This document shows, in pieces, positions 1 through 64,000 of a stretch of DNA of 64,000 nt. This DNA comes from Streptomyces seoulensis (GTDB lineage: Bacteria; Actinomycetota; Actinomycetes; Streptomycetales; Streptomycetaceae): contig NZ_AP025667.1 in NCBI RefSeq assembly GCF_022846655.1, forward strand, positions 4,191,001-4,255,000. Direction: 5' to 3'. Under the pieces are notes generated by a model. It worked only from the letters and a program-made list of their open reading frames with translations. It was not told the DNA's origin and did not search any database. Every line of letters starts with the position of its first letter. The first letter of the stretch is position 1. The translations under genes and the position numbers were made by a program.

Positions 1-8
1 GAGCGCGC

Positions 9-644
9 CTACGACAGGATGAACCGGCTCCGCTCGCGCAGGGCGGCGACCAGGTGGGCGGGTGCCTTGGCCGGCGAACCGGCGTCGTAGGGCGGCTGCG
101 GGTCGTACTCCTGGCCGAGCTGGACGGTCTGGGCGTACTCGTCGCCCGCGATCCGGCCGAGCAGGGTGAGGCCCATGTCGATCCCGGCGGACACCCCGGC
201 GGCCGTGACGTACTTGCCGTCGGTCACCACGCGTTCCGCGACCGGTTCGGCGCCGAACCGCTTCAGTTCCTCGATGGCCAGCCAGTGCGAGGTGGCGCGA
301 CGGCCCTCCAGCAGTCCGGCGGCGCCCAGCAGCAGCGAGCCGGTGCACACCGAGGTGGTCCAGGTGCTGGTGGCGTCCGCCCGGCGCAGCCAGTCGAGCA
401 GCGGGGCGTGCTCCATCAGCGCGCTCTGGCCCGGACCGCCCGGCACCACCACCACGTCGGGGCTGGTCACCTCGGCCAGCGACCGGTCGGCGACCAGGGC
501 GAGCGCGCCGGTGTCGGTGCGCACGGGGCCGGGCCGCTCGGCGACGAAGACGGTCTCCGCGTCCGGTGTGCGGGCCAGGGCCTCGTACGGTCCGACCGCG
601 TCCAGGGCGGTGAAGCGGTCGTAGAGGACGACGGCGATCTGCAT
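9..644 (-). CDS. DJ-1/PfpI (GATase1-like) family protein
   Basis: A 211-residue single-domain member of the DJ-1/PfpI superfamily. The sequence shows the typical order: strand-loop VVVVPGG near residue 65-70 and the nucleophile elbow SVCTGS with Cys100, followed by GAAGLLEGRRATSHW, which is the signature of the isonitrile hydratase/ThiJ-like branch. The start is the ATG preceded by AAAGGA at suitable spacing; the frame is open upstream but antisense to other genes. It lies 50 bp downstream of an AraC regulator carrying the same fold, so the two probably form one transcript. Substrate is not deducible; hydratase, glyoxalase-III-like or amidase activity are all possible for this family. Confidence 0.85.
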   Translation of the reverse strand: MQIAVVLYDRFTALDAVGPYEALARTPDAETVFVAERPGPVRTDTGALALVADRSLAEVTSPDVVVVPGGPGQSALMEHAPLLDWLRRADATSTWTTSVCTGSLLLGAAGLLEGRRATSHWLAIEELKRFGAEPVAERVVTDGKYVTAAGVSAGIDMGLTLLGRIAGDEYAQTVQLGQEYDPQPPYDAGSPAKAPAHLVAALRERSRFILS

Positions 645-694
645 GGCGGTCCTTTCGACGGGTGCGCCCAAGTCGGCGCGGGAAGACGGGGAAG

Positions 695-1663
695 TCAGCG
701 CGGGAGTACGGGGTGGAAGCGGCGGCGGTACTCCGCCGGGGCGGTGCCGAGCGCCTTGAGGAAGGCGCGGCGCATGGATTCGGGGGTGCCGTAGCCGCTC
801 GCGCGGGCGACCTCCTCGACCGAGGCGGAGGTGTCCTCCAGCAGCCTGCGGGCGTGTTCCAGCCGGACCCGGTCGACGTGGCGGCCCGGTGTCGTGCCGG
901 TCTCGGCGGTGAAGGCGCGGGCGAAGTGACGCGGGGAGAGCCGGGCGCGGGCGGCCAGGGCGTCGACGGAGAGGTCGGCGTCCGGGTGCTCGGTGATCCA
1001 GCGCTGGACCTCCCGCAGCGGCTCGCGGGAGGCGGTCTGCGCGGCGAGCTGGGCGCTGAACTGCGCCTGGTTGCCGGGCCGGCGCAGGAAGACCACGAGG
1101 TGCCGGGCGACGGTGAGCGCGACCTGACGGTCCAGGTCCTCCTCCACCAGGGCCAGCGCCAGGTCGATGCCGGAGGTGACGCCCGCCGACGTGGCCACAT
1201 GCCCGTCGCGCACATAGATCGGCTCGGGCTCCACCGTCACGGCCGGGTGCTCGCGGGCCAGCCGCTCGCAGTGCGCCCAGTGCGTGGTGGCGCGGCGGCC
1301 GTCCAGCAGCCCGGCGGCGGCGAGGAGGAGGGCGCCGGTGCACACGGACACCAGGCGCGTCGCCCCGGGCCCGTGATCGCGCAGCCACTCGACCAGCGCC
1401 GGGTCGGGGCGGCGGGTGCCCGCACCGCCGGGGACCAGCAGGGTGTGCGGGCCGGGTGCGGCGGTGAGCGCCAGGTCGGGTACGAGGTTCAGGCCGCTGG
1501 AGCTGCGCACCGGGCCGCCGTCCAGGGAGGCGGTGCGCATCCGGTAGCTGCCCGGCGCGAGCCGCTCGGCACCGGTGAAGACCTCCAGCGGGCCCGTGAT
1601 GTCGAGGCTCTGTACGTCGTCGAAGAGGACGAGGAGGACCGTGCGCGGGGCGGGCTGCGGCAT
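695..1663 (-). CDS. GlxA-type AraC family regulator with GATase1 domain
   Basis: A 322-residue regulator with two parts. Residues 1-190 form a DJ-1/GATase1-like domain (LLVPGGAG, then SVCTGALLLAAAGLLDGRRATTHW), probably a ligand sensor rather than an enzyme. Residues about 215-322 form an AraC-type double helix-turn-helix, with the typical ASGYGTPESMRRAFLKALGTAPAEYRRRF ending split over the second HTH. The chosen ATG gives the usual GlxA-like length. The downstream DJ-1 gene on the same strand is the likely co-transcribed target or partner. Family knowledge suggests transcriptional activation in response to a small metabolite; which one is unknown. Confidence 0.88.
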   Translation of the reverse strand: MPQPAPRTVLLVLFDDVQSLDITGPLEVFTGAERLAPGSYRMRTASLDGGPVRSSSGLNLVPDLALTAAPGPHTLLVPGGAGTRRPDPALVEWLRDHGPGATRLVSVCTGALLLAAAGLLDGRRATTHWAHCERLAREHPAVTVEPEPIYVRDGHVATSAGVTSGIDLALALVEEDLDRQVALTVARHLVVFLRRPGNQAQFSAQLAAQTASREPLREVQRWITEHPDADLSVDALAARARLSPRHFARAFTAETGTTPGRHVDRVRLEHARRLLEDTSASVEEVARASGYGTPESMRRAFLKALGTAPAEYRRRFHPVLPR

Positions 1664-1817
1664 ACGGTCGATTCTCGGGCGGGCCGTCCGTGTCCGCAAT
1701 GACGGATAGCCCACCTTTCCTGCCACCGAAGACGGCCGGACGTGACCAGGCGTGCCGGGACGACGCGCGGGTACCCGGTGCGGACCGGGCGACCGCCGGG
1801 TGGATTGGAGTTCTCTC

Positions 1818-1937
1818 ATGTTCCGTGCCATCGCCGATGTGCTGCGCCAGATAGGCGGCGCCATCGCGACCGTCGTCACCCTGCCGTTCCGGGCACTCGC
1901 CCGGCTGTTCGGCGGGGCCTCCAGCGGCCGCGCCTGA
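1818..1937 (+). CDS. conserved actinobacterial micro-protein (39 aa)
   Basis: A 39-residue protein with a clear GGAG ribosome binding site 7 bases before the ATG. It is an amphipathic, cationic sequence ending in [15 protein letters not shown], a tail I recognise from short proteins annotated as hypothetical in many streptomycetes. The central [16 protein letters not shown] segment is hydrophobic enough to sit in or on the membrane. It lies between the AraC regulator (divergent) and tex, with its own RBS. Function is unknown; the conserved pattern and the RBS are what support it as a real gene. Confidence 0.7.
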
Positions 1938-2029
1938 CACGGGGCGCCCGGTGCGCCCTGCCGTCCGTTCTCCGCCGCCACCTGCCACAATTGCCGCGCA
2001 ACCTTAAGCGGAGAAGGCGGTACGGGATC

Positions 2030-4459
2030 GTGACGACACCCCTCACAGGGTCCATCGAAGGCAGGATCGCCGGGGAACTCGGCGTACGGGAGCGGCAGGT
2101 GAAGGCCGCGGTGGAGCTGCTGGACGGCGGTTCGACGGTGCCCTTCATCGCCCGCTACCGCAAGGAGGCGACCGAATCCCTCGACGACGCTCAACTGCGT
2201 ACGCTCGAGGAGCGGCTGCGGTATCTGCGCGAGCTGGAGGACCGCCGGAGCGCGATCCTGGAGTCGGTGCGCGAGCAGGGCAAGCTCACCGCCGAGCTGG
2301 AGGAGCGCATCCGGGGCGCCGAGACCAAGGCGCGCCTGGAGGACATCTACCTCCCGTACAAGCCCAAGCGGCGCACCAAGGCGCAGATCGCGCGTGAGGC
2401 CGGTCTCGAGCCGCTGACCGAGGGGCTGCTGACCGATCCGTCGGTGGAACCGGCGGCCGCGGCGGCCGCGTTCGTGGACGCGGACAAGGGCGTCGCGGAC
2501 GCGCAGGCGGCGTTGGAGGGCGCGCGGGCGATCCTGACGGAGCGCTTCTCCGAGGACGCCGACCTGATCGGCGAGCTGCGCGAGCGGATGTGGACGCGCG
2601 GCCGGCTGGCCGCCAAGGTGCGTGACGGCAAGGAGGAGGCGGGCGCCAAGTTCGCCGACTACTTCGACTTCACCGAGCCGTTCACCGCGCTCCCCTCGCA
2701 CCGCGTTCTGGCGATGCTGCGCGGCGAGAAGGAGGAGGTCCTCGACCTCGTCCTGGAGCCGGAGGAGCCGACGGAGCCGGGGGCCCGTTCGTCGTACGAG
2801 GGCATCATCGCGGGCCGGTTCGGCATCGCGGACCGGGGCCGTCCCGGTGACAAGTGGCTCGGCGACACCGTCCGCTGGGCCTGGCGCACCCGGGTGCTGG
2901 TGCACCTCGGCATCGACCTCAGGCTGCGGTTGCGTACGGCGGCCGAGGACGAGGCGGTCGACGTGTTCGCCGCCAACCTGCGCGATCTGCTGCTGGCCGC
3001 CCCGGCCGGCACCCGCGCCACGCTGGGCCTGGACCCCGGTTTCCGCACCGGGGTGAAGGTGGCCGTGGTCGACTCCACCGGCAAGGCCGTCGCCACCGAT
3101 GTGATCTACCCGCACGTCCCTGCCAACAAGTGGGACGAGGCGATCGCCAAGCTGGCCCGGCTGGCCAAGGAGCACCAGGTCGACCTGGTCGCCATCGGCA
3201 ACGGCACCGCCTCCCGCGAGACGGACAAGCTGGCCACCGAACTCATCGCCAAGCACCCGGAGTTGAACCTCACCAAGGTGATGGTGTCCGAGGCGGGCGC
3301 TTCGGTGTACTCGGCGTCGGAGTACGCCTCCCGTGAACTGCCCGGCATGGACGTGTCGTTGCGCGGCGCGGTGTCCATCGCCCGGCGTCTGCAGGACCCG
3401 CTGGCCGAGCTGGTGAAGATCGACCCGAAGTCGATCGGCGTCGGCCAGTACCAGCACGACCTCTCCGAGGTGAAGCTGTCCCGCTCGCTGGACGCGGTGG
3501 TCGAGGACTGTGTGAACGGCGTCGGCGTGGACGTCAACACCGCGTCCGTGCCGCTTCTTTCGCGGGTGTCCGGCATCTCCGCCACGCTGGCCGAGAACAT
3601 CGTGACGCACCGCGACACCAACGGCCCGTTCGCCTCCCGCTCGGAGCTGAAGAAGGTGTCCCGCCTGGGCCCCAAGGCGTACGAGCAGTGCGCGGGCTTC
3701 CTGCGCATCCGGGGCGGCAGCGACCCGCTGGACTCCTCCAGCGTGCACCCGGAGGCGTACCCGGTGGTGCGGCGGATGGTGAAGACGGCCGGGCAGGAAG
3801 TGGCCACGCTGGTCGGCAACACGGGCGTGCTGCGTTCGCTGCGGGCCGCCGACTTCGTGGACGACACCTTCGGTCTGCCGACCGTCTCCGACATCCTGAG
3901 GGAGCTGGAGAAGCCGGGGCGTGACCCGCGTCCGGCGTTCAAGACGGCCACCTTCAAGGAGGGCGTGGAGAAGATCTCCGACCTGGCCGCCGGGATGGTG
4001 CTGGAGGGCGTGGTGACGAACGTGGCCGCCTTCGGCGCGTTCGTGGACATCGGCGTCCACCAGGACGGTCTGGTCCATGTGTCGGCGATGTCGAAGACGT
4101 TCGTCAAGGACCCGCGGGACGTCGCCAAGCCGGGTGACATCGTCAAGGTGAAGGTCCTGGACGTGGACATCCCGCGCAAGCGGATCGCGCTGACGCTGCG
4201 GCTGGACGACGAGGCGGCCCCGCAGGAGCGTGGCGGCCCCCGTCAGCAGCGCGGTGGCGGTGCCCGCCCGCCGCAGCAGCGGCAGGGGCAAGGCCAGGGT
4301 CAAGGTCAGGGCCAGCGTCAGGCCCAGGGCGGCCAGGGTCGTGGGAACGGCGGCGGCAAGGACCGGGGCGGCCGTCCGGCCCCGGCGCCGGCCAACAGCG
4401 CCATGGCCGACGCGCTGCGCCGCGCGGGCCTGGTCGACCCGAAGAAGGGCCGCCGCTGA
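2030..4459 (+). CDS. tex: Tex-family RNA-binding transcription accessory protein
   Basis: An 809-residue Tex protein. In order: N-terminal helical region ([18 protein letters not shown] near residue 40), YqgF/RNase-H-like fold ([17 protein letters not shown] near 333), helix-hairpin-helix motifs ([13 protein letters not shown] near 520) and an S1 RNA-binding domain (residues about 650-725, [20 protein letters not shown]). The GTG start follows GGAGAAGG at slightly long spacing and agrees with the family N-terminus; the open frame further upstream lacks homology. After S1 comes a Gln/Gly/Arg-rich low-complexity tail, longer than in most Tex proteins. Role: nucleic-acid binding factor affecting transcription or RNA stability. 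A strong hairpin terminator follows. Confidence 0.95.
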
Positions 4460-4465
4460 CCCGCT

Positions 4466-4507
4466 CCCCGTCCTCGGCCCGGCTCTCCGGCCGGGCCGAG
4501 GACGGGG
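4466..4507. terminator. bidirectional hairpin terminator between tex and ABC-F gene
   Basis: Two 17-base arms (4466-4482 and 4491-4507) are perfectly complementary around an 8-base loop. The hairpin fills almost the whole gap between the convergent tex and ABC-F genes, one base before the ABC-F stop codon. There is no U-tract, as is usual for Streptomyces terminators. Confidence 0.8.
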
Positions 4508-4508
4508 T

Positions 4509-6149
4509 TCAGCGTTCGGTCACCTTGCCGTCGGCGACCTCCAGGCGGCGGGTCACCTTGATCGCGTCCAGCATGCGGCGGTCGTGGGTGACCAGCAGCA
4601 GGGTGCCGTCGTAGGAGTCGAGGGCCGACTCGAGCTGTTCGATGGCGGGCAGGTCGAGGTGGTTGGTCGGCTCGTCCAGGACCAGCAGGTTGACGCCCCG
4701 GCCCTGGAGCAGGGCGAGGGCGGCGCGGGTGCGCTCGCCGGGCGAGAGGGACGCGGCCGGACGCAGCACGTGGTCCGACTTCAGGCCGAACTTGGCGAGC
4801 AGGGTACGCACTTCCGCCGGCTCGGTGTCCGGTACGGCCGCCTGGAAGGCGTCGAGCAGGGACTCGGAGCCGTGGAACAGCTTGCGGGCCTGGTCGACCT
4901 CGCCGACCAGCACCCCGGAGCCCAGCGTGGCGTCCCCGGAGTCCAGCGGGACCCGGCCCAGCAGGGCGCCGAGCAGGGTGGACTTGCCCGCGCCGTTGGC
5001 ACCGGTGACCGCGATCCGGTCGGCCCAGTCGACCTGGAGCGAGACCGGCCCGAAGGTGAAGTCGCCGCGCCGGACCTCGGCGTCGCGGAGCGTGGCCACC
5101 ACGGCGCCGGAGCGTGGTGCGGCGGCGATCTCCATGCGCAGCTCCCACTCCTTGCGGGGCTCCTCGACCACGTCGAGGCGTTCGATCATCCGCTGGGTCT
5201 GCCGGGCCTTCGCGGCCTGCTTCTCGCTGGCCTCGCTGCGGAACTTGCGGCCGATCTTGTCGTTGTCGGTGCTCGCCTTGCGCCGGGCGTTCTTAACGCC
5301 CTTGTCCATCCACGAGCGCTGCATCTGGGCCCGGTCCTGGAGGGCGGCGCGCTTGTCGGCGTACTCCTCGAAGTCCTCGCGGGCGTGCCTGCGGGCCACG
5401 TCCCGCTCCTCCAGGTAGGCCGCGTAGCCGCCGCCGTAGAGGTTGATCTGCTGCTGGGCCAGGTCGAGTTCGAGGACCTTGGTGACCGTGCGGGTGAGGA
5501 ACTCGCGGTCGTGGCTGACGACGACGGTGCCCGCGCGCAGCCCGGTGACGAAGCGCTCCAGCCGCTCCAGGCCGTCGAGGTCGAGGTCGTTGGTGGGCTC
5601 GTCCAGCAGGAAGACGTCGTAGCGGGAGAGCAGGAGCGAGGCGAGTCCGGCGCGGGCGGCCTGGCCGCCGGACAGGGAGGTCATGGGCCGGTCGAGGCCG
5701 ACCGCGAGGCCGAGGGTGCCGGCGACGTCCTCGGCGCGTTCGTCCAGGTCGGCGCCGCCCAGGCTCAGCCAGCGCTCCAGCGCGGTGGCGTAGGCGTCGT
5801 CGGCGCCGGGCGCGCCGTCGACCAGCGCCTGGGTGGCCTCGTCCATGGTGCGCTGGGCCTCGGCGACGCCGGTGCGGCGGGCCAGGAACTCGCGCACGCT
5901 CTCGCCCGGCCTGCGCTCCGGCTCCTGCGGGAGGTGGCCGACGGTCGCGGTCGGCGGGGAGAGCCGCAGCTCGCCCTCCTCGGGCGGGGTGAGCCCGGCG
6001 AGGATCTTGAGCAGCGTGGACTTGCCCGCGCCGTTGGCGCCGACCAGTCCGATCACGTCACCGGGTGCGACGACGAGGTCGAGCCCGGTGAAGAGGGAGC
6101 GGTCGCCATGTCCGGCGGCGAGGTTCTTGGCGACGAGGGTGGCAGTCAT
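4509..6149 (-). CDS. ABC-F family ATPase (translation factor type)
   Basis: A 546-residue soluble protein with two ABC cassettes and no membrane segments, which defines ABC-F. Cassette 1: Walker A GANGAGKST at residues 37-45, signature LSGGQ, Walker B with LLDEPTN. Cassette 2: a second GANGAGKST, signature LSPGE, LVLDEPTNH. Between them is a charged helical linker of about 80 residues (the P-site tRNA interaction motif region). Such proteins act at the ribosomal E-site and either rescue translation or protect against antibiotics. It is convergent with tex, sharing a terminator. Start ATG is the first Met of the conserved N-terminus. Confidence 0.92.
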   Translation of the reverse strand: MTATLVAKNLAAGHGDRSLFTGLDLVVAPGDVIGLVGANGAGKSTLLKILAGLTPPEEGELRLSPPTATVGHLPQEPERRPGESVREFLARRTGVAEAQRTMDEATQALVDGAPGADDAYATALERWLSLGGADLDERAEDVAGTLGLAVGLDRPMTSLSGGQAARAGLASLLLSRYDVFLLDEPTNDLDLDGLERLERFVTGLRAGTVVVSHDREFLTRTVTKVLELDLAQQQINLYGGGYAAYLEERDVARRHAREDFEEYADKRAALQDRAQMQRSWMDKGVKNARRKASTDNDKIGRKFRSEASEKQAAKARQTQRMIERLDVVEEPRKEWELRMEIAAAPRSGAVVATLRDAEVRRGDFTFGPVSLQVDWADRIAVTGANGAGKSTLLGALLGRVPLDSGDATLGSGVLVGEVDQARKLFHGSESLLDAFQAAVPDTEPAEVRTLLAKFGLKSDHVLRPAASLSPGERTRAALALLQGRGVNLLVLDEPTNHLDLPAIEQLESALDSYDGTLLLVTHDRRMLDAIKVTRRLEVADGKVTER

Positions 6150-6162
6150 CAGGACGCCGATT

Positions 6163-7203
6163 TTAGTCGCGGGCGGACCCGCCCCGGACCGGGGCCACCA
6201 GGACCCCGCCGGAGGTGCGCGCGACGAGGTACGTCTCGCCCCTGACCGCTCCCGCGCCGAGCGGCAGGCGGTGGCGGCCGGGGCCGAGGGTGGCGTCCAG
6301 CACGGTGTGGGAGCGGGTGCGGCGGAGCCGGTCGAGCCGGTACGCGGTGAGCTGGATGCGGCCCGGTGCGCTCACCTCGATCTCGGCGGCCTCGGGGGTC
6401 GCGGTCAGCGCGGTGAGACGGCGGCTCCCGGCCGGGCTCCGGTCCAGGGCCTGCTGGAGCTGGGCGACGAGGAGCGGGACGATCGGGGCGGACGCGGCCA
6501 TGAGGACGGTGTCGACGCCGGGGCGCCCGAACGCCTCGCGTACGGCGGCCCGTTCGGGCTCCGGGAGCGTGGGGCCGGTCAACGCGGCACCGTAGCCGTT
6601 CAGTTCCTCGACGGGGACGTCGGTGGCGTCCAAGGTGATGTCGGCGCCGATGCCGATGCCGCGCAGGGCCGCCGCGAGCTTGGCGAGGAGGCCGACGCGG
6701 GGGCCGACGAGCAGCACCCGGCGCGGCGGGGCGGCGGCGGGGGCGCCGTCGAGCAGCGCGGTGAGGGCGGCGCGGTAGGCGGGGCCGTGGAAGTGGAAGG
6801 GGCCGATGCCGTGGTAGCCGTCGCGTTCGAGGTCGACGTGTTCACCGGTCTGCCAGGCGAAGTCCCGCCAGCGGAAGTCGTCGCCGTCCCGTTCGATGAC
6901 GACGGTGACGGCGCCGCAGCCGAGGTCGGGGCACTCCGGGCAGTTGTAGAGCACGAACCGGCCGCCGGGCAGCGGGGGTTCGTCCTCCAGCAGCAGGGCG
7001 CGCACCCGGGCGTCGAGGACGGCGGGCGGGAGGTCGGCGGCGAGCGGCGACACGGCGTCCAGGTCGGAGAGCCGCAGCAGCAGCGGACGGCCGTCGACGA
7101 CGAAGTCCACGAAGTCGCGGTGGACCTGGTAGCCGCCGTCGGCGAGGACGGCGCCGACACGGGTCGCCGGTTCCAGACCGAAGGTGGCGTAGGCGGGGGA
7201 CAT
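6163..7203 (-). CDS. uncharacterised two-domain protein
   Basis: A 346-residue soluble protein that I do not recognise with confidence. The N-terminal half contains the Cys-rich motif NCPECPDLGCGAV (around residue 100), which could bind a metal, followed by a WRDF..W segment and a HFHGPAYRAAL helix. The C-terminal half (from about 165, RRVLLVGPRVGLLAKLAAALR) looks like a Rossmann-type alpha/beta fold with a GIGIGADI loop. Its end lies 13 bp from the start of the ABC-F gene on the same strand, so both may be one transcript with this gene first. Similar proteins have been labelled oxidoreductase, but I see no clear cofactor site. Confidence 0.75.
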   Translation of the reverse strand: MSPAYATFGLEPATRVGAVLADGGYQVHRDFVDFVVDGRPLLLRLSDLDAVSPLAADLPPAVLDARVRALLLEDEPPLPGGRFVLYNCPECPDLGCGAVTVVIERDGDDFRWRDFAWQTGEHVDLERDGYHGIGPFHFHGPAYRAALTALLDGAPAAAPPRRVLLVGPRVGLLAKLAAALRGIGIGADITLDATDVPVEELNGYGAALTGPTLPEPERAAVREAFGRPGVDTVLMAASAPIVPLLVAQLQQALDRSPAGSRRLTALTATPEAAEIEVSAPGRIQLTAYRLDRLRRTRSHTVLDATLGPGRHRLPLGAGAVRGETYLVARTSGGVLVAPVRGGSARD

Positions 7204-7428
7204 GCGGTGAGTATTCCCGCGTCCCGCCCGCGCAGCGCCCGGCGGAGGCAGGCGTTTCCCGCCCGCCGGACGGCCGCGGGGCCGGGAGCGGGCACGGCCG
7301 GGTCGCCGGCGTACGCGTGGTCGAGTGGGTAGGGGACGGTACGCCGTTGGACGGCCCGGCCCGGCCTCCGGCGGGGCCCGCGCCCCGTGGTCTCGACCTC
7401 GCCGCCGCCTCTCGGTGATGATCGGGCC

Positions 7429-8271
7429 ATGGCGACTGTGACGGCGCTGCGCCGCTACCCGGTGAAGTCCATGCTCGGCGAGCCCCTGACGAGCGTCGCG
7501 GTCACCGCGCGCGGGCTGCACGGAGACCGGGTGGCGGCTGTTCTCGACGGCACGGGAGCGGTCGGCTCCGCCAAACACCCGCGTAAGTGGGGCCGGTTGC
7601 TCGGGTGCGGGGCGACGTTCGGCGCATCCGTGACGATCGGACTGCCCGACGGGACGGCCCACTCCCCCGGTGACCCGGAGTTGGACGCCCGGCTGTCCGA
7701 GCTGCTGGGCCGGGAGGTGTCCGTGTCGGACGACCCTTCGCGGGCCGGCGGCGCGCTGGAGCGGGAGGTGCCCGCGTACGAGGGCGGCCTGCCCGAGGTG
7801 CTGCGGGGCACGGCCCGTACGGACGACACCGGTACGTCGGTCACCTCGGGCGGTGTGGCACCGGGGACGTTCTTCGACTTCGGCGCCGTCCACCTGGTCA
7901 CCACCGCGTCCCTGGCGCGGCTGCGGGAGGCCTGCCCCACGGGGGACTTCGATCCGCGCCGCTTCCGGCCCAACCTGGTCGTCGACACACCGGACGTCCC
8001 GGGCTTCCCCGAGGACGCCTGGGTGGGCGCCCGGCTGCGGGTGGGCGGGGCACTGTTCCGGGTGACGGTGCCCACGCCCCGCTGTGTGCTCCCCGCCCTG
8101 GCCCAGGCCGGCCTTCCGGCCGACCCGGCCGTCATGCGGACGGTGGCCCGCGAACACCGGGTGCCGGTGTTCGGTCTGGGCCGCCTGTCCTGCGTCGGTG
8201 TCTACCTGGAGGTGCTCGAACCGGGCACGGTCCGCCTCGGTGACCCGGTGGCGGTGCAGCCGTCGCCGTAG
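7429..8271 (+). CDS. MOSC domain-containing protein
   Basis: A 280-residue protein with an N-terminal MOSC_N beta-barrel (MATVTALRRYPVKSMLGEPL is the typical opening) and a C-terminal MOSC domain (DFDPRRFRPNLVVD, then the Cys of PTPRCVLPALAQAG, equivalent to the Cys proposed to bind sulfur or molybdenum cofactor). Family members carry out sulfur-transfer or molybdenum-cofactor-dependent reductase steps (YcbX/mARC-like). The ATG start is set by the conserved PVKSM opening. Its last 70 bases overlap the 3' end of the convergent dipeptidyl-peptidase gene. Confidence 0.9.
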   Translation: MATVTALRRYPVKSMLGEPLTSVAVTARGLHGDRVAAVLDGTGAVGSAKHPRKWGRLLGCGATFGASVTIGLPDGTAHSPGDPELDARLSELLGREVSVSDDPSRAGGALEREVPAYEGGLPEVLRGTARTDDTGTSVTSGGVAPGTFFDFGAVHLVTTASLARLREACPTGDFDPRRFRPNLVVDTPDVPGFPEDAWVGARLRVGGALFRVTVPTPRCVLPALAQAGLPADPAVMRTVAREHRVPVFGLGRLSCVGVYLEVLEPGTVRLGDPVAVQPSP

Positions 8272-10184
8272 CCGGTCAGGCAGCGCGGGGTGCCGACGAC
8301 GGTGAGGGTGCGCGGCGTCGGCGGTGCGGCGGTGGCGCGGTCCAGGGCGGCCGGGCCGCCGGTCAGCGGGAGCCGGGCGGTGGTGCGGGAGAGGTCGAGG
8401 GTGAGGGTGGGGCGGGTGGAGGGCGGTTCGATGAGGTCCTTGTCGGTGCCCGCGACGACCAGCGCCAGCCGGTGGCCCTCGGGGACGACGTGGTCGGTGG
8501 CGGCCAGGTCGAGGGTCATGGTGTAGGCCCGGCCGGGGGTGAGCGGGACGCCCTTGGCGAGCGAGGCGTGGTGGCCGAGGTCGGCCCAGCCCCGGCTGAC
8601 GACGGTGGCGCCGACGTCGGCCGTCTTCGCCGACGTCGCCTTGAAGCAGGCGCTGTCCCCGGCGGTGCTCTCGCCCCAGCAGGTGCGCTCGGTGAGGGTG
8701 GTGATGCCCTCGGCGCTGTCGGCGTAATCCCGGATGGTGTCCGGGCCGAGGTCGACCAGGACGGCGGACAGGTGGGCGGAGGCGGTGCTCGGGGTGGCGG
8801 TGACGGTCACCTGGGAGGAACCGGAGATCCGCAGCGGGCCGGTGAGCGCCGGGGTGATGAAGGCGGCCTTGTCGTGGGTGGACCTGGTGAGGTCGGCCGC
8901 CCAGTCGGTCTCGCTCCGGCTCGGGTCGTCGGTGAAGGTCTCGGTGCCGGTGGCCCGGCGCGGGCCCAGGGTGCCGACGCCGGGCGTGGTGCCGCCGGCC
9001 GGGTACAGGGTGGTGGTCCGGGTGTCACGCGGCGGCCAGAGCGCGGAGGTGGCCCACTGGTCGGGGTGGCGCTCGATGTCGGCCATGGGCTCGCGGTCGA
9101 TGCCGTTGTCGTAACCGAGGAGCTCGTGGTCGAACCAGCGGTGCAGGGTGTCGACCCAGGCGCCGCGCCGGTAGTCGAAGGGGTCGACGTGGCCGGTCTG
9201 GGAGAGCCAGATCTTCCGCTCGACGCCGTGCTTCGCCAGCGCGTCCCACCACTGGCCGAGGTGCTTGGTGCGGACGTTGAGGTCCTGCATCCCGTGCACC
9301 AGGAACACGCTGGCGCGGACCTTGCCCGCGTCCTTCACGTAGTCCCGCTCGGTCCACAGCGGGGTCCAGTCGCCGGAGTCGGGGCTGCCCTCGGCGAGTT
9401 TCTCCTGTACGGCCGCGCAGTGGGCCTGGGCGGAGTCGCTCTCCACGTATCCGGCGAGTTCGTCGGGGCCGCCGTCGTAGAGCTGGGCGCCCTGGGCGAA
9501 GTAGTAGTCGTACCAGGAGGAGATGCCGCTGATCGGGACGATGGTCTTGAGGTTCCTGACGCCGGTGGCGGCGACGCCGTTGGCGATGGTGGCGTCCCAG
9601 CTCTTGCCGATCATGCCGGTGGCGCCGTTGGTCCAGTCCGCCTTGACCGGTGTGGTGCCGGTGCGGGTGGTGTAGGCGCGGCCGCGGCCGCCGAGCCAGT
9701 CCACGACGGCCTTGGCGGAGCCGATGTCGGAGCGGCCGCCGACGTCCACGCAGCCGTCGCTGCGGTCGGTGCCGGCGAGGTCGACGCCGACGAACGCGTA
9801 GCCACGAGGAACGAAGAAATTGTCGTAGAAAAGGGGCATTTGCACGACGTGGCCTTGCGCGTCGTACGTCTTGAGCTGGCTCTCGTTGCCTCGGCCGCAG
9901 CAGGAGTAGTAGGGGCTGGCGTCCATGATGACGGGCACCTTGCGACCCTGGCGGGCCGGTTCGGACGGGCGGACGATGTCGGCGGCGACGCGGTCGGTGC
10001 GGCCGTCGCCGTCCTCGTCCAGGCCGGTGTCCACCCATACGGACTCGCGGACGGCGTCGGCGTACGAGTAGACGGGCCTGCTCTCGCGCGGTGCCGCCTG
10101 GGCGGCGGACGGGGCGAGGAGGACGGCCGTCAGTGCGCCGACGGCCAGGACCGCGAGCATTCTCCAGAGCGAGCGATTCGGCAT
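8202..10184 (-). CDS. secreted Xaa-Pro dipeptidyl-peptidase (S15/CocE family)
   Basis: A 660-residue secreted serine peptidase. Residues 1-31 form a signal peptide (LAVLAVGALTAVLLAPSAAQAA). The alpha/beta-hydrolase core has the nucleophile elbow GKSWDA near residue 195, HGMQDLNV (acid Asp) near 300 and SQTGHVDPF (catalytic His) near 335. The final third is the jelly-roll XPD_C domain. It releases X-Pro dipeptides from peptides outside the cell. The last ~23 residues are encoded antisense to the 3' end of the MOSC gene and look unconserved (Arg/Ser/Thr-rich), which suggests a lost ancestral stop. Promoter and signal peptide imply expression with other exported peptidases such as the adjacent divergent M1 enzyme. 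Confidence 0.9.
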   Translation of the reverse strand: MPNRSLWRMLAVLAVGALTAVLLAPSAAQAAPRESRPVYSYADAVRESVWVDTGLDEDGDGRTDRVAADIVRPSEPARQGRKVPVIMDASPYYSCCGRGNESQLKTYDAQGHVVQMPLFYDNFFVPRGYAFVGVDLAGTDRSDGCVDVGGRSDIGSAKAVVDWLGGRGRAYTTRTGTTPVKADWTNGATGMIGKSWDATIANGVAATGVRNLKTIVPISGISSWYDYYFAQGAQLYDGGPDELAGYVESDSAQAHCAAVQEKLAEGSPDSGDWTPLWTERDYVKDAGKVRASVFLVHGMQDLNVRTKHLGQWWDALAKHGVERKIWLSQTGHVDPFDYRRGAWVDTLHRWFDHELLGYDNGIDREPMADIERHPDQWATSALWPPRDTRTTTLYPAGGTTPGVGTLGPRRATGTETFTDDPSRSETDWAADLTRSTHDKAAFITPALTGPLRISGSSQVTVTATPSTASAHLSAVLVDLGPDTIRDYADSAEGITTLTERTCWGESTAGDSACFKATSAKTADVGATVVSRGWADLGHHASLAKGVPLTPGRAYTMTLDLAATDHVVPEGHRLALVVAGTDKDLIEPPSTRPTLTLDLSRTTARLPLTGGPAALDRATAAPPTPRTLTVVGTPRCLTGYGDGCTATGSPRRTVPGSSTSR

Positions 10185-10357
10185 GGGCGGACGCTACCCC
10201 CGTCAACACCCGTGCAGAAGAGGGCCTTTCGGTGGTCACCGGGACGCGTGACGGCTGAATGGCGATCGTGTGACGGGAGGGAGCGTGGACACGCCAAGGG
10301 CGGCCGGGACTGAATAGGCTCCGAACAGACTTCCTGTCCCGAAGACTTGGAGCTGAC

Positions 10358-11854
10358 GTGCACCGCAGAATCATCGCGCCGAGCGCACTGGCCGCGGCCT
10401 CCCTCCTGCTGGCGATCCCGGCGTCGGCCGCGACGTTCGCCCCCGGCGCGCCGGGCATCGGCGACCCCTACTACCCGCAGTACGGCAACGGCGGCTACGA
10501 CGTCTCGCACTACGACCTGAGGCTCCAGTACCAGCCGAGGACGGACGAGCTGCAGGGCACCGCGACCATCCTGGCGAAGACCACGCAGGACCTGTCCAGC
10601 TTCGACCTGGACTTCCTGCTGGACGTGAGCGAGGTGCGGGTCAACGGCGCCAAGGCCGCGTTCACCACTTCGGGCGAGCATGAACTGGTGGTCACCCCGA
10701 AGACCCCGCTGGCCAAGGGGACGCAGGTCACCGTGGTCGTCCGCTACAGCGGGGTGCCGTCCACGAAGAGCGCGTACGGCTTCTCCACCTGGCACCGCAC
10801 CCCGGACGGCGCGATCGCGGCCGACGAGCCCGAGGCGGCCTGGTGGTGGTTCCCCAGCAACGACCACCCCAGCGACAAGGCCACCTACGACGTGTCGGTG
10901 GCGGTGCCGGACGGCACCCAGGCGATCTCCAACGGCACGCTCCAGTCGACGAGCTCGAAGCTCGGCTGGACGCGCTACAACTGGCGGCAGGACAAGCCGC
11001 AGGCGACCTACCTGGCCACCCTCGCGCTCGGCCGGTTCGACATCACCACCTCCACCTCCGAGGGCGGGGTGCCGGTGATCAACGCCTACAGCAAGGACCT
11101 CGGCGCGAACGACGGGGCGGCACGGGCGAGCGTGGAGCGCACCGGCGAGCTGGTGGACTGGCTGAGCGGCTATTTCGGGCCGTATCCGTTCTCCTCGGCG
11201 GGCGGTTACGTCCCCAACACCACCACCGGGTACGCGCTGGAGACGCAGACCCGCGTCTACTACAGCCCCAAGCAGTTCGCGGCCGGCTCCAACGCCTCGG
11301 TGGTCGTGCACGAGCTGGCCCACCAGTGGTACGGCGACGACGTGTCGCTCAAGGGCTGGAAGGACATCTGGATCAACGAGGGCTTCGCCCGCTACGCGCA
11401 GTGGCTCTGGTCCGAGCACGAGGGCGAGGGCACCACGCGCGAGCTGGCGGACTACGTGTACGCCTCGCACCCGGCCGACGACCCGTTCTGGACCGTCGCG
11501 CCCGGTGACCCCGGCGCCGACGCCCAGTTCGACCTCGCCGTCTACGACCGTGGCGCGCTCGCCGTGCAGGCGCTGCGCGAGGAGATCGGCGACGACGCGT
11601 TCTTCGCGCTGCTGAAGGGCTGGCCGAAGAAGCACGCCTACGGCAACGCCTCGGTGGCCGACTTCCAGAAGTACGCCGAGCAGGTGTCCGGCAAGCCGCT
11701 GGCCGCGCTCTTCGACACCTGGCTGTTCCAGCCGTCGAAGCCGGACGCGAGGGACGCCGGCGCGGCCTCTCTCGCCCCGTCCGCCGCGGTGAAGGCCGCC
11801 CAGCCGAAGTCGTGGAAGAAGATCGAGGCGACGAACGACGTGCACGCGCACTGA
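10358..11854 (+). CDS. secreted M1 family zinc metallopeptidase
   Basis: A 498-residue exported aminopeptidase-like protein. An N-terminal signal peptide (residues 1-25, ALAAASLLLAIPASAAT) is followed by the M1 beta-sandwich domain and a catalytic domain with HELAH near residue 320 and, 18 residues on, the zinc-binding Glu in NEGFARY. Start is a GTG; GAAGACTTGGAGC upstream gives a plausible SD. The C-terminal ARM domain of large PepN is absent, as in other short Streptomyces M1 proteins. It is divergent from the X-Pro dipeptidyl-peptidase, so the two may act together in extracellular peptide breakdown. Confidence 0.92.
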   Translation: MHRRIIAPSALAAASLLLAIPASAATFAPGAPGIGDPYYPQYGNGGYDVSHYDLRLQYQPRTDELQGTATILAKTTQDLSSFDLDFLLDVSEVRVNGAKAAFTTSGEHELVVTPKTPLAKGTQVTVVVRYSGVPSTKSAYGFSTWHRTPDGAIAADEPEAAWWWFPSNDHPSDKATYDVSVAVPDGTQAISNGTLQSTSSKLGWTRYNWRQDKPQATYLATLALGRFDITTSTSEGGVPVINAYSKDLGANDGAARASVERTGELVDWLSGYFGPYPFSSAGGYVPNTTTGYALETQTRVYYSPKQFAAGSNASVVVHELAHQWYGDDVSLKGWKDIWINEGFARYAQWLWSEHEGEGTTRELADYVYASHPADDPFWTVAPGDPGADAQFDLAVYDRGALAVQALREEIGDDAFFALLKGWPKKHAYGNASVADFQKYAEQVSGKPLAALFDTWLFQPSKPDARDAGAASLAPSAAVKAAQPKSWKKIEATNDVHAH

Positions 11855-11866
11855 GCCCGGCCCCGT

Positions 11867-12763
11867 CTAGGCCGTGACGGCTCCCTCGCCGAGGAGGCCG
11901 TCGCGGCCTATCGCGTCCGCGCGGGTGGCCGGGACGGTGCAGGCGTAGGCGCCCGCCATGGCGCCGTAGCGTGCGCAGCGCTCCGGGGCCTCCCCGGCCA
12001 GGTGGCCGTAGAGGAAGGCGGCGGCGAAGGCGTCTCCCGCGCCGTTGGAGTCGACCACCGGGGCGGGCGGGACCGCTGGGGGGACGTGGATCAGCTCGCC
12101 GTCGGCGAGCAGACGGGCCCCCTCGGCGCCCGCCGTGGCGACGACGATCCGGGCGCGGCCCCGTTCCGCGATCCGGCGCATGGTGCGCTCGGGGTCGGCG
12201 AGGGCGGTGGCGGAGACGAACACGAGGTCGGCCGCGAGGGCGAACGGCTCGTGGTACGGGTTCTCGCCGTCCCAGTCGTGCAGGTCGGTGGAGAGCGGCA
12301 CGCCGGTCTCCCGCAACAGCGGCAGCGCCTCGGCGCAGGGCTGGGTGATGGTCACGTGGACATGCCGGGCGGCCTCGGCGAGGGGACGCAGCACGTCGTC
12401 CGGGAAGCGGTCGCCGGGGCGGGCGCGGCTGGTGTCGTACAGGGAGAGACGGCGGCCGTCGGGGCCGACCAGGTTGACCGCCCGCTTGGTCCCGGCGGGC
12501 TGCGGCAGCGCGGTCAGGGCGATGCCCCGCTCGTGATGGAGGGCCCGGACGAGGTCGCCCTCGGGGTCGTCGCCGATCAGGTCGAGGTGGTGGACGCGCA
12601 GGCCCAGCGCGGCGAGCCCGAGCGCGACGAAGTCGCCGGTCTGCCCGGCGCGGGTGTGGACGCCGGTGTCGACGGGATAGCTGTCGGCGAAGGGCAGCGG
12701 CAGCTCGGGCACGCGGACGATGGTGTCCACCCCGGCACCGCCCAGCACCAGCACGTCGGTCAT
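11867..12763 (-). CDS. PfkB family carbohydrate/nucleoside kinase
   Basis: A 298-residue ribokinase-fold kinase. It opens with VLVLGGAGVDTIVRVPELP and ends with the PfkB signature DSNGAGDAFAAAF (residues about 246-258), whose Asp is the catalytic base; the anion-hole GAGD is intact. The substrate side carries GVHTRAGQTGDFVALGLAALG. Family substrates include ribose, adenosine, fructose and pseudouridine; the sequence does not decide. The start ATG overlaps the stop of the upstream macrodomain gene by 4 bases (ATGA), so the two are translationally coupled, hinting at a substrate derived from ADP-ribose. Confidence 0.9.
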   Translation of the reverse strand: MTDVLVLGGAGVDTIVRVPELPLPFADSYPVDTGVHTRAGQTGDFVALGLAALGLRVHHLDLIGDDPEGDLVRALHHERGIALTALPQPAGTKRAVNLVGPDGRRLSLYDTSRARPGDRFPDDVLRPLAEAARHVHVTITQPCAEALPLLRETGVPLSTDLHDWDGENPYHEPFALAADLVFVSATALADPERTMRRIAERGRARIVVATAGAEGARLLADGELIHVPPAVPPAPVVDSNGAGDAFAAAFLYGHLAGEAPERCARYGAMAGAYACTVPATRADAIGRDGLLGEGAVTA

Positions 12764-13248
12764 GCGCCGCCCTCCCCGTGGTCGTACACGGTCACCGGGA
12801 TGCCCCGGCCCAGCAGCCGCCCGCTCACGAGCGGCTCCACGCGCGGCCACTCGCCGCCCGCCAGACCGCAGCCTATGCGGGGCATGTGCACGGAGGCACC
12901 TAGTTCGATCACCTGGTCCGCGAGCCGTCCGAGCGCGGTGTCGATCGCCTCGTACCGCACCGGGACGCCCTTGCCGCGCCCCCTGATGCCGTGCTGGCCG
13001 ATCATGTTGGCCACCCACAGGCGCGGGCCCACCTCGACGAGCTGGACGGCGCCCAGACCGAAGTCGTTCGCCGCGCGGCCCCGGTACCAGGCCCGGTAGG
13101 CCGCCTCCGGCTCCGGCCAGCGCGCGGACAGCGCGGAGACGAAGCCCCTCCCCCAGCCGCCGATGTCGTTGCAGACATGGGCGATCACCTTGGGGCCCTC
13201 CGCACACGGAACGGTGGCGTCACCCCGGATGTAAAGGATCTCCGACAT
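12760..13248 (-). CDS. macro domain protein (Poa1p/TARG1-like)
   Basis: A 162-residue stand-alone macrodomain. It has the ADP-ribose-binding pattern: GDAT near residue 9, IAHVCNDIGGWGRGF (residues about 23-37, the loop that clasps the distal ribose) and HMPRIGCGLAGGEW near residue 125 binding the diphosphate. This resembles the Poa1p/ALC1-like macrodomain class, which hydrolyses ADP-ribose-1''-phosphate or removes ADP-ribose from proteins or nucleic acids. It is first gene of a two-gene unit with a PfkB kinase. The start ATG lies close behind the converging end of a permease gene. Confidence 0.9.
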   Translation of the reverse strand: MSEILYIRGDATVPCAEGPKVIAHVCNDIGGWGRGFVSALSARWPEPEAAYRAWYRGRAANDFGLGAVQLVEVGPRLWVANMIGQHGIRGRGKGVPVRYEAIDTALGRLADQVIELGASVHMPRIGCGLAGGEWPRVEPLVSGRLLGRGIPVTVYDHGEGGA

Positions 13249-13290
13249 GACGCCACCGTAGGGGCAGCCACTGACAGTGGCCCCGAGCTG

Positions 13291-14769
13291 CTACTTCGTG
13301 AGGTCGGTCAGCTCCCGGTCCGTGTTCGCGGTGACCCGGCGGCGGACGCCGAACCAGCCGGCGACCAGCAGGACGGCGATCAGCGGGATCAGGTAGAGGG
13401 TGCGGCGGCCGACCTCGGGGTCGTTCCACATCATGCCGAGACAGACCAGCAGGAAGGCGATCGTGACGATCTCCGTGACCGGGCTGAACTTGAGCTGGAA
13501 GTGCGGCCGGGTGACCTGGCCCTCGCGGGCACGGCGGACGAAGATCATGTGGCAGACCATGATGATCACCCAGGTGCTGATGATGCCGAGCGAGGCCACG
13601 TTCAGCACGATCTCGAACGCCTGGCTGGGCACGAGGTAGTTCAGGCCGACGCCGAGCACGCAGACCGCGCAGGTCAGCAGGATGCCGCCGTAGGGGACCT
13701 GGCTGCGATTCATCCGGCTGGTGAACTTCGGCGCGGAACCGGCCATGGCCATGGAGCGCAGGATGCGGCCCGTGGAGTACAGGCCGGAGTTCAGCGAGGA
13801 CATGGCGGCGGTGAGCACGACCAGGTTCATCACGTCGCCGGCCGCCGGGATGCCGACCTTGGACAGCACGGTCACGAACGGGCTCTGGTCGGCGGAGTAC
13901 ACCGAGCCGGGCAGCAGCAGCGCGAGCAGGACGACGGAGCCGACGTAGAACACGCCGACGCGCCACATGATCGAGTTCACCGCGCGCGGGACGACCTTCT
14001 CGGGGTGCTCGGTCTCACCGGCGGCGACGCCGACCAGCTCCAGCGCGGCGTACGCGAAGATCACGCCCTGCATGACCAGGACGACGGGCATCATGCCGTG
14101 CGGGAAGATCCCGCCGTGGTCGGTGATGACGCTCAGGCCCGGCTGCTGGCCGTCCACGTCGTGCTGGGTGGCCAGCAGGAAGATGCCGATGAGCATGAAG
14201 CCCACCAGGGTGGCGACCTTGATGATCGCGAACCAGAACTCCATCTCGCCGAAGATCTTCACCGAGATCAGGTTCACGGCGAGCACCACGGCCAGCGCGA
14301 TGAGTGCCAGCACCCACTGCGGTATGGACGTGAACATGCTCCAGTAGTGCGTGTAGAGCGCGATCGCGGTGATGTCGGCGATGCCGGTGGTCGACCAGTT
14401 CAGGAAGTACATCCAGCCGGCGACATAGGCGCCCTTCTCGCCGAGGAACTCGCGCGCGTACGACACGAAGGACCCGGAGGACGGGCGGTACAGGACGAGC
14501 TCGCCGAGCGCCCGGACCACGAAGAACGCGAAGACTCCGCAGACCAGGTAGGCAAGGGCGAGCGCGGGGCCCGCGTTGTGCAGGCGGCCGCCCGCGCCCA
14601 GGAACAGGCCGGTGCCGATGGCGCCGCCGATGGCGATCATGTTGACGTGCCGGGGCTTGAGGTCCTTGCTGTAACCGGCGTCGCCCGCGTCCGCGGGCGT
14701 GTGGGCCTGCTGCGCTGAGGCAGTGGCCGGGGCCGAACCAACGGCGTCCTTGCTCACGGGTCGTTCCAC
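13291..14769 (-). CDS. amino acid permease (APC family, AnsP/GabP-like)
   Basis: A 492-residue permease with about 12 hydrophobic segments. The first helix carries the APC hallmark MIAIGGAIGTGLFLGAGG near residue 48, followed by LGELVLYRPSSGSFVSYA, which is typical of the asparagine/GABA/aromatic amino-acid branch. The start is uncertain: a GTG at 14769 has GGGAG nine bases upstream; a second GTG at 14757 is close behind. The N-terminus is an Ala/Thr/Asp-rich cytoplasmic stretch. It is divergent from a MerR regulator, which may control it. Transport: proton-coupled uptake of an amino acid across the cytoplasmic membrane; the exact substrate is not deducible. Confidence 0.88.
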   Translation of the reverse strand: MERPVSKDAVGSAPATASAQQAHTPADAGDAGYSKDLKPRHVNMIAIGGAIGTGLFLGAGGRLHNAGPALALAYLVCGVFAFFVVRALGELVLYRPSSGSFVSYAREFLGEKGAYVAGWMYFLNWSTTGIADITAIALYTHYWSMFTSIPQWVLALIALAVVLAVNLISVKIFGEMEFWFAIIKVATLVGFMLIGIFLLATQHDVDGQQPGLSVITDHGGIFPHGMMPVVLVMQGVIFAYAALELVGVAAGETEHPEKVVPRAVNSIMWRVGVFYVGSVVLLALLLPGSVYSADQSPFVTVLSKVGIPAAGDVMNLVVLTAAMSSLNSGLYSTGRILRSMAMAGSAPKFTSRMNRSQVPYGGILLTCAVCVLGVGLNYLVPSQAFEIVLNVASLGIISTWVIIMVCHMIFVRRAREGQVTRPHFQLKFSPVTEIVTIAFLLVCLGMMWNDPEVGRRTLYLIPLIAVLLVAGWFGVRRRVTANTDRELTDLTK

Positions 14770-14963
14770 TCTCTGGTACTCCCGGACCTCGTGGGACCGG
14801 TTCCTTACAGGGCGGCCCGCCGCGCGATCGTGTCGCGGTACAGACCAAGGCAGCAGCTTCCCAGAGAGATCACCCGATATGCGGTGGTCCACGTCACAGA
14901 GCGGCACTTCTCACATGACCTTCGCGGGTTTCACACTCTTGCTGCGACAGCGATACTGCTGCG

Positions 14964-15731
14964 ATGACGACCGAGGCCGAGGACCCGACCCTCACCATCG
15001 ACGAGCTGGCGGCACGGTCCGGCGTCACCGTGCGCACGGTGCGTTTCTACGGCACCCGAGGTCTGCTCCCGCCGCCCGAGATAGGTCCCCGACGGGTCGG
15101 ACGGTACGGCCGCGAGCACCTGGCCCGGCTGGCGCTGATCGAGGAGCTGCGGGTCCAGGGGATGACGCTGGCCGCGATCGAGCGCTATCTGAGCCGGCTC
15201 CCGGCCGACCTCACCGCCCAGGACCTCGCGGTGCACCGGGCGGTGGTCTCCTCCTGGGCCCCGGAGGCGGTGGAGACGATCGGCCGCGCGGAACTGGACC
15301 GCCGGGCGGGCCGACGGCTCAGCGACGAGGACGTACGGCGTCTGGCGGCGATGGACGTCCTGGCACCCGAGGAGGACCAGGCGCCCGAGGAGGGGGAGGA
15401 CGCCTACCGGGTCGACTCCGGCATGCTGCGCCTCGCCGTGCAGCTCCTGGACCTGCCCTTCTCCCAGGAGGTCATCCTCGCCGCCCGCACCACCCTGCTC
15501 GACCACTCCCGCGCCGCCGCCCGGGAACTCTCGTCCCTGCTGCGCGACACGGTCACCGAACGCGCCCCGAAGGACGTCCGCACCCTCTCCGCCCACATGC
15601 AGCCCCTGGTGATCCAGGCGCTCCTGACCACCTTCCAGCGGTCGCTGCGGCAGGAGGTGCGGGAGTGGCTGGGGGACGACGACGCGGGGCGCGCCCCGGA
15701 GGACCGAGCCCCCGGAACGCGCCCCGCTTAG
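14964..15731 (+). CDS. MerR family transcriptional regulator
   Basis: A 255-residue regulator. Residues about 9-75 form a MerR winged helix (TIDELAARSGVTVRTVRFYGTRGLLPPP; the Arg-Tyr/Phe pair of the recognition region is intact). The C-terminal effector part is long and helical with no metal-binding Cys, so a metal sensor is unlikely. Its stop is six bases from the stop of the convergent beta-oxidation gene. Placement between the permease and beta-oxidation operon suggests it may regulate one of them, which is inference only. Confidence 0.88.
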   Translation: MTTEAEDPTLTIDELAARSGVTVRTVRFYGTRGLLPPPEIGPRRVGRYGREHLARLALIEELRVQGMTLAAIERYLSRLPADLTAQDLAVHRAVVSSWAPEAVETIGRAELDRRAGRRLSDEDVRRLAAMDVLAPEEDQAPEEGEDAYRVDSGMLRLAVQLLDLPFSQEVILAARTTLLDHSRAAARELSSLLRDTVTERAPKDVRTLSAHMQPLVIQALLTTFQRSLRQEVREWLGDDDAGRAPEDRAPGTRPA

Positions 15732-15737
15732 AAGACG

Positions 15738-17912
15738 TCAGCGGGCGTCGGTGAAGGTCTCCCCCCGCTCCGCCTTCTCCACCAGCAGCGCGGGCGGGGT
15801 GAAGCGGTCTCCGTAGCGGTCCGCCAGTTCGCGGGCCCGTGCCACGAAGCCCGGCAGGCCGCCCTCGTAGCCGTTGACGTACTGCAGGACGCCGCCGGTC
15901 CAGCCGGGGAAGCCGATGCCGAGGATGGAGCCGATGTTGGCGTCGGCGACCGAGGTCAGGACGCCTTCCTCCAGGAGGCGGACGGTGTCCAGGGCCTCCG
16001 CGAAGAGCATCCGCTCCTGCATGTCGCGGAACGGGATCTCGTGACCGGGCTTGGTGAAGTGCTCGCGCAGGCCCGGCCAGAGGCCCGCGCGCCTGCCGTC
16101 CTCGTAGTCGTAGAAGCCGGCGCCGCCGCTGCGGCCGGGGCGGCCGAACTCGTCGACCAGGCGGTCCACGACCTCGTCGGCGGGGTGCGGGGTCCAGGTG
16201 CCGCCCGCCTCCTCCACGGCCCGGCGGGTCTCCGCGCGGATCTTGCGCGGGAGGGTCAGGGTCAGCTCGTCCATCAGGGAGAGGACCTTGGCGGGGTAGC
16301 CGGCCTGGGCGGCGGCCTGCTCCACCGAGGCGGGTTCCACGCCCTCACCGACCATGGCGACGCCCTCGTTGATGAAGTGGCCGATCACCCGTGAGGTGAA
16401 GAAGCCGCGCGAGTCGTTGACGACGATCGGGGTCTTGTTGATCTGCCGGACCAGGTCGAAGGCGCGGGCCAGCGCCTCGTCACCGGTGCGCTCGCCCTTG
16501 ATGATCTCGACCAGCGGCATCTTGTCGACCGGCGAGAAGAAGTGCAGCCCGATGAAGTCGCCCTGGCGCTCGACGCCCTCGGCCAGCGCGGTGATGGGGA
16601 GCGTGGAGGTGTTGGAGCAGAGCAGCGCGTCGGGCTCCACGACGGACTGGATCTCCTGGAACACCTTGTGCTTGAGCGCGGTGTCCTCGAAGACCGCCTC
16701 GATCACCGCGTCGCAGCCCGCGAGGTCGGCCGCGTCGGCGGCCGGGGTGATCCGGGCCAGCAGGGCGTCGGCCTTCTCCTGGCTGGTGCGGCCCTTGGCG
16801 ACGGCCTTGGCGCATAGCTTCTCGGAGTAGCCCTTGCCCTTGGCGGCCGCCTCCAGCGAGACGTCCTTGAGGACGACCTCGATCCCGGCGCGGGCGCAGG
16901 AGTAGGCGATCCCGGCGCCCATCATGCCCGCGCCGAGCACGGCGACCTTGCGCACCTTGCGGGGTTCGATGCCCTTGGGGCGGCTGACGCCGGAGTTGAC
17001 GGCCTGGAGGTCGAAGAAGAACGCCTGGATCATGTTCTTCGCGGTCTGCCCGGCCGCCAGCTCCACGAAGTAGCGGGCCTCGATGACCTGCGCGGTCTCG
17101 AAGTCGACCTGGGCGCCCTCGACCGCGGCGGCGAGGATGTTGCGCGGCGCCGGGTAGGGCGCGCCGCCCGTCTGCTTGCGCAGCGAGGCCGGGAAGGCGG
17201 GCAGGTTGGCGGCGAACTTGGGGTTGGCCGGGGTGCCGCCGGGGATCTTGTAGCCGGGCTTGTCCCAGGGCTGCTGGGACTCGGGGTTGGCGTCGATGAA
17301 GGCGCGGGCCCGGGCGGTCAGCTCCTCCGGCGTCTCCACCACCTCGTGGACGAGGCCGTTCTCCAGAGCGCGGCGCGGGTTGTACTGGGTGCCCTGGAGC
17401 AGCACCTTCAGCAGCGCGTCGGTGATGCCGAGCAGCCGGACGGTACGGGCGACGCCGCCACCGCCGGGGAGCAGGCCGAGGGTGACCTCGGGGCAGCCGA
17501 TCTTGGAGCCGGGGGCGTCGAGGGCGATCCGGTGGTGGCAGGCGAGGGCGATCTCGAAGCCGCCGCCGAGGGCCGCGCCGTTGACCGCGGCGACCACGGG
17601 CACGCCGAGGGTCTCGATGCGGCGCAGGTTCCGCTTGATGGCGAGGCCGCCGTCGAAGAGGTCCTGGGCGGTCTCGGGCGTGACCTTGATCAGGTCGCGC
17701 AGGTCGCCGCCCGCGAAGAAGGTCTTCTTGGCGGAGGTGAGGATGACGCCCCGGACCGATTCCTTCTCGGCCTCCAGCCGGTCGGTGATCACGGCGAGGG
17801 AGTCGCGGAACGCCTGGTTCATGGTGTTCGCGGACTGGCCGGGGTCGTCGAGGACGAGGGTGACGACACCGGTGTCGTCCTGTTCCCAGCGGATGGTGGT
17901 GCTCTCGGTCAT
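15738..17912 (-). CDS. fadB: fatty acid oxidation multifunctional enzyme (FadB/FadJ-like)
   Basis: A 724-residue trifunctional-type enzyme. Residues 1-190: enoyl-CoA hydratase/isomerase (oxyanion loops FAGGDLRDL and NGAALGGGFEIALAC). From about 333: 3-hydroxyacyl-CoA dehydrogenase NAD-binding fold (VAVLGAGMMGAGIAYSCARAG), then the C-terminal dehydrogenase domains (IGLHFFSPVDKMPLVEII). Starting at this ATG gives GGAG nine bases upstream and the family N-terminus. It catalyses hydration of enoyl-CoA and NAD-dependent oxidation of the 3-hydroxyacyl-CoA. The thiolase gene lies 59 bp upstream on the same strand, giving the usual fadA-fadB pair. Confidence 0.94.
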   Translation of the reverse strand: MTESTTIRWEQDDTGVVTLVLDDPGQSANTMNQAFRDSLAVITDRLEAEKESVRGVILTSAKKTFFAGGDLRDLIKVTPETAQDLFDGGLAIKRNLRRIETLGVPVVAAVNGAALGGGFEIALACHHRIALDAPGSKIGCPEVTLGLLPGGGGVARTVRLLGITDALLKVLLQGTQYNPRRALENGLVHEVVETPEELTARARAFIDANPESQQPWDKPGYKIPGGTPANPKFAANLPAFPASLRKQTGGAPYPAPRNILAAAVEGAQVDFETAQVIEARYFVELAAGQTAKNMIQAFFFDLQAVNSGVSRPKGIEPRKVRKVAVLGAGMMGAGIAYSCARAGIEVVLKDVSLEAAAKGKGYSEKLCAKAVAKGRTSQEKADALLARITPAADAADLAGCDAVIEAVFEDTALKHKVFQEIQSVVEPDALLCSNTSTLPITALAEGVERQGDFIGLHFFSPVDKMPLVEIIKGERTGDEALARAFDLVRQINKTPIVVNDSRGFFTSRVIGHFINEGVAMVGEGVEPASVEQAAAQAGYPAKVLSLMDELTLTLPRKIRAETRRAVEEAGGTWTPHPADEVVDRLVDEFGRPGRSGGAGFYDYEDGRRAGLWPGLREHFTKPGHEIPFRDMQERMLFAEALDTVRLLEEGVLTSVADANIGSILGIGFPGWTGGVLQYVNGYEGGLPGFVARARELADRYGDRFTPPALLVEKAERGETFTDAR

Positions 17913-17971
17913 GACAGTCGTCTCCGTAGAAGTCGCTTGGTTCCGCTGATACCGCTGATTCCGCTGGGAGT

Positions 17972-19186
17972 TCAGACGCGTTCGATGATCGTGGCGATGC
18001 CCATGCCACCGCCGACGCACAGGGTGGCCAGGCCGTAGCGCTTGTCCTGGCGCTCCAGTTCGTCCACGAGGGTGCCGAGGATCATCGCGCCGGTGGCGCC
18101 GAGGGGGTGGCCGAGCGCGATCGCGCCGCCGTTGACGTTGACCTTGTCCAGGGACAGGCCCATGTCCTTGACGAAGCGCAGGACGACGGCGGCGAACGCC
18201 TCGTTGATCTCGACCAGGTCGATGTCGTCGATGGTCAGCCCGGCCTTGGCGAGCGCCTTGCGGGTGGCGGGGGCGGGGCCGGTGAGCATGATGGTGGGCT
18301 CGGAGCCGGAGACGGCGGCGGAGACGATCCGGGCGCGCGGGGTGAGTCCGTACCGCTCCCCCACCTCGCGGGAGCCGATGGCGACCAGGGAGGCGCCGTC
18401 CACGATGCCGGAGGAGTTGCCCGCGTGGTGGACGTGGTCGATCTTCTCCACCCAGTGGTACTTCTGCAGCGCGACCGCGTCGAACCCGCCGAGTTCGCCG
18501 ATGTCGGCGAAGGACGGCTTGAGACCGGCGAGGGAGTCCGCGGTGGTGCCGGGGCGGGGGAACTCGTCGTGGTCGAGGACGGTGAGACCCGCGCGGTCCT
18601 TGACGGCGACCACCGAGCGGTCGAAGCGGCCTCCCTTGATCGCGTCGGCGGCGCGCTCCTGGGACAGGGCCGCGTACTCGTCGACGTCACGGCGGCTGAA
18701 GCCCTCGATGGTGGCGATGAGGTCGGCGCCGATGCCCTGGGGGACGAAGTTGGTGGCGAGGTTGGTCATCGGGTCGTTGAACCAGGCGCCGCCGTCCGAG
18801 GCCATGGGCACGCGGGACATCGACTCGACGCCGCCGGCCAGCACCAGGTCCTCCCAGCCGGAGCGGACCTTGGCGGCGGCCGTGTTGACGGCCTCGAGGC
18901 CCGAGGCGCAGAAGCGGTTCTCCTGTACGCCCGCCACGGTGTCCGGCAGGCCCGCGGCGACGGCGGCGATCCGGGCGATGTCGGAGCCCTGGTCGCCCAC
19001 GGGTCCGACGACGCCGAGCACGATGTCGTCGATGGCGGCGGGGTCCAGGCCGGGGAAGCGGGCGCGGATCTCGTGGATCAGGCCGACGACCAGGTCGATC
19101 GGCTTGGTGCCGTGCAGCGCCCCGTTGGCCTTGCCTCGGCCGCGCGGGGTGCGGATCGCGTCGTACACAAACGCTTCGGTGGTCAC
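17972..19186 (-). CDS. fadA: acetyl-CoA C-acyltransferase (thiolase)
   Basis: A 404-residue thiolase. The nucleophile is Cys93 in [12 protein letters not shown]; the catalytic His sits in [15 protein letters not shown] near residue 355 and the second Cys in TLCVGGGMG near 390. Length and motifs match degradative thiolases. It carries out the last beta-oxidation step, releasing acetyl-CoA from 3-ketoacyl-CoA made by the FadB-like enzyme encoded immediately downstream. Upstream, 34 bp away and on the same strand, is a CoA-transferase/racemase gene, so a three-gene operon is likely. Confidence 0.95.
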
Positions 19187-19219
19187 TGGTGTGCCTTTCG
19201 GGAGGGTGGGGCGGGGCGG

Positions 19220-20347
19220 TCAGCCGGTGGCGTGCGGGAGGTCCCAGTCGCGGGCCACGTCGGCGGCGCCGGTGCCGGGCAGGGCGGGGCCGGTGCGGAC
19301 GCCGGTCGGGGTGGCGGAGAAGCGCGGGGCGGGGGCGGGCTGGACCAGCCCGTCGTGCTCGGTGAAGGTGGCGCGGGCGGCCAGGTGGGGGTGGTGCGGG
19401 GCCTCGCGCAGGCTCAGTACGGGGGCGACGCAGGCGTCGGTGCCCTCGAAGACGTCCGACCACTCGGCGCGGGTGGCGGACTTGAAGCGGGCGGCCACCC
19501 GCTCGCGCAGCTCGGGCCAGCGGGCCGGGTCGTGGTGGGCGTCGGCCAGGCCGTCGAGGTCGAGGAGGCGGAGGAACTCGGCGTAGAAGCGGGGTTCCAG
19601 GGCGCCGACCGCCATGTACCGGCCGTCGGCGGTCTCGTAGGTGCCGTAGTAGGGGCAGCCGCCGTCCAGGAGGTTGGCGGCCCGGCGGTCCTGCCAGGCG
19701 CCCGCGGCGAGCATGCCGTGGATCATGGCGGAGAGATGGGCGGTGCCGTCCACGATGGCGGCGTCCACGACCTGGCCGGTGCCGGTGGCGCGGGCGTGGT
19801 GCAGCGCGGCGAGGACGCCCACGACGAGATAGAGGGAGCCGCCCGCGTAGTCCCCGAGGAGGTTGGCGGGCAGGGCCGGGGGTTCGCCGGGGCGGCCGAT
19901 CATGCCGAGGGTGCCGGTGACGGCGATGTAGGAGGCGTCGTGTCCGGCGCGGTCGGCGAGCGGGCCGTCCTGGCCCCAGCCGGTCATCCGGCCGTAGACC
20001 AGGGCGGGGTTGCGGGCGTGGCAGTCGGCGGGACCGACGCCGAGGCGCTCGGCGACGCCGGGGCGGTAGCCCTCGATGAGGACGTCGGCGCGTTCGGCGA
20101 GGTCGAGCACGCGCGCGGGACCATCCGGGGCCTTGAGGTCGACCACGACGGAGCGCTTGTTGCGATTGGTCACGTCGCGGGCGGGGTCGATGCCGAGGCC
20201 GGGGCCGTCGGGGCGGTCCACCCGGACCACGTCGGCGCCCAGGTCGGCGAGCAGCATCGCGGCGAAGGGGCCGGGCCCGATCCCGGCCAGCTCCACCACC
20301 CGCACCCCGCTGAGCGGGCCCTGCCCCGGCGTCATTGCCGTCGTCAT
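19220..20347 (-). CDS. CaiB/BaiF (class III) CoA-transferase, alpha-methylacyl-CoA racemase-like
   Basis: A 375-residue class III CoA-transferase family protein. It opens with [35 protein letters not shown], carries [12 protein letters not shown] (CoA-binding region), a His in [11 protein letters not shown] and Asp in LLGDYAGG, the pair used as acid/base in alpha-methylacyl-CoA racemases. That subfamily epimerises 2-methyl-branched acyl-CoAs so they can enter beta-oxidation, which fits its place upstream of thiolase and FadB-like genes. Streptomyces membranes are rich in methyl-branched fatty acids, supporting the racemase reading over a generic transferase. Confidence 0.9.
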
Positions 20348-20578
20348 GCCGTCATGCCCCCAAGCGCGTATGACACGAACGATGTAACACCGGTGATGCT
20401 AGGAACCCCGTCCACCGGGCACAAGACCTGAACGAGCGAGCGCTTAGCGAAGTGCCCCGGTGCGCCCCGTTTCCCCGGCACGCGGCTCCGGGGCGCCCGC
20501 CGGGCCCCGCACCGTTCACGCTAGCCTCGGCCCCCGACAGTCGCGCGGGCTGCACGGGCCGCACGGTCAAGGAGTGTC

Positions 20579-21763
20579 ATGAGCAGGCTGAAATCGACGG
20601 ACCGTCCCTACGACATCGTGCTGTTCGGCGCCACCGGCTTCGTCGGCACGCTGACGGCGGAGTATCTCGCCGCGCACGCTCCCGAGGGCCTGCGCTGGGC
20701 CGTCGCGGGCCGGGACCCCGCCCGGCTGGAGGCGCTGCGCGAGCGGCTGCCAGGCGGCTCGGCCATCGGAGTGCTCCGGGCCGACGTGAGCGACCCCGCC
20801 ACCCTGCGGGCGCTCGCGGAGCAGGCTCGCGTGGTGGCCACGACCGTCGGCCCGTACATCAGCTACGGCGAGGAACTGGTCGCCGCCTGCGCCGACGCCG
20901 GTACGGACTACCTCGACCTCACCGGCGAGCCCGAGTTCGTGGACCTGATGTACGTACGCCACGACGCCCGCGCCCGCGAGACCGGCGCCCGGCTGGTGCA
21001 CGCCTGCGGTTTCGACTCCGTACCGCACGACCTGGGCGCCTATTTCACGGTGCGGCAGCTACCCGAGGGGGTGCCGCTGCGGGTGGACGGGTTCGTGTCG
21101 GTGGACGCGAGCTTCTCCGGGGGCACGCTCGCCTCGGCGCTGAACCAGTTCGCGCGTGCCGGGAGCATGTGGGCGGCGGCCCGCGACCGGGCCCGGCACG
21201 AGCCGCGCCTGATGGACCGCCGGGTCTCCGCGCCCACGGGGGCGCCCCGATTCGCCGGGGAGATCGGCGCCTGGGCGCTGCCGCTGGCCACCATCGACCC
21301 GCAGATCGTGCGCCGCTCAGCCAAGTCCCTGGACCGCTACGGCCCCGACTTCCGCTACCGCCATTACGCGGCGGTGAAGCACCTCCCGGTCGCGGCGGCC
21401 GGGGTGGCGGGCGTGGGCGTCCTCGCGCTGGCGGCCCAGCTCTCCCCCGTGCGCGCCTGGCTCTCCGGCCGGCTCCGGCCCGGCGAGGGCCCGAGCGCCG
21501 AGAAGCGCGCCCGGAGCTGGTTCCGCATCCGCTTCGTCGGCGAGGGCGGCGGCCGGCGCGTCTTCACCGAGGTCACGGGCGGCGACCCCGGCTACGGGGA
21601 GACCGCGAAGATGTTCGCGGAGGCGGCCCTGTCCCTGGCCACGGACGACCTCCCGGCCCGCTCCGGCCAGCTCACCCCGGCGACCGCGATGGGCGACGCC
21701 CTGCTGGCGCGACTCCAGGCCGCGGGGATCGGGTTCCGGGTGGTGGCGGAGCGGAGCGCCTAG
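20579..21763 (+). CDS. saccharopine dehydrogenase-like / trans-acting enoyl reductase family protein
   Basis: A 394-residue protein with an N-terminal Rossmann fold (IVLFGATGFVGTLTAEYLA, NAD(P)-binding GxxGxxG near residue 16) and the HACGFDSVPHDLGAY segment typical of the saccharopine-dehydrogenase-like family that includes mycobacterial trans-acting enoyl reductase. A hydrophobic stretch (VAAAGVAGVGVLALAAQL, about residues 268-285) suggests membrane association. The real substrate in Streptomyces is unknown, probably lipid-related. Its ATG follows AAGGAGTG. Its last four bases overlap the convergent endonuclease V gene. Confidence 0.88.
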   Translation: MSRLKSTDRPYDIVLFGATGFVGTLTAEYLAAHAPEGLRWAVAGRDPARLEALRERLPGGSAIGVLRADVSDPATLRALAEQARVVATTVGPYISYGEELVAACADAGTDYLDLTGEPEFVDLMYVRHDARARETGARLVHACGFDSVPHDLGAYFTVRQLPEGVPLRVDGFVSVDASFSGGTLASALNQFARAGSMWAAARDRARHEPRLMDRRVSAPTGAPRFAGEIGAWALPLATIDPQIVRRSAKSLDRYGPDFRYRHYAAVKHLPVAAAGVAGVGVLALAAQLSPVRAWLSGRLRPGEGPSAEKRARSWFRIRFVGEGGGRRVFTEVTGGDPGYGETAKMFAEAALSLATDDLPARSGQLTPATAMGDALLARLQAAGIGFRVVAERSA

Positions 21764-22464
21764 GCCCCCGCCGCCCGTCGCAGCGCCTCGCGGCACAGGG
21801 CGTCCGCTCTGCGGGTGGTCTCGGGGAGGCGGTAGCGGGGAGTCAGGGCGAGGGTGTGGGCGATCGCGTTGTCGAGCGTGATGCGGTGCCCCACCGAGAC
21901 GTACACCGGCTTCACCCCGGTCCGGGTGCGCAGGGCGACGCCCACCTCCTCGCCGTCGTCCGCGAGCAGCGGGGCGGTGCTCGCCCGTGCCGGGGCGGGG
22001 TCGGGGTGGGTGAAGGTGAAGGGGTTCTTGGCCACGCCCAGCGTGGGCAGGCCGGTCAGGACGCCCAGGTGGCTGGCGAGGCCGAAGCGGCGGGGGTGGG
22101 CGAGGCCGTAGCCGTCGCAGACGACCAGGCCGGGCGGGCAGGGCAGCGCATCCAGGGCCGCGCGCACGGCGGGCAGCTCGCGGAAGGCGAGCAGGCCGGG
22201 GACGTAGGGGAAGGCGACGCGGCCCACCGCCGTCGACTCCGCGACCGTCTCCAGGGTCGCCGCGTCCAGGACGACGGCCGCCGCCGCGACCAGGTCGCGT
22301 TCGTCGTCGTAGGCCACGTCGACGCCGGTGACGTGGCCGGTGCCGGGCGGCGGGCCCGTCTCGTCGCGGACGACGCGGCCGCGCAGCGCGTCCTGGACGG
22401 CGCGGGCCTCTTCCTCGGTGGTCGGCCAGTCGGCCGGAACCTGTGCGGAGATCATGGTGGCCAT
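21760..22464 (-). CDS. nfi: endonuclease V
   Basis: A 234-residue endonuclease V. Motifs seen: VTGVDVAYDD (metal-binding Asp), FPYVPGLLAFRELP (PYIP-type wedge region that separates the strands at the lesion), LVVCDGYGLAHPRRFGLASHLG (second acidic residue) and VGVAK-like LGVAKNPF. The enzyme nicks DNA or RNA 3' of deoxyinosine. The start ATG (MATMISAQ) lies 33 bp from the divergent YciI-like gene. Converges with the dehydrogenase-like gene with a 4-base overlap. Confidence 0.94.
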   Translation of the reverse strand: MATMISAQVPADWPTTEEEARAVQDALRGRVVRDETGPPPGTGHVTGVDVAYDDERDLVAAAAVVLDAATLETVAESTAVGRVAFPYVPGLLAFRELPAVRAALDALPCPPGLVVCDGYGLAHPRRFGLASHLGVLTGLPTLGVAKNPFTFTHPDPAPARASTAPLLADDGEEVGVALRTRTGVKPVYVSVGHRITLDNAIAHTLALTPRYRLPETTRRADALCREALRRAAGA

Positions 22465-22497
22465 GACCCTACGGGGCGCGGGGGTAGGCTCGCGATC

Positions 22498-22794
22498 ATG
22501 TTCGTACTGGAGCTGACGTACACCGCCCCGCTCGACGCCGTCGACGCCGCCCTGACCGCTCATGTGGCCTGGCTGGACGAGCAGTACGACAAGGGTCTCT
22601 TCCTGGCCTCCGGGCGGAAGAACCCCCGCGACGGCGGGGTCGTCCTAGCCGTCGCGGACAGCCGGGCGGAGATCGAGGCGGTCGTGGCCGAGGACCCGTT
22701 CGTCACGGCCGGGGTGTGCGAGTACCGCGTCACCGAGTTCACCGCCACGAAGACGGCGCCCGAGCTGGCGCGGCCCCGGCAGAGCGCGGGCTGA
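22498..22794 (+). CDS. YciI family protein
   Basis: A 98-residue single-domain protein of the YciI/dimeric alpha-beta barrel fold. It begins MFVLELTYTAPLDAVDAALTAHVAWLDEQYDKG, with the conserved His-containing helix, then FLASGRKNPRDGGVVLA and the closing DPFVTAGVCEYRVTEF. The fold is shared with muconolactone isomerase-like enzymes; the Asp-His pair is proposed to be catalytic, but no reaction is established here. It is divergent from nfi with only a 33-bp shared promoter region. A fairly typical housekeeping protein of unknown substrate. Confidence 0.9.
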   Translation: MFVLELTYTAPLDAVDAALTAHVAWLDEQYDKGLFLASGRKNPRDGGVVLAVADSRAEIEAVVAEDPFVTAGVCEYRVTEFTATKTAPELARPRQSAG

Positions 22795-22806
22795 GCCCGC
22801 TCCGGC

Positions 22807-23136
22807 TCACTTCTTCCTCTCCAGCGCGTGCCGGAGCTGCTCCTTGTTCATGTCGGAGCGGCCGTCGATGCCGCGCTGCTTCGCCTCGTTGTAGAGCTGG
22901 TCGTAGGTCGGACCCCGCGAGCCCTTCCCGGAACGCCGGCCGCCGCGCTCCCCGGACGACATGTCCTCGACGGAGCTGCGGCTGGCCGTCTTCGACTCCC
23001 CGGCGCGGGCGCGCTCCTTGTTGACCGTGCGCGCGGCGATCTCCTCCGCGCGGTCCTCGCTCGCGCCCTGCTCCAGCTCGCTGTCCTTGATGTGCTCGTA
23101 CTGCCGCTCGCGCTTGGGGCTGGAACCGGCTGGCAT
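22807..23136 (-). CDS. Rho-N/SAP-like small protein, often annotated plasmid stabilisation protein
   Basis: A 109-residue, very charged protein with GGAGGGAG seven bases before its ATG. The N-terminal two-thirds is disordered and rich in Lys, Glu, Arg and Ser (SSPKRERQYEHIKDSELEQGASEDRAEEIAARTVNKERA). The C-terminal ~40 residues (YDQLYNEAKQRGIDGRSDMNKEQLRHALE) form a Rho-N/SAP-like helix-extended-helix, expected to bind nucleic acid. Streptomyces relatives are commonly labelled plasmid stabilisation protein without functional support. It converges with the YciI gene 12 bp away. A role as a small nucleoid or stress protein is only a guess. Confidence 0.85.
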   Translation of the reverse strand: MPAGSSPKRERQYEHIKDSELEQGASEDRAEEIAARTVNKERARAGESKTASRSSVEDMSSGERGGRRSGKGSRGPTYDQLYNEAKQRGIDGRSDMNKEQLRHALERKK

Positions 23137-23344
23137 GGTCGCTCCCTCCGTCGCTCCACGGGGCCTCTCGCGCTGCCCGATAGCGCACCGAGTACCCGGA
23201 TTCGAGCCCGTTTCGCACCCCTCGACCGTGACCGAGGTCACTCCCGGACGGTGTGCACGGAACGAAGGCTTCCGTCGTCTCTCCCGGTGTCAGGCCGCAA
23301 CCCGCGCAGGAGCAGTGTCCAGCCGTCCCGAGGGAGCACAGGCT

Positions 23345-23761
23345 TTGTCCACCGTGATCGAGGCAATCGTGGAGGCGCGTCTCGTCGCCGCCGCGCCGCG
23401 CATGCCGAGCATTCCCGCCGCGCTGCACTACGACCGGCGCGACCCGTACGCCGTCCGGATGACCTTCCCGGCCCCGGCCACCCTGGCGGGCGTGGAGGTG
23501 TGCTGGACCTTCTCCCGCGAGCTGCTGTCCGCCGGGCTGCACGAGCCGCAGGGCGACGGGGACGTGCGCGTGCGGCCGTACGGCTACGACCGGACGGTGC
23601 TGGAGTTCCACGCGCCGGAGGGCACCGCGGTGGTGCATGTGCGCTCCGGGGAGATCCGGCGCTTCCTGCGGGCGGCCGGCGAGCTGGTGCCGGTGGGCCT
23701 CGAACACCTTCAGCTCGACCTGGACCAGGGGCTGGCCGAGCTGATGCGGGACGCCGGCTGA
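23345..23761 (+). CDS. SsgA-like sporulation/cell-division protein (probably SsgD)
   Basis: A 138-residue member of the SsgA-like protein family, found only in sporulating actinomycetes, where members guide septation, spore wall synthesis and peptidoglycan remodelling. The sequence shows the family core: VEARLVAAAPRMPSIPAALHYDRRDPYAVRMTF, then VCWTFSRELL and RVRPYGYDRTVLEFHAPEGTAVVHV. I chose the TTG start (product MSTVIEAIV) because AGGGAG lies eight bases upstream and family members begin MSTVIE; a GTG three codons on is the alternative. The neighbouring ABC-F gene and beta-oxidation genes recall the S. coelicolor ssgD surroundings, but that assignment rests on memory. Confidence 0.88.
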   Translation: MSTVIEAIVEARLVAAAPRMPSIPAALHYDRRDPYAVRMTFPAPATLAGVEVCWTFSRELLSAGLHEPQGDGDVRVRPYGYDRTVLEFHAPEGTAVVHVRSGEIRRFLRAAGELVPVGLEHLQLDLDQGLAELMRDAG

Positions 23762-23794
23762 CCCGCCCCGGTCGCGGGCCCGCCCCGCTCACGC

Positions 23795-23833
23795 ATTAAT
23801 CGCGTTGACAGGCTTCACAGCCGTTCGTAGCGT
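23795..23833 (+). promoter_or_regulatory. probable WblC-type promoter of the ABC-F gene
   Basis: A near-perfect vegetative promoter: TTGACA at 23805-23810, a 17-base spacer and TAGCGT at 23828-23833. Four bases before the -35 lies the AT-only hexamer ATTAAT (23795-23800). An AT-rich patch just upstream of -35 is the hallmark of WhiB7/WblC-activated antibiotic-response promoters, so I infer WblC control. The transcript would have a leader of about 225 bases. Confidence 0.75.
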
Positions 23834-23858
23834 GTACAGCGGTTCTGTTGCCGTCGAT

Positions 23859-24067
23859 AGGAGAAGGACGTTGCTCGTCTGAGGTCATGAGACATCGCGT
23901 TCACACCGGTGAGGTGTGCGTGGCGTTCGACCTCGGCGTACGAGCCGTCCCTCAGGCACAGGCCCTTTTTTTATCGGCCTCCCGTGCCTCAAGGCTTCCG
24001 GTTTCCGCCCCGCGGTGTCTCGTCAGCTCCCCGACCAGACCGCACCCCGGCAACCGTGAGGCCCCGT
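23859..24067 (+). promoter_or_regulatory. attenuator-like 5' leader of the ABC-F gene
   Basis: The leader holds, in order: a strong RBS (AGGAGAAGG, 23859-23867) serving a three-codon reading frame; a perfect hairpin CACACC/GGTGTG (23901-23918); a run of seven T at 23966-23972, exceptional in DNA this GC-rich and directly preceded by a GC-rich segment ending GGCACAGGCCC; and an alternative pairing in which AGGCAC and AGGCC before the T-run pair with GGCCT and GTGCCT after it, placing the T-run in a loop. Together this fits ribosome-mediated transcription attenuation, as known for several antibiotic-resistance ABC-F genes. Confidence 0.65.
23871..23882 (+). CDS. three-codon leader ORF (fMet-Leu-Val)
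   Basis: TTG CTC GTC TGA, with GGAG seven bases upstream of the TTG. It begins roughly 30 bases after the predicted transcription start and lies ahead of the hairpins and T-run. Minimal upstream reading frames of this kind let drug-stalled ribosomes alter leader folding. The peptide itself is too short to have a function other than stalling. Reality as a translated ORF is inferred from the RBS and context. Confidence 0.55.
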   Translation: MLV

Positions 24068-25693
24068 ATGTCATCACCCGCGACTTCTCTCTCCGCCACC
24101 TCCCTGACCTTCGCCTGGCCGGACGGCACGCCCGTCCTGGACGGCCTCGACATCTCCTTCGGCCCCGGCCGCACCGGCCTGGTCGGCGCCAACGGCTCGG
24201 GCAAATCGACCCTGCTCAAGCTGCTCTCCGGCAGCCTCACCCCCACCGACGGCACCATCAGGGTGTCCGGCGAGATCGGCCTGCTCCCGCAGAACGTCAC
24301 CCTCGACACCGCCCTGCGTGTCGAGGCGGCCCTCGGCATCGCCGCCAAGCGGGCCGCGCTGCACGCCATCGAGGCGGGCGACGTCCCGGAGGAGCACTTC
24401 GAGACCCTGGACGAGGACTGGGACGTCGAGGAGCGCGCCCTCGTCACCCTCGGTGAACTCGGCCTCGGCCACATCGGCCTGGACCGCACCGTCGGCGATG
24501 TCTCCGGCGGCGAGTCGGTGCTGCTCCGGCTGGCCGCGCTGCTGCTGCGCCGCCCCGACGTGCTGCTGCTGGACGAGCCCACCAACAACCTGGACCTGTA
24601 CGCCCGCCGCAGGCTGTACGCGGCCGTGGCGGGCTGGCCGGGCGTGCTCGTCGTGGTCAGCCACGACCGCGAGCTGCTGGACATGGTCGACCAGATCGCC
24701 GACCTGCGGGCCGGCGAGGTCGCCTGGTACGGCGGCAACTACTCCGCCTACGAGGAGGCCCTCGCCGTGGAACAGGAGGCCGCCGAGCGGACCGTGCGCG
24801 CGGCCGAGGCCGACGTGCGCAAGCAGCGCAGGGAACTGTCCGACGCCCAGATGAAGTTGGCCCGCCGCAAGCGGTACGGGCAGAAGATGTACGACTCCAA
24901 GCGCGAGCCGAAGATCGTGATGGGGGCCCGCAAGCGCGCGGCCCAGGAGTCGGCGGGCAAGCACCGCATCATGCACGAGGAGCGGCTCGCCGAGGCCAGG
25001 GAGCGCCTGGACGAGGCGGTGGAGGCGGTGAGGGACGACGACGAGATCCGCGTCGACCTGCCGTACACGGCCGTACCGCCGGGCAGGCAGGTGCTCACAC
25101 TGGAGAAGCTGGAGACGGTCCACGGGCCTCGCGTCGAGGGCCTGCTGGATCTGCGCGGCCCGGAGCGGATCGCGCTCGTCGGCCGCAACGGCTCCGGAAA
25201 GACGACGCTGTTGCGCACGATCGCCGGGGAGCTGGCTCCGGTCTCCGGGCTGGCCGAGGCACACGTGCCGCTGCGGTTCCTGCCCCAGCGGCTGGACGTG
25301 CTGGACGACGGGGCGACGGTCGCGGAGAACGTGGCCCGGTTCGCGCCGGGCGCCACCCCCAACCGCGTCCGGGCCCGGCTGGCCCGCTTCCTCTTCCGGG
25401 GCAAGCGTGCCGACCAGCAGGCGGGCACGCTCTCCGGCGGCGAGCGGTTCCGGGCGGCGCTGGCCGCGCTGCTGCTGGCCGAACCCGCCCCGCAGTTGCT
25501 GCTGCTGGACGAGCCGACCAACAACCTCGACATGGCGAGCGTGCACCAACTGACGTCGGCGCTGGAGTCGTACGAGGGCGCGCTGATCGTCGCCGGGCAC
25601 GATCTGCCGTTCCTGGACTCCATCGGGATCACCCGCTGGCTGCTGGTGGCCGACGGAGTACTGAGGGACGCGACACGGGAGGAGATCGGCTAG
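24068..25693 (+). CDS. ABC-F family ATPase, antibiotic-resistance (ribosome protection) type
   Basis: A 541-residue ABC-F protein with two cassettes and no membrane helices. Walker A motifs: GANGSGKST at residues 40-48 and GRNGSGKTT near 376. Signatures: VSGGES and LSGGER. Walker B: LLLDEPTNNLDLYARRRL and LLLDEPTNNLDMASVHQL. A long charged inter-domain linker (residues about 235-340) would reach the ribosomal P-site or peptidyl-transferase centre. The start ATG follows GTGAGG. The attenuator-like leader and WblC-like promoter make drug-inducible ribosome protection, as for other Streptomyces ARE ABC-F proteins, the most likely role; which antibiotic class is unknown. Confidence 0.9.
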   Translation: MSSPATSLSATSLTFAWPDGTPVLDGLDISFGPGRTGLVGANGSGKSTLLKLLSGSLTPTDGTIRVSGEIGLLPQNVTLDTALRVEAALGIAAKRAALHAIEAGDVPEEHFETLDEDWDVEERALVTLGELGLGHIGLDRTVGDVSGGESVLLRLAALLLRRPDVLLLDEPTNNLDLYARRRLYAAVAGWPGVLVVVSHDRELLDMVDQIADLRAGEVAWYGGNYSAYEEALAVEQEAAERTVRAAEADVRKQRRELSDAQMKLARRKRYGQKMYDSKREPKIVMGARKRAAQESAGKHRIMHEERLAEARERLDEAVEAVRDDDEIRVDLPYTAVPPGRQVLTLEKLETVHGPRVEGLLDLRGPERIALVGRNGSGKTTLLRTIAGELAPVSGLAEAHVPLRFLPQRLDVLDDGATVAENVARFAPGATPNRVRARLARFLFRGKRADQQAGTLSGGERFRAALAALLLAEPAPQLLLLDEPTNNLDMASVHQLTSALESYEGALIVAGHDLPFLDSIGITRWLLVADGVLRDATREEIG

Positions 25694-25740
25694 ACGGGGA
25701 GCGGTGGACCCGTCCGGTCCGCGGTCCTTACGCCGCCCTT

Positions 25741-25790
25741 AACCTACGGCTTCGTAACCTACGGACACGTAGGCTACGAAGCCGTAGGTT
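25741..25790. promoter_or_regulatory. 50-bp palindromic operator upstream of the desaturase
   Basis: The 16 bases AACCTACGGCTTCGTA (25741-25756) are repeated exactly in inverse at 25775-25790; inside these, CCTACG and CGTAGG (25758-25763, 25768-25773) form a second inverted repeat around a 4-base centre. The half-sites TACGGCTTCGTA and TACGAAGCCGTA are themselves palindromic. This nested symmetry is what a TetR-type regulator binding as two dimers would need. There is no T-run after it. It lies 75 bases before the desaturase start. Confidence 0.8.
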
Positions 25791-25865
25791 CAAGACACCG
25801 TCCGTCGGGTCGTATGTCACCGAACCTCCCTTTTTTCTCTGCTCGGCCGTTTTCTGGAGTTCCCC

Positions 25866-26840
25866 TTGACGATCACCTCCCCTCACCTCGGCAGCCCGTC
25901 CGCCTGGACCGACGCGCGACTGCTGTTCGCGCTGGAAGAGGTGGTCGAGCAGGAGCTGAACCGGCACCTGAAGGTCGCCAAGGACTGGATGCCGCACGAG
26001 TACGTGCCGTGGAGCGACGGCCGTAACTTCCCCGGCCTCTTCGAGGACGGCGAGGCGTGGGGCAAGGAGCAGTCGAAGGTCACCGAGATCGGCCGGGTCG
26101 CGCTGGTCGTCAACCTGCTGACCGAGGACAACCTCCCGAGCTACCACCACGAGATCGCCTCGCTCTTCGGCCGCGACGGCGCCTGGGGCACCTGGGTGCA
26201 CCGCTGGACCGCCGAGGAGGGCCGGCACGGCATCGTGATGCGTGACTACCTTCTCGCCTCCCGCGCCGTGGACCCGGACGAGCTGGAGCGGTTCCGCATG
26301 TCGCACATGAGCGAGGGCTTCGAGTCCGACAACCGGCACTCGATGCTGCACTCGATCGCCTACGTCGCCTTCCAGGAGCTGGCGACCCGGATCTCGCACC
26401 GCAACACCGGCCACCAGTCCGGCGACCCGGTCTGCGACCGCATGCTGGCCCGCATCGCCACCGACGAGAACCTGCACATGGTCTTCTACCGGAACCTGCT
26501 GCGGTCCGCGTTCGAGCTGGCACCCGACCTGACCATGCAGGCGGTCCGCGATGTCGTGGTCGACTTCCGCATGCCCGGCCACGGCATCCCCGGCTTCGAG
26601 CGGGCCGCCGCGCAGATGGCCATAGGAGAGGTCTACAACCTGCGCATCCACCACGACGACGTGCTCCAGCCGGTGCTGCGCTTCCTGAAGGTCATGGAGA
26701 TCGACGGCCTGGGTCCGGAGGGTCTGCGGGCCCAGGAGGAGCTGGGCGTGTACATGGGCGGACTGGACTCGGAGGCCGCCAAGTTCGACGAGCGCCTCGC
26801 GGCGCGCAAGGCGCGGATGGCGGCGCGGGCGGCGGGCTGA
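25866..26840 (+). CDS. acyl-ACP desaturase (ferritin-like diiron family)
   Basis: A 324-residue soluble acyl-ACP desaturase. Diiron ligands appear in order: Glu in LLTEDNLPSYHHEI, the EEGRHG motif (Glu and His) near residue 118, Glu in AFQELATRISH, and DENLHMVFY near 200. The enzyme inserts a cis double bond into a saturated acyl chain on ACP, using O2 and reduced ferredoxin, and so sets membrane fluidity. The TTG start is supported by GGAG six bases upstream. The palindrome just upstream probably mediates lipid-responsive repression. Confidence 0.93.
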   Translation: MTITSPHLGSPSAWTDARLLFALEEVVEQELNRHLKVAKDWMPHEYVPWSDGRNFPGLFEDGEAWGKEQSKVTEIGRVALVVNLLTEDNLPSYHHEIASLFGRDGAWGTWVHRWTAEEGRHGIVMRDYLLASRAVDPDELERFRMSHMSEGFESDNRHSMLHSIAYVAFQELATRISHRNTGHQSGDPVCDRMLARIATDENLHMVFYRNLLRSAFELAPDLTMQAVRDVVVDFRMPGHGIPGFERAAAQMAIGEVYNLRIHHDDVLQPVLRFLKVMEIDGLGPEGLRAQEELGVYMGGLDSEAAKFDERLAARKARMAARAAG

Positions 26841-26865
26841 CGCCGACGGCCCCGCGGCCCGCCGC

Positions 26866-27111
26866 TCAGCGGGCCGTGCGGCGCAGGGCGAGCCGTTCGC
26901 GTTCGGACAGGCCGCCCCAGACGCCGAAGCGTTCGTCGTGGGCGAGCGCGTAGTCGAGGCAGGCGGGGCGGATCTCGCACATGGCGCAGATCCGTTTCGC
27001 CTCGCGCACCGAACTGCCGGGCTCGGGGAAGAAGAAGTCCGCCCCGGTCTGCGCGCACAGGGCCTGGCCCTGCCAGGCGGAGTCGGCCGGTGTGATGGTC
27101 TCGATGTGCAT
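26866..27111 (-). CDS. WhiB-like (Wbl) iron-sulfur regulator
   Basis: An 81-residue Wbl protein. The four cluster-binding cysteines are present: QALCAQTG, then CAMC (CxxC) and RPAC, followed by the GVWGG turn and a basic tail (SERERLALRRTAR). Wbl proteins bind a [4Fe-4S] cluster and the principal sigma factor to activate promoters in development, redox or antibiotic response. The ATG chosen gives the family N-terminus (MHIETITPADSAWQGQAL); no SD sequence is visible before it, so a leaderless transcript is possible. It converges with the desaturase gene 25 bp away. Confidence 0.9.
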   Translation of the reverse strand: MHIETITPADSAWQGQALCAQTGADFFFPEPGSSVREAKRICAMCEIRPACLDYALAHDERFGVWGGLSERERLALRRTAR

Positions 27112-27302
27112 GGCCAGGATCGTGCCGCGCGCCGAAAAACGTTTGATCAACGCCGTGTCGACGAGCGTCGCGTGGGCCGTCCCGATGATCCTCCGGCCGG
27201 ACACGCCCGCACACGGCGGCGCGCGGGGCGATCCTCCCCGGCCGGTGCCAGACTCGTCGGTGCCAAGGACGGCACGGCCGACGGTCCCCGAGGAGGGCGC
27301 GC

Positions 27303-28091
27303 ATGCTCACCACCCGTTTCCCCGACGGCGCTCCGAACTGGATCGACCTCGGCTCCCCCGATCTGGACGCGAGCCTCGCCTTCTACGGCGGCCTCTTCGG
27401 CTGGCGGCCCGTGCCGACGGGCCCGGAGACGGGCGGCTACGTCTTCCTCCAGTCCGGCGGCAGGACGGTCGCCGGGGCGATGGCCATCGATCCGGAGCGC
27501 GGCCGGGCGGGCTGGACGGTGTACTTCCGCTGCGCGGACGCACTCGGCACCGCCGAGGCCGCCGGGGTCGCGCACGGCAAGGTGGTGTTCCAGCCGACGG
27601 AGGTGCTGGGTCTCGCCCGGGTGGCGGGCTTGAAGGACCCGGCCGGGGCGGCGTTCCGGATCTGGCAGCCGGACCCGGTCGAGGGCCTGGACGCGGCGAC
27701 CGAGCCGGGCGCCCTGTGCTGGGCCGAGCTGCACACCCCGGACGTGGCGGCGAGCGCGGCCTTCTACCACCGGGTGCTCGGCGTGCAGACCTCCGGCGTC
27801 GCCTTCCCCGGCGGTGTCTACACCTCGCTGTACCCCGGGGGCGCCGACGAGGACGCCATGTTCGGCGGCATCGTCAGCTCGCTGGACGACCCCGCGGACA
27901 CCGGCCCGTACTGGCTCCCGTACTTCGGCACCGAGGACACCGACGCCCTGGTGGCACGCGCGCGGGAGCTGGGCGGCTCGGTGCGCATGCCCGCGACCGG
28001 CGTGCCGGGCGTGGGCCGCCTGGCCCGGGTCGCCGACCCGCACGGGTACGAGTTCGCGCTGATCGAGGGCGATCCGTCGCAGGGAAGTTAG
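27303..28091 (+). CDS. VOC family protein (two glyoxalase-like domains)
   Basis: A 262-residue protein with two vicinal-oxygen-chelate modules. Module 1 (residues 1-125) begins NWIDLGSPDLDASLAFYGGLFGWRP; module 2 (about 135-260) begins CWAELHTPDVAASAAFYHRVLGV and ends DPHGYEFALIEG. Each keeps the FY-x-x-LFGW/LGV pattern and terminal Glu of metal-binding VOC folds. Streptomyces relatives are hydroxylase or bleomycin-resistance-like proteins of unknown substrate. Start ATG has GAGGAGG upstream. The 3' end overlaps the convergent LacI gene by four bases. Confidence 0.9.
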   Translation: MLTTRFPDGAPNWIDLGSPDLDASLAFYGGLFGWRPVPTGPETGGYVFLQSGGRTVAGAMAIDPERGRAGWTVYFRCADALGTAEAAGVAHGKVVFQPTEVLGLARVAGLKDPAGAAFRIWQPDPVEGLDAATEPGALCWAELHTPDVAASAAFYHRVLGVQTSGVAFPGGVYTSLYPGGADEDAMFGGIVSSLDDPADTGPYWLPYFGTEDTDALVARARELGGSVRMPATGVPGVGRLARVADPHGYEFALIEGDPSQGS

Positions 28092-29110
28092 GCGGAGGCG
28101 CGGCGCACGAGGGTGGTGGGGAGGATGACCCCGTCGGCGCGGCTCGCGGTGCCGGGGCCGCCGCCCAGGAGGAGGCGGGCCATCAGGCGGCCCATCCCCT
28201 CTATGTCCTGACGGACCGTGGTGAGCGGGGGGTCGGTCTGTTCGGCCACCGGGGCCATGTCGTCGAAGCCGATCACGGCCACGTCCTCGGGTACGCGCCG
28301 GCCGTGTTCGCGCAGGACGCGCAGGGCGCCGAGCGCGGTGAGGTCGTTGGCGGCGAACACGGCGTCCACGTCGGGGCGGCGGGCGAGGAGTTCCCGCATG
28401 GCGTGTTCGCCGCCCGCCGGAGTGAAGTCGCTCTCCACGACCAGCCGGGGGTCGGCGTCGCCCATGACATCGCGGTAGCCGTCCAGCCGGTCCACGGCGG
28501 AGGTCTGGTCCAGGGCGCCGGTGATGTGCGCGATCCGGGTCCGGCCGAGGCCGACGAGGTGCCGTACCGCCTCACGGGCGCCGCCCCGGTTGTCGCTGTC
28601 GACGTACACCGCGCCGCCCGTGTCGCCCTCGTCCCAGTCGGGGCGGCCGCCGAAGACGGTGCGGACGCCGGCGTCGCGGATCAGGCCGGGCAGCGGGTCG
28701 TCCAGGTGGAGGGAGAAGACGAGGGCGCCGTCGACATGGCCGCCGGCCAGATAGCGGGCCACGCGCGCGTGGTCGTCGCGGCCCTCGGTGAGCAGCAGGA
28801 CCAACTGGTTGTCGTGGGCGGTCAGTTCCTTGCTGATACCGCGCAACTGGGCGGCGAAGAAGGGGTCCGCGAAGACCCGGGTGCCGGGTTCGGCGATGAC
28901 GACCGCGACGGCGTCGTGCCGCTTGGTGACCAGGCTGCGGGCGGCCTGGTTGGGGACGTATCCGAGTTCGTCGACGGCCCGGCGGACGCGGGCCACGAGC
29001 GATTCGCGTACGCCGTCGCCGCCGTTGACGACCCGTGAGACGGTGGCGCGGGACACCCCGGCCCGCGCGGCCACCGCCTCCAGCGTGGGGCGCGACACTG
29101 CCTCGGTCAC
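28088..29110 (-). CDS. LacI family transcriptional regulator
   Basis: A 340-residue regulator. Residues 8-55 are the LacI HTH and hinge (TLEAVAARAGVSRATVSRVVNG, then LGYVPNQAARSLVT). The rest is a periplasmic-binding-protein-like sensor (HVDGALVFS, VDAVFAANDLTALGALRVLREHGRRVPEDVAVIGFDDM). No sugar genes are adjacent on the same strand, so its ligand and targets are unknown; control of a distant sugar operon or autoregulation is likely. It converges with the VOC gene. Confidence 0.9.
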   Translation of the reverse strand: MTEAVSRPTLEAVAARAGVSRATVSRVVNGGDGVRESLVARVRRAVDELGYVPNQAARSLVTKRHDAVAVVIAEPGTRVFADPFFAAQLRGISKELTAHDNQLVLLLTEGRDDHARVARYLAGGHVDGALVFSLHLDDPLPGLIRDAGVRTVFGGRPDWDEGDTGGAVYVDSDNRGGAREAVRHLVGLGRTRIAHITGALDQTSAVDRLDGYRDVMGDADPRLVVESDFTPAGGEHAMRELLARRPDVDAVFAANDLTALGALRVLREHGRRVPEDVAVIGFDDMAPVAEQTDPPLTTVRQDIEGMGRLMARLLLGGGPGTASRADGVILPTTLVRRASA

Positions 29111-29171
29111 TTGGGGCTCCTCATCGGCGGCTGTGATCAGGATAGCCGCGGGGCCCCGCGCCCTTCGGGGG

Positions 29172-30194
29172 TCAGGACGGCGCCTGGTCCTTGCGGGCCC
29201 GGCTGGGCTGCACCCGCTTGGGTTCGCCGGGCATCTTGGGGTACTCCGGCGGATACGGCAGGTCGCCGAGGTCGTGCTCGGCCTCGTCGCGGTGGGCCAG
29301 GTCCAGCAGGGCGTCGAGGGAGAAGCGGTGGTCGTCCATGTCGGCGTGGACGTCGCCGAGTTCGGCGAACCGGCGGGGCATGGTGACGATGTCGAAGTCG
29401 CGCGGCCGGGCGTCGGCGACCTCGTCCCAGCGCAGCGGCGCGGAGACGGTGGCGTCGGGCAGCGGGCGCACGGAGTAGGCGGAGGCGATGGTGCGGTCGC
29501 GGGCCGTCTGGTTGTAGTCCACGAAGATGCGTTCGCCGCGCTCCTCCTTCCACCATTTCACCGTCACCCGCTCGGGCATCCGGCGGGCCAGTTCCCGGCC
29601 GACGGCGATGGCGGCGCGCCGGACCTGGGTGAAGGTCCAGCGCGGTTCGATGGGCACGAAGACGTGCAGGCCCCGGCCTCCGGAGGTCTTGGGCCAGCCG
29701 CGCAGTCCCCCGAACTCGTCCAGGACCGCGCGGAGTTCGAAGGCGGCGCGCACGGCGTCTTCGTACCCGGTGCCGGGTTGCGGGTCGAGGTCGATGCGGA
29801 GTTCGTCGGGGTGGTCCACGTCGTCGCGGCGTACCGGCCAGGGGTGGAAGGTGAGCGTGCCGTACTGGGCGGCCCACACGGCGGCCGCCTCCTCGGTGGG
29901 GCACATCTCGTCGGCGCTGCGGCCGCTGGGGAAGGTGATGTGGGCGGTGGGGATCCAGGCGGGCATGTTCTTGGGGGCCCGCTTCTGGTAGAACCACTCG
30001 CCCTCCAGGCCCTCCGGGTAGCGCTGGAGGGTGGTGGGGCGGTCGCGCAGGGCCCGCAGGATGCCGGGGCCGACCGCGGCGTAGTACTGGGCGATGTCGA
30101 GCTTGGTGTAGCCGTGCTCGGGGAAGAACACCCGCTCCGGGTGGGTCAGCCGTACGGTCCGGCCGCCCACCTGGAGTTCCACCGCATCGCCCAT
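29172..30194 (-). CDS. LigD-type primase/polymerase domain protein
   Basis: A 340-residue archaeo-eukaryotic primase-like polymerase of the LigD POL type. Motifs: metal-binding LRIDLDPQPG near residue 175, SGGRGLHVFVPI near 210, and VDYNQTARDRTIASAYSVRP near 260. Such enzymes add nucleotides, preferring ribonucleotides, at broken ends during non-homologous end joining. Here the polymerase is a separate protein rather than fused to ligase, as in other streptomycetes. It is divergent from an ATP-dependent ligase gene with a 73-bp shared promoter. No Ku gene is in the window. Confidence 0.92.
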   Translation of the reverse strand: MGDAVELQVGGRTVRLTHPERVFFPEHGYTKLDIAQYYAAVGPGILRALRDRPTTLQRYPEGLEGEWFYQKRAPKNMPAWIPTAHITFPSGRSADEMCPTEEAAAVWAAQYGTLTFHPWPVRRDDVDHPDELRIDLDPQPGTGYEDAVRAAFELRAVLDEFGGLRGWPKTSGGRGLHVFVPIEPRWTFTQVRRAAIAVGRELARRMPERVTVKWWKEERGERIFVDYNQTARDRTIASAYSVRPLPDATVSAPLRWDEVADARPRDFDIVTMPRRFAELGDVHADMDDHRFSLDALLDLAHRDEAEHDLGDLPYPPEYPKMPGEPKRVQPSRARKDQAPS

Positions 30195-30267
30195 GCGGCC
30201 ACCGTAGGCGTACCCCGCGCGGCCCGCACACCGGGCGGGGGCGGGTGGCGGCGCGCAGAATCGGCGT

Positions 30268-31344
30268 ATGGACCTGCCGGTGATGCCGCCCGTGAAGCCG
30301 ATGCTCGCCAAGGCGGTGGCGAAGATCCCGCCGGGCATGCACTACGAGGCGAAGTGGGACGGCTTCCGGGCGATCGTGTTCCGCGACGGCGACGAGGTGG
30401 AGCTGGGCAGCCGCACCGGCAAGCCGCTGACCAGGTACTTCCCCGAGCTGGTGAGGGCGCTGAGGGAGCGGCTGCCGACGCGGTGCGTGGTGGACGGGGA
30501 GATCGTGATCGCGCGGGGCGGGCATCTGGACTTCGACGCCCTGACCGAGCGCATCCATCCGGCGGACTCACGGGTGCGCACGCTGGCCGAGCGGACCCCG
30601 GCGTCCTTCGTCGCCTTCGACCTGCTGGCGCTGGACGACCACTCCCTGCTGGACGTGCCGCTGACCGACCGGCGGGCACTGCTGGACCGGGCGCTGGCCG
30701 GGGTGACCCCGCCGGTGCATCTGGCGCCCGCGACGACCGATGTGGACGAGGCCCGGCGCTGGTTCGAGCAGTACGAGGGCGCCGGTCTGGACGGGGTGGT
30801 CGCCAAGCCGCTCACCGCGCCCTATCTCCAGGACGAGCGCGCCATGTTCAAGATCAAGCACGAGCGGACGGCGGACGTGGTGGTCGCCGGGTACCGCCTG
30901 CACAAGAGCGGCCCGGTGGTCGGCTCGCTGCTGCTCGGGCTGTACGACGACGAGGGCGCGCTCCAGCACGTGGGCGTGGCGGCCGCGTTCTCGATGAAGC
31001 GGCGCGCGGAGCTGGTTGAGGAGCTGGCGCCGCTGCTCATGGACGACGTGAGCGGGCATCCGTGGGCGCGCTGGGCGGAGGAGGCGGCCCATGAGACGGC
31101 CCGGCTGCCGGGGGCGCCGAGCCGCTGGTCGGGCAAGAAGGACCTGTCCTGGGTTCCGCTGCGCCCGGAGCGGGTCGCGGAGGTGGCGTACGACCACATG
31201 GAGAACGGCCGGCGGTTCCGGCACACCGCCCGCTTCCGCCGCTGGCGCCCGGACCGCACCCCTCGAAGCTGTACGTTCGCCCAGTTGGAGGAGCCGGTGC
31301 GCTACGACCTCGCGGAGATCCTGGGCGGCGCGCCGGAGGGGTGA
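30268..31344 (+). CDS. ATP-dependent DNA ligase (LigC/LigD ligase-domain type)
   Basis: A 358-residue ATP-dependent DNA ligase. Motif I with the nucleotidyl-accepting Lys is YEAKWDGFRA near residue 28; motif III RTLAERTPASFVAFDLLALD; motif IV LDGVVAKPLTAPY; motif V MFKIKHERTADVVV. The C-terminal part is the OB domain. It seals nicks in repair, most likely with the divergently encoded primase-polymerase in end joining. It lacks nuclease and polymerase domains. The LAL-like gene ends only seven bases past its stop. Confidence 0.93.
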   Translation: MDLPVMPPVKPMLAKAVAKIPPGMHYEAKWDGFRAIVFRDGDEVELGSRTGKPLTRYFPELVRALRERLPTRCVVDGEIVIARGGHLDFDALTERIHPADSRVRTLAERTPASFVAFDLLALDDHSLLDVPLTDRRALLDRALAGVTPPVHLAPATTDVDEARRWFEQYEGAGLDGVVAKPLTAPYLQDERAMFKIKHERTADVVVAGYRLHKSGPVVGSLLLGLYDDEGALQHVGVAAAFSMKRRAELVEELAPLLMDDVSGHPWARWAEEAAHETARLPGAPSRWSGKKDLSWVPLRPERVAEVAYDHMENGRRFRHTARFRRWRPDRTPRSCTFAQLEEPVRYDLAEILGGAPEG

Positions 31345-31351
31345 GCGGGTT

Positions 31352-34030
31352 TCAGCCGCCCAGGTGGTCCAGCGCCCCGCTCGCGCGGGCCACGAGCCCG
31401 TCCGCGCCGCACGCCTGGGCGAGGTCGCGGCCGCGGGTGAGTTCGGCCCTGGAGCGGGCGAGGATGCCGTGCTCGACGCGGGCGGCGGCGTGCTCGTACT
31501 GGCAGGGGGACGCCTCCAGATAGGCGACGGCCTTGGCGGCGAGGCGTTCCGCGCTCGGGCCGCTCTCCAGGGCTGCGGCGCAGCGCAGGGCCTCTCCTAT
31601 GGCGGTGTCCGTGCCGAACCGCTCGGCCTGGCGGCGGGCGTCGGTGAGCAGGGCGCGGGCCCGCTCCGGGTCGTGCGGGGCGAGGGCTCTGGCCAGGTCG
31701 ACGGCCCACGGCGCGAGGACCGGGTTGTGGCCGCCACGGGAGGCGGCGGCCTTCTCGGCGGCCTCCAGTTCGTTGACGCCCTCCTCGGTACGGCCCACGG
31801 CGAGCAGCAGCCGTCCGCGTACGGAGCGGATGTCGGGCAGCACGATGGTGGACGGGTAGGGCGGGGCGAAGCCGTACTGCTCGGCGACCGACCACGCCTG
31901 GGCGACATGGCCCCGGGCCAGCAGGGTGTCGACCAGTCCGCAGGTCGCCGACCAGTACAGCGGCAGGCCCCGGCCGACGCGCTCGGCCAGCCGGAGTGCC
32001 TCGCGCAGCACGGTCTCGGCGTCGTGGAGCTTGCCCTGGCGCCGGTAGGCGAGGCCGAGGTAGGCGTTGGCCAGGGAGAGGTGGCCACCGTGCCAGCCGG
32101 CGCGGGTGTAGGCGCGCAGGGCCTCGGAGAAGAGGCTCTCGGCGCGGTCGAGCCGGTCGGTGTGGGCGTAGGCGCTGCCGAGCATCATCAGCAGCTCGAC
32201 GCCCCACTCGTCGTCGGTCCATCCGAGGCCGGGTGCGAGGCGGCCGTTGACCAGGGCGCGGTCGCACAGTTCGGCCACCTGCTCGGCGTTCTCGCCGTGG
32301 GTCATGGCGTCGAAGCCGCGCAGGATCAGCAGGGCGCGCTCGGAGTTGTCGCGGCCGGCGCAGGTCGCGGCGAGCTCGGCCAGGCGGCGGGAGCGTTCCG
32401 GGGACACCGTCTCGCCGTGGACGGCCTCCCAGGTGAACTGCACGGCCTGGAGCCGCATCCGCACCGGGCCCGGACCGTGCCGGTCCGCCTCGGTCTCGAC
32501 GGTGCGGACGGCCTCCTCCAACTGGTCGGTGTGGACCAGGGCCTGGGAGAGGCGGATGGAGGCGTCGACGCGCTGGGCGCTGTCGAGTCCGGGGGTGGCG
32601 AGGGCGTCCCGCATGTGCTCGACGGTGAGCGCGGGCGCCGACAGCAGCCGCGCGCGGCCCAGCTCGTACAGCACCTGAGCCCTGATGTGGGGCAACGGGG
32701 GTTCGTCCAGGGCGCGTTCGAGGCAGTCGCAGGCGGCGTCGGGGGCTCCGACGGCGAGGTGTTCGCGGGCCGCCTCGCGCAGTTGCTCCACGAGGCTCTC
32801 GTCGCCCTCCGGGTGCACCTTCAGCAGGTGCCGGGCGGCCTCGGCGGCGCTGCGTCCGGTCTCGGTGACGATGTTCGCGGCGATGCCGTGCATGGCGGTG
32901 CGCATCGCGTCCGTGATGGAGTCGTAGACGGCGGAGGCGATCAAGGGGTGGACGAACTCCACCTTCTTGTCCTGCGGTTGCGGCACCGTCGGGTCGGGCG
33001 CCACCTCGGCGAGGATACGGGCGCCGCAGAGCAGCTCGGCGCAGCGCGCGGCGGTGTCGGCGTCCATCGTGGCGAGCCGGGCGACGAGGCCGACGGGGCT
33101 GCCGGTGCCCAGGATGGCGGCGGCCCAGGCGAACTGGGTCGCCTCGAGGCCGAGTTCGCCCAGGCGGCTGACGAGTCCGCCGCCGCGCGCGGAGCGGTTG
33201 AGGGCGCGCAGTTCGGCGGCGCGGTCCTCCACGGGCCGGAGTTCGCGGTCGCGGACCTTGGCGAGGAGTTCCACGGTGTCGTAGGCGTTGCCGCCGGTGA
33301 CGGCCCAGACCTCGCGGCAGAACGGGTCGTCGGCCTGCGGGCCGACGGTGGCGCGGGTGAGTCCGGCGGTGGCCTGCGGGGTGAGCGCGCTGAGGTTGCT
33401 GACGGGGCGGCCCGCGGCGGCGATCTCGTCCAGGAGGCGGGCGCTGTCGCCGTGGGCCTCGCCGGGCCTGCGGGCGACCACGACGAGCACGGGCAGGTCG
33501 GCCAGGCGCTGCGCGAACGCGGCGAGCCAGCGCAGCGTCTCCAGGTCGGCCCAGTGGGCGTCGTCGACGAGCAGGACGAGCGGCCAGTCGCGGGAGACGA
33601 GGCGGCCCACCGCGAACACGAGTCCGTCGCAGACGTAACTCGGGTCGGGGCTGCCCTCGCCGGGCTCCACTATGCCGAGGGCGGGACCGGAGATGTCGTA
33701 CCAGGAGGCGAGGTATTCGCGGGCCTCGTCCGGGGTGAGGGAGGCGAGCGCGGGCTGGAGGAGCTGCCGCAGGACGTGGAAGGGGACGGACTTGAGGGTC
33801 TCGCCCGCGCGGGCCGACCAGACCACGCAGCCGCGCCGTTCGGCGATACGGCGTATCTCGGCGAGCAGTGCGGTCTTGCCGAGTCCGGCCTCGCCGCGGA
33901 AGAGGAGGAGGCTGCCGGCGGACGTCCGGTCGGCGCACAGCAGCTCGATCGCCTCGGTGACGGTGGCGATCTCCGCTTCCCGCTCCCACAGGTAGCCCGA
34001 GGCGGCCGCCTGTGGCCGTCCCTCCGTCAT
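31352..34030 (-). CDS. LAL-like AAA/TPR ATPase without C-terminal HTH
   Basis: An 892-residue protein with the architecture of large ATP-binding LuxR (LAL) regulators: AAA+ P-loop GEAGLGKTALL near residue 47, Walker B LVLLVDDAHWADL near 155, then a winged helix and a long TPR-like region. It ends in ASGALDHLGG, the point where LAL proteins normally continue into a LuxR helix-turn-helix; that domain is missing, and the DNA just past the stop codes for the convergent ligase, so it cannot be recovered by a frameshift. It may act as a signal ATPase working through a partner rather than binding DNA. No SD-consensus is strong; the ATG was chosen by conservation of the domain start. Confidence 0.85.
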   Translation of the reverse strand: MTEGRPQAAASGYLWEREAEIATVTEAIELLCADRTSAGSLLLFRGEAGLGKTALLAEIRRIAERRGCVVWSARAGETLKSVPFHVLRQLLQPALASLTPDEAREYLASWYDISGPALGIVEPGEGSPDPSYVCDGLVFAVGRLVSRDWPLVLLVDDAHWADLETLRWLAAFAQRLADLPVLVVVARRPGEAHGDSARLLDEIAAAGRPVSNLSALTPQATAGLTRATVGPQADDPFCREVWAVTGGNAYDTVELLAKVRDRELRPVEDRAAELRALNRSARGGGLVSRLGELGLEATQFAWAAAILGTGSPVGLVARLATMDADTAARCAELLCGARILAEVAPDPTVPQPQDKKVEFVHPLIASAVYDSITDAMRTAMHGIAANIVTETGRSAAEAARHLLKVHPEGDESLVEQLREAAREHLAVGAPDAACDCLERALDEPPLPHIRAQVLYELGRARLLSAPALTVEHMRDALATPGLDSAQRVDASIRLSQALVHTDQLEEAVRTVETEADRHGPGPVRMRLQAVQFTWEAVHGETVSPERSRRLAELAATCAGRDNSERALLILRGFDAMTHGENAEQVAELCDRALVNGRLAPGLGWTDDEWGVELLMMLGSAYAHTDRLDRAESLFSEALRAYTRAGWHGGHLSLANAYLGLAYRRQGKLHDAETVLREALRLAERVGRGLPLYWSATCGLVDTLLARGHVAQAWSVAEQYGFAPPYPSTIVLPDIRSVRGRLLLAVGRTEEGVNELEAAEKAAASRGGHNPVLAPWAVDLARALAPHDPERARALLTDARRQAERFGTDTAIGEALRCAAALESGPSAERLAAKAVAYLEASPCQYEHAAARVEHGILARSRAELTRGRDLAQACGADGLVARASGALDHLGG

Positions 34031-34338
34031 CCCGTTACCTCCACAGGTCGTCCGAACGCCGTACGAACCACGAGCGTAGTCGCCCGGACGGGCCGTTGGC
34101 GTCCGCTCCGGGCAGGTGCTGCCCCGCCGGGTGAGCGGGGTCGCGGCCCGGCTGACGAACACCCCGCCCGACCGGCCGGTTTGTGCTCCGCCGCTCGTCA
34201 ACTCGGTTCCAGGTATCGGTTATTGACCAGGAATCAGATAAACCTGTGAATCGGTACGGGTCGCCGGTCCGGGACCTCGGGGCGGCCGAGGGCGGGTGCT
34301 CTCATCCGGCTTTCACCGATGCCTCATACGGTATGCCC
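34031..34338. promoter_or_regulatory. divergent intergenic region, LAL-like gene and DUF2510 gene
   Basis: 308 bases with no supportable gene. It must carry promoters for both flanking divergent genes. The middle part (about 34195-34250) is notably AT-richer than its surroundings and includes TTGACC at 34223-34228 on the plus strand with only weak -10 candidates after it. I see no clear repeats or hairpins. Confidence 0.5.
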
Positions 34339-35331
34339 ATGACGCAGGTGACTCCTCCCGGCTGGTATCCCGACCCCGGACAGACGCACGACGCTCCGCC
34401 CTCCGAACGCTGGTGGGACGGCAACGCCTGGACGGCCCAGGTCCGTCCGGCCGGGACGGCCCCCGCCTGGGGCGCTCCGGGCACTCCCCCGGCCCAGCCC
34501 GCACCCCCGGCCTACGGGGCCCCGCCCGCCTACCCGCCGCACGCCTACCCGGGGTATCCGTCCCAGCCTCCGGCCGGGTCCCGGCGCGGACTGCGTACGG
34601 GCATAGCCGTCGCGGCGGCGGCCGCGGTGCTGGCGTGCGTCGTGGTCGGCGTGTACGCGCTGGCCAAGGACCCCGGCGGGGGCGACCGCGCCGACTCGCG
34701 CCCGACGCGGGGGCAGCAGCGGGAGCCCCGCAAGGAAGGGCCGGGCGGCGGGGGCCCGCAGGAGTCGCCGTCCCCCGCCCCGTCGGCCGCGCCCAAGGTG
34801 CGCGGCGGCGGCACCCTGCCGGACCCGGTCAACGGGATCAGCGTGCCGGTACCCGAGGGCTGGACCGGCCAGGCGTTCGCCATCGGCGCGCAGGTGACCT
34901 CGGACAAGTCCTACGACTGCCCCGGCGACAAGGCCAAGAGCTGCACGGCGGGCGGCGCGTACACGGCACCGGCCAGCCTGCTGGGCACGCGCGGCAAGAC
35001 GGCCGAGGAGGTCGCCAAGGCCGATGTGGCGGCCAACGCCGAGGAGTCCTACGGCGGCAAGACGTACGGCGGCATCACCTCGCACCAGGTGCTGGCCTCG
35101 CGGGCGGTGACGGTGGCCGGGCAGAAGGGCTATCTGGTGCGCTGGAAGGCGGTCACCAGCAAGGGCGCGGACGGGTACGTGGAGTCGGCCGCGTTCCCGT
35201 CGCCCGCCGACCCCGGCCGCATCGTGGTGGTGCGCTTCGGCCTGGACGTGGGGCAGTCCACGGCCGTGATGGACGAGATCCTGAAGGGCATCAAGGTGTC
35301 GTCGGGCGGCGGCGACGGGCAGGACATCTGA
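34339..35331 (+). CDS. DUF2510 domain membrane-anchored protein
   Basis: A 330-residue protein. Residues 1-32 are a DUF2510 module (PPGWYPDPG ... RWWDGNAWT), followed by a Pro/Ala/Tyr-rich linker (to about 85), one transmembrane helix (IAVAAAAAVLACVVVGVYALA, about 92-112), a disordered Gly/Pro/Ser stretch and a C-terminal extracytoplasmic domain (about 160-320) beginning LPDPVNGISVPVPEGWTG, with a likely disulfide pair in YDCPGDKAKSCTAGG. The ATG is one of two close in-frame starts (also 34333). Function unknown; family members are envelope proteins. A strong terminator follows. Confidence 0.85.
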   Translation: MTQVTPPGWYPDPGQTHDAPPSERWWDGNAWTAQVRPAGTAPAWGAPGTPPAQPAPPAYGAPPAYPPHAYPGYPSQPPAGSRRGLRTGIAVAAAAAVLACVVVGVYALAKDPGGGDRADSRPTRGQQREPRKEGPGGGGPQESPSPAPSAAPKVRGGGTLPDPVNGISVPVPEGWTGQAFAIGAQVTSDKSYDCPGDKAKSCTAGGAYTAPASLLGTRGKTAEEVAKADVAANAEESYGGKTYGGITSHQVLASRAVTVAGQKGYLVRWKAVTSKGADGYVESAAFPSPADPGRIVVVRFGLDVGQSTAVMDEILKGIKVSSGGGDGQDI

Positions 35332-35354
35332 GCCCCGGCCCCTGAAGAAGTACG

Positions 35355-35399
35355 GGCCGGGCGGGGCTCCCCTCCGCTCAAGGGGAGCCCCGCCCGGCC
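35355..35399 (+). terminator. 19-bp stem terminator after the DUF2510 gene
   Basis: Arms 35355-35373 and 35381-35399 are perfectly complementary around a 7-base loop, GC-rich and without T-run. It separates the DUF2510 gene from the convergent TetR gene. Confidence 0.85.
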
Positions 35400-35453
35400 T
35401 GGGTACGCGCCGCTCCCGTCCCCACGGTGCGGCGCGACCAGGTCACCGTTCAG

Positions 35454-36122
35454 TCATCCCGTGAACGGCGGCCTGGTGTCTGAGCCGGCCTGCGCGGCCG
35501 GATTCCGGGTCAGGCCCAGCGCGGGAAGCACGACGGCCTCCACGAACCCGACCAGGTAGTCGGCGTCGGCATACTGCCCGCACAGCACGGGCCGCACGCG
35601 CAGGACGCCGAACATCATCGCCGGTACGTACTCCAGCGCGGGGTGCCCGGCCGGGACCTCGCCCCGTGTCACGCCCCGCTCCAGCATCTCCTGGAGGGCG
35701 GCGATCTCCGGGTGGACCAGTGCCTCGCGCAGCGCCTCGGCCAGTTCCCGGTCGTCGGTGACGGCGTGCCCCAGCGACTGGAGCAGCCGGGTGTCCTTGC
35801 CGGACCAGTCGCCCGCCGCCCGCGCCGCCTGCCGCAGGTCCTCCACGAGCGAGCCGGTGTCGATCCCGGCGAACCGCACCCGGCGGTTGGCGCGCAGCGC
35901 GGCGGCGACGAACTGGGGCTTGGTCTTCCACTGCCGGTAGAGCGTGGACTTGCTGCACCGGGTGCTGGCGGCGACGCCCTCCATGGTGACGGAGTCGTAC
36001 CCGCACCGGCGGATCTGGTCGAGCACGGCGTCGAAGAACTCCTGCTCACGCTCCGGCGTGAGCTTGGAGCGGCGCGAGGCGACGACCGTCTCCGGTCCGT
36101 CCGCGGCCTGCGACGTCATCAC
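35454..36122 (-). CDS. TetR/AcrR family regulator
   Basis: A 222-residue TetR regulator. N-terminal HTH (about residues 25-70): QEFFDAVLDQIRRCGYDSVTMEGVAAST, then CSKSTLYRQWKTKPQFVAAALRAN, the recognition helix region. The C-terminal part (YVPAMMFGVLRVRPVL) is the ligand and dimer domain. It is divergent from a PAP2 phosphatase/transporter operon, and the shared intergenic region carries repeated near-identical palindromic sites, so autoregulation plus repression of that operon is likely. Confidence 0.9.
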   Translation of the reverse strand: MMTSQAADGPETVVASRRSKLTPEREQEFFDAVLDQIRRCGYDSVTMEGVAASTRCSKSTLYRQWKTKPQFVAAALRANRRVRFAGIDTGSLVEDLRQAARAAGDWSGKDTRLLQSLGHAVTDDRELAEALREALVHPEIAALQEMLERGVTRGEVPAGHPALEYVPAMMFGVLRVRPVLCGQYADADYLVGFVEAVVLPALGLTRNPAAQAGSDTRPPFTG

Positions 36123-36190
36123 TGACTTCCCCTCACTCGTACCGGCTCACTCGTCCTCGGCGTGTGCTGCCCGATCCCAGTGTGTCGCAC

Positions 36191-36261
36191 TGTACCGATA
36201 CGGAAGTGTACCGGTACTCGACCGTATCGGTACACTGGCGTATCGGTACGGAAACGTATCG
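36191..36261. promoter_or_regulatory. TetR operator cluster with overlapping divergent promoters
   Basis: TGTACCGATACGG (36191-36203) is mirrored exactly by CCGTATCGGTACA (36222-36234); CGTATCGGTAC recurs at 36239-36249 and a partial CGTATCG at 36255-36261. GTACCGGTAC lies at the centre. The symmetry also creates a pair of opposed promoters: TGTACC, 18-base spacer, TACACT at 36207-36236 on the plus strand and the mirror image at 36205-36234 on the minus strand. One bound repressor would shut both directions. Confidence 0.8.
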
Positions 36262-36321
36262 CTGAGTTCGGAAGCCGTCCGGGCTCGGCAACGCACCACC
36301 GTCAGTGAAGGGGGCCGGGGG

Positions 36322-37128
36322 ATGAACGCCCGATCCGAGCCCGCCGAAGCGCAACCGGACACGATCGCCCGGCCACCGCTCCTGCGGGAGTTCCTGCTGG
36401 TCGCAGGGCTCTTCTTGGTCTACAAGCTCGGGCGGCGGCTTGCCGACGGCCACACCTCGGACGCCTTCCGCGACGCCCACCGTGTGTGGCACCTGGAGCG
36501 GGCCGTCCATCTGCCCGCCGAGACCGACGTCCAGTCGGCGCTGCTGCACGGCGACGCCCTGGTCCATCTGGCCAACACCTATTACGCGACCGTCCACTTC
36601 CCGGCCACCGTCGCCTTCCTGGTCTGGCTGTACCTGCGCCGCCCGGCCCACTACGTGTGGGCGCGCCGGGTTCTGGCGCTGGTGACGAGCGCGGCGCTGG
36701 TACTGACGTTCACCTTCCCGCTGGCCCCGCCGAGGATGGTGAGCGGCACCGGTCTGCTGGACACGGCCCGGATCTACGGGCCCTCGGTGTACGGGCCGCC
36801 CGCCCGCGACCATCTCTCCAACCAGTTCGCGGCGATGCCCTCGCTGCACTTCGGCTGGGCGCTGATGGTGGCCGTCGGCCTGATCGCCGCCACCCGGTCC
36901 CGCTGGCGGTGGCTGTGGCTGCTGCATCCCCTGGTCACCCTGGCGGTGATCGTGGGCACGGCGAACCACTACTGGCTGGACTCGATCGTGGCGACGGCCC
37001 TGCTGATCACCGCGCTCGCCGTCGTGCACTCCCCGCACCGTACGGCGGGCCCCGAGGGCGCGGGCACCACCGCGCCCCGGCCCCGCCTCACGGCCGGGGA
37101 CACCGCGCTCGCGGGACCGGCCCGATGA
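36322..37128 (+). CDS. membrane PAP2 family phosphatase
   Basis: A 268-residue integral membrane protein with about six hydrophobic segments. PAP2 signature parts are LANTYYATVHFP, then MPSLHFGWALMV near residue 172 (the SxxxH-type motif 2) and ANHYWLDSIVATALL near 217 (motif 3). Relatives are found in inositol-phosphoceramide/lipid phosphatase-like proteins of actinomycetes. Start ATG follows GGGGCCGGGGG. It overlaps the next gene by four bases (ATGA) and shares the regulated promoter region with the TetR gene. Confidence 0.88.
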   Translation: MNARSEPAEAQPDTIARPPLLREFLLVAGLFLVYKLGRRLADGHTSDAFRDAHRVWHLERAVHLPAETDVQSALLHGDALVHLANTYYATVHFPATVAFLVWLYLRRPAHYVWARRVLALVTSAALVLTFTFPLAPPRMVSGTGLLDTARIYGPSVYGPPARDHLSNQFAAMPSLHFGWALMVAVGLIAATRSRWRWLWLLHPLVTLAVIVGTANHYWLDSIVATALLITALAVVHSPHRTAGPEGAGTTAPRPRLTAGDTALAGPAR

Positions 37129-38093
37129 GCGGCGCACTGCTGGTCGCCCTCGGCCTGTCCCTGATATCGGCCGTCGCCTACGCCTCGGCCGCCGTGGCCC
37201 AGTCGAGCCTCGCCTCCCGCGACCTGGGCGCGGGCCTGACCCGGATGCTGAGCACCGGCGCCTGGTGGTCAGCGGTCGGCCTGAACGTGGCCGGCGCGCT
37301 GCTCCACGTCGTCGCCCTGCGGTACGGGCCGCTCACCGTGGTCCAGCCGCTGGGCGCCCTCACCCTGGTCGCGGCGGTGCCGCTCGGGGCGCGGGCGGCC
37401 GGTCGCCGGGTCAGCGCACTGGAGTGGCGCGGCACGGCGCTGACCCTGCTCGGGCTGGGGGCGCTGCTGACGGCCGCCTCCGGTCCGGCGCCCGAGCGCG
37501 CGCTGAGCCTGCCCTCGGCGCTGGCGGTCGCCGTCACGACGACCGCCGTGATCGGCGCCCTGAGCCGGCCCGGCGTCCGGCCGGGCCTCAGGCACGCGAC
37601 CGCGTCCGGGTTCGCCTCGGGTGTCGCCTCCGCGCTGACCCAGACCGTCACCGTGGCGGCCACCGAGGGTTCCGGGCCGGTACTGAGCCCGCTGGTGATC
37701 GTGGTCGCGGTGCTGGTGGCCGCTTTCGCCACCGGCGGTCTGCTGCTGTCGCAGACGGCGTACCGGCGCGGGCTCGGCGCCCCGCTGGCGGTGGTCACCC
37801 TGGCCAACCCGCTGGCCGCCTCGGTGATCGGCCTGACCCTGCTCGGCCAGGGTCTCAACGGCGGTGCCGTGGGCATCCTGGCGGCCCTCGCCGGAGCGGC
37901 CCTGGCCGCCCGGGGCGTGGTCCTGCTGACCCGCGCGACACCGGCCGCCGCTTCCGTACCCCCGCCCGCGCCGGGACCGGACGACGAGGAACATCCCGTT
38001 GCGGCGGTGCTGGCGCTGGAGCCGGGTACGGCGACCGCGGAACCGCGGCTGACGCGGAAGCGGTCGAGGCCGCGGCGGCTGACACGGCTGTAG
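37125..38093 (+). CDS. DMT/EamA-type membrane transporter
   Basis: A 322-residue membrane protein with nine or ten predicted helices in two repeats. The first repeat begins LSLISAVAYASAAVAQSSLASRDLG and includes VALRYGPLTVVQPLGALTLVAAVPLGA, a recognisable motif of the NIPA/EamA-like drug-metabolite transporter family; the second includes GAPLAVVTLANPLAASVIGLTLLG. The C-terminal ~55 residues are a charged, Pro/Ala/Arg-rich cytoplasmic tail. Translationally coupled to the PAP2 gene (ATGA overlap), so co-regulated by TetR. Lipid precursor or drug export is possible; substrate unknown. Confidence 0.85.
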   Translation: MSGALLVALGLSLISAVAYASAAVAQSSLASRDLGAGLTRMLSTGAWWSAVGLNVAGALLHVVALRYGPLTVVQPLGALTLVAAVPLGARAAGRRVSALEWRGTALTLLGLGALLTAASGPAPERALSLPSALAVAVTTTAVIGALSRPGVRPGLRHATASGFASGVASALTQTVTVAATEGSGPVLSPLVIVVAVLVAAFATGGLLLSQTAYRRGLGAPLAVVTLANPLAASVIGLTLLGQGLNGGAVGILAALAGAALAARGVVLLTRATPAAASVPPPAPGPDDEEHPVAAVLALEPGTATAEPRLTRKRSRPRRLTRL

Positions 38094-38100
38094 GCACGCG

Positions 38101-38135
38101 AAGGGCGGCCGGCGCGTCACGCGCCGGCCGCCCTT
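38101..38135. terminator. bidirectional hairpin terminator
   Basis: Perfect 16-base arms (38101-38116 and 38120-38135) with a 3-base loop, followed by TTT on one side and preceded by AA on the other. It ends both the transporter operon and the convergent five-gene operon that runs from 44867. Confidence 0.88.
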
Positions 38136-38158
38136 TCACATGTCCGCAGAGGTACCCG

Positions 38159-38827
38159 TCAGCCCAGGCCGCGCGCGTCCTGCTTCAGCGCGGTGTCCAC
38201 GGTGAGCGCCGTCGCCACGACGAGGCTCAGCAGCGGCTCGGACAGCGGACGGTGGATCTGGAGGACGTAGTTGTCCGCCGAGGTGAACAGCGTCTTGGCC
38301 AGACCTTCCCAGGTCTTGGTGATGCGGGCGATCTCGGTGCCCTCGTGGTCCACGATGGCGAAGTTCCAGGCCCGCCAGTTCTCCGCCTTGATCGCGCCGA
38401 CCTGGTGGCCGTCCACGTTCATGGCGAAGTTGATCTTGCCGATCATGTTCTGCTGGACGATCTCACCGACCTGCGAGCCGTCCGGGCGGGCCACCAGGAC
38501 CCGCGACTTGAAGATCTTCGCGGGGCGGGTCAGCAGCAACTGCGGCTGCCCCTGGGTGTCCCGGATCTCCAGCCGGTGCGTGAGGTACTGGTCCAGGCTG
38601 GAGACGAAGCGCAGGATCTTGCGGAACACGCCCTGCCCGACCTCGACCACGGAACCCAGGTCACGGCCGTTCTGGTCCATGACCTTGTACTCGTTGGTCA
38701 GCTCGATGAGCTTGGCCTTCTGGTTCACCACCAGGACGGGCTCGGTGAACAGGGTGCCGCCGGGCGTCCGGTCCGTACCGTTCGCGTCGGGGTACGAGCC
38801 TGCAGGAATGTTCGATTGCGTGGTCAC
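38159..38827 (-). CDS. phospholipid scramblase/LURP-one-related protein
   Basis: A 222-residue protein of the scramblase/tubby-like beta-barrel type. It shows repeated barrel strands (LFTEPVLVVNQKAKLIELTNEYKVMDQNG, LEIRDTQGQPQLLLTRPAK, SRVLVARPDGSQVGEIVQQN, WRAWNFAIVDHEGTEIARITK) and a hydrophobic C-terminal helix (PLLSLVVATALTVDTAL), matching phospholipid-scramblase-related proteins that bind membranes. It is the last gene of the five-gene operon, nine bases after the DUF4407 stop, and ends before a shared terminator. In this context it may act on or sense lipids together with the SPFH and DUF4407 proteins, which is inference. Confidence 0.85.
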   Translation of the reverse strand: MTTQSNIPAGSYPDANGTDRTPGGTLFTEPVLVVNQKAKLIELTNEYKVMDQNGRDLGSVVEVGQGVFRKILRFVSSLDQYLTHRLEIRDTQGQPQLLLTRPAKIFKSRVLVARPDGSQVGEIVQQNMIGKINFAMNVDGHQVGAIKAENWRAWNFAIVDHEGTEIARITKTWEGLAKTLFTSADNYVLQIHRPLSEPLLSLVVATALTVDTALKQDARGLG

Positions 38828-38836
38828 CGGGGCACC

Positions 38837-40186
38837 TTACCGTGGCTTGATCCGTACCTGACCATTCTGTTCCGGGAATCCGATATTCCGGTCGGGCTCC
38901 TCGCTCAGGAGGGCACGCGTCAGCTCCTCGATGAGGGCGCGGCGCTCCTTCTCGCGGCGGACCCGGGACTGGGCGAGTTCGTGCTCCGCGGCCTCCCGCT
39001 CGTCGGTGGTCCGGGCGCGCAGCAGGGCCAGTTCGGCCCGCCGTCGCTCCCGTGCCCGCTCCTCGTCCGCGCGCCGGTCGGCGTCGCGCTCACGCCGCTC
39101 GCCCGCCAGGTGGTCGTGCAGCGCCTGGTCGTAGGCGCTGACCCCGGACATGAACTTCACCAGGACCGGCAGGGAGTCGAAGACCAGCAGCAGGAGGTGG
39201 AGCACGATGGCGAAATAGCAGGGGTAGAACGCGCTGGTCATGACCGCCCAGAGGGCCTCGGCGCGGTCGAGCAGACCGGTGTCCCGGAGCTCCGTCGCCT
39301 TGTCCGCGCGTTCGGTCCGCGCCGCCGCCATCACCTTGGCGCGGTAGTCGTCGGTGGCCTTCTTCATCCGCCCGGTGAGGGTGTCGATCCGGTTCCGCAG
39401 GGCCGTGGCCTTCGCGCGTTCGGAGTCGACGTCGTTGCCGGAGCGGTACTCGGCGGCCTGCTTGCGGGCGATCTCGCACTGCTGGGTGACGTCCCACCCG
39501 CCGGCCACGCGCTTGTAGTTCTTCTTGGAGCACAGCTCGTTGGAGTCGGCGTCCAGCTTCGCCTGCTGCCGGTCGACGTCGGCGACGTGCGTGGTGAGCT
39601 TCGCCAACTGGTCCTTGACGTCGGTGATCTGGTTCCGCAGCGCCACCGGGGCGCCGCGCACGCCGAGTTGGTACTTCCCGCAGTCGGCGCGGTCCAGCGT
39701 GGTCGTGCCGTCGACCGGATTGCACGCCAGCAGACGGCCGTAGTACGTCTGGACGGCGCGGTCCCGGCCCTCGGTCAGGTGCTTGTCCATCTCAGGGGCG
39801 AACACCTGGAACAGCAGGGGCTCGGCCAGGGCCAGTCCGATCAGGATCGACAGCAGGAGGCGCGGCAGCAGGGCTCGGTTGCGGGACCGGCCGATCTTGC
39901 CGTGGGTGCTGGACACCAGCCAGCTGTCGACGAGGTAGACGAACGCCGTCCACACCGCCCCGGCCGCCACCATGGCCCACGTCGAGGCCCCTTGCAGCAG
40001 CGCGTCCAGGGCCACGGCCGCCGAGATCCCGCCCAGCAGGGCGGTGGCCAGCACGATGCCGCCGTAACGGGTGTAGACGGGGCGCTCGGACGGGACGGTG
40101 TCGAGGACCGGCTCGTGGACGCCTATGCCGGAGCGGAGGAGACGGCCGAGGCCGCGGGGGGCGCGGGTGTGCGGCTCAGTCGCCAT
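38837..40186 (-). CDS. DUF4407 membrane protein
   Basis: A 449-residue protein of the DUF4407 type. Two close hydrophobic segments at the N-terminus (IVLATALLGGISAAVALDALL and AAGAVWTAFVYLVDSWLV, residues 45-90), a third (LLLSILIGLALAEPLLFQVF, about 110-130), then a large extracytoplasmic coiled-coil portion with a few cysteines, a fourth helix (AFYPCYFAIVLHLLLLVFDSLPVLV, about 318-342), and a long charged C-terminal coiled coil reaching the cytoplasm. The start overlaps the upstream coiled-coil gene by 11 bases, so translation is coupled. Function of DUF4407 is unknown; here it is the obvious membrane component of the five-gene unit. Confidence 0.88.
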   Translation of the reverse strand: MATEPHTRAPRGLGRLLRSGIGVHEPVLDTVPSERPVYTRYGGIVLATALLGGISAAVALDALLQGASTWAMVAAGAVWTAFVYLVDSWLVSSTHGKIGRSRNRALLPRLLLSILIGLALAEPLLFQVFAPEMDKHLTEGRDRAVQTYYGRLLACNPVDGTTTLDRADCGKYQLGVRGAPVALRNQITDVKDQLAKLTTHVADVDRQQAKLDADSNELCSKKNYKRVAGGWDVTQQCEIARKQAAEYRSGNDVDSERAKATALRNRIDTLTGRMKKATDDYRAKVMAAARTERADKATELRDTGLLDRAEALWAVMTSAFYPCYFAIVLHLLLLVFDSLPVLVKFMSGVSAYDQALHDHLAGERRERDADRRADEERARERRRAELALLRARTTDEREAAEHELAQSRVRREKERRALIEELTRALLSEEPDRNIGFPEQNGQVRIKPR

Positions 40187-41642
40187 ACTCCTCCCTCCCC
40201 GCGGGACCGACGTCGTACGGGTTCTGCTCGTCGTCCTCGTACCGTTCGCCGTCGCCGGAGGCCCGCGCGCCGGTGCTCCCGGAGCCGGAGCGGGGTGCGT
40301 CCGCCGTGCCGTCGACCGCGGCGGGACCGGGGGTCGGCTCGCCCGCCTCGACCTCCGTGCGGACGTCGTCGTGACCGCTGTCGAGGGTGCCGCCGAGCAG
40401 CTCCTCCAGCAAGCGCTGCATGTCGATGGGCATCGTCGCGGTGTGGCCCTCCTGGACGAGCCTCTTGTACAGCTCGAACTTCATCTCCTGGCGCCGGTCG
40501 GCCCGTTGCCGGTCGTCGCGCTCCTTGCGCAGGGCGTCCTCCCGGCGCTGCCCGTCGCGGTGCCGGCGCTCCTCCCGGCCGGCCTCCAGCTCGCGCAGCT
40601 TCTCCTGGTGCTCCACCTCCCAGCGGCGGTCGGCCCGCTCGGCCTCGATCCGCAGGTCCTCGCGCAGGAGCTTGTCCAGCTTCTCCTGCAGCGCCCGTTG
40701 GGTGTCGTCGCGGCGCTCCTCGGCCTCCCGCAGATCGCGTTCGGCGCTGCCCAGCCGGTCGGCGAGCTGCTCGGCCGTGAGTTCCTTGCGCCGGTAGGCC
40801 CGCCACAGGGCGAAGCGGGAGCCGAGCCGCTCCTCCTGGCCGGCGTCGAGCGACTCCTGCTCGCGTTCGTAGGCGGCCCGCTGTTCCGCGAGGTTCAGCT
40901 CGGCCTCCTGCTCACGCTGCCGCATCTGCTCCTCGTGCTGCTGCTTCAGCGCCACGAGCTGCTGCTGGTACTCCTGTTCCCGCTTGGCACGCTCCTGGGC
41001 GACCGCCTGCTCCACCGCGTCCCGCTCCTGCTGGAGCCTCAACTCCGCAAGTCGCTGCCGCAGTTCGCTGAGCTGGGCCGGAGTGAGCAGGTCCACGCTG
41101 ACGAGCTCGACGGCCATGCCCGGCAGCCGGGGCGGCTGGGCGAGGGCGAAGGCGGTGACGTTGGCGCAGATCCGCTTGGTGACCTCGGCGAGCTGCGCGT
41201 CGCCCTGGGGCACGTACTCCTCGGCGAGCGCCGGACACCCCTGGAGGTAGGAGACCAGCGCGTCGGAGGCGTCGGACGGGCCGCCCTCGCGCATCAGCTC
41301 CACGGCGTCCTCGGCCGTACAGCGGAAGCGGACGCGGACGGCGCAGTCGGTCCCGTCGGCCGAGGGCACCGTGACCATGGCCTCCACCGGGACGTCACGG
41401 CGCCGGTCGACGACGGTCACCGAAGTGGCCCGTACCGCCGTCTCGGAGCGCGGGTCGAGGTCGCCGTGGCTCTCGGCCCAGTCCTCCCCCACCCGGTACA
41501 CGGCGACCTGATGGGGTTCGAGCCGGGGCAGCTCCGAGCGCTCGCGCCGGGCGGTGCCCATGCCGCGCCAGCCACGGGCGGCGGGGGGTTCGAGGGTTCG
41601 GGTCGAGACGACCGGATACGGTGCGCGCGCGGCCTCGCTCAT
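40176..41642 (-). CDS. SPFH/band-7-like protein with long coiled coil
   Basis: A 488-residue protein. Residues about 55-195 resemble an SPFH (stomatin/flotillin) domain: alternating strands with VTVVDRRRDVPVEAMVTVPSADG and VRVRFRCTAEDAVELM, then an alpha/beta half ending PGMAVELVSVDLLTP. Residues about 200-430 are an almost unbroken coiled coil rich in Glu, Gln and Arg, and the last 60 are acidic and disordered. ATG chosen because AAGGG lies seven bases upstream; one base separates it from the stop of the ATPase gene. SPFH proteins oligomerise into membrane-bound cages or microdomains; no membrane helix is visible, so recruitment through DUF4407 is plausible. The SPFH call is by pattern only. 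Confidence 0.7.
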   Translation of the reverse strand: MSEAARAPYPVVSTRTLEPPAARGWRGMGTARRERSELPRLEPHQVAVYRVGEDWAESHGDLDPRSETAVRATSVTVVDRRRDVPVEAMVTVPSADGTDCAVRVRFRCTAEDAVELMREGGPSDASDALVSYLQGCPALAEEYVPQGDAQLAEVTKRICANVTAFALAQPPRLPGMAVELVSVDLLTPAQLSELRQRLAELRLQQERDAVEQAVAQERAKREQEYQQQLVALKQQHEEQMRQREQEAELNLAEQRAAYEREQESLDAGQEERLGSRFALWRAYRRKELTAEQLADRLGSAERDLREAEERRDDTQRALQEKLDKLLREDLRIEAERADRRWEVEHQEKLRELEAGREERRHRDGQRREDALRKERDDRQRADRRQEMKFELYKRLVQEGHTATMPIDMQRLLEELLGGTLDSGHDDVRTEVEAGEPTPGPAAVDGTADAPRSGSGSTGARASGDGERYEDDEQNPYDVGPAGREEYGD

Positions 41643-41643
41643 G

Positions 41644-44100
41644 TCAACACCCTTCATCGCAGCAGAGTTCGTCCAGCAGGGCGCGGATCGCGTCCTGCGG
41701 CTTCTTGTTCCTGGTGAGCCGCTTCAGCTCCGCGCAGAGCGCGCGCCGTTCGGTGGGGTCGGTCACCCGCTCGCCCAGTCCCCGGCCGAGCGCGCGGCCC
41801 ATGTCCACGGTCGACTCGGTGAGCGACGGCAGTGCGCCGAGGTGGTCGGCGAACGCCTTCAGGGCCATGGCGCGCAGCGGCCGGTAGCAGAACGCCTTGG
41901 CCCACAGGTCGAGCAGCGCGCCCCCGCCCTCGGGGTGCAGCACGAAGCGGCGCAGGGCGACGGGCCGGCCGGACGCGTCCCTGATGGCCAGGATCGTCAC
42001 CACGACCTGGTACGTCAGCGACCTCATCGGCGAGCGTCCGGCCCTGGCCGGGAGCCTGTCCAGGCGGTAGGTGAGCAGACCCAGCACCCTCGACGTGTCC
42101 TCGTCGTGGTGGACGAGCAGGGCGAAGTGGTTGGCCAGCGCGGCGGCCGCGAGCCCCTGGCCCTTCTCGTTGGCGATCAGGTGCCACAGCCACTTCACGG
42201 CGTCCGAGGGGAAGCGCACCCCGAGCCAGCCGCTGAAGGCCAGCGCCGCGGTGCCGCGCAGCTCGGGGGACGTGGAGCGGGCCCAGCCGCGGGCGATGTC
42301 GAGGGCGACGGTGTCGAGGCCCAGGTCGCTCTGGCACATGTACCAGAGCACGTAGACGGCCATGGACTGCCCGCGCTGTCCCGCGTGCCCCTGCGCCCAG
42401 GGCACCAGGTATTTGCCGACCACCTCCTCGAAGTCCTTGGTGGCGAGCATCGCGAGGCCCGCGGCCAGGGAGACCTCGAACTCGTCGCCGGCGAGGGTGC
42501 CGGGACTGCACGGCGCCTCCGGCTCGCTGAGCACGGCGCCGAGCCACTTCCGCACGCCGTCCCAGAAGTCGGAGTCGAAGAGGCCGCACAGCACGATGAA
42601 CACCCAACGCCGGTGCGAAGGGGTGGCGAACTCCACGACCTCGCGGACGACCGCGCCCATCGGTACCTGCCGCAGCGCCAGCAGTTCGATGTCCAGCATG
42701 GCCCGCCGGCGGTCGAACAGCGCGGACTCCGCCCCGCCGTCCCGCTTCGCGGCGAGGTCGTTGCCCTTCTGCGTGGCGCCGGAAGCGAGCGAGTTCGAGA
42801 AGGCGTTGGCCTTGCCTCCCGCCGCTCCCTGGGCGAACTGCCGGCCCACATGGGCGTCGAGCAGGGCGAACAGTTCCTCGCAGGACCTGATGCCGCTGCC
42901 CGCGGCGAACGCCACCGTGGTGACCTGGAGAACCTCCCGCATGGTGCGGCCGGGCGCGAGGAACCAGCGCTGCACGGTGTCGTAGGTACCGGTGTCGTAG
43001 TCGTTCCACACCTCCTCGGGAGCGCCGCCCTCGCAGATGCCGTCGGCCACCTCGGCGGCCTTGGCGACGGGGCAGTTGGGCCGGATCAGCTTGACCGCCT
43101 CGGCGATCGTCTCCTCGGGGATCCCGCCGAGCCTGAGCCGGAGCCGCAGCACCTGCTCGGTGGAGGGCGCGCTCCAGGCCACATGGCTGACCGAGGTGGG
43201 CAGTACGCGTTCCATGCGGGGCCGGGTGGTGACGACGAGGTGGGCACGGCTGGCGTGCACGCGCTCCTGCACGCGGCGCCAGGCGAAGTCCGCCTGGGTC
43301 TCGTTGAGGGAGCCTTCCTGGACGCGGTCGAGGACGACATAGCCCTTGCCGGCGTGGAACTCGCGTTCCGCGAGCTGGTCGAGGGTGATGTCCGGGGACA
43401 GCACGATCACGCGGCCGCCTCCGTCCATCGCCTTCTTCAGCAGTGCCACCGCACCCGAACGCCGTCCCGTGCCGGACTCGCCGATCAGGGTCACCACGTG
43501 GTCGGCGCGGAGGGCGGCGAGGGCCTCCGCGAACGCGTCGGGCTCGGCGTGGTGTCGGAGCAGGAGGGCGATCTCCTCCTGCCGCATGGGCCCGGTGGCC
43601 CGGCCCCTGGGAGCGGGGGCGAAGCCCGCGATGCCGGTCACGCCGCCCTGGCCCGTGCCGCCGTACATGTTCTGGTTGACGGTGGTGTTGTAGGTGTTGT
43701 GGAGCGCCGACACCTGCTCGTCCGCCTTGGCGGCCGCGGGCCGGCCGTCCTGGTCGGCGGAGGGCGCGCCCTCCGGGGAGCGAACGGGTTCACCGCCGGG
43801 TGCATCGGGAGTACCGGACCGGGCGGGCCGCTCACCGGATTCGGGGGTTCCCGGCCCGCTCGGCGCCCCGCCCGCCTCCTGCGTCCCGCTGGTGGCGGAA
43901 TTCCTGGCGTCCGGGACTCCGTCGCGTACCGGGCTCGCGGATTCCTTTTCCTCCGTCTCCGGGCCTTTATCGGCGTCGGGCGCTTTCTCCGTTCCCGGTG
44001 TTTTCCACGTTCCGGGCACGGACGGTATGGGGCGGCTCACTTCGCCCTCCCGGCCGGTCTCTCCAGGCGGGTTCTCGGGGAGCGGGATGTCGCCGTTCAT
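41644..44100 (-). CDS. P-loop ATPase with low-complexity N-terminus (STAND-like conflict ATPase)
   Basis: An 818-residue protein I do not recognise as any named family. Residues 1-130 are disordered (Pro/Gly/Glu/Ser). At 134-160 lies an Asn/Gly-rich stretch (NTYNTTVNQNMYGG, then GGVTGIAGF) like the short adaptor motifs in actinobacterial NLR-like proteins. The P-loop GESGTGRRSGA (207-217) has Arg instead of the Walker A Lys; a Walker-B-like YVVLDRV follows at 254-260, then LVVTTRPR like a sensor-1 strand. The C-terminal 450 residues are helical, with repeat-like alpha segments. Coupled by a 4-base overlap to the cyclase-like gene and one base from the SPFH-like gene. Confidence 0.75.
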   Translation of the reverse strand: MNGDIPLPENPPGETGREGEVSRPIPSVPGTWKTPGTEKAPDADKGPETEEKESASPVRDGVPDARNSATSGTQEAGGAPSGPGTPESGERPARSGTPDAPGGEPVRSPEGAPSADQDGRPAAAKADEQVSALHNTYNTTVNQNMYGGTGQGGVTGIAGFAPAPRGRATGPMRQEEIALLLRHHAEPDAFAEALAALRADHVVTLIGESGTGRRSGAVALLKKAMDGGGRVIVLSPDITLDQLAEREFHAGKGYVVLDRVQEGSLNETQADFAWRRVQERVHASRAHLVVTTRPRMERVLPTSVSHVAWSAPSTEQVLRLRLRLGGIPEETIAEAVKLIRPNCPVAKAAEVADGICEGGAPEEVWNDYDTGTYDTVQRWFLAPGRTMREVLQVTTVAFAAGSGIRSCEELFALLDAHVGRQFAQGAAGGKANAFSNSLASGATQKGNDLAAKRDGGAESALFDRRRAMLDIELLALRQVPMGAVVREVVEFATPSHRRWVFIVLCGLFDSDFWDGVRKWLGAVLSEPEAPCSPGTLAGDEFEVSLAAGLAMLATKDFEEVVGKYLVPWAQGHAGQRGQSMAVYVLWYMCQSDLGLDTVALDIARGWARSTSPELRGTAALAFSGWLGVRFPSDAVKWLWHLIANEKGQGLAAAALANHFALLVHHDEDTSRVLGLLTYRLDRLPARAGRSPMRSLTYQVVVTILAIRDASGRPVALRRFVLHPEGGGALLDLWAKAFCYRPLRAMALKAFADHLGALPSLTESTVDMGRALGRGLGERVTDPTERRALCAELKRLTRNKKPQDAIRALLDELCCDEGC

Positions 44101-44867
44101 GCGCGGTACTCATTCACGATGCCGATGACGGAACCGTGTACCGGCGCTTCGAAAACCAGTTCAGCCTTCTGGTCGCGAACCGGCGTCTGCGCGGGGGCGG
44201 CCGGCTGCACCGGAACCGTGGGGACGCCGGGAGCCGCGGGGGCCACCGGGGGCTCACCGCCCTCCAGCGACCCGAGCGCGTGGACGTCGCCACCCGGCAC
44301 CCTGATCCACACCGCGTCGTCGAACTCCTTGGACCGCACCCTGGCCTCGCGGAACTCCTCGGCGCGCAGGGTGGTGTACGCGCCACCGATCACGGTGTGG
44401 AAGACCTCGCGGGAGACCGCCACCGCCAGCACGGCCGACGGGCTGAGCCGCAGCGCCTCCCGCAGCGGCTTGCAGTCGAGGATGCGGGCGGTCTCCACCG
44501 CGCCGTGGTCGGAGAAGCCGCCGCGCGCGGGGACGGCCACACCGTGGTGGAAGGCGGCCCGCAGCCGGAGCCGGGCGTCCGCCTCGCGGCCGTCGTTGAC
44601 CTCGCGCAGCCCGGAGTCGAGGTGGCGGACGAAGTCGTCCACGAGCAGCGGCTCGGACTCGTCGGCGCCCAGCACGCTGAACGCGGAGTCGCCCGCGAGC
44701 TGCGTCTGCCACCGCTCACGCTCGAACCCGACCTCGGTGGCGGCCTGGGTCAGCACGCGGTCGATGGCGTCCTGGATCCAGTGCTGACGCCTCGGGTGGC
44801 TCCGTCCGTACCCTTCCGCGTCCACGGAGAAGAGGGGTCGGCGCGAGAATCCCTTCATTCGATTCAT
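44097..44867 (-). CDS. class III nucleotide-cyclase-like protein
   Basis: A 256-residue protein. Residues 10-165 follow the class III cyclase fold: first strand LFSVDAEGYG with metal-site Asp16, LAGDSAFSVL with second Asp60, then RLRAAFHHGVA and HGAVETARILDC, which matches the G-x-x-V-N-x-A-R element with Arg128 kept but Asn replaced by Glu. After a Pro/Ala-rich linker the tail ends in VHGSVIGIVNEYRA. Both metal Asp residues and the Arg suggest it could still be active, perhaps with changed base preference. It starts the five-gene operon; AAGGA lies seven bases before the ATG. A cyclase-derived sensor without activity is the alternative. Confidence 0.65.
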   Translation of the reverse strand: MNRMKGFSRRPLFSVDAEGYGRSHPRRQHWIQDAIDRVLTQAATEVGFERERWQTQLAGDSAFSVLGADESEPLLVDDFVRHLDSGLREVNDGREADARLRLRAAFHHGVAVPARGGFSDHGAVETARILDCKPLREALRLSPSAVLAVAVSREVFHTVIGGAYTTLRAEEFREARVRSKEFDDAVWIRVPGGDVHALGSLEGGEPPVAPAAPGVPTVPVQPAAPAQTPVRDQKAELVFEAPVHGSVIGIVNEYRA

Positions 44868-45200
44868 GTTCTATTCCTTCGGAATCGTGATCGAATCCCG
44901 CGCGTCGGAACGCCTCGATCTGGAGGGGACAAGCACGATCTGGATGGGACAAGCAGGATTACAGTCGCGCCCATCCGTGGATGCCGCTGTTGCGAAAACG
45001 AGACAGAAACAACCCCGGGTCCGCTGTTGTTCCGACAGCACGGGAATACGTGGTATCAGTCGGCGCGACCCGGAACCCCGTACAAATACGGGATGCGGGA
45101 TCCTTTCCGGGAACCCGTCGAATTAGGTGGTCGCCCGCGCACCGGCGCGCGTTACTGGTCGCACCCCGGCTCGGGGCTCGCACGTCACCGAGGAGACGGC
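44868..45200. promoter_or_regulatory. divergent regulatory region between cyclase-like and Pycsar-like genes
   Basis: 333 bases, with no gene and visibly more AT than the flanks. It holds a 20-base direct tandem repeat at 44917-44936 and 44937-44956 differing at two positions (core GATCTGGA and GGGACAAGCA), and an inverted repeat CCCGTA-caaa-TACGGG at 45077-45092. Both are candidate regulator sites for the two divergent units. No consensus promoter is clear. Confidence 0.65.
44917..44956. repeat. 20-bp tandem direct repeat
   Basis: Two head-to-tail copies of a 20-base unit match at 18 of 20 positions. The period equals about two helical turns, so both copies face the same side of the DNA, as expected for cooperative binding of a regulator 50 bases upstream of the cyclase-like gene. 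Confidence 0.75.
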
Positions 45201-45707
45201 ATGACGGAGCAGACGCAGGGCGGACCGCAGGACGCGGCCGTGATGCTGACGTCGCTGCAGACCACCCATCAGCTCGCCGACGGCAAGGCCGGGGTGCTCG
45301 CCGGGGTGCAGGCGGCGCTGGTGGTGTCCTTCGGGCCCTGGGTCCGTACGGCGCGCTCGGCCTGGGCGCACCACGCGGTGAGCGGGGCGCTGCTGGACGG
45401 GCTGGTGGTGCTGTTCGCGGTGGCCTTCGTGACCGGGGTGGGGTGTCTGGCGCTGGTCCTGCGGCCCCGGCTGTGGCGGCCGGCGTCCTTCAACCGGTTC
45501 AGCGTCCGCGCCCTCTCGGCCACCGCGACCGCACCGGGCGCGCGGCCGGGGCCGGGGCCGGAGGGGACGGAACTGTGGGAGGCGTGCCGGTTCATGGCGG
45601 CGATCACGGTGAAGAAGTGCCGTTATGCCGCCGCCGCCATCGCCTGCACGGCCGCGATGGCCGTCACGGCCGGTCTCTGTGTCCTGCTGCGGGCGTTCTC
45701 CGGCTGA
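45201..45707 (+). CDS. Pycsar TM-effector-like membrane protein
   Basis: A 168-residue membrane protein. It has ADGKAG at residues 26-31 leading into a first helix (VLAGVQAALVVSF), a second helix (LLDGLVVLFAVAFVTGVGCLALVLRPR, about 65-90), a cytoplasmic linker, an amphipathic stretch (CRFMAAITVKKCRYA) and a third helix (AAIACTAAMAVTAGLCVLL). This order, especially AD-x-KAG before helix 1 and the K-x-R/Y helix before helix 3, matches the TM effectors (PycTM) of Pycsar anti-phage systems, which bind a cyclic pyrimidine nucleotide and disrupt the membrane. GAGGAG lies six bases before the ATG. It stands divergent from a cyclase-like gene and convergent with a cyclic-nucleotide-binding regulator. 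Confidence 0.65.
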   Translation: MTEQTQGGPQDAAVMLTSLQTTHQLADGKAGVLAGVQAALVVSFGPWVRTARSAWAHHAVSGALLDGLVVLFAVAFVTGVGCLALVLRPRLWRPASFNRFSVRALSATATAPGARPGPGPEGTELWEACRFMAAITVKKCRYAAAAIACTAAMAVTAGLCVLLRAFSG

Positions 45708-45730
45708 AGTCCCTGTGCGCCGAGGGGGTT

Positions 45731-46456
45731 TCAGTCGAGGTCCGACGGCAGCAGCCGGGCCTCCTCACGCAGCCGGTCCAGGTCGCGGACGGTCGTGGTG
45801 CGGTAGCCGGTGACGATCAGCTCGGCGTCCCGCAGCTCCTTGAGCGCCTTGTGCACGGTCGGCTCGGCCGCTCCGGCGAGGGCGGCCAACTCCGGCTGGG
45901 TGAGGGTGAATCCGAGTTCCACCCCGTCCCGTCCCGGCCGCCCGTGGCTCGCCGCGAGGTCGACCAGGATGCGGGCCAGCCGCTCCTTCACGTTGTAACC
46001 GCGGAATTCCAGGCGCCGGTTGTTGGCCCAGCGCAGCCGCTCGGAGACGATGCCGGTCAGCTCCACGGCCGCGTCGGGGCGGCGCAGCAGGAAGGCGCGC
46101 AGGATCTCGTGGGGTACGGCGCGCGCGGTCACCGGACCGCACGCGGTGACCGTCGCCGTGCGCGGCATGTCACCCACGGCCGCCATCTCCCCGATGATGT
46201 CCCCGCCCAGCCGGATCGCCAGCAGGGACTCCAGGCCGTTCTGCGCGGTCGCGGTGACCTTGGTGAAGCCGGAGAGCAGCAGCAGCGTGTGCCGGTCGGT
46301 GTCGCCCTGGCGGACCAGCAGGTCCCTGGGTTCGAAGCGGCGGGGCCGGCCGAGCGCCAGCAGGTCGTCGAGCGCGGCCTCGGAGAGCCTGCCGAGGTAA
46401 CTGCCGCGCGGCCAGTTGGACTCGTGGTCCGCGTCCCGTGATGCTGCGTAGGTCAC
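45731..46456 (-). CDS. Crp/Fnr family cyclic-nucleotide-binding regulator
   Basis: A 241-residue regulator. The N-terminal cyclic-nucleotide-binding beta-roll contains GGDIIGEMAAVGDMPRTATV, keeping the Glu and Arg that hold the ribose and phosphate in cAMP-binding proteins. The C-terminal winged helix is FTLTQPELAALAGAAEPTVHKALKELRDAELI. It lies 23 bp from the end of the Pycsar-like gene, convergent. Retention of the phosphate cassette argues it binds a cyclic nucleotide, unlike many Crp-fold regulators. A palindrome sits in its 97-bp upstream region. Confidence 0.88.
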   Translation of the reverse strand: MTYAASRDADHESNWPRGSYLGRLSEAALDDLLALGRPRRFEPRDLLVRQGDTDRHTLLLLSGFTKVTATAQNGLESLLAIRLGGDIIGEMAAVGDMPRTATVTACGPVTARAVPHEILRAFLLRRPDAAVELTGIVSERLRWANNRRLEFRGYNVKERLARILVDLAASHGRPGRDGVELGFTLTQPELAALAGAAEPTVHKALKELRDAELIVTGYRTTTVRDLDRLREEARLLPSDLD

Positions 46457-46491
46457 GACACGACGATAGGCGTCCCGACGACGATCGGCAT

Positions 46492-46535
46492 GGTTCCGGA
46501 CATACCGGAACCCGCTCCCCCGGTTGAGGAGCGGG
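46492..46535. promoter_or_regulatory. palindrome and hairpin upstream of the Crp-type gene
   Basis: GGTTCCGG-acata-CCGGAACC (46492-46512) is a perfect 8-base inverted repeat, immediately followed by a second hairpin CCCGCTCC/GGAGCGGG (46511-46535). The first lies 36 bases upstream of the Crp-type start and may be its operator; the second is better placed as the terminator of the glucanase gene ending at 46554 on the same strand. Confidence 0.6.
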
Positions 46536-46553
46536 CCGGTGCGGACGTCTTCG

Positions 46554-48731
46554 TCAGGACGTCTGGTACGCCTCCACCTCGCTCAACTGACCTGCCGGCC
46601 AGCCGGTGTTGCCGCTGACGACCAGCCGCAGATGGCGCAGGCTGGTGCCGCTCGGCAGGGACACGGTGACGGTGTTGCCGCTCGCCGGGTCGAAGCGGTA
46701 GCCCTGCGCCCCGGACACGGTGGTGTACGACGAGCCGTCGGTGCTGCCCTGCACGGCGATGGTCTGCGTACGCGCGCCCCACGCCGAGGACGGCGGCAGC
46801 TTCAGGACGAGCCGGCGGACCGGGTAGGCGGAGCCGAGGTCGACCGTCCAGGACTGCGGGAAGGCGCTGTTGGCCGACTCCCAGTAGGTGTTGGCGTCTC
46901 CGTCCGCCGCCTTGCCGGGGGTGTAGACGTCCTGGGACCCGGTGGCGGTGGCCGGACGGCCCTTGGCCAGGTTGCGGTTGGGGTCCGGCTGGGGGTTGCC
47001 CTGGCCGGGCTGGGGCCAGGTCGAGCAGTCCGCCCAGGTGCTGCTCCAGCCGGAGTTGCCGCCGCCGTCGGTGAGCGAGAAGGTGCCGGAGTTCGCCGGG
47101 TAGGGGCAGTTGTAGACACCGGCGGAGCCGACCTGGGTGGCGCTCACGTTCTTGAAGGCGGCCGCGCCCTGCGCCTCGGCCTGTACGACCACGGTCCCGG
47201 TGTTCTTCACCGTCGCGCCGGTCACGTTGACGTTGCGCACCGGGTAGCCCTGGCCGCCGCCGGAGACGAACTCGAAGGCGCTGTAGGGGCTGTCGGTGAT
47301 CGTGGTGTCGGTGATGTTGACCGTGGCGTTGATGGCGCTGTCGTAGGAGTCGACGCGCAGCGCGCCCATCGGGTGGTTCCAGTTGGGGTTCAGGGCGCCC
47401 GCGCGGACCAGGGTGTTGCCCGAGACGGTGATGGTGCCGGCCAGCGGGGAGAAGGGGTCGAGGAACTTCTGGTTGGAGATGGCGATGCCGCTGCCGAGGG
47501 CGTTGGTGTCGGAGACCAGGTTGTTCTTCACCGAGATGTCGGTGCCGCCGTAGATGGCGATGCCGTTGGCCAGGTTGGGCTGCGAGATGGTGTTGTTCTC
47601 GAAGCTGGAGTTGGAGTCCGGCGCGTACAGGGACCACATGGCGAGGGAGTCGTCGCCCTGGTTGCGCAGGAAGTTGTTGCTGACGCGCACGCCGCGGGCG
47701 TTGCCGTTGAGGTTGAGGCCGTCGGCGGTGGTGTCGAGGACGCGGTTGTTCTCCACGACCAGGTTGTCGTTGTTGCCCGTCAGCCACAGGCCGACCTTCA
47801 GGTGCTGGAGCCACATGCCGGATACCGAGGAGCCCGGGCCGAGCGAGCCGTTCACGAAGTTGTCCGGGCTGGAGTCGACGCGTTCGGTGACCTCGCCGAT
47901 GACCGCGAAGTCCTTCAGGTGGACCCCGCCGGAGGAGTTGGACTGGTCGATGAACCGGGAGCCGCGCACGACCGAGTACCAGTGGCCGGCGCCGCGCAGG
48001 GTCACGTTCTGCACGCCGCTGAGGGAGGAGGTGATCCGGTACTCGCCGGGCGGGATCCAGACCGTGCCGCCCTGCGCGGCCGCTATGGCGTCGCGGAACG
48101 CCTGGGTGGAGTCGCCGCCGCCGCTGGGATCGGCGCCCTTGGAGACGACGGACACCGATCCGGCCGGCTGGGTGGCGGCCGCCGCGGCCTGCTCGAAGTC
48201 CGCCACGTCGACGGTGACTTGTGTGCCGGTGGACTCGAAGGCGACCTTGTCGCCCGCCTGGACGTTCTGGCCGAGCAGCAGCCGGGCGTTGTCGTAGAAG
48301 TGGTGGTTCTTCGCGCCGGCGATCCAACTGGTTTCGATGTAGCTGTACTTGGAGGTGACCGGGAGTGTCCTGGCGATCCTGGTGCCGTTGACGTAGACGG
48401 CGAGCGAGCCGGACTGGCCGTCCGGGACGCTGTAGGCGACGTTCACGGCGTTGGCCGCGCGCGGCACGGTGAACTCCACGCGCTGACCGGAGTTCAGGCG
48501 AACGGCCTGCCGTCCGGACGCCTCCGACGCGAGGGTGGCCTGGGTGTGGTCGGGGCCGATCCTGCTGCCGGTGGTGGTCGCGGACTCGGCCTCGACCGAG
48601 GTGAACGGGAGGGTGGCGCCCGCGGCGGCGTGCGCGGCGGGGGCCACGGCGACCATCATGCCCGCGGCGAGGGCGACGACGGCCCCTACGGCGGGCAGGC
48701 GCCTCGCGTGTCTGGCGGTGCTGCTGTGCAT
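46554..48731 (-). CDS. secreted beta-helix alpha-1,3-glucanase-like protein (GH87 type) with CBM and F5/8C domains
   Basis: A 725-residue exported enzyme. Signal peptide residues 1-37 (ending APAAHAA). Residues 40-165: a CBM35/6-like module (FTSVEAESATTTGSRIG, VDVADFEQ). Residues about 170-545: right-handed parallel beta-helix starting VVSKGADPSGGGDSTQAFRDAI and containing many NN-ladder turns (NNRVLDTTADGLNLNG). After a Pro/Gln linker comes a C-terminal F5/8 type C (discoidin/CBM32) domain (KGRPATATGSQD ... LRLVVSGNTGW). The architecture matches Streptomyces mycodextranase/alpha-1,3-glucanases of GH87, which attack fungal cell-wall glucan. It is last gene of a sugar-uptake cluster. Confidence 0.82.
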   Translation of the reverse strand: MHSSTARHARRLPAVGAVVALAAGMMVAVAPAAHAAAGATLPFTSVEAESATTTGSRIGPDHTQATLASEASGRQAVRLNSGQRVEFTVPRAANAVNVAYSVPDGQSGSLAVYVNGTRIARTLPVTSKYSYIETSWIAGAKNHHFYDNARLLLGQNVQAGDKVAFESTGTQVTVDVADFEQAAAAATQPAGSVSVVSKGADPSGGGDSTQAFRDAIAAAQGGTVWIPPGEYRITSSLSGVQNVTLRGAGHWYSVVRGSRFIDQSNSSGGVHLKDFAVIGEVTERVDSSPDNFVNGSLGPGSSVSGMWLQHLKVGLWLTGNNDNLVVENNRVLDTTADGLNLNGNARGVRVSNNFLRNQGDDSLAMWSLYAPDSNSSFENNTISQPNLANGIAIYGGTDISVKNNLVSDTNALGSGIAISNQKFLDPFSPLAGTITVSGNTLVRAGALNPNWNHPMGALRVDSYDSAINATVNITDTTITDSPYSAFEFVSGGGQGYPVRNVNVTGATVKNTGTVVVQAEAQGAAAFKNVSATQVGSAGVYNCPYPANSGTFSLTDGGGNSGWSSTWADCSTWPQPGQGNPQPDPNRNLAKGRPATATGSQDVYTPGKAADGDANTYWESANSAFPQSWTVDLGSAYPVRRLVLKLPPSSAWGARTQTIAVQGSTDGSSYTTVSGAQGYRFDPASGNTVTVSLPSGTSLRHLRLVVSGNTGWPAGQLSEVEAYQTS

Positions 48732-48790
48732 GTGCTGATCCCTTCGTGGTGGGGGTGCCGGGGATAGCAGGTGGTGCGGGGTGCGACGGC

Positions 48791-50398
48791 TCAGGCGCGC
48801 AGCCAGACCGCCGTGTCCTGCGGCAGACGCCCCGCCTCGTCCAGGGGGCCGCTGCCGAGCAGGAGTGCGGAGTGCGCGGGCAGGTCGACGGCCGTGGCGG
48901 CGAGGTTCACCACGCACAGGGCGCCGTCCGCGCGGGCGAAGGCGAGGACGCCCTCGGGGGCGGGGAGCCAGGTCAGCGGGCCTTCGCCGAAGGCGGGACG
49001 GGCGGCGACGGCCTCGCGGTACAGGGTGAGCATGGAGTGCGGGTCGCCCTCCTGCCGGTCGGCCGCGTAGAGCGCCCAGTCCGCGGGCTGCGGCAGCCAG
49101 GGCTCCTCGCGCGAGCCGAAGCCCGCGTACGGGGCGTCGGCGGTCCAGGGAAGCGGTACCCGGCAGCCGTCGCGGCCGGGGTCGGTGCCGCCCGAGCGGT
49201 GGTGCATCGGGTCCTCGATCCGGTCCACCGGGACGTCCGCCTCCGGCAGGCCCAGCTCCTCCCCCTGGTACAGGTAGACCGAGCCGGGCAGGGCTAGGGA
49301 GAGCAGGGCCGCGGCGCGGGCGCGGCGGGTGCCGAGCGCGAGGTCGGTGGGGGTGCCGAACGCCTTGGCGGCGAAGTCGAAGCCGGTGTCGGTGCGGCCG
49401 TAGCGGGTGACGGTGCGGGTGATGTCGTGGTTGCACAGCACCCAGGTGGCGGGGGCGCCTACGGGTGCGTGCTCGGCGAGGGTCGAGTCGATGGCGGAGC
49501 GCAGCCGGTCCGCGTCCCAGGGGCACGACAGGAAGGCGAAGTTGAAGGCGGTGTGCAGTTCGTCGGGGCGGAGGTAGCGGGCGAAGCGTTCGGCGTCGGG
49601 GAGCCAGACCTCGCCGACGAACACCCCGTCGTGCTCGTCGGCGACCGCGCGCCAGGAGCGGTAGATGTCGTGGAGTTCGTCGCGGTCGACGAAGGGGTGC
49701 GGGTCGGGTGCCCCGGCCAGGTCGGGGAGGTCGGGGTCCTTGGCGAGCAGGGCGGCGGAGTCGATGCGGACGCCGGCGACACCGCGTTCGAACCAGAAGC
49801 GCAGGATGTCCTCGTGCTCGCGGCGGACGGCCGGGTGGGCCCAGTTGAGGTCGGGCTGTTCGGGGGTGAACAGGTGCAGGTACCAGTCGCCGTCGGGGAG
49901 CCGGGTCCACACCGGTTCGGTGGAGCCGACGAACTGCGACGGCCAGTCGTTGGGCGGGAGTTCACCGTGCTCACCGCGTCCGGGGCGGAAGTGGAACAGC
50001 TCGCGCTCGGGGCTGCCGGGACCGGCGGCGAGCGCGGCCCGGAACCAGGGGTGCTGGTCGGAGACGTGGTTGGGCACGATGTCGACGACGGTGCGGATGC
50101 CCAGCTCGCGCGCCTCGGCGATGAGCTTCTCGGCCTCGGCGAGGGTGCCGAAGGCGGGGTCGATCGTCCGGTAGTCGGCGACGTCGTAGCCGCCGTCCTT
50201 CATCGGTGACAGGTACCAGGGGTTGAACCACAGGGCGTCCACGCCGAGTTCGGCGAGGTAGGGCAGTCTGGCGCGTACCCCGGCGAGGTCTCCGGTGCCG
50301 TCGCCGTCGCCGTCGGCGAAGCTGCGCACGTACACCTGGTAGATGACGGCCGAGCGCCACCAGTCGGCCTGCCTGCGGGCATGGCTGGGCTGTGCCAC
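48791..50398 (-). CDS. GH13 alpha-glucosidase
   Basis: A 535-residue intracellular alpha-amylase-family enzyme (no signal peptide). GH13 conserved regions: region I VVDIVPNHV, region II GVRIDSAAL with nucleophile Asp, region III VFVGEVW with acid Glu, region IV LCNHDITR with the transition-state Asp. This pattern fits alpha-glucosidase/oligo-1,6-glucosidase members. GTG start with AAAGGG eight bases upstream. Coded 41 bases after the permease genes, it would hydrolyse the imported malto- or nigero-oligosaccharide to glucose. Confidence 0.92.
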   Translation of the reverse strand: MAQPSHARRQADWWRSAVIYQVYVRSFADGDGDGTGDLAGVRARLPYLAELGVDALWFNPWYLSPMKDGGYDVADYRTIDPAFGTLAEAEKLIAEARELGIRTVVDIVPNHVSDQHPWFRAALAAGPGSPERELFHFRPGRGEHGELPPNDWPSQFVGSTEPVWTRLPDGDWYLHLFTPEQPDLNWAHPAVRREHEDILRFWFERGVAGVRIDSAALLAKDPDLPDLAGAPDPHPFVDRDELHDIYRSWRAVADEHDGVFVGEVWLPDAERFARYLRPDELHTAFNFAFLSCPWDADRLRSAIDSTLAEHAPVGAPATWVLCNHDITRTVTRYGRTDTGFDFAAKAFGTPTDLALGTRRARAAALLSLALPGSVYLYQGEELGLPEADVPVDRIEDPMHHRSGGTDPGRDGCRVPLPWTADAPYAGFGSREEPWLPQPADWALYAADRQEGDPHSMLTLYREAVAARPAFGEGPLTWLPAPEGVLAFARADGALCVVNLAATAVDLPAHSALLLGSGPLDEAGRLPQDTAVWLRA

Positions 50399-50439
50399 GG
50401 TGCGTGCCCTTTCTGTCGAGGTCTGTCGAGGGGGCCGGG

Positions 50440-51315
50440 TCAGCCCTTGGTGCTGCCCGCGCTGATCCCGGCGATGATGTGCCGCTGGAACACGAGGAAG
50501 AGCGCCACCATGGGGATGCTGGCGATCACCATGGCCGCGACGAGCACGGTGAGCTGGATGTTCTGCGACAACTGGACCAGGGCCACGCTGATCGGCTGCT
50601 TGTCGGTGTCGGAGAACACCATCAGCGGCCAGAGGAAGTCCTGCCAGACGGAGACCAGCGCGAAGATCGACACCACGCCGAGCACCGGCCGGGACATGGG
50701 CAGCACGACCGACCACAGGGTGCGCAGCTTGCCCGCGCCGTCGATCTCGGCGGCCTCCAGCACATCGCGGGGCAACTGGTCGAAGAACCGCTTGAGCAGA
50801 TACAGGTTGAAGGCGTTGGCGACGGCCGGCAGCCAGATGCCCAGCGGGTCGTTGAGCAGGCTGGTGTGGATCAGCGGGAGGTCGGCCGCGGTCAGGTACT
50901 TGGGCACGACCAGGGCCTGCGCGGGGACCATCAGGGTGGCGAGGATGCCGCCGAGGACGACCTTGCCGAAGGCGGGCCTCAGCTTCGACAGGGCGTAGGC
51001 GGCGGCCGTGCAGAACACCAACTGGAAGGCCCAGGCGCCGGCCGCCTGGACCACGGTGTTCCACAGGTGCAGCGGGAGCTGCATCAGGTCCCAGGCGTCG
51101 GTGTACCCGCTGAGGTGCCAGTGCTCGGGGACGAAGGTGGGCGGGGTACGGGCGATCTCGTCCGGGGACTTCATCGCGCCGGACGCCATCCAGTACACGG
51201 GGAACAGGAAGGCGAGCGCGAAGAGGGCGACGACGGCCGCGAACACCGTCCAGTACAGGGCCTTTCCGCGCGGGCGGGCGAGGGTGGCCGGGGAGATGAG
51301 GGTGCGGGTGCTCAT
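50440..51315 (-). CDS. ABC sugar transporter permease (MalG-like)
   Basis: A 291-residue inner-membrane permease with six predicted helices. The cytoplasmic EAA loop EAAEIDGAGKLRTLWSVVLPMSRPVLGVV is clear near residue 190, and the ending HIIAGISAGSTKG is typical of MalG-type subunits. Its start overlaps the stop of the partner permease by four bases (ATGA). The transporter lacks a dedicated ATPase gene here; Streptomyces commonly use the shared MsiK ATPase. Confidence 0.92.
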   Translation of the reverse strand: MSTRTLISPATLARPRGKALYWTVFAAVVALFALAFLFPVYWMASGAMKSPDEIARTPPTFVPEHWHLSGYTDAWDLMQLPLHLWNTVVQAAGAWAFQLVFCTAAAYALSKLRPAFGKVVLGGILATLMVPAQALVVPKYLTAADLPLIHTSLLNDPLGIWLPAVANAFNLYLLKRFFDQLPRDVLEAAEIDGAGKLRTLWSVVLPMSRPVLGVVSIFALVSVWQDFLWPLMVFSDTDKQPISVALVQLSQNIQLTVLVAAMVIASIPMVALFLVFQRHIIAGISAGSTKG

Positions 51316-52262
51316 GCGTCCCCCTCGGTGCGGGTGAGCCGCAGGTACAGGGCGGAGAAGGCGCCGAGCAGCACCAGCAGCATGACGCTGAGGGCGCAGG
51401 CCCCGCCGAAGTCGTTGTAGAGGAAGGCGTATTTGTAGATGAGGTAGAGCACGGTGACGGTCGCGCTCTCCGGGCCGCCGCCGGTGATCACGAAGGGCTC
51501 GGTGAACACCTGCATGGTGGCGATGATCTGGAGGAGCATCAGCATGAGGATCACGAACCGGGTCTGCGGGATGGTGACGTGCCGGATGCGCTGGAGGAGG
51601 TTGGCCCCGTCGAGTTCGGCCGCCTCGTACAGCTCGCCGGGGATGGACTGCAGGGCGGCGAGGTAGATGAGCACGGTGCCGCCGAGGTTGGCCCAGGTGG
51701 CCACGATCACCAGGGAGATCAGCGCGGTGTCGGTGCCGTTGGACCAGTTGGAGGTGGGCAGGTGCAGGGCGCGCAGCGTCTCGTTGGCGAGGCCGGCGCC
51801 GGGGTCGTAGAACCACTTCCACAGCAGGGCGCTGACCACGGGCGGGATCATCACCGGGAGGTAGACCACGACCCGGAAGAACGCCTTGGCGTGCCGGAGT
51901 TCGTTGAGCACCAGGGCCAGGACGAAGGGGACGGCGAAGCCGAGCAGGAGGGCGAGCAGGGTGAAGGTGAGGGTGTTGCGCCAGGCCGCGCCGAACTCCG
52001 GATCGTGCAGGACCCGGCGGAAGTTGGCGGTGCCGACCCATTCGGGCGCGGAGCCGGGGGTGTAGCGCTGGAAGGCGATGACGAAGGCGCGGATCGCCGG
52101 GTACCAGGAGAACAGGGCGAAGCAGACCAGGCCGCCGAGCAGGAAGCCGTAGGCGCGGACCTGGTCGGCCAGGACCCGGCGTCCCCGGCCGCCGCCCGCC
52201 GGGGACGGGGGCGGGGCCAGGGGGGCGGCGGCCGCGGGGAGGCGCTCGGCCGTCTTCGTCAT
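51312..52262 (-). CDS. ABC sugar transporter permease (MalF-like)
   Basis: A 316-residue permease with six helices; EAA loop YEAAELDGANLLQRIRHVTIPQ near residue 215. An N-terminal cytoplasmic extension is rich in Pro/Ala/Gly. The ATG lies five bases after the binding-protein stop, so the three genes form one transport operon. Partner of the MalG-like permease. Confidence 0.92.
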   Translation of the reverse strand: MTKTAERLPAAAAPLAPPPSPAGGGRGRRVLADQVRAYGFLLGGLVCFALFSWYPAIRAFVIAFQRYTPGSAPEWVGTANFRRVLHDPEFGAAWRNTLTFTLLALLLGFAVPFVLALVLNELRHAKAFFRVVVYLPVMIPPVVSALLWKWFYDPGAGLANETLRALHLPTSNWSNGTDTALISLVIVATWANLGGTVLIYLAALQSIPGELYEAAELDGANLLQRIRHVTIPQTRFVILMLMLLQIIATMQVFTEPFVITGGGPESATVTVLYLIYKYAFLYNDFGGACALSVMLLVLLGAFSALYLRLTRTEGDA

Positions 52263-52267
52263 GGCGG

Positions 52268-53620
52268 TCAGCCCCGCGCCAGGATGCTGTCGATCTTGCC
52301 GGACGCGTCCTTCAGGAGCTGGTCGATGTCCGCGTCCTTCTTGGTGAGGACGGCGGAGACGACACCGTCGAGCACCGAGTAGATCTGCTGGGCGTGCGGC
52401 GGCTCGATCTTCATGTCCAGGCTCTGGTTGCCGTCCAGGAAGGTCTGGTAGTTCTCCACCGGGACATTGGCGTTGGCCTTCTTGACCTGCTGGTCCTTGG
52501 CGTCGGCGGCGCCGGTGAACAGGCGCGGCTCGGGCAGGCCGACCGGTGCGTCGTTCTTCTTGGCGCGGGCGTAGTCGCCGAGGAAGCCGTCTCCGGGGGT
52601 GAGGAACATGTGGTCCAGCCACTTCAGGCCGGCGCGGATCTGGGCCGGGCTGGCCTTCTTGTCGAACATGTAGCCGTCGCCGCCGATGAGCGTGCCCTTG
52701 CCGCCGGGCATCGGGGCGAGCGCCAGGTCCTTGTACGAGCCGCCCTTCTCCTTGACGAGGATCGGGATGTTGTCCGGCGCCGAGAGGTACATGCCGAGCT
52801 TGCCCGAACCCATCATCTGCTGGGCGTCGTTGATGACGAGGAGCTGCTTGCTGCCCATGGAGTCGTCCGCCCAGCGCATGTCGTGCAGGTTCCGCAGCAC
52901 CGCCTTGCCCTCGGGGGTGTCGACGGTGGCCTTCTTGCCGTCGGCGCTGACGACGTCGCCGCCCTGGGAGTACAGCTCGGCGGTGAAGTGCCAGCCGCCC
53001 TGGTTCTGCGCGCTGTAGTCGGCGTATCCGACGGTGCCGTCACCCAGTCCGGCGATCTTCTTCGCGGCGGCGCGGACCTCGTCCCAGGTGGCCGGGGGCT
53101 TGTCGGGGTCGAGGCCGGCCTTCTGGAAGAGGGCGCGGTTGTAGATCAGCCCCATCGAGTAGCCGGTGCGCGGGATGCCGTAGACCTTGCCGTCCACGGT
53201 GTAGATGTCCCGCAACTGCTTCTGGATGCTGTCGTAGCTCTTCAGGTCCTTGAGGTACGGGGTCAGGTCCGCGGCCTGCTTGATGTCCACGACGTGCCGG
53301 GCGTCGGTGAAGTACGTGTAGAACACGTCCTCCATCTGGCCGCCGGCGAGCTTGGCGTCGAAGGTCTTGGGGTCCTGGCAGGGGAAGGCGTCGTGGGCGA
53401 CGACGTCGATGTCCGGGTTGGCCTTCTCGAAGGAGGCGATGTCCTCCTCGAAGAACCGGCGGTCGACCTTGGCGCTCTTCGGCGGCTCGCAGTTGACGGT
53501 GATGCGGGTCTTGCCGCCCGCCGAGCTGTCGTCGCCCGAACCGCAGGCGGCTGCGGTGAGGGCGAGCGAGGAACAGACGCCGATCGCGGCGAAGGTGCGG
53601 CGGAACCCGGTGCTTCTCAT
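52268..53620 (-). CDS. extracellular solute-binding lipoprotein (sugar)
   Basis: A 450-residue binding protein with a lipoprotein signal: charged MRSTGFRRTF, hydrophobic core, then LTAAACGSG with the lipidated Cys. The body is a family 1 binding protein (ITVNCEPPKSAKVDRRFFEEDIASFEKANPDIDVV; ADLTPYLKDL; GIPRTGYSMGLIYN). It delivers an oligosaccharide to the two downstream-coded permeases. GAGGGG lies eight bases before ATG. Upstream 119 bases carry an AT patch with CTGT/ACAG inverted repeat, likely promoter and operator. Confidence 0.92.
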   Translation of the reverse strand: MRSTGFRRTFAAIGVCSSLALTAAACGSGDDSSAGGKTRITVNCEPPKSAKVDRRFFEEDIASFEKANPDIDVVAHDAFPCQDPKTFDAKLAGGQMEDVFYTYFTDARHVVDIKQAADLTPYLKDLKSYDSIQKQLRDIYTVDGKVYGIPRTGYSMGLIYNRALFQKAGLDPDKPPATWDEVRAAAKKIAGLGDGTVGYADYSAQNQGGWHFTAELYSQGGDVVSADGKKATVDTPEGKAVLRNLHDMRWADDSMGSKQLLVINDAQQMMGSGKLGMYLSAPDNIPILVKEKGGSYKDLALAPMPGGKGTLIGGDGYMFDKKASPAQIRAGLKWLDHMFLTPGDGFLGDYARAKKNDAPVGLPEPRLFTGAADAKDQQVKKANANVPVENYQTFLDGNQSLDMKIEPPHAQQIYSVLDGVVSAVLTKKDADIDQLLKDASGKIDSILARG

Positions 53621-53739
53621 CGGTGGACCCCTCAAGGCAGGAGCAGTGGGCGCCGCACACTCAAGCACCGACGACACCGGGCCGCAAGATGTCGCGCAGA
53701 ATCTGTAATTATTCGACAGCCCGGTGACTCCGGGCGTCC

Positions 53740-54738
53740 TCAGTCGCGCGGGGCTTGCGCGGTGGAGCCGCGGACCACCAGCTCGGGTTCAAACAGCAGC
53801 TCCTCGGCGGGGACCGAGGTGCCGCCGATCTGCGCGTTCAGCAGTTCCACGGCCGCGCGGCCCATGGCCTCGATGGGCTGGCGCACGGTGGTGAGCGGGG
53901 GCTCGGTGCAGTTCATGAAGGCGGAGTCGTCGTAGCCGACGACCGAGATCCGGCCCGGCACGTCGAGCCCCTTGCGCCGGGCGGCCCGCACGGCGCCGAG
54001 GGCCAGGGGGTCGCTGGCACAGATGATGCCGGTGACACCCCGGTCGATGAGCCGGGAGGCGGCGGCGTGACCGCCCTCGATGGAGAAGATGGCGCGGGCC
54101 ACGTGGGCGTCCGGCAGGTCGCCCGCGAGGGCGCGGGCGGCGGCGAGCTTGCGGGCGGAGGGCACGTGGTCGTCGGGGCCGAGGACCAGGCCGATGCGCT
54201 CGTGGCCGAGGGAGGCCAGGTGGCGCCACGCCTGCTCGACGGCGACCGTGTCGTCGCAGGAGACACCGGGGAAGCCGAGGTGCTCTATGGCCGCGTTGAC
54301 CAGCACGACCGGGATGCTGCGGTCGGCGAGCCTGCGGTAGTGGTCGTGCGGGGCGTCGGCCTGGGCGTACAGCCCGCCGGCGAAGACGACACCGGAGACC
54401 TGCTGCTGGAGGAGGAGTTCGACGTAGTCGGCCTCCGAGACGCCGCCCTTGGTCTGGGTGCACAGCACCGGGGTCAGGCCGAGCTGGGCCAGCGCGCCGC
54501 CGATGACCTCGGCGAAGGCGGGGAAGATCGGGTTCTGCAGCTCGGGCAGGACGAGGCCGACGAGGCGGGCGCGTTCGCCGCGCAACTGGGTGGGCCGCTC
54601 GTAACCGAGTACGTCCAGGGCGGTGAGGACCGACTGCCGGGTGGCGTCGGAGACTCCGGGTTTGCCGTTGAGCACCCGGCTGACCGTGGCCTCGCTGACC
54701 CCGACCTTCTTCGCCACTTCCGCAAGTCGTCGCGTCAT
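53740..54738 (-). CDS. LacI family regulator of the glucan-uptake cluster
   Basis: A 332-residue LacI regulator: HTH RLAEVAKKVGVSEATVSRVLNGKPGVS, hinge ERPTQLRGERARLVGLVLPELQNP, then sugar-binding domain ending SVVGYDDSAFMNCTEPPLTTVRQP. It lies upstream of the binding-protein gene on the same strand with a 119-bp gap, the usual position for a MalR/AglR-like repressor. A clear inverted repeat sits in its own promoter. Confidence 0.92.
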   Translation of the reverse strand: MTRRLAEVAKKVGVSEATVSRVLNGKPGVSDATRQSVLTALDVLGYERPTQLRGERARLVGLVLPELQNPIFPAFAEVIGGALAQLGLTPVLCTQTKGGVSEADYVELLLQQQVSGVVFAGGLYAQADAPHDHYRRLADRSIPVVLVNAAIEHLGFPGVSCDDTVAVEQAWRHLASLGHERIGLVLGPDDHVPSARKLAAARALAGDLPDAHVARAIFSIEGGHAAASRLIDRGVTGIICASDPLALGAVRAARRKGLDVPGRISVVGYDDSAFMNCTEPPLTTVRQPIEAMGRAAVELLNAQIGGTSVPAEELLFEPELVVRGSTAQAPRD

Positions 54739-54758
54739 GCGCGCAAGGGTAGCGCAAT

Positions 54759-54779
54759 TTACGCAAGCGGTTTGCGTAA
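54759..54779. promoter_or_regulatory. LacI operator candidate
   Basis: TTACGCAA and TTGCGTAA (54759-54766 and 54772-54779) around a 5-base centre form a perfect inverted repeat 20 bases upstream of the LacI start. The shape and CGCAAG-like core fit autoregulation by the LacI protein. Confidence 0.75.
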
Positions 54780-54802
54780 CCGGAACCGGCCTCGGTGCGG
54801 AT

Positions 54803-54845
54803 GACCCGGCGCCGTCGATGACCTGAACACCGACGGGGCCGGGTC
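54803..54845. terminator. hairpin terminator of the MmyB-like gene
   Basis: GACCCGGC (54803-54810) pairs with GCCGGGTC (54838-54845) and, past one mismatch, CCGTCG with CGACGG. It lies just after the MmyB-like stop and before the LacI promoter. Confidence 0.65.
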
Positions 54846-54849
54846 AGGT

Positions 54850-55482
54850 CTACGGGGCGGGGACGACCGTCAGATGGGCGCGGCGGACGGCGGCCGACGG
54901 CTGCCGGGGGATCATCGTCAGGCGGCGGTGGCCCAGGTCGCGCAGCAGGGGCGGGGTCTCGTCCACGACGCGGCACTCGGCGGTGCCCCGGCGCGGGTCC
55001 GGGTGGTGCAGGAGGCGTACGGCGCCGTCGAGCCGGGCCGCGCTCTCGCCGACCGCGTGGATCCAGTACGGCAGGCCCTGCCGGAAGGCGGCGTCCATGA
55101 TCGGGTCGCGGGCCACGTCCCGGCGTATCGCCTGGAGTTCGTGGTCGTGGCCGTACCCCTCCAGCGCGGTCTTGAGCTGGGCCAGCATCGGCAGGCACCA
55201 GCCCGGCTCGTGCTCGCCGAGCACCTGGCCCGCGTCGGGGTGGAAGAGGACGAACCTGAGGAAGTTGTCGCCCGGCATCGCGGTGGGGTGGTGCCGCACG
55301 TCCCCGAAGAGCGTGGCGAAGGCGTCGTTGGCGAGAATCACGTCCCAGCGGTGGTCCACGACGAGCGACGGGAACGGGGCAGCCTCCACCACGGCGGCGT
55401 AGTCGTCCAGATACGCCCGCGTCTCACAGCTCTCGGGGACGGACCGGGGTACCGGCCGCCGCCCTCCCGCCTGATGTGCCAT
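54850..55482 (-). CDS. stand-alone MmyB-type ligand-binding domain protein
   Basis: A 210-residue protein equal to the PAS-like ligand-binding domain of MmyB regulators (LVVDHRWDVILANDAFATLFGD, then NFLRFVLFHPDAG and VRLLHHPDPRRGTAECRVVDETPPL) but without the usual N-terminal helix-turn-helix. Family domains bind fatty-acid-like ligands. The ATG follows GAGGGG at slightly long spacing. A promoter with TTGACA and CAGGAT lies upstream. It is divergent from an XRE regulator, so the DNA-binding part may be supplied by that separate protein. Confidence 0.82.
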   Translation of the reverse strand: MAHQAGGRRPVPRSVPESCETRAYLDDYAAVVEAAPFPSLVVDHRWDVILANDAFATLFGDVRHHPTAMPGDNFLRFVLFHPDAGQVLGEHEPGWCLPMLAQLKTALEGYGHDHELQAIRRDVARDPIMDAAFRQGLPYWIHAVGESAARLDGAVRLLHHPDPRRGTAECRVVDETPPLLRDLGHRRLTMIPRQPSAAVRRAHLTVVPAP

Positions 55483-55527
55483 CGGGTGGTCACCCCTCTT
55501 GCCTTGGCCGCAGCACGCGGCGCTGCG

Positions 55528-55557
55528 ATCCTGCTGCCCCGACGAGAGCCGTGTCAA
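55528..55557 (-). promoter_or_regulatory. promoter of the MmyB-like gene
   Basis: On the minus strand: TTGACA at 55557-55552, an 18-base spacer, and CAGGAT at 55533-55528. The start codon is about 46 bases downstream. Good -35, fair -10. Confidence 0.65.
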
Positions 55558-55593
55558 CTATCGTGGCATTTCATGCCTGTTGACGGCTGAAAT

Positions 55594-55611
55594 TCGCCAC
55601 AGTTGTGGCGA
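55594..55611. promoter_or_regulatory. operator-like 18-bp palindrome
   Basis: TCGCCACA-gt-TGTGGCGA is perfectly symmetrical and lies between the divergent MmyB-like and XRE genes, 113 bases before the XRE start. Likely binding site of the XRE regulator. Confidence 0.65.
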
Positions 55612-55723
55612 GACCTGGATGGGAGTTCGAACGACGGGCTACTCTCCGGGATGTTCACGGCGGCCGGGGGTGACAAGCGCGCCCGATCTCGCGCGGCCCT
55701 TGAGAGACGTAGGAGTTCTGTCG

Positions 55724-56380
55724 GTGACGGATGGCTACGAGAATCCGGGCGCCACGGCGACCGCTCAGCTTCCGGCCGTCGTCGCCCGCGTCACCGCGCT
55801 CGCCGACCGGCTCGGCGTACCGCACGGCGAGGTCTTCGACACCGCCCGGCTCTCGGTCGGCAGCGGGGTCCCGGAGCCGGTGGTCAAGGCGCTGCTCTGC
55901 GGCCGCCCGGCCGGTGAACCGGATGTGCAGGCCCGCTTCCTGCAACGCCTGGACCTGCTGCGCCGCACGAGGCTGAAGCCCGGCGGGCGCAGATACACCC
56001 AGCAGGAGATCGCGGACGGCGCGGGCATGTCCCGGCAGCAGGCGGGCGCCCTGATCAACGGCGACCGCCGGCCCACCATGGAGCACTGCGACGCGCTCCA
56101 GCGGTTCTTCCACGTACACGCCGGGTTCCTCACGGCGGAGGACCCCGAGGCGCTGGCGGGTGCCCTGCAGCACATCGAGCAGGAGTTACTGCAGAAGCTG
56201 GCGGACCGGGAACGGGCCGCCTCCGGTGCCGCGCAGGACCCGCTGGAGCGGCTGCTCCAGGACCACGGGGTGCGCGGGATCGCCTGGCGGGCCGCCCAGC
56301 TCCCCACGGACCAGCACCGGGACAAGGTCGCGGAGTGGCTGGACATGCTCCTGGAGAGCGTCCGGCAGCCGGAGTCGTGA
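55724..56380 (+). CDS. XRE family HTH regulator
   Basis: A 218-residue protein with a central Cro/C1-type helix-turn-helix (RRYTQQEIADGAGMSRQQAGALINGDRRPTMEHCDALQRFFHV, around residues 90-130) inside longer helical flanks. The GTG start has AGGAG eight bases upstream. Its stop overlaps the GTG start of the HEXXH peptidase by four bases (GTGA). Such pairs resemble ImmR/ImmA, where the peptidase cleaves the repressor in response to a signal, or a toxin-antitoxin pair. Confidence 0.85.
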   Translation: MTDGYENPGATATAQLPAVVARVTALADRLGVPHGEVFDTARLSVGSGVPEPVVKALLCGRPAGEPDVQARFLQRLDLLRRTRLKPGGRRYTQQEIADGAGMSRQQAGALINGDRRPTMEHCDALQRFFHVHAGFLTAEDPEALAGALQHIEQELLQKLADRERAASGAAQDPLERLLQDHGVRGIAWRAAQLPTDQHRDKVAEWLDMLLESVRQPES

Positions 56381-56961
56381 GCGGGATGAGGGCGGTGGGC
56401 ATCGCGAGGGGCATGCGCCGGCTGTGCGCCGAGCTGGTCGGACAGTTGGACCGGCGGCCCGCGCCGGTGCCGCCCGAGGAGCTGTACCGCTCGCTGTGCT
56501 CGGCGATGAGCCGCAGACGCGGCCGCCCGGTGCAGTTCCGTACGGCGGTCTTCCCGCCCGGCACGGCCAGCGGGCTGTGGCTGGACATGACCGACCGCGA
56601 TCTGGTCGTGGTGGAGGAACGCACCGCTCCCGACCACCAGTTGGTGATCCTCGGCCATGAGCTGTGGCACATGCAGGCCGACCACACCGCCCACCGGGTC
56701 GACGGCCTCGGGATGGGCGTGGCCACCCGGCTGCTGACCGACGACACCGACCGGGAGGCGTTGCAGGCGGCCGTGCACCGTGTCGCCGCGCGCACCCGGT
56801 TCGACCTGGACGAGGAGCGGGACGCGGAGACCTTCGGCCTGCTGCTGGCAAGCAAGTGCCGTACGCGGATGAGGGGTTCGTCGCTGAGCGGCCCGGTGCG
56901 CCGGGACGACGTGGCGGGGCGCATCGGTACGTCACTGGGGTATCCGGGACCGCAGGGCTGA
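56377..56961 (+). CDS. HEXXH metallopeptidase-like protein (ImmA/IrrE-like)
   Basis: A 194-residue protein with VILGHELWHMQADH near residue 95: HELWH is a zinc HEXXH motif in the setting typical of ImmA/IrrE-like peptidases. A basic N-terminal helix precedes it and a helical C-terminus (DEERDAETFGLLLASK, with an Asp/Glu that could be the third ligand) follows. It is translationally coupled to the XRE gene. Family members cut a repressor; the coupled XRE protein is the natural candidate substrate, which remains to be shown. GTG start chosen from the overlap; an ATG three codons on is possible. Confidence 0.83.
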   Translation: MSGMRAVGIARGMRRLCAELVGQLDRRPAPVPPEELYRSLCSAMSRRRGRPVQFRTAVFPPGTASGLWLDMTDRDLVVVEERTAPDHQLVILGHELWHMQADHTAHRVDGLGMGVATRLLTDDTDREALQAAVHRVAARTRFDLDEERDAETFGLLLASKCRTRMRGSSLSGPVRRDDVAGRIGTSLGYPGPQG

Positions 56962-57110
56962 CCGCGGGCCTGGGCCGTCCGGGTGACCCGGGGCGGGCCG
57001 GAGCCGCCGCGTTGTCAGTGCCGGACGGCAAGCTGGAACCCTGCGTGCCGCGAGGGGCGGCGCGTGGCGCCAGTGTGCGTGAACCGTGCCGCCGACCGGG
57101 GAGCCGACCG

Positions 57111-57329
57111 ATGCCGACCGCCGTACTGACCGACCGTGAGCGCACCGCCGTCCAGGCGTATCTGCGGCTGCTGCACACCGTGCGCGCCACCCTGGACGGC
57201 CCGCCGGACGCGGCCCCGGCGATGGTGCCGCCGGCCGTGCTCGCGGAGGCGGAACAGGCCCTGGCGGGCGCGGGTCTGGCGGGCAACGAGGACGGGTTCT
57301 TCGAACTGCTGCGGGCCTGGTGCCCGTAG
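57111..57329 (+). CDS. small conserved hypothetical protein (72 aa)
   Basis: A 72-residue acidic helical protein with GGGGAG seven bases before its ATG. It contains LTDRERTAVQAYLRLLHTVRATLDG and ends GNEDGFFELLRAWCP. No domain recognised. It ends eight bases before the convergent PPTase stop. Supported by RBS, codon bias (GC third positions) and tidy length; function unknown. Confidence 0.65.
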   Translation: MPTAVLTDRERTAVQAYLRLLHTVRATLDGPPDAAPAMVPPAVLAEAEQALAGAGLAGNEDGFFELLRAWCP

Positions 57330-57337
57330 CTCCCGGA

Positions 57338-58015
57338 TCAGGGCGCCGGTACGGCCACCGCCGTGAGGACCAGCCCGTCCCCGGTGAGCCAGCGGCCGTC
57401 GAACCCGGTCAGGCGGGTGGTGCCGACCAGGGGGCCCGGCACCAGGAGGCGGGCGTGGAAGGTGCCGCGCCCGCCGTGCGCGGGGACCAGCTCGATGTCG
57501 GCCTCGGAGAAGTCCAGCCAGGCACGCGTCAGCGGGAACCACGCCTTGTACACGGACTCCTTGGCGCTGAACAGCAGCCGGTCCCAGTGCACGCCGGGCC
57601 GGGCCGCGGTCAGCGCCCGGTGCCGTTCCCGTTCGGCGGGCAGGGAGACGGAGTCGAGGACGCCCTCCGGCAGCGGTTCGTGCACCTCGGCGTCGATGCC
57701 GAGGGAGGCCAGGTCACCCGAGCGGACGAGGGCCGCACCCCGGTAGCCGTCGCAGTGGGTCATGCTGCCGAGCAGGCCGTCCGGCCAGACCGGGGCGCCG
57801 CGCTCGCCGGTCGGCACGGGCGCGGGCGGCCGGCCGAGCTTCTCCATCGCGCGCCGCGCGCAGACGCGTGCGGAGGCGAACTCGCGCCGGCGCTTGTCGA
57901 CCGCGCGGGCCAGCAGCGCCCGTTCCTCAGGGAAGAGCACGGTGTCCGGGTCGTCGTCCGGAGGGCCGTAGGACTCCACGGCGACCACCGAGTCCGGCAG
58001 CAGTTCCTCGATCAC
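57338..58015 (-). CDS. 4'-phosphopantetheinyl transferase (EntD/Sfp-like)
   Basis: A 225-residue PPTase. Motifs: LGSMTHCDGYRGAAL, then SLGIDAEVHEPLP (metal-binding Asp and Glu) near residue 105, and FSAKESVYKAWFPLT near 155 with the catalytic Lys-Glu. It moves the phosphopantetheine arm of CoA onto carrier proteins of polyketide, peptide or fatty-acid synthases. The GTG start matches the length of secondary-metabolism PPTases; GGAAGG lies upstream. No carrier-protein genes are in the window. Confidence 0.92.
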   Translation of the reverse strand: MIEELLPDSVVAVESYGPPDDDPDTVLFPEERALLARAVDKRRREFASARVCARRAMEKLGRPPAPVPTGERGAPVWPDGLLGSMTHCDGYRGAALVRSGDLASLGIDAEVHEPLPEGVLDSVSLPAERERHRALTAARPGVHWDRLLFSAKESVYKAWFPLTRAWLDFSEADIELVPAHGGRGTFHARLLVPGPLVGTTRLTGFDGRWLTGDGLVLTAVAVPAP

Positions 58016-58146
58016 CGGTACCCGACCTTCCACGACAGTGTGCGGCGCGGCACCACGACAGCACACCGGCCCGGGGAGGGCAAGAGCGGCCCGTGCGGGC
58101 GGGGCGCCGGGGGCCCGACCCGCCCGGCGAATCCGTAACACGCGCG

Positions 58147-58221
58147 TTGCACGAACGGCTCGACGCAGGCCGTATGATCGCCCCAACACTCACCGCCCAA
58201 CATCCCTTTCCTGAGGGCGGT
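58147..58221 (+). promoter_or_regulatory. possible promoter and leader hairpin of the ATP-grasp gene
   Basis: A consensus -10, TATGAT, at 58173-58178, with TTGCAC 20 bases ahead (long spacing, so the -35 is uncertain). Just downstream, ACCGCCC (58192-58198) pairs with GGGCGGT (58215-58221), giving a leader hairpin about 75 bases before the start codon. Confidence 0.4.
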
Positions 58222-58296
58222 TTGGTGTCCCTTCCTTCCTCCTGTCCGGGCGCGGACCACTGAGTCCTGCCCGAAAATGCCCGAAAGGCGGCCCGC

Positions 58297-59430
58297 ATGG
58301 TCTCTCGCGTACGCGTATGGCTCAACCGCACGTACGCGGAGAACGTGTTCTTCATGGATCAGCTACGGAGAAACCCGAGCGACCGTGCCGTGGAGATCCA
58401 CGCGACGCACGGCGACCCGGACTCCCCCGTGCTGGCCGCCGCCGACACCGCCGCGCTGGAGCCGGAGGGGCTGTCCCCGGCCGGGTACGTGGAGTACGCG
58501 CTCGACCAGTGCGCACGGCGTGGCATCGATGTCTTCGTGCCCCGGCTGCACCAGTCGGCGATCGTCGCGCACCGCGCCGACTTCGCCGCGGCGGGCACGG
58601 CCCTGCTGGCGCCGACGCCCGAGGCGGTGGCGGTGTTCGAGGACAAGGTGACCGCGTACGAGGCGGTCCGCTCGGTGGGTGTCCCGGTGCCGCCGTGGTT
58701 CCGGGTCCGCACGGCGGACGAACTGGTCGCCGCAGTCGAGGAGTTGGAGGAGGCCGGGCACAAGGCGTGCTTCAAGCCCGCCGCGGGTGCGGGCGGGGTC
58801 GGGTTCCGGATGATCACCCGTTCGCCGTTCTCGCTCGCCCATCTCAGTGGCTTCCCGAGCCCGTACGTGCAGCTCGACCTTGCCGTGGCGGCGCTGCGGG
58901 ACGCCGAGGAGCCGGTGGACCTGCTGGTGATGCCGAGGCTGGAGCAGCCGGAGGTCTCGGTGGACTGCCTGACCGGCCCGGACAACCGGACCCGGCTGAT
59001 GGTGGGCCGCACCAAGAACGGCCGGCGTCGCGGCTTCACCCTGGACGAGCGCTGGCTCGCACCGGCCCGGCTGATCGCCGAGGGCTTCGGGCTGCACTAC
59101 CTGTCCAACATCCAGTTCCGCATGCTGGGCGACCGCCCGGTGCTGCTCGACGTCAACACCCGAGCGGCGGGCGGCCTGCACCAGCTCTCCCTGTGCGGTA
59201 TCAACGCCCCTTGGGCGGCTGTGCAGTTGGCGCTGGGCGAGGACCCCGGCACGGTCGAGCCGCCGTTCCTGGGCCAGGACTACGCGGTCGTCTCCGGGCC
59301 CCGCCCGCTGGGCCCGACGACCCTCCCCGAGCAGGAGCCCGAGGAGGCCGAGGAGGCGGAGATGCGCCTGCCCGCGCCCTCCGTCCCGCTCGCCGCGTCG
59401 GCCTCCGCCGGAGCCGCGCTGCCGCTGTAG
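58297..59430 (+). CDS. ATP-grasp domain protein
   Basis: A 377-residue ATP-grasp enzyme. N-terminal pre-ATP-grasp domain to about residue 105, then the lid and ATP site: EDKVTAYEAVRSVGVPVP, KACFKPAAGAGGVGF (Gly-rich loop), VDLLVMPRLEQPEVSVDC, and the metal-binding LLDVNTRAAGGL near 275. The final 45 residues are Pro/Glu/Ala-rich and disordered. Family enzymes make amide or thioester bonds by acyl-phosphate; partners are not evident from neighbours (PPTase upstream, chitinase downstream). Confidence 0.88.
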   Translation: MVSRVRVWLNRTYAENVFFMDQLRRNPSDRAVEIHATHGDPDSPVLAAADTAALEPEGLSPAGYVEYALDQCARRGIDVFVPRLHQSAIVAHRADFAAAGTALLAPTPEAVAVFEDKVTAYEAVRSVGVPVPPWFRVRTADELVAAVEELEEAGHKACFKPAAGAGGVGFRMITRSPFSLAHLSGFPSPYVQLDLAVAALRDAEEPVDLLVMPRLEQPEVSVDCLTGPDNRTRLMVGRTKNGRRRGFTLDERWLAPARLIAEGFGLHYLSNIQFRMLGDRPVLLDVNTRAAGGLHQLSLCGINAPWAAVQLALGEDPGTVEPPFLGQDYAVVSGPRPLGPTTLPEQEPEEAEEAEMRLPAPSVPLAASASAGAALPL

Positions 59431-59459
59431 CGGCCGGGCCCCGGCGCTCCACCCTCCCG

Positions 59460-59507
59460 GTATGGACCAATCCCGTGCTGTCTCTTGACAGTTGGATTGG
59501 TCCATAC
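59460..59507. promoter_or_regulatory. DasR-like inverted repeats in the chitinase promoter
   Basis: GTATGGACCAATCC (59460-59473) is mirrored exactly by GGATTGGTCCATAC (59494-59507), with TTGACA (59485-59490) between. Each arm includes TTGGTCCATAC, close to the DasR element core TGGTCTAGACCA (10 of 12 for the right-hand copy), matching N-acetylglucosamine-controlled chitinase genes. Confidence 0.75.
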
Positions 59508-59598
59508 CACTTTGGAGGGCGCACTCTCTCCGTGCTCGTTCCGCACTTCCCGCACCCCGGTGCACTCCCGAACGCCCCCATACCATCAGGGAGATCGC

Positions 59599-61284
59599 GT
59601 GCGACACATCCTCGGGCGTCCCAGACGCCGGCTTCTCGCCCTGCTCGGCTCCGCCGCCCTCGCGCTCGGCGGGGCCGTCGCCCTGCCAGGCACCGCCCAG
59701 GCGGCCAACGTGCTCACCAACCCCGGCTTCGAGTCGGGCGGAGTGTCCCCCTGGACCTGCTCCGGCAACCTCGGTTCGGTCGTCTCCTCCCCCGTGCACG
59801 GCGGCTCCAAGGCGCTCCAGGGAGCGGTGAGTTCGAGCGACAATGCGCAGTGCGCGCAGACCGTCGCCGTGAAGCCGAACACCGCGTACACCCTCAGCGG
59901 CTGGGTCCGCGGCTCGTACGTCTACCTCGGGGTGGACGGCGGCGCCTCGACCTGGACCTCATCGCCGTCCGCGTACAGCCAGCTCAGCGTCTCCTTCACC
60001 ACCGGAGCCTCGCAGACCAGCGCGACCGTGTACGTGCACGGCTGGTACGCGCAGGGCTCCTACCAGGCCGACGACATCAGCCTGGACGGTCCGGGCGGCG
60101 GGGGCGGCGGCGACACCCAGGCGCCGAGCACTCCGGGCGGCCTGACCTCGACCGGCAAGACCTCCTCCAGCGTCTCGCTGAAGTGGAACGCGGCGACCGA
60201 CAACGTGGGCGTCAGCGCGTACGACATCTACAGCGGCTCCAACCAGGTGCTCAGCGTCTCCGGCACCACCGCCACGGTCAGCGGGCTCTCGCCGAGCACG
60301 GCCTACACCTTCACCGTGAAGGCGCGGGACGCGGCCGGGAACACCTCCGGCGCCTCCAACGCCGTGAGCGTGACGACCAGCGCGGGCTCCGGCGGCGGCA
60401 CCGGCTTCAAGCAGGCCGCGCCGTATCTGTACGAGGGCTGGGGCGACCCGCCGAACCCGGCGACGGTCATGAACGCGACCGGGGTGAAGTGGTTCACCAT
60501 GGCGTTCGTGCTGGACTCCGGCGGCTGCAACCCCTCCTGGGACGGCAGCAGGCCGCTGACCGGCGGCGTCGACCAGACCGCGATCAACCAGATCCGCTCG
60601 GCGGGCGGTGACATCGTGCCGTCGTTCGGCGGCTGGCAGGGCAGCAAGCTGGGCGCCAACTGCTCCTCGGCGAGCGCGCTGGCGGGTGCGATCCAGAAGG
60701 TGATCGACGCCTACTCGCTGAAATCGATCGACATGGACATCGAGAACACGGACGAGTTCGAGAACGAGGCCGTGCAGGCCAAGATCCTCACCGCGCTGAA
60801 GACGGTCAAGGCCAACAACCCCGGCCTGAAGACCATCGTCACCTTCGGCACCACGACCACGGGCCCGACCTACTACGGCAACCGGCTCATCGAGCAGGCC
60901 AAGTCGATAGGTGCCGACATCGACGTGTTCACGATCATGCCGTTCGACTTCGGCGGCGGCTCGGACATGTACGGCAACACGGTGAACGCGGCCGAGGGAC
61001 TGAAGGCCAAGCTGAAGTCGACCTTCGGCTGGGACGACGCCACCGCGTACTCCCACATCGGCATCTCCGGCATGAACGGTCTCTCCGACCAGCAGGAGAA
61101 CACGACACCGGAGATCTGGACGAAGATCCGCGACTGGTCCAACTCGCACCACATCGCCCGGCTCGCCTACTGGTCGGTAAACCGGGACCGGCCGTGCCCC
61201 GGTGGGGGCGTGGTGAGCAACTGCTCCGGCATCAGCCAGAGCAACTGGCAGTTCACCTCGATCACGGCCGGGTTCACCGGGTGA
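59599..61284 (+). CDS. secreted GH18 chitinase with CBM and FnIII domains
   Basis: A 561-residue exported chitinase. Signal peptide residues 1-36 (ending LPGTAQAA). Residues 40-165: carbohydrate-binding beta-sandwich (NVLTNPGFESGGVSPWTCSG). Residues about 180-270: fibronectin type III module (APSTPGGLTSTGKTSSSVSLKWN ... VSVTTSAG). Residues about 280-560: GH18 catalytic domain with DMDIE (catalytic Glu in SIDMDIENTDE) near residue 377, typical of actinobacterial ChiC-like family 18 enzymes. GTG start with GGGAG six bases upstream. Degrades chitin outside the cell; regulated through the repeats upstream. Confidence 0.94.
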   Translation: MRHILGRPRRRLLALLGSAALALGGAVALPGTAQAANVLTNPGFESGGVSPWTCSGNLGSVVSSPVHGGSKALQGAVSSSDNAQCAQTVAVKPNTAYTLSGWVRGSYVYLGVDGGASTWTSSPSAYSQLSVSFTTGASQTSATVYVHGWYAQGSYQADDISLDGPGGGGGGDTQAPSTPGGLTSTGKTSSSVSLKWNAATDNVGVSAYDIYSGSNQVLSVSGTTATVSGLSPSTAYTFTVKARDAAGNTSGASNAVSVTTSAGSGGGTGFKQAAPYLYEGWGDPPNPATVMNATGVKWFTMAFVLDSGGCNPSWDGSRPLTGGVDQTAINQIRSAGGDIVPSFGGWQGSKLGANCSSASALAGAIQKVIDAYSLKSIDMDIENTDEFENEAVQAKILTALKTVKANNPGLKTIVTFGTTTTGPTYYGNRLIEQAKSIGADIDVFTIMPFDFGGGSDMYGNTVNAAEGLKAKLKSTFGWDDATAYSHIGISGMNGLSDQQENTTPEIWTKIRDWSNSHHIARLAYWSVNRDRPCPGGGVVSNCSGISQSNWQFTSITAGFTG

Positions 61285-61306
61285 GCCGCTTACCCGATGA
61301 CCCGTC

Positions 61307-61349
61307 GACCGGGTGACCGTTTGACCGGGTGACCGTTTGACCGGGTGAC
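61307..61349. repeat. 16-bp tandem repeat
   Basis: Two identical 16-base units (gaccgggtgaccgttt at 61307-61322 and 61323-61338) and an 11-base third partial copy (61339-61349), in the intergenic space after the chitinase stop. Non-coding; probably replication slippage. Confidence 0.8.
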
Positions 61350-61366
61350 GGAGCACTGATCACGAC

Positions 61367-61394
61367 GGAGGGCCGTTCGGCGGAACGGCCCTCC
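61367..61394. terminator. 12-bp stem terminator
   Basis: GGAGGGCCGTTC (61367-61378) and GAACGGCCCTCC (61383-61394) form a perfect hairpin with a 4-base loop between the convergent chitinase and GH4 genes. Likely works in both directions. Confidence 0.85.
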
Positions 61395-61401
61395 CGCGTG
61401 T

Positions 61402-62739
61402 TCACACGAGATACGCCAGCTCCGGGTGGGCGGCGGTGTAACCGTCCACCAGCCGCCGGGCCACGTTGACCGAGTCAACCAGCGGATGCAGTGCGAACGC
61501 CTTCACGGCCGTCGCCCGCGACCCCGACTCCGCGGCGGCCAACACCTCCCGCTCGACCGCCTTCACCGAGCAGACCAGTCCGGCGGCGTGGCCGGGCAGC
61601 GGGTCCGTGGCCAGCGGGTGCGCGCCGTCCGCGCCGACCAGGCAGGGCACCTCGATCACCGCGTCGGCGTCCAGCGCGGTGAGCGTCGTGCGGTTGCGGA
61701 CGTTGAGGATCAGGGTGGTGCGCTCGTCGCGGGCGATGGCCCGCATCAGCGCGAGCGCCACCTGCTCGTAACCGCCCGACAGGTCCTCCTCCTCGCGCTC
61801 CCCGGCCCCGGCGCTCTCCCGGTTCTCCGCCATGTACGTCGCCTCGCGCTCGGCGCGGGTGTCCTCCCAGGCGCGCAGCGCGGAGCCGCCGGGGCGCAGC
61901 GCGTCCGCGTAGAAGCGGGACTGCTGGTCGCGGAGGAAGGCGCCGCGGGTCTGCTCGGCCTCCTGGTAGGCGCGGACGGTCTCGCGGTTGAAGTAGTAGT
62001 AGTGCAGGTACTCGTTGGGGACCGCGCCGAGGGAGCGCAGCCACTCGGGGCCGAACAGCCGGCCCTCCTCGAAGGAGCCGAGCCGGTCGGTGTCGGCCAG
62101 CAGGCGCGGCAGTTCGTCGCGTCCGGCGACGCGCAGACCGCGTACCCAGCCGAGGTGGTTGAGGCCGACGTAGTCGACGAACGCCTCGCGCGGGTCGGCG
62201 CCCAAGGCGCGGGCGACGCGGCGGCCGAGGCCGACCGGGGAATCGCAGATGCCGATGACCCGGTCGCCGAGGTGCCGGGACATGGCCTCGGTGACCAGGC
62301 CGGCCGGGTTGGTGAAGTTGATGACCCAGGCGTCGGGGGCGAGCCGGGCCACCCGGCGGGCGATGTCGACGGCGACGGGCACGGTACGCAGCCCGTAGGC
62401 GATGCCCCCGGCACCGACCGTCTCCTGCCCGAGGACCCCCTCGGCCAGCCCCACCCGCTCGTCCTCGGCCCGCCCGCGCAGCCCGCCGACCCGGATCGCG
62501 GAGAACACGAAGTCGGCCCCGCGCAGCGCCTCGTCCAGATCGGTGGTGGCCCGGACGACGGGCGCGTCCGGCACCCCGGCCGCCTGCTCGGCCAGCACCC
62601 GGGTCACCGCGTCCAGCCGCCCGGCGTCCACATCGTGCAGGACGACCTCGCTCACCCGGCCCTCGCCGCGGTCGGCCAGCAGCGCGCCGTACACGAGCGG
62701 CACGCGGAACCCGCCGCCGCCCAGAATCGTCAGCCTCAC
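61402..62739 (-). CDS. GH4 family 6-phospho-beta-glucosidase-like enzyme
   Basis: A 445-residue NAD+/metal-dependent glycosidase. It opens with the Rossmann GGGGFRVPLVYGALL, then INFTNPAGLV (Asn), GICDSPVG with the metal-binding Cys and NHLGWVRGL with the His. These are the hallmarks of GH4, which cleaves glycosides by a redox-elimination route. Family substrates are 6-phospho-glucosides or similar; no PTS gene is adjacent, so the substrate stays open. Converges with the chitinase, with which it may share beta-linked sugar catabolism. Confidence 0.93.
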   Translation of the reverse strand: MRLTILGGGGFRVPLVYGALLADRGEGRVSEVVLHDVDAGRLDAVTRVLAEQAAGVPDAPVVRATTDLDEALRGADFVFSAIRVGGLRGRAEDERVGLAEGVLGQETVGAGGIAYGLRTVPVAVDIARRVARLAPDAWVINFTNPAGLVTEAMSRHLGDRVIGICDSPVGLGRRVARALGADPREAFVDYVGLNHLGWVRGLRVAGRDELPRLLADTDRLGSFEEGRLFGPEWLRSLGAVPNEYLHYYYFNRETVRAYQEAEQTRGAFLRDQQSRFYADALRPGGSALRAWEDTRAEREATYMAENRESAGAGEREEEDLSGGYEQVALALMRAIARDERTTLILNVRNRTTLTALDADAVIEVPCLVGADGAHPLATDPLPGHAAGLVCSVKAVEREVLAAAESGSRATAVKAFALHPLVDSVNVARRLVDGYTAAHPELAYLV

Positions 62740-62858
62740 GTCTCACCCTTTCCGGCCCGCCTGGTCCGATCATGGCACGCGCCCCCGGACAGAGTGCCGG
62801 ACGCCGTGATCCGGGCGAACGCTCCCCCATCGTGCCGAAGGACGCTAACCTCCCGCTG

Positions 62859-64000
62859 GTGACGCTCAGACGACAGGCTCTGCTCATCGGTGTGGGTGAA
62901 ACCCCTTACGCCCAAGGGAGGTTCGCCTCTCTGACGGATGTGGTGACCAAGGACCTCCATGCCTTGACCAAGCAGTTGACCGCGTCCGGGTACGGCGTGG
63001 TGACTCTCGGCCCCGGCGACGACCGCCCGGTGGACAAGGGGGCCGTGACCTCCGCCCTGGAGGCGGCCGCCCGACGCGAGTGCGATCTGCTGCTGGTGTA
63101 CTTCACCGGGCACGGCGTGCACCTGGACGGCCAGGACTACCTGGTGCCCGCGAGCGCTCTCGCGCCCGAGCCGGGCGGGCGGTGGACCGAGGGCCAGTCC
63201 GAGTCGCTGCTGCGGCTGGACGTGTCCAGGTACCTGTCCGGGTGCCGGGCCGAGTCCGTGGTCTTCGTCGTGGACGCCTGCCGGGACGGCCAGCCCGAGG
63301 AGGACGGGTCAGGCTTCGGCGCAGCCACCGTGCACGCGCCGTCGCGGCGGCTGGCGCTGCTCGTGGGCTGCGGCAAGGGCCAGCGGTGCCACTACGGCCC
63401 GGAGGGCAGCCACTTCACGCGTGCGCTCGCCGAGGCGCTGAACCCGCTCACCCCGGAGCGCACCGTGGAGGCCGTCTTCCACCGCGCCCAGGACCGCACC
63501 GCCGCCCTCGCTCACCGGCACGGCGGGCACACGCAGAAGCCCCTGGTCAGCCCTGCCCCGCACGACGAGGGCCTGACCGGCTTCCCTGAGCTGTGCGACG
63601 GCACGGACATTCCGCTGCGCTGGTTCGAGGCCGTGCAGAAGGCGGGAATCTGGACCGCGCCGGAGGGTGAGCCGGGGCCGGACTCCGCGATGCGCGACCG
63701 GGTCGCCGGCTTCGCGCACCGGTGCGCCGCGTCGGTGCTGAGGGACCGAGCACGCTTCGCCGACCCCTGGCAGGACTCAGGTCTCCCGGAGCGCGTCCTG
63801 CGCCGGGTCGTGCCCGCGCTCCTCCTGCCGGGGCAGGAGCGGTCGCCGCTGGAGACGGGGCTGCTGGCCGGGCTGCCGTTCCTGCGGGAGGCGATGTGGG
63901 CGCACAAGCTGAGCCGCCTCGCCGAGACCGACCCCTGGGACCTGGACCAGGACGTCCACGACACCGACGGCCCGACCCCCCTGATGCGTGCCGAACTGCG
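62859..64000 (+). CDS. caspase-like (peptidase C14) protein, partial at window end
   Basis: Reads without stop from GTG 62859 to the window edge (380 residues), so the gene continues. Residues 1-150 are a caspase fold: RRQALLIGVGETPYAQG, then LLLVYFTGHGVHLDG with catalytic His85 and VVFVVDACRDGQ with catalytic Cys141. Later residues (ERTVEAVFHRAQDRTAALAHRHGG, 150-240) complete the domain, followed by a helical region. Bacterial C14 proteins are often fused to ATPase or repeat domains in conflict systems; the downstream part lies outside the window. Start is uncertain: a GTG at 62832 is in frame; neither has a good SD. Confidence 0.8.
   Translation, partial: MTLRRQALLIGVGETPYAQGRFASLTDVVTKDLHALTKQLTASGYGVVTLGPGDDRPVDKGAVTSALEAAARRECDLLLVYFTGHGVHLDGQDYLVPASALAPEPGGRWTEGQSESLLRLDVSRYLSGCRAESVVFVVDACRDGQPEEDGSGFGAATVHAPSRRLALLVGCGKGQRCHYGPEGSHFTRALAEALNPLTPERTVEAVFHRAQDRTAALAHRHGGHTQKPLVSPAPHDEGLTGFPELCDGTDIPLRWFEAVQKAGIWTAPEGEPGPDSAMRDRVAGFAHRCAASVLRDRARFADPWQDSGLPERVLRRVVPALLLPGQERSPLETGLLAGLPFLREAMWAHKLSRLAETDPWDLDQDVHDTDGPTPLMRAEL

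Follow-up and report, generated by a model that had tools for sequence, protein, structure and literature searches.

A Streptomyces gene cassette that appears to link a sensor-like switch, a cyclic-nucleotide-making enzyme and a membrane protein of the anti-phage kind

A cassette of six genes, at positions 38837-46456 of the window (the whole 64,000-nucleotide stretch of Streptomyces seoulensis DNA that was analysed), appears to link a sensor-like switch, a cyclic-nucleotide-making enzyme and a membrane protein of the anti-phage kind. It is made up of a Crp-type regulator, a divergent PycTM-like protein, a class III cyclase assigned by its predicted fold, an nSTAND3-like NTPase, an SPFH protein and a DUF4407 protein (Table 1). 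We consider it rather likely that this cassette works as a receptor-gated, namely STAND-gated, alarm of the Pycsar-like type, which would signal through a cyclic mononucleotide to a PycTM-type membrane effector, and its role is probably that of abortive phage defence.

The sequence-only reading of this DNA had proposed that five minus-strand genes, from the cyclase to a scramblase-like gene, form one entire unit that ends in one terminator. The spacing claimed for the five open reading frames is correct (a 4-base overlap, 1 base, an 11-base overlap and 9 bases); as a description of the entire unit, however, the proposal failed, having overlooked the Crp-type regulator and the divergent PycTM-like gene while including a superfluous scramblase-like gene. 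What it had foreseen correctly is a gene set conserved across scattered genomes, in which a probable source of cyclic nucleotide is combined with a STAND-type protein and with proteins associated with the membrane, and the search that it had suggested, for the same gene order in scattered genomes, found this order to recur. The 4-base overlap between cyclase and NTPase hinges on the start codon of the latter: the Streptomyces griseoluteus protein is similar from residue 1 and has the same overlap, whereas the NTPase relatives in the database start at a point that corresponds roughly to residue 106 or lies beyond it. In the case of the terminator, the GC-rich hairpin is stable (positions 38085-38158 fold at -50.8 kcal/mol, z -5.7, with 0 of 200 shuffles equally stable), but its U tract is poor and it is absent from the consensus-scan listing; it is a terminator candidate. 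The sigma-70 scan listed no sigma-70-like site in 37900-45200.

Table 1. Positions of the cassette genes and adjoining features in the window
Feature	Position	Strand	Remarks
Crp/Fnr-type regulator P0048, 241 aa	45731..46456	-	cNMP-binding domain and Crp helix-turn-helix
PycTM-like membrane protein, 168 aa	45201..45707	+	divergent from the cyclase gene
Region between the cyclase and PycTM-like start codons	44868..45200	.	presumably a shared promoter
Class III nucleotidyl cyclase P0001, 256 aa	44097..44867	-	disordered linker and short C-terminal motif; predicted fold
STAND-type NTPase P0002, nSTAND3-like	41644..44100	-	Pro-rich N-terminus, short Gly/Asn-rich motif, long C-terminal region
SPFH (band-7) protein with long coiled coil, P0003/P0034	40176..41642 (P0034 database-entry start)	-	predicted fold
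DUF4407 membrane protein P0004, 449 aa	38837..40186	-	PF14362
Scramblase/LOR-like P0005, flanking backbone gene, not core	38159..38827	-	PF03803
GC-rich hairpin, terminator candidate, 3' of gene 5	38098..38137	-	folding energy

The divergent gene had been hidden because the longest-start choice gives a spurious 635-aa open reading frame (window 43800-45707, plus strand), which shares the frame of the true PycTM-like gene, whose ATG is preceded by GAGGAGA. The encoded protein matches PADLOC PycTM models at 9e-4 and 1.6e-3 and has no Pfam match, falling below the Pfam PycTM cut-off; the proteins at the same place in five related loci (L007 and L041-L044), 39-43% identical to it, are in all five cases above the cut-off of the Pfam PycTM family ("Pycsar effector protein"), and the S. 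griseoluteus counterpart is 90% identical. The same-place counterpart on plasmid NZ_CP107897.1 is annotated as "Pycsar system effector family protein". Where the trio occurs on a mobilizable linear plasmid of Streptomyces sp. NBC_00466, its annotations are Crp/Fnr regulator, "Pycsar system effector family protein" and "hypothetical protein", the last being the cyclase, whose named relatives are also annotated "hypothetical protein". By means of these counterparts in five loci and of the genus-wide linkage described below, the cassette shares with Pycsar a PycTM-type effector beside the cyclase. The Crp-type protein matches PF00027 (6e-17, one of 7 such matches in the 6.5 Mb of this genome) and PF13545 (1.7e-14), and the 863-bp interval between its gene and the cyclase gene is partly conserved in L007 and L041-L044 because the opposite-strand PycTM-like gene lies inside it; we rejected the reading of this conserved stretch of about 860 bp as a non-coding RNA, given that it has no Rfam match and contains that divergent gene. 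At three other loci (L056, L061 and L067, in genomes G091, G101 and G099), a PycTM match lies 240-279 bp downstream of the cyclase gene in the same orientation, and STAND-profile matches are lacking; these are possibly simpler Pycsar-like arrangements.

The cyclase family occurs in 66 of 121 genomes of the genus, at 97 places (the locus of G104 being counted twice), and PycTM (PF18967) occurs in 71 of the 121, at 108 places, of which 105 are above the cut-off. A PycTM gene was found within 10 kb at 48 of the 97 cyclase places, and a cyclase near 48 of the 108 PycTM places, with about 0.3 expected by chance if genomes of 8.7 Mb are assumed; for the remaining 49 cyclase places, a Pfam PycTM is lacking over the same distance of 10 kb, as is such a cyclase for the remaining 60 PycTM places. 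Curated families and a single protein query underlie these counts. Nine of the ten best-scoring cyclases have PycTM close by, the tenth being that of the window, whose protein is under the Pfam cut-off. A Crp-profile match was present in 37 of the 44 other genus regions around cyclase matches (12-20 kb each), on the cyclase strand in 31, with a profile that had been built from two of the 44 regions counted; all profiles built here, SP2 and TM2 included, contain sequences of the searched loci, which match by construction. Trios of Crp, PycTM and cyclase genes were also found on two linear plasmids, and one of them adjoins IS elements and an integrase.

The longer cassette is much rarer, and its patchy occurrence, like that of the trios on plasmids, speaks for the alarm. 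The DUF4407 protein was matched in 5 of 81 genus genomes, that of the window included, and in all four others cyclase, NTPase and DUF4407 protein follow in this order with 26-51% identity; the SPFH protein was matched directly by tblastn in two of these four, and an SPFH profile built from relatives that include those of L007 and L008 also finds the gene in L009 and L010. Streptomyces griseoluteus JCM 4765 (L081) has all seven genes in order at 77-93% identity. The order Crp, cyclase, STAND, SPFH, DUF4407 is shared by L007-L010, L045, L081, L106 (from another family) and L118 (Nonomuraea gerenzanensis), the last two being full cassettes beyond the genus, and the PycTM-like gene precedes the cyclase gene divergently in L007, L081 and L106, but follows it in the same orientation in L008-L010, L045 and L118. 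Among plasmid records, the DUF4407 protein was found in a single Nonomuraea record, which at 11.9 Mb is evidently a chromosome. DUF4407 is above its cut-off in 7 of 121 genus genomes, in each case within about 4 kb of a cyclase gene on the same strand; three further genus genomes have a sub-threshold DUF4407 match, none of them on a contig with a listed cyclase match. As a marker of the cassette beyond the genus, DUF4407 was discarded, since 33 of 197 genomes class-wide have it above the cut-off. Among 20 DUF4407 regions from 20 genomes of other genera, L106 has the full cassette, in L099, L100 and L107 the protein is joined by one or two of its partners, and in 16 by none, one of these 16 (L109) being a region in which our own DUF4407 profile gave no match either; the cyclase-like proteins of L099 and L100 have no second metal Asp. 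Two genes past the DUF4407 gene of L009, at 11344-12330, there is a match to the PADLOC candidate defence family PDC-M09A (1.5e-17).

The naming of the DUF4407 protein was borne out by PF14362 (4.2e-51, 174 bits, above the Pfam cut-off), and four Cys residues between its hydrophobic segments are kept in 5 of 5 aligned sequences. The SPFH-like assignment was likewise upheld by structure prediction: in a model of middling quality (mean pLDDT 77, pTM 0.45), the N-terminal domain has a predicted SPFH fold, with Foldseek matches to erlin, prohibitin, stomatin, HflKC, flotillin and vault proteins (best E 7.9e-6, probability 1.00). The TM-scores are about 0.2 for the whole chain, low because of the long helix, and 0.5 against the isolated stomatin SPFH domain. 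A relative, P0047, bears the name Band 7 in its source record, and in the window protein itself neither a Pfam band-7 match nor a hydrophobic segment was found. In another related locus (L075, minus strand, 3500-6700), the C-terminal half of an SPFH-like protein and the next gene look vWA-like by eye, a pair that possibly has a link to vWA conflict systems.

The alternative that best survives these data, unlikely as we consider it, is a cyclic-nucleotide circuit for development or envelope homeostasis, in which the Crp-type protein would be the main receptor, the cyclase would report the state of the envelope, the SPFH and DUF4407 proteins would keep the membrane in order or mend it, and the PycTM-like protein would be a gentle channel. 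Such a circuit agrees with the Crp-type gene in most of the other genus regions, with the commonness of the cyclase family and with the SPFH fold, SPFH proteins being membrane organisers. It is harder to reconcile with the rarity of the DUF4407 cassette, with a STAND gene that varies by locus, with related trios carried on plasmids, and with PycTM-like orthologues that belong to a defence effector family.

The cyclase-like assignment of the sequence-only reading is supported by the predicted structure, which makes the protein a class III nucleotidyl cyclase by fold. It was missed by the Pfam, NCBIfam and PADLOC models, and three relatives were missed by Pfam and PADLOC; in a PADLOC search up to an E-value of 1 it matched no PycC profile, the sole match being AbiI at 0.0098, and the PADLOC matches of the cyclases of L007, L008 and L010 include no PycC profile. 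The cyclase is therefore not filed as Pycsar. A phmmer search against the PDB and a search of PHROGs were uninformative, and there was no match in phage records. As in Pycsar, the class III fold comes with two metal-binding Asp residues: among 52 sequences, both Asp are kept in 50, R128 in 52 and K180 in 50. The residue four before R128 is Asn in 3mr7, where it has a role in catalysis, Val in the window protein, and Asn in 9 of the 52 sequences. This last variation counts against the alarm and would fit a second and quite improbable alternative, that the cyclase homologue is a catalytically dead nucleotide-binding adaptor and that the membrane module of SPFH and DUF4407 proteins is set off by the STAND protein without an intermediate; in its favour, several cNMP cyclases of conflict systems are called catalytically inactive in the available text of Kaur 2020 (PMC7159879). 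The well-kept Asp, Arg and Lys residues argue against it, and the linked genes for cNMP-binding and PycTM-family proteins suggest that there is a product. In L050, L053 and L055, the cyclase homologues have, by eye, hydrophobic and possibly membrane-spanning ends instead of the C-terminal motif described below, and the proteins encoded next start with Gly-rich stretches.

The scramblase-like protein was correctly named, with PF03803 at 1.8e-18 and 67 bits, above the Pfam cut-off (phmmer against the PDB was uninformative), and was rejected as a member of the cassette. In the fetched regions L114 (G003) and L115 (G011), its counterparts, 89% and 65-75% identical, adjoin the same PAP2-type gene (window 35944-37128) and no cassette genes; G003 has a weak cyclase-family match on another contig, and G011 has none. 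Among the other cassettes, the gene is present in S. griseoluteus alone. Judged by this gene content, it is a neighbour next to which the cassette settled, even should transcription of the cassette now extend into it. The weakest alternative, a five-gene operon whose scramblase-like executioner would disturb lipid asymmetry, is very improbable, since against the 9-base gap on the same strand and the 93% identical S. griseoluteus protein at the same place stand the two cassette-free regions with the same flank and the lack of a scramblase-profile match in all other cassettes but that of S. griseoluteus. A 949-aa AAA_16 and TPR protein is encoded near the cassette (window 31352-34201, minus strand), and both cassette-free regions retain a relative at this flank; at the other flank (window 47554-54738) there is a cluster for an alpha-amylase, a solute-binding protein and a LacI regulator, which is unmatched in the 19.5-kb stretch of G003 around the empty site.

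How the alarm could be gated is suggested by the NTPase and by its relation to the cyclase tail. The naming of the former as an ATPase is uncertain: it matches nSTAND3 (PF20720, 4.4e-5), but the score of 23.7 bits is under the 27.2-bit cut-off, and in its P-loop, GESGTGRRSG, Arg takes the position of the Walker-A Lys. Precomputed PF20720 is carried by 4 of 9 relatives, and Arg replaces Lys in 13 of the 17 STAND matches with a P-loop-like motif, with 5 more having no such motif; given this degenerate P-loop, the switch may bind nucleotide weakly or may not hydrolyse it. In L041 (9920-14302), L042 (3598-8961), L044 (9666-13064) and L117 (8765-14017), the trio of Crp, divergent PycTM and cyclase is followed by dissimilar large STAND-like or TPR proteins, and from the same trio with differing large proteins the receptor seems exchangeable.

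The cyclase ends in a Pro/Ala-rich linker followed by a short Gly/Val/Asn-rich motif, and in many related loci the protein encoded next starts, past a linker of its own, with a motif that resembles the cyclase tail; in L077 and L080, about 25 residues are near-identical between the two, and by eye L106 has such a resemblance as well. We compared cyclase tails with the N-termini of the next open reading frames by local-alignment scores, 13 of 45 loci being dropped because the next frame was missing or shorter than 400 residues. For the resulting 32 pairs, the true-pair scores sum to 1869 against a permuted mean of 1170 (sd 58; 0 of 20,000), and for the 18 pairs with a STAND-profile match to 1319 against 790 (sd 61; 0 of 20,000 permutations as high), in alignments that do not depend on motif limits set by eye and that also take in the Pro- and Gly-rich linkers. 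Twelve of these 18 score above all 200 shuffles of their own tail, and six do not, namely those of the window, L007, L060, L065, L071 and L075. In the window, the direct motif match has a p of 0.13, with motif stretches chosen by eye and hence biased in favour. With small profiles, the window tail is like other tails (5.8 bits, above 200 of 200 shuffles) and its STAND N-terminus is like other N-termini (5.5 bits, above 200 of 200), while the cross-match is at noise, the N-terminus lying below 26 of 200 shuffles and the cyclase tail giving no score. With the direct match weak and the cross-match at noise, the pairing in the window itself is taken from homology only. Across the family, the match of tail to N-terminus has, at the level of sequence, the layout of amyloid signalling motifs.

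In the mechanism that we propose, the class III cyclase would be kept from acting in the resting cell. Together with the SPFH scaffold and the DUF4407 protein, whose Cys-bearing loop may face outside and sense damage, the STAND protein is probably anchored at the membrane; it would sense phage or envelope damage and assemble, and its N-terminal motif would then recruit or template the matching cyclase tail, uniting cyclase monomers. The cyclic nucleotide so produced would cause the PycTM-like protein to open or disrupt the membrane, so that the infected cell stops growing or dies, and would also bind the Crp-type regulator, by which the divergent promoter is probably controlled. What we observe is the gene content, its conservation, the linkage to PycTM, the assigned folds, the kept metal Asp residues and the tail matching from locus to locus across the family; the enzyme activity, its product, its trigger, the order of these events, the role in defence and the tail contact in the window we infer. 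More tentatively, and with somewhat less than even confidence, we suggest the general principle that a prokaryotic NLR/STAND receptor activates a nucleotidyl cyclase whose matched tail it templates in a prion-like way. This would bring together two principles of immunity, an amyloid signalosome and a cyclic-mononucleotide messenger, with an SPFH/DUF4407 platform that senses or serves as scaffold and with a PycTM-type effector; the pairs would diversify through their matched motifs, insulating the cassettes from each other within one cell.

All these parts are of known kinds: a Pycsar effector, a STAND receptor, an SPFH scaffold and a motif pairing. According to the available text of PMC11224242, Pycsar combines a pyrimidine cyclase with a cyclic-pyrimidine receptor, for example PycTM or PycTIR, and its cyclases dimerise head to tail, with the active site lying where the two monomers meet. 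The cassette resembles it in that a cyclase of class III fold lies close to a membrane protein of the PycTM family and in that the cNMP-binding domain of the Crp-type protein is similar to that of PycTIR (PADLOC 2.6e-12), and differs from it in a cyclase with no PycC profile match, in the added STAND NTPase, SPFH, DUF4407 and Crp-type proteins, and in tails that are matched to the next protein in related loci. It is also similar to BASS, the NLR/STAND amyloid signalling motifs of PMC8086366 and PMC12261475 as far as the text of these sources goes, since in related loci a C-terminal motif is echoed near the N-terminus of a neighbouring STAND-type protein; here, in contrast, the partner that bears the motif is a nucleotidyl cyclase, and the word cyclase does not occur in the main text of either source. 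In the available part of Kaur 2020 (PMC7159879), fusions of cNMP cyclases with Band-7 domains are described in conflict systems of multicellular bacteria, as are CRP-like regulators, and the vWA-MoxR/VMAP systems of that text share with the cassette the cNMP cyclase, Band-7 domains, CRP-like regulators and multicellular actinobacterial hosts; the cassette has separate genes, unlike the domains fused in one effector protein there, and vWA, MoxR and VMAP had no Pfam match in the window cassette or in the scanned neighbouring open reading frames. Compared with HflKC, flotillin and stomatin scaffolds, the SPFH protein has the same N-terminal fold followed by a long helix, and is different in that no hydrophobic segment was detected and in that it sits in a signalling cassette. 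Among the titles and abstracts listed from the open-licence literature, neither this gene set nor a STAND protein that is motif-paired with a separate cyclase and PycTM was described.

In summary, a cyclase family is widespread in the genus and yet its tested copies escape the standard models, and DUF4407 gains a functional context there, at all seven of its above-cut-off genes. To our knowledge, the triggering of Pycsar-type cyclases is poorly understood, and a cyclase tail matched to the adjoining STAND-type protein offers a directly testable answer. If true, this would be a bacterial pathway that unites NLR-like sensing with a second messenger.
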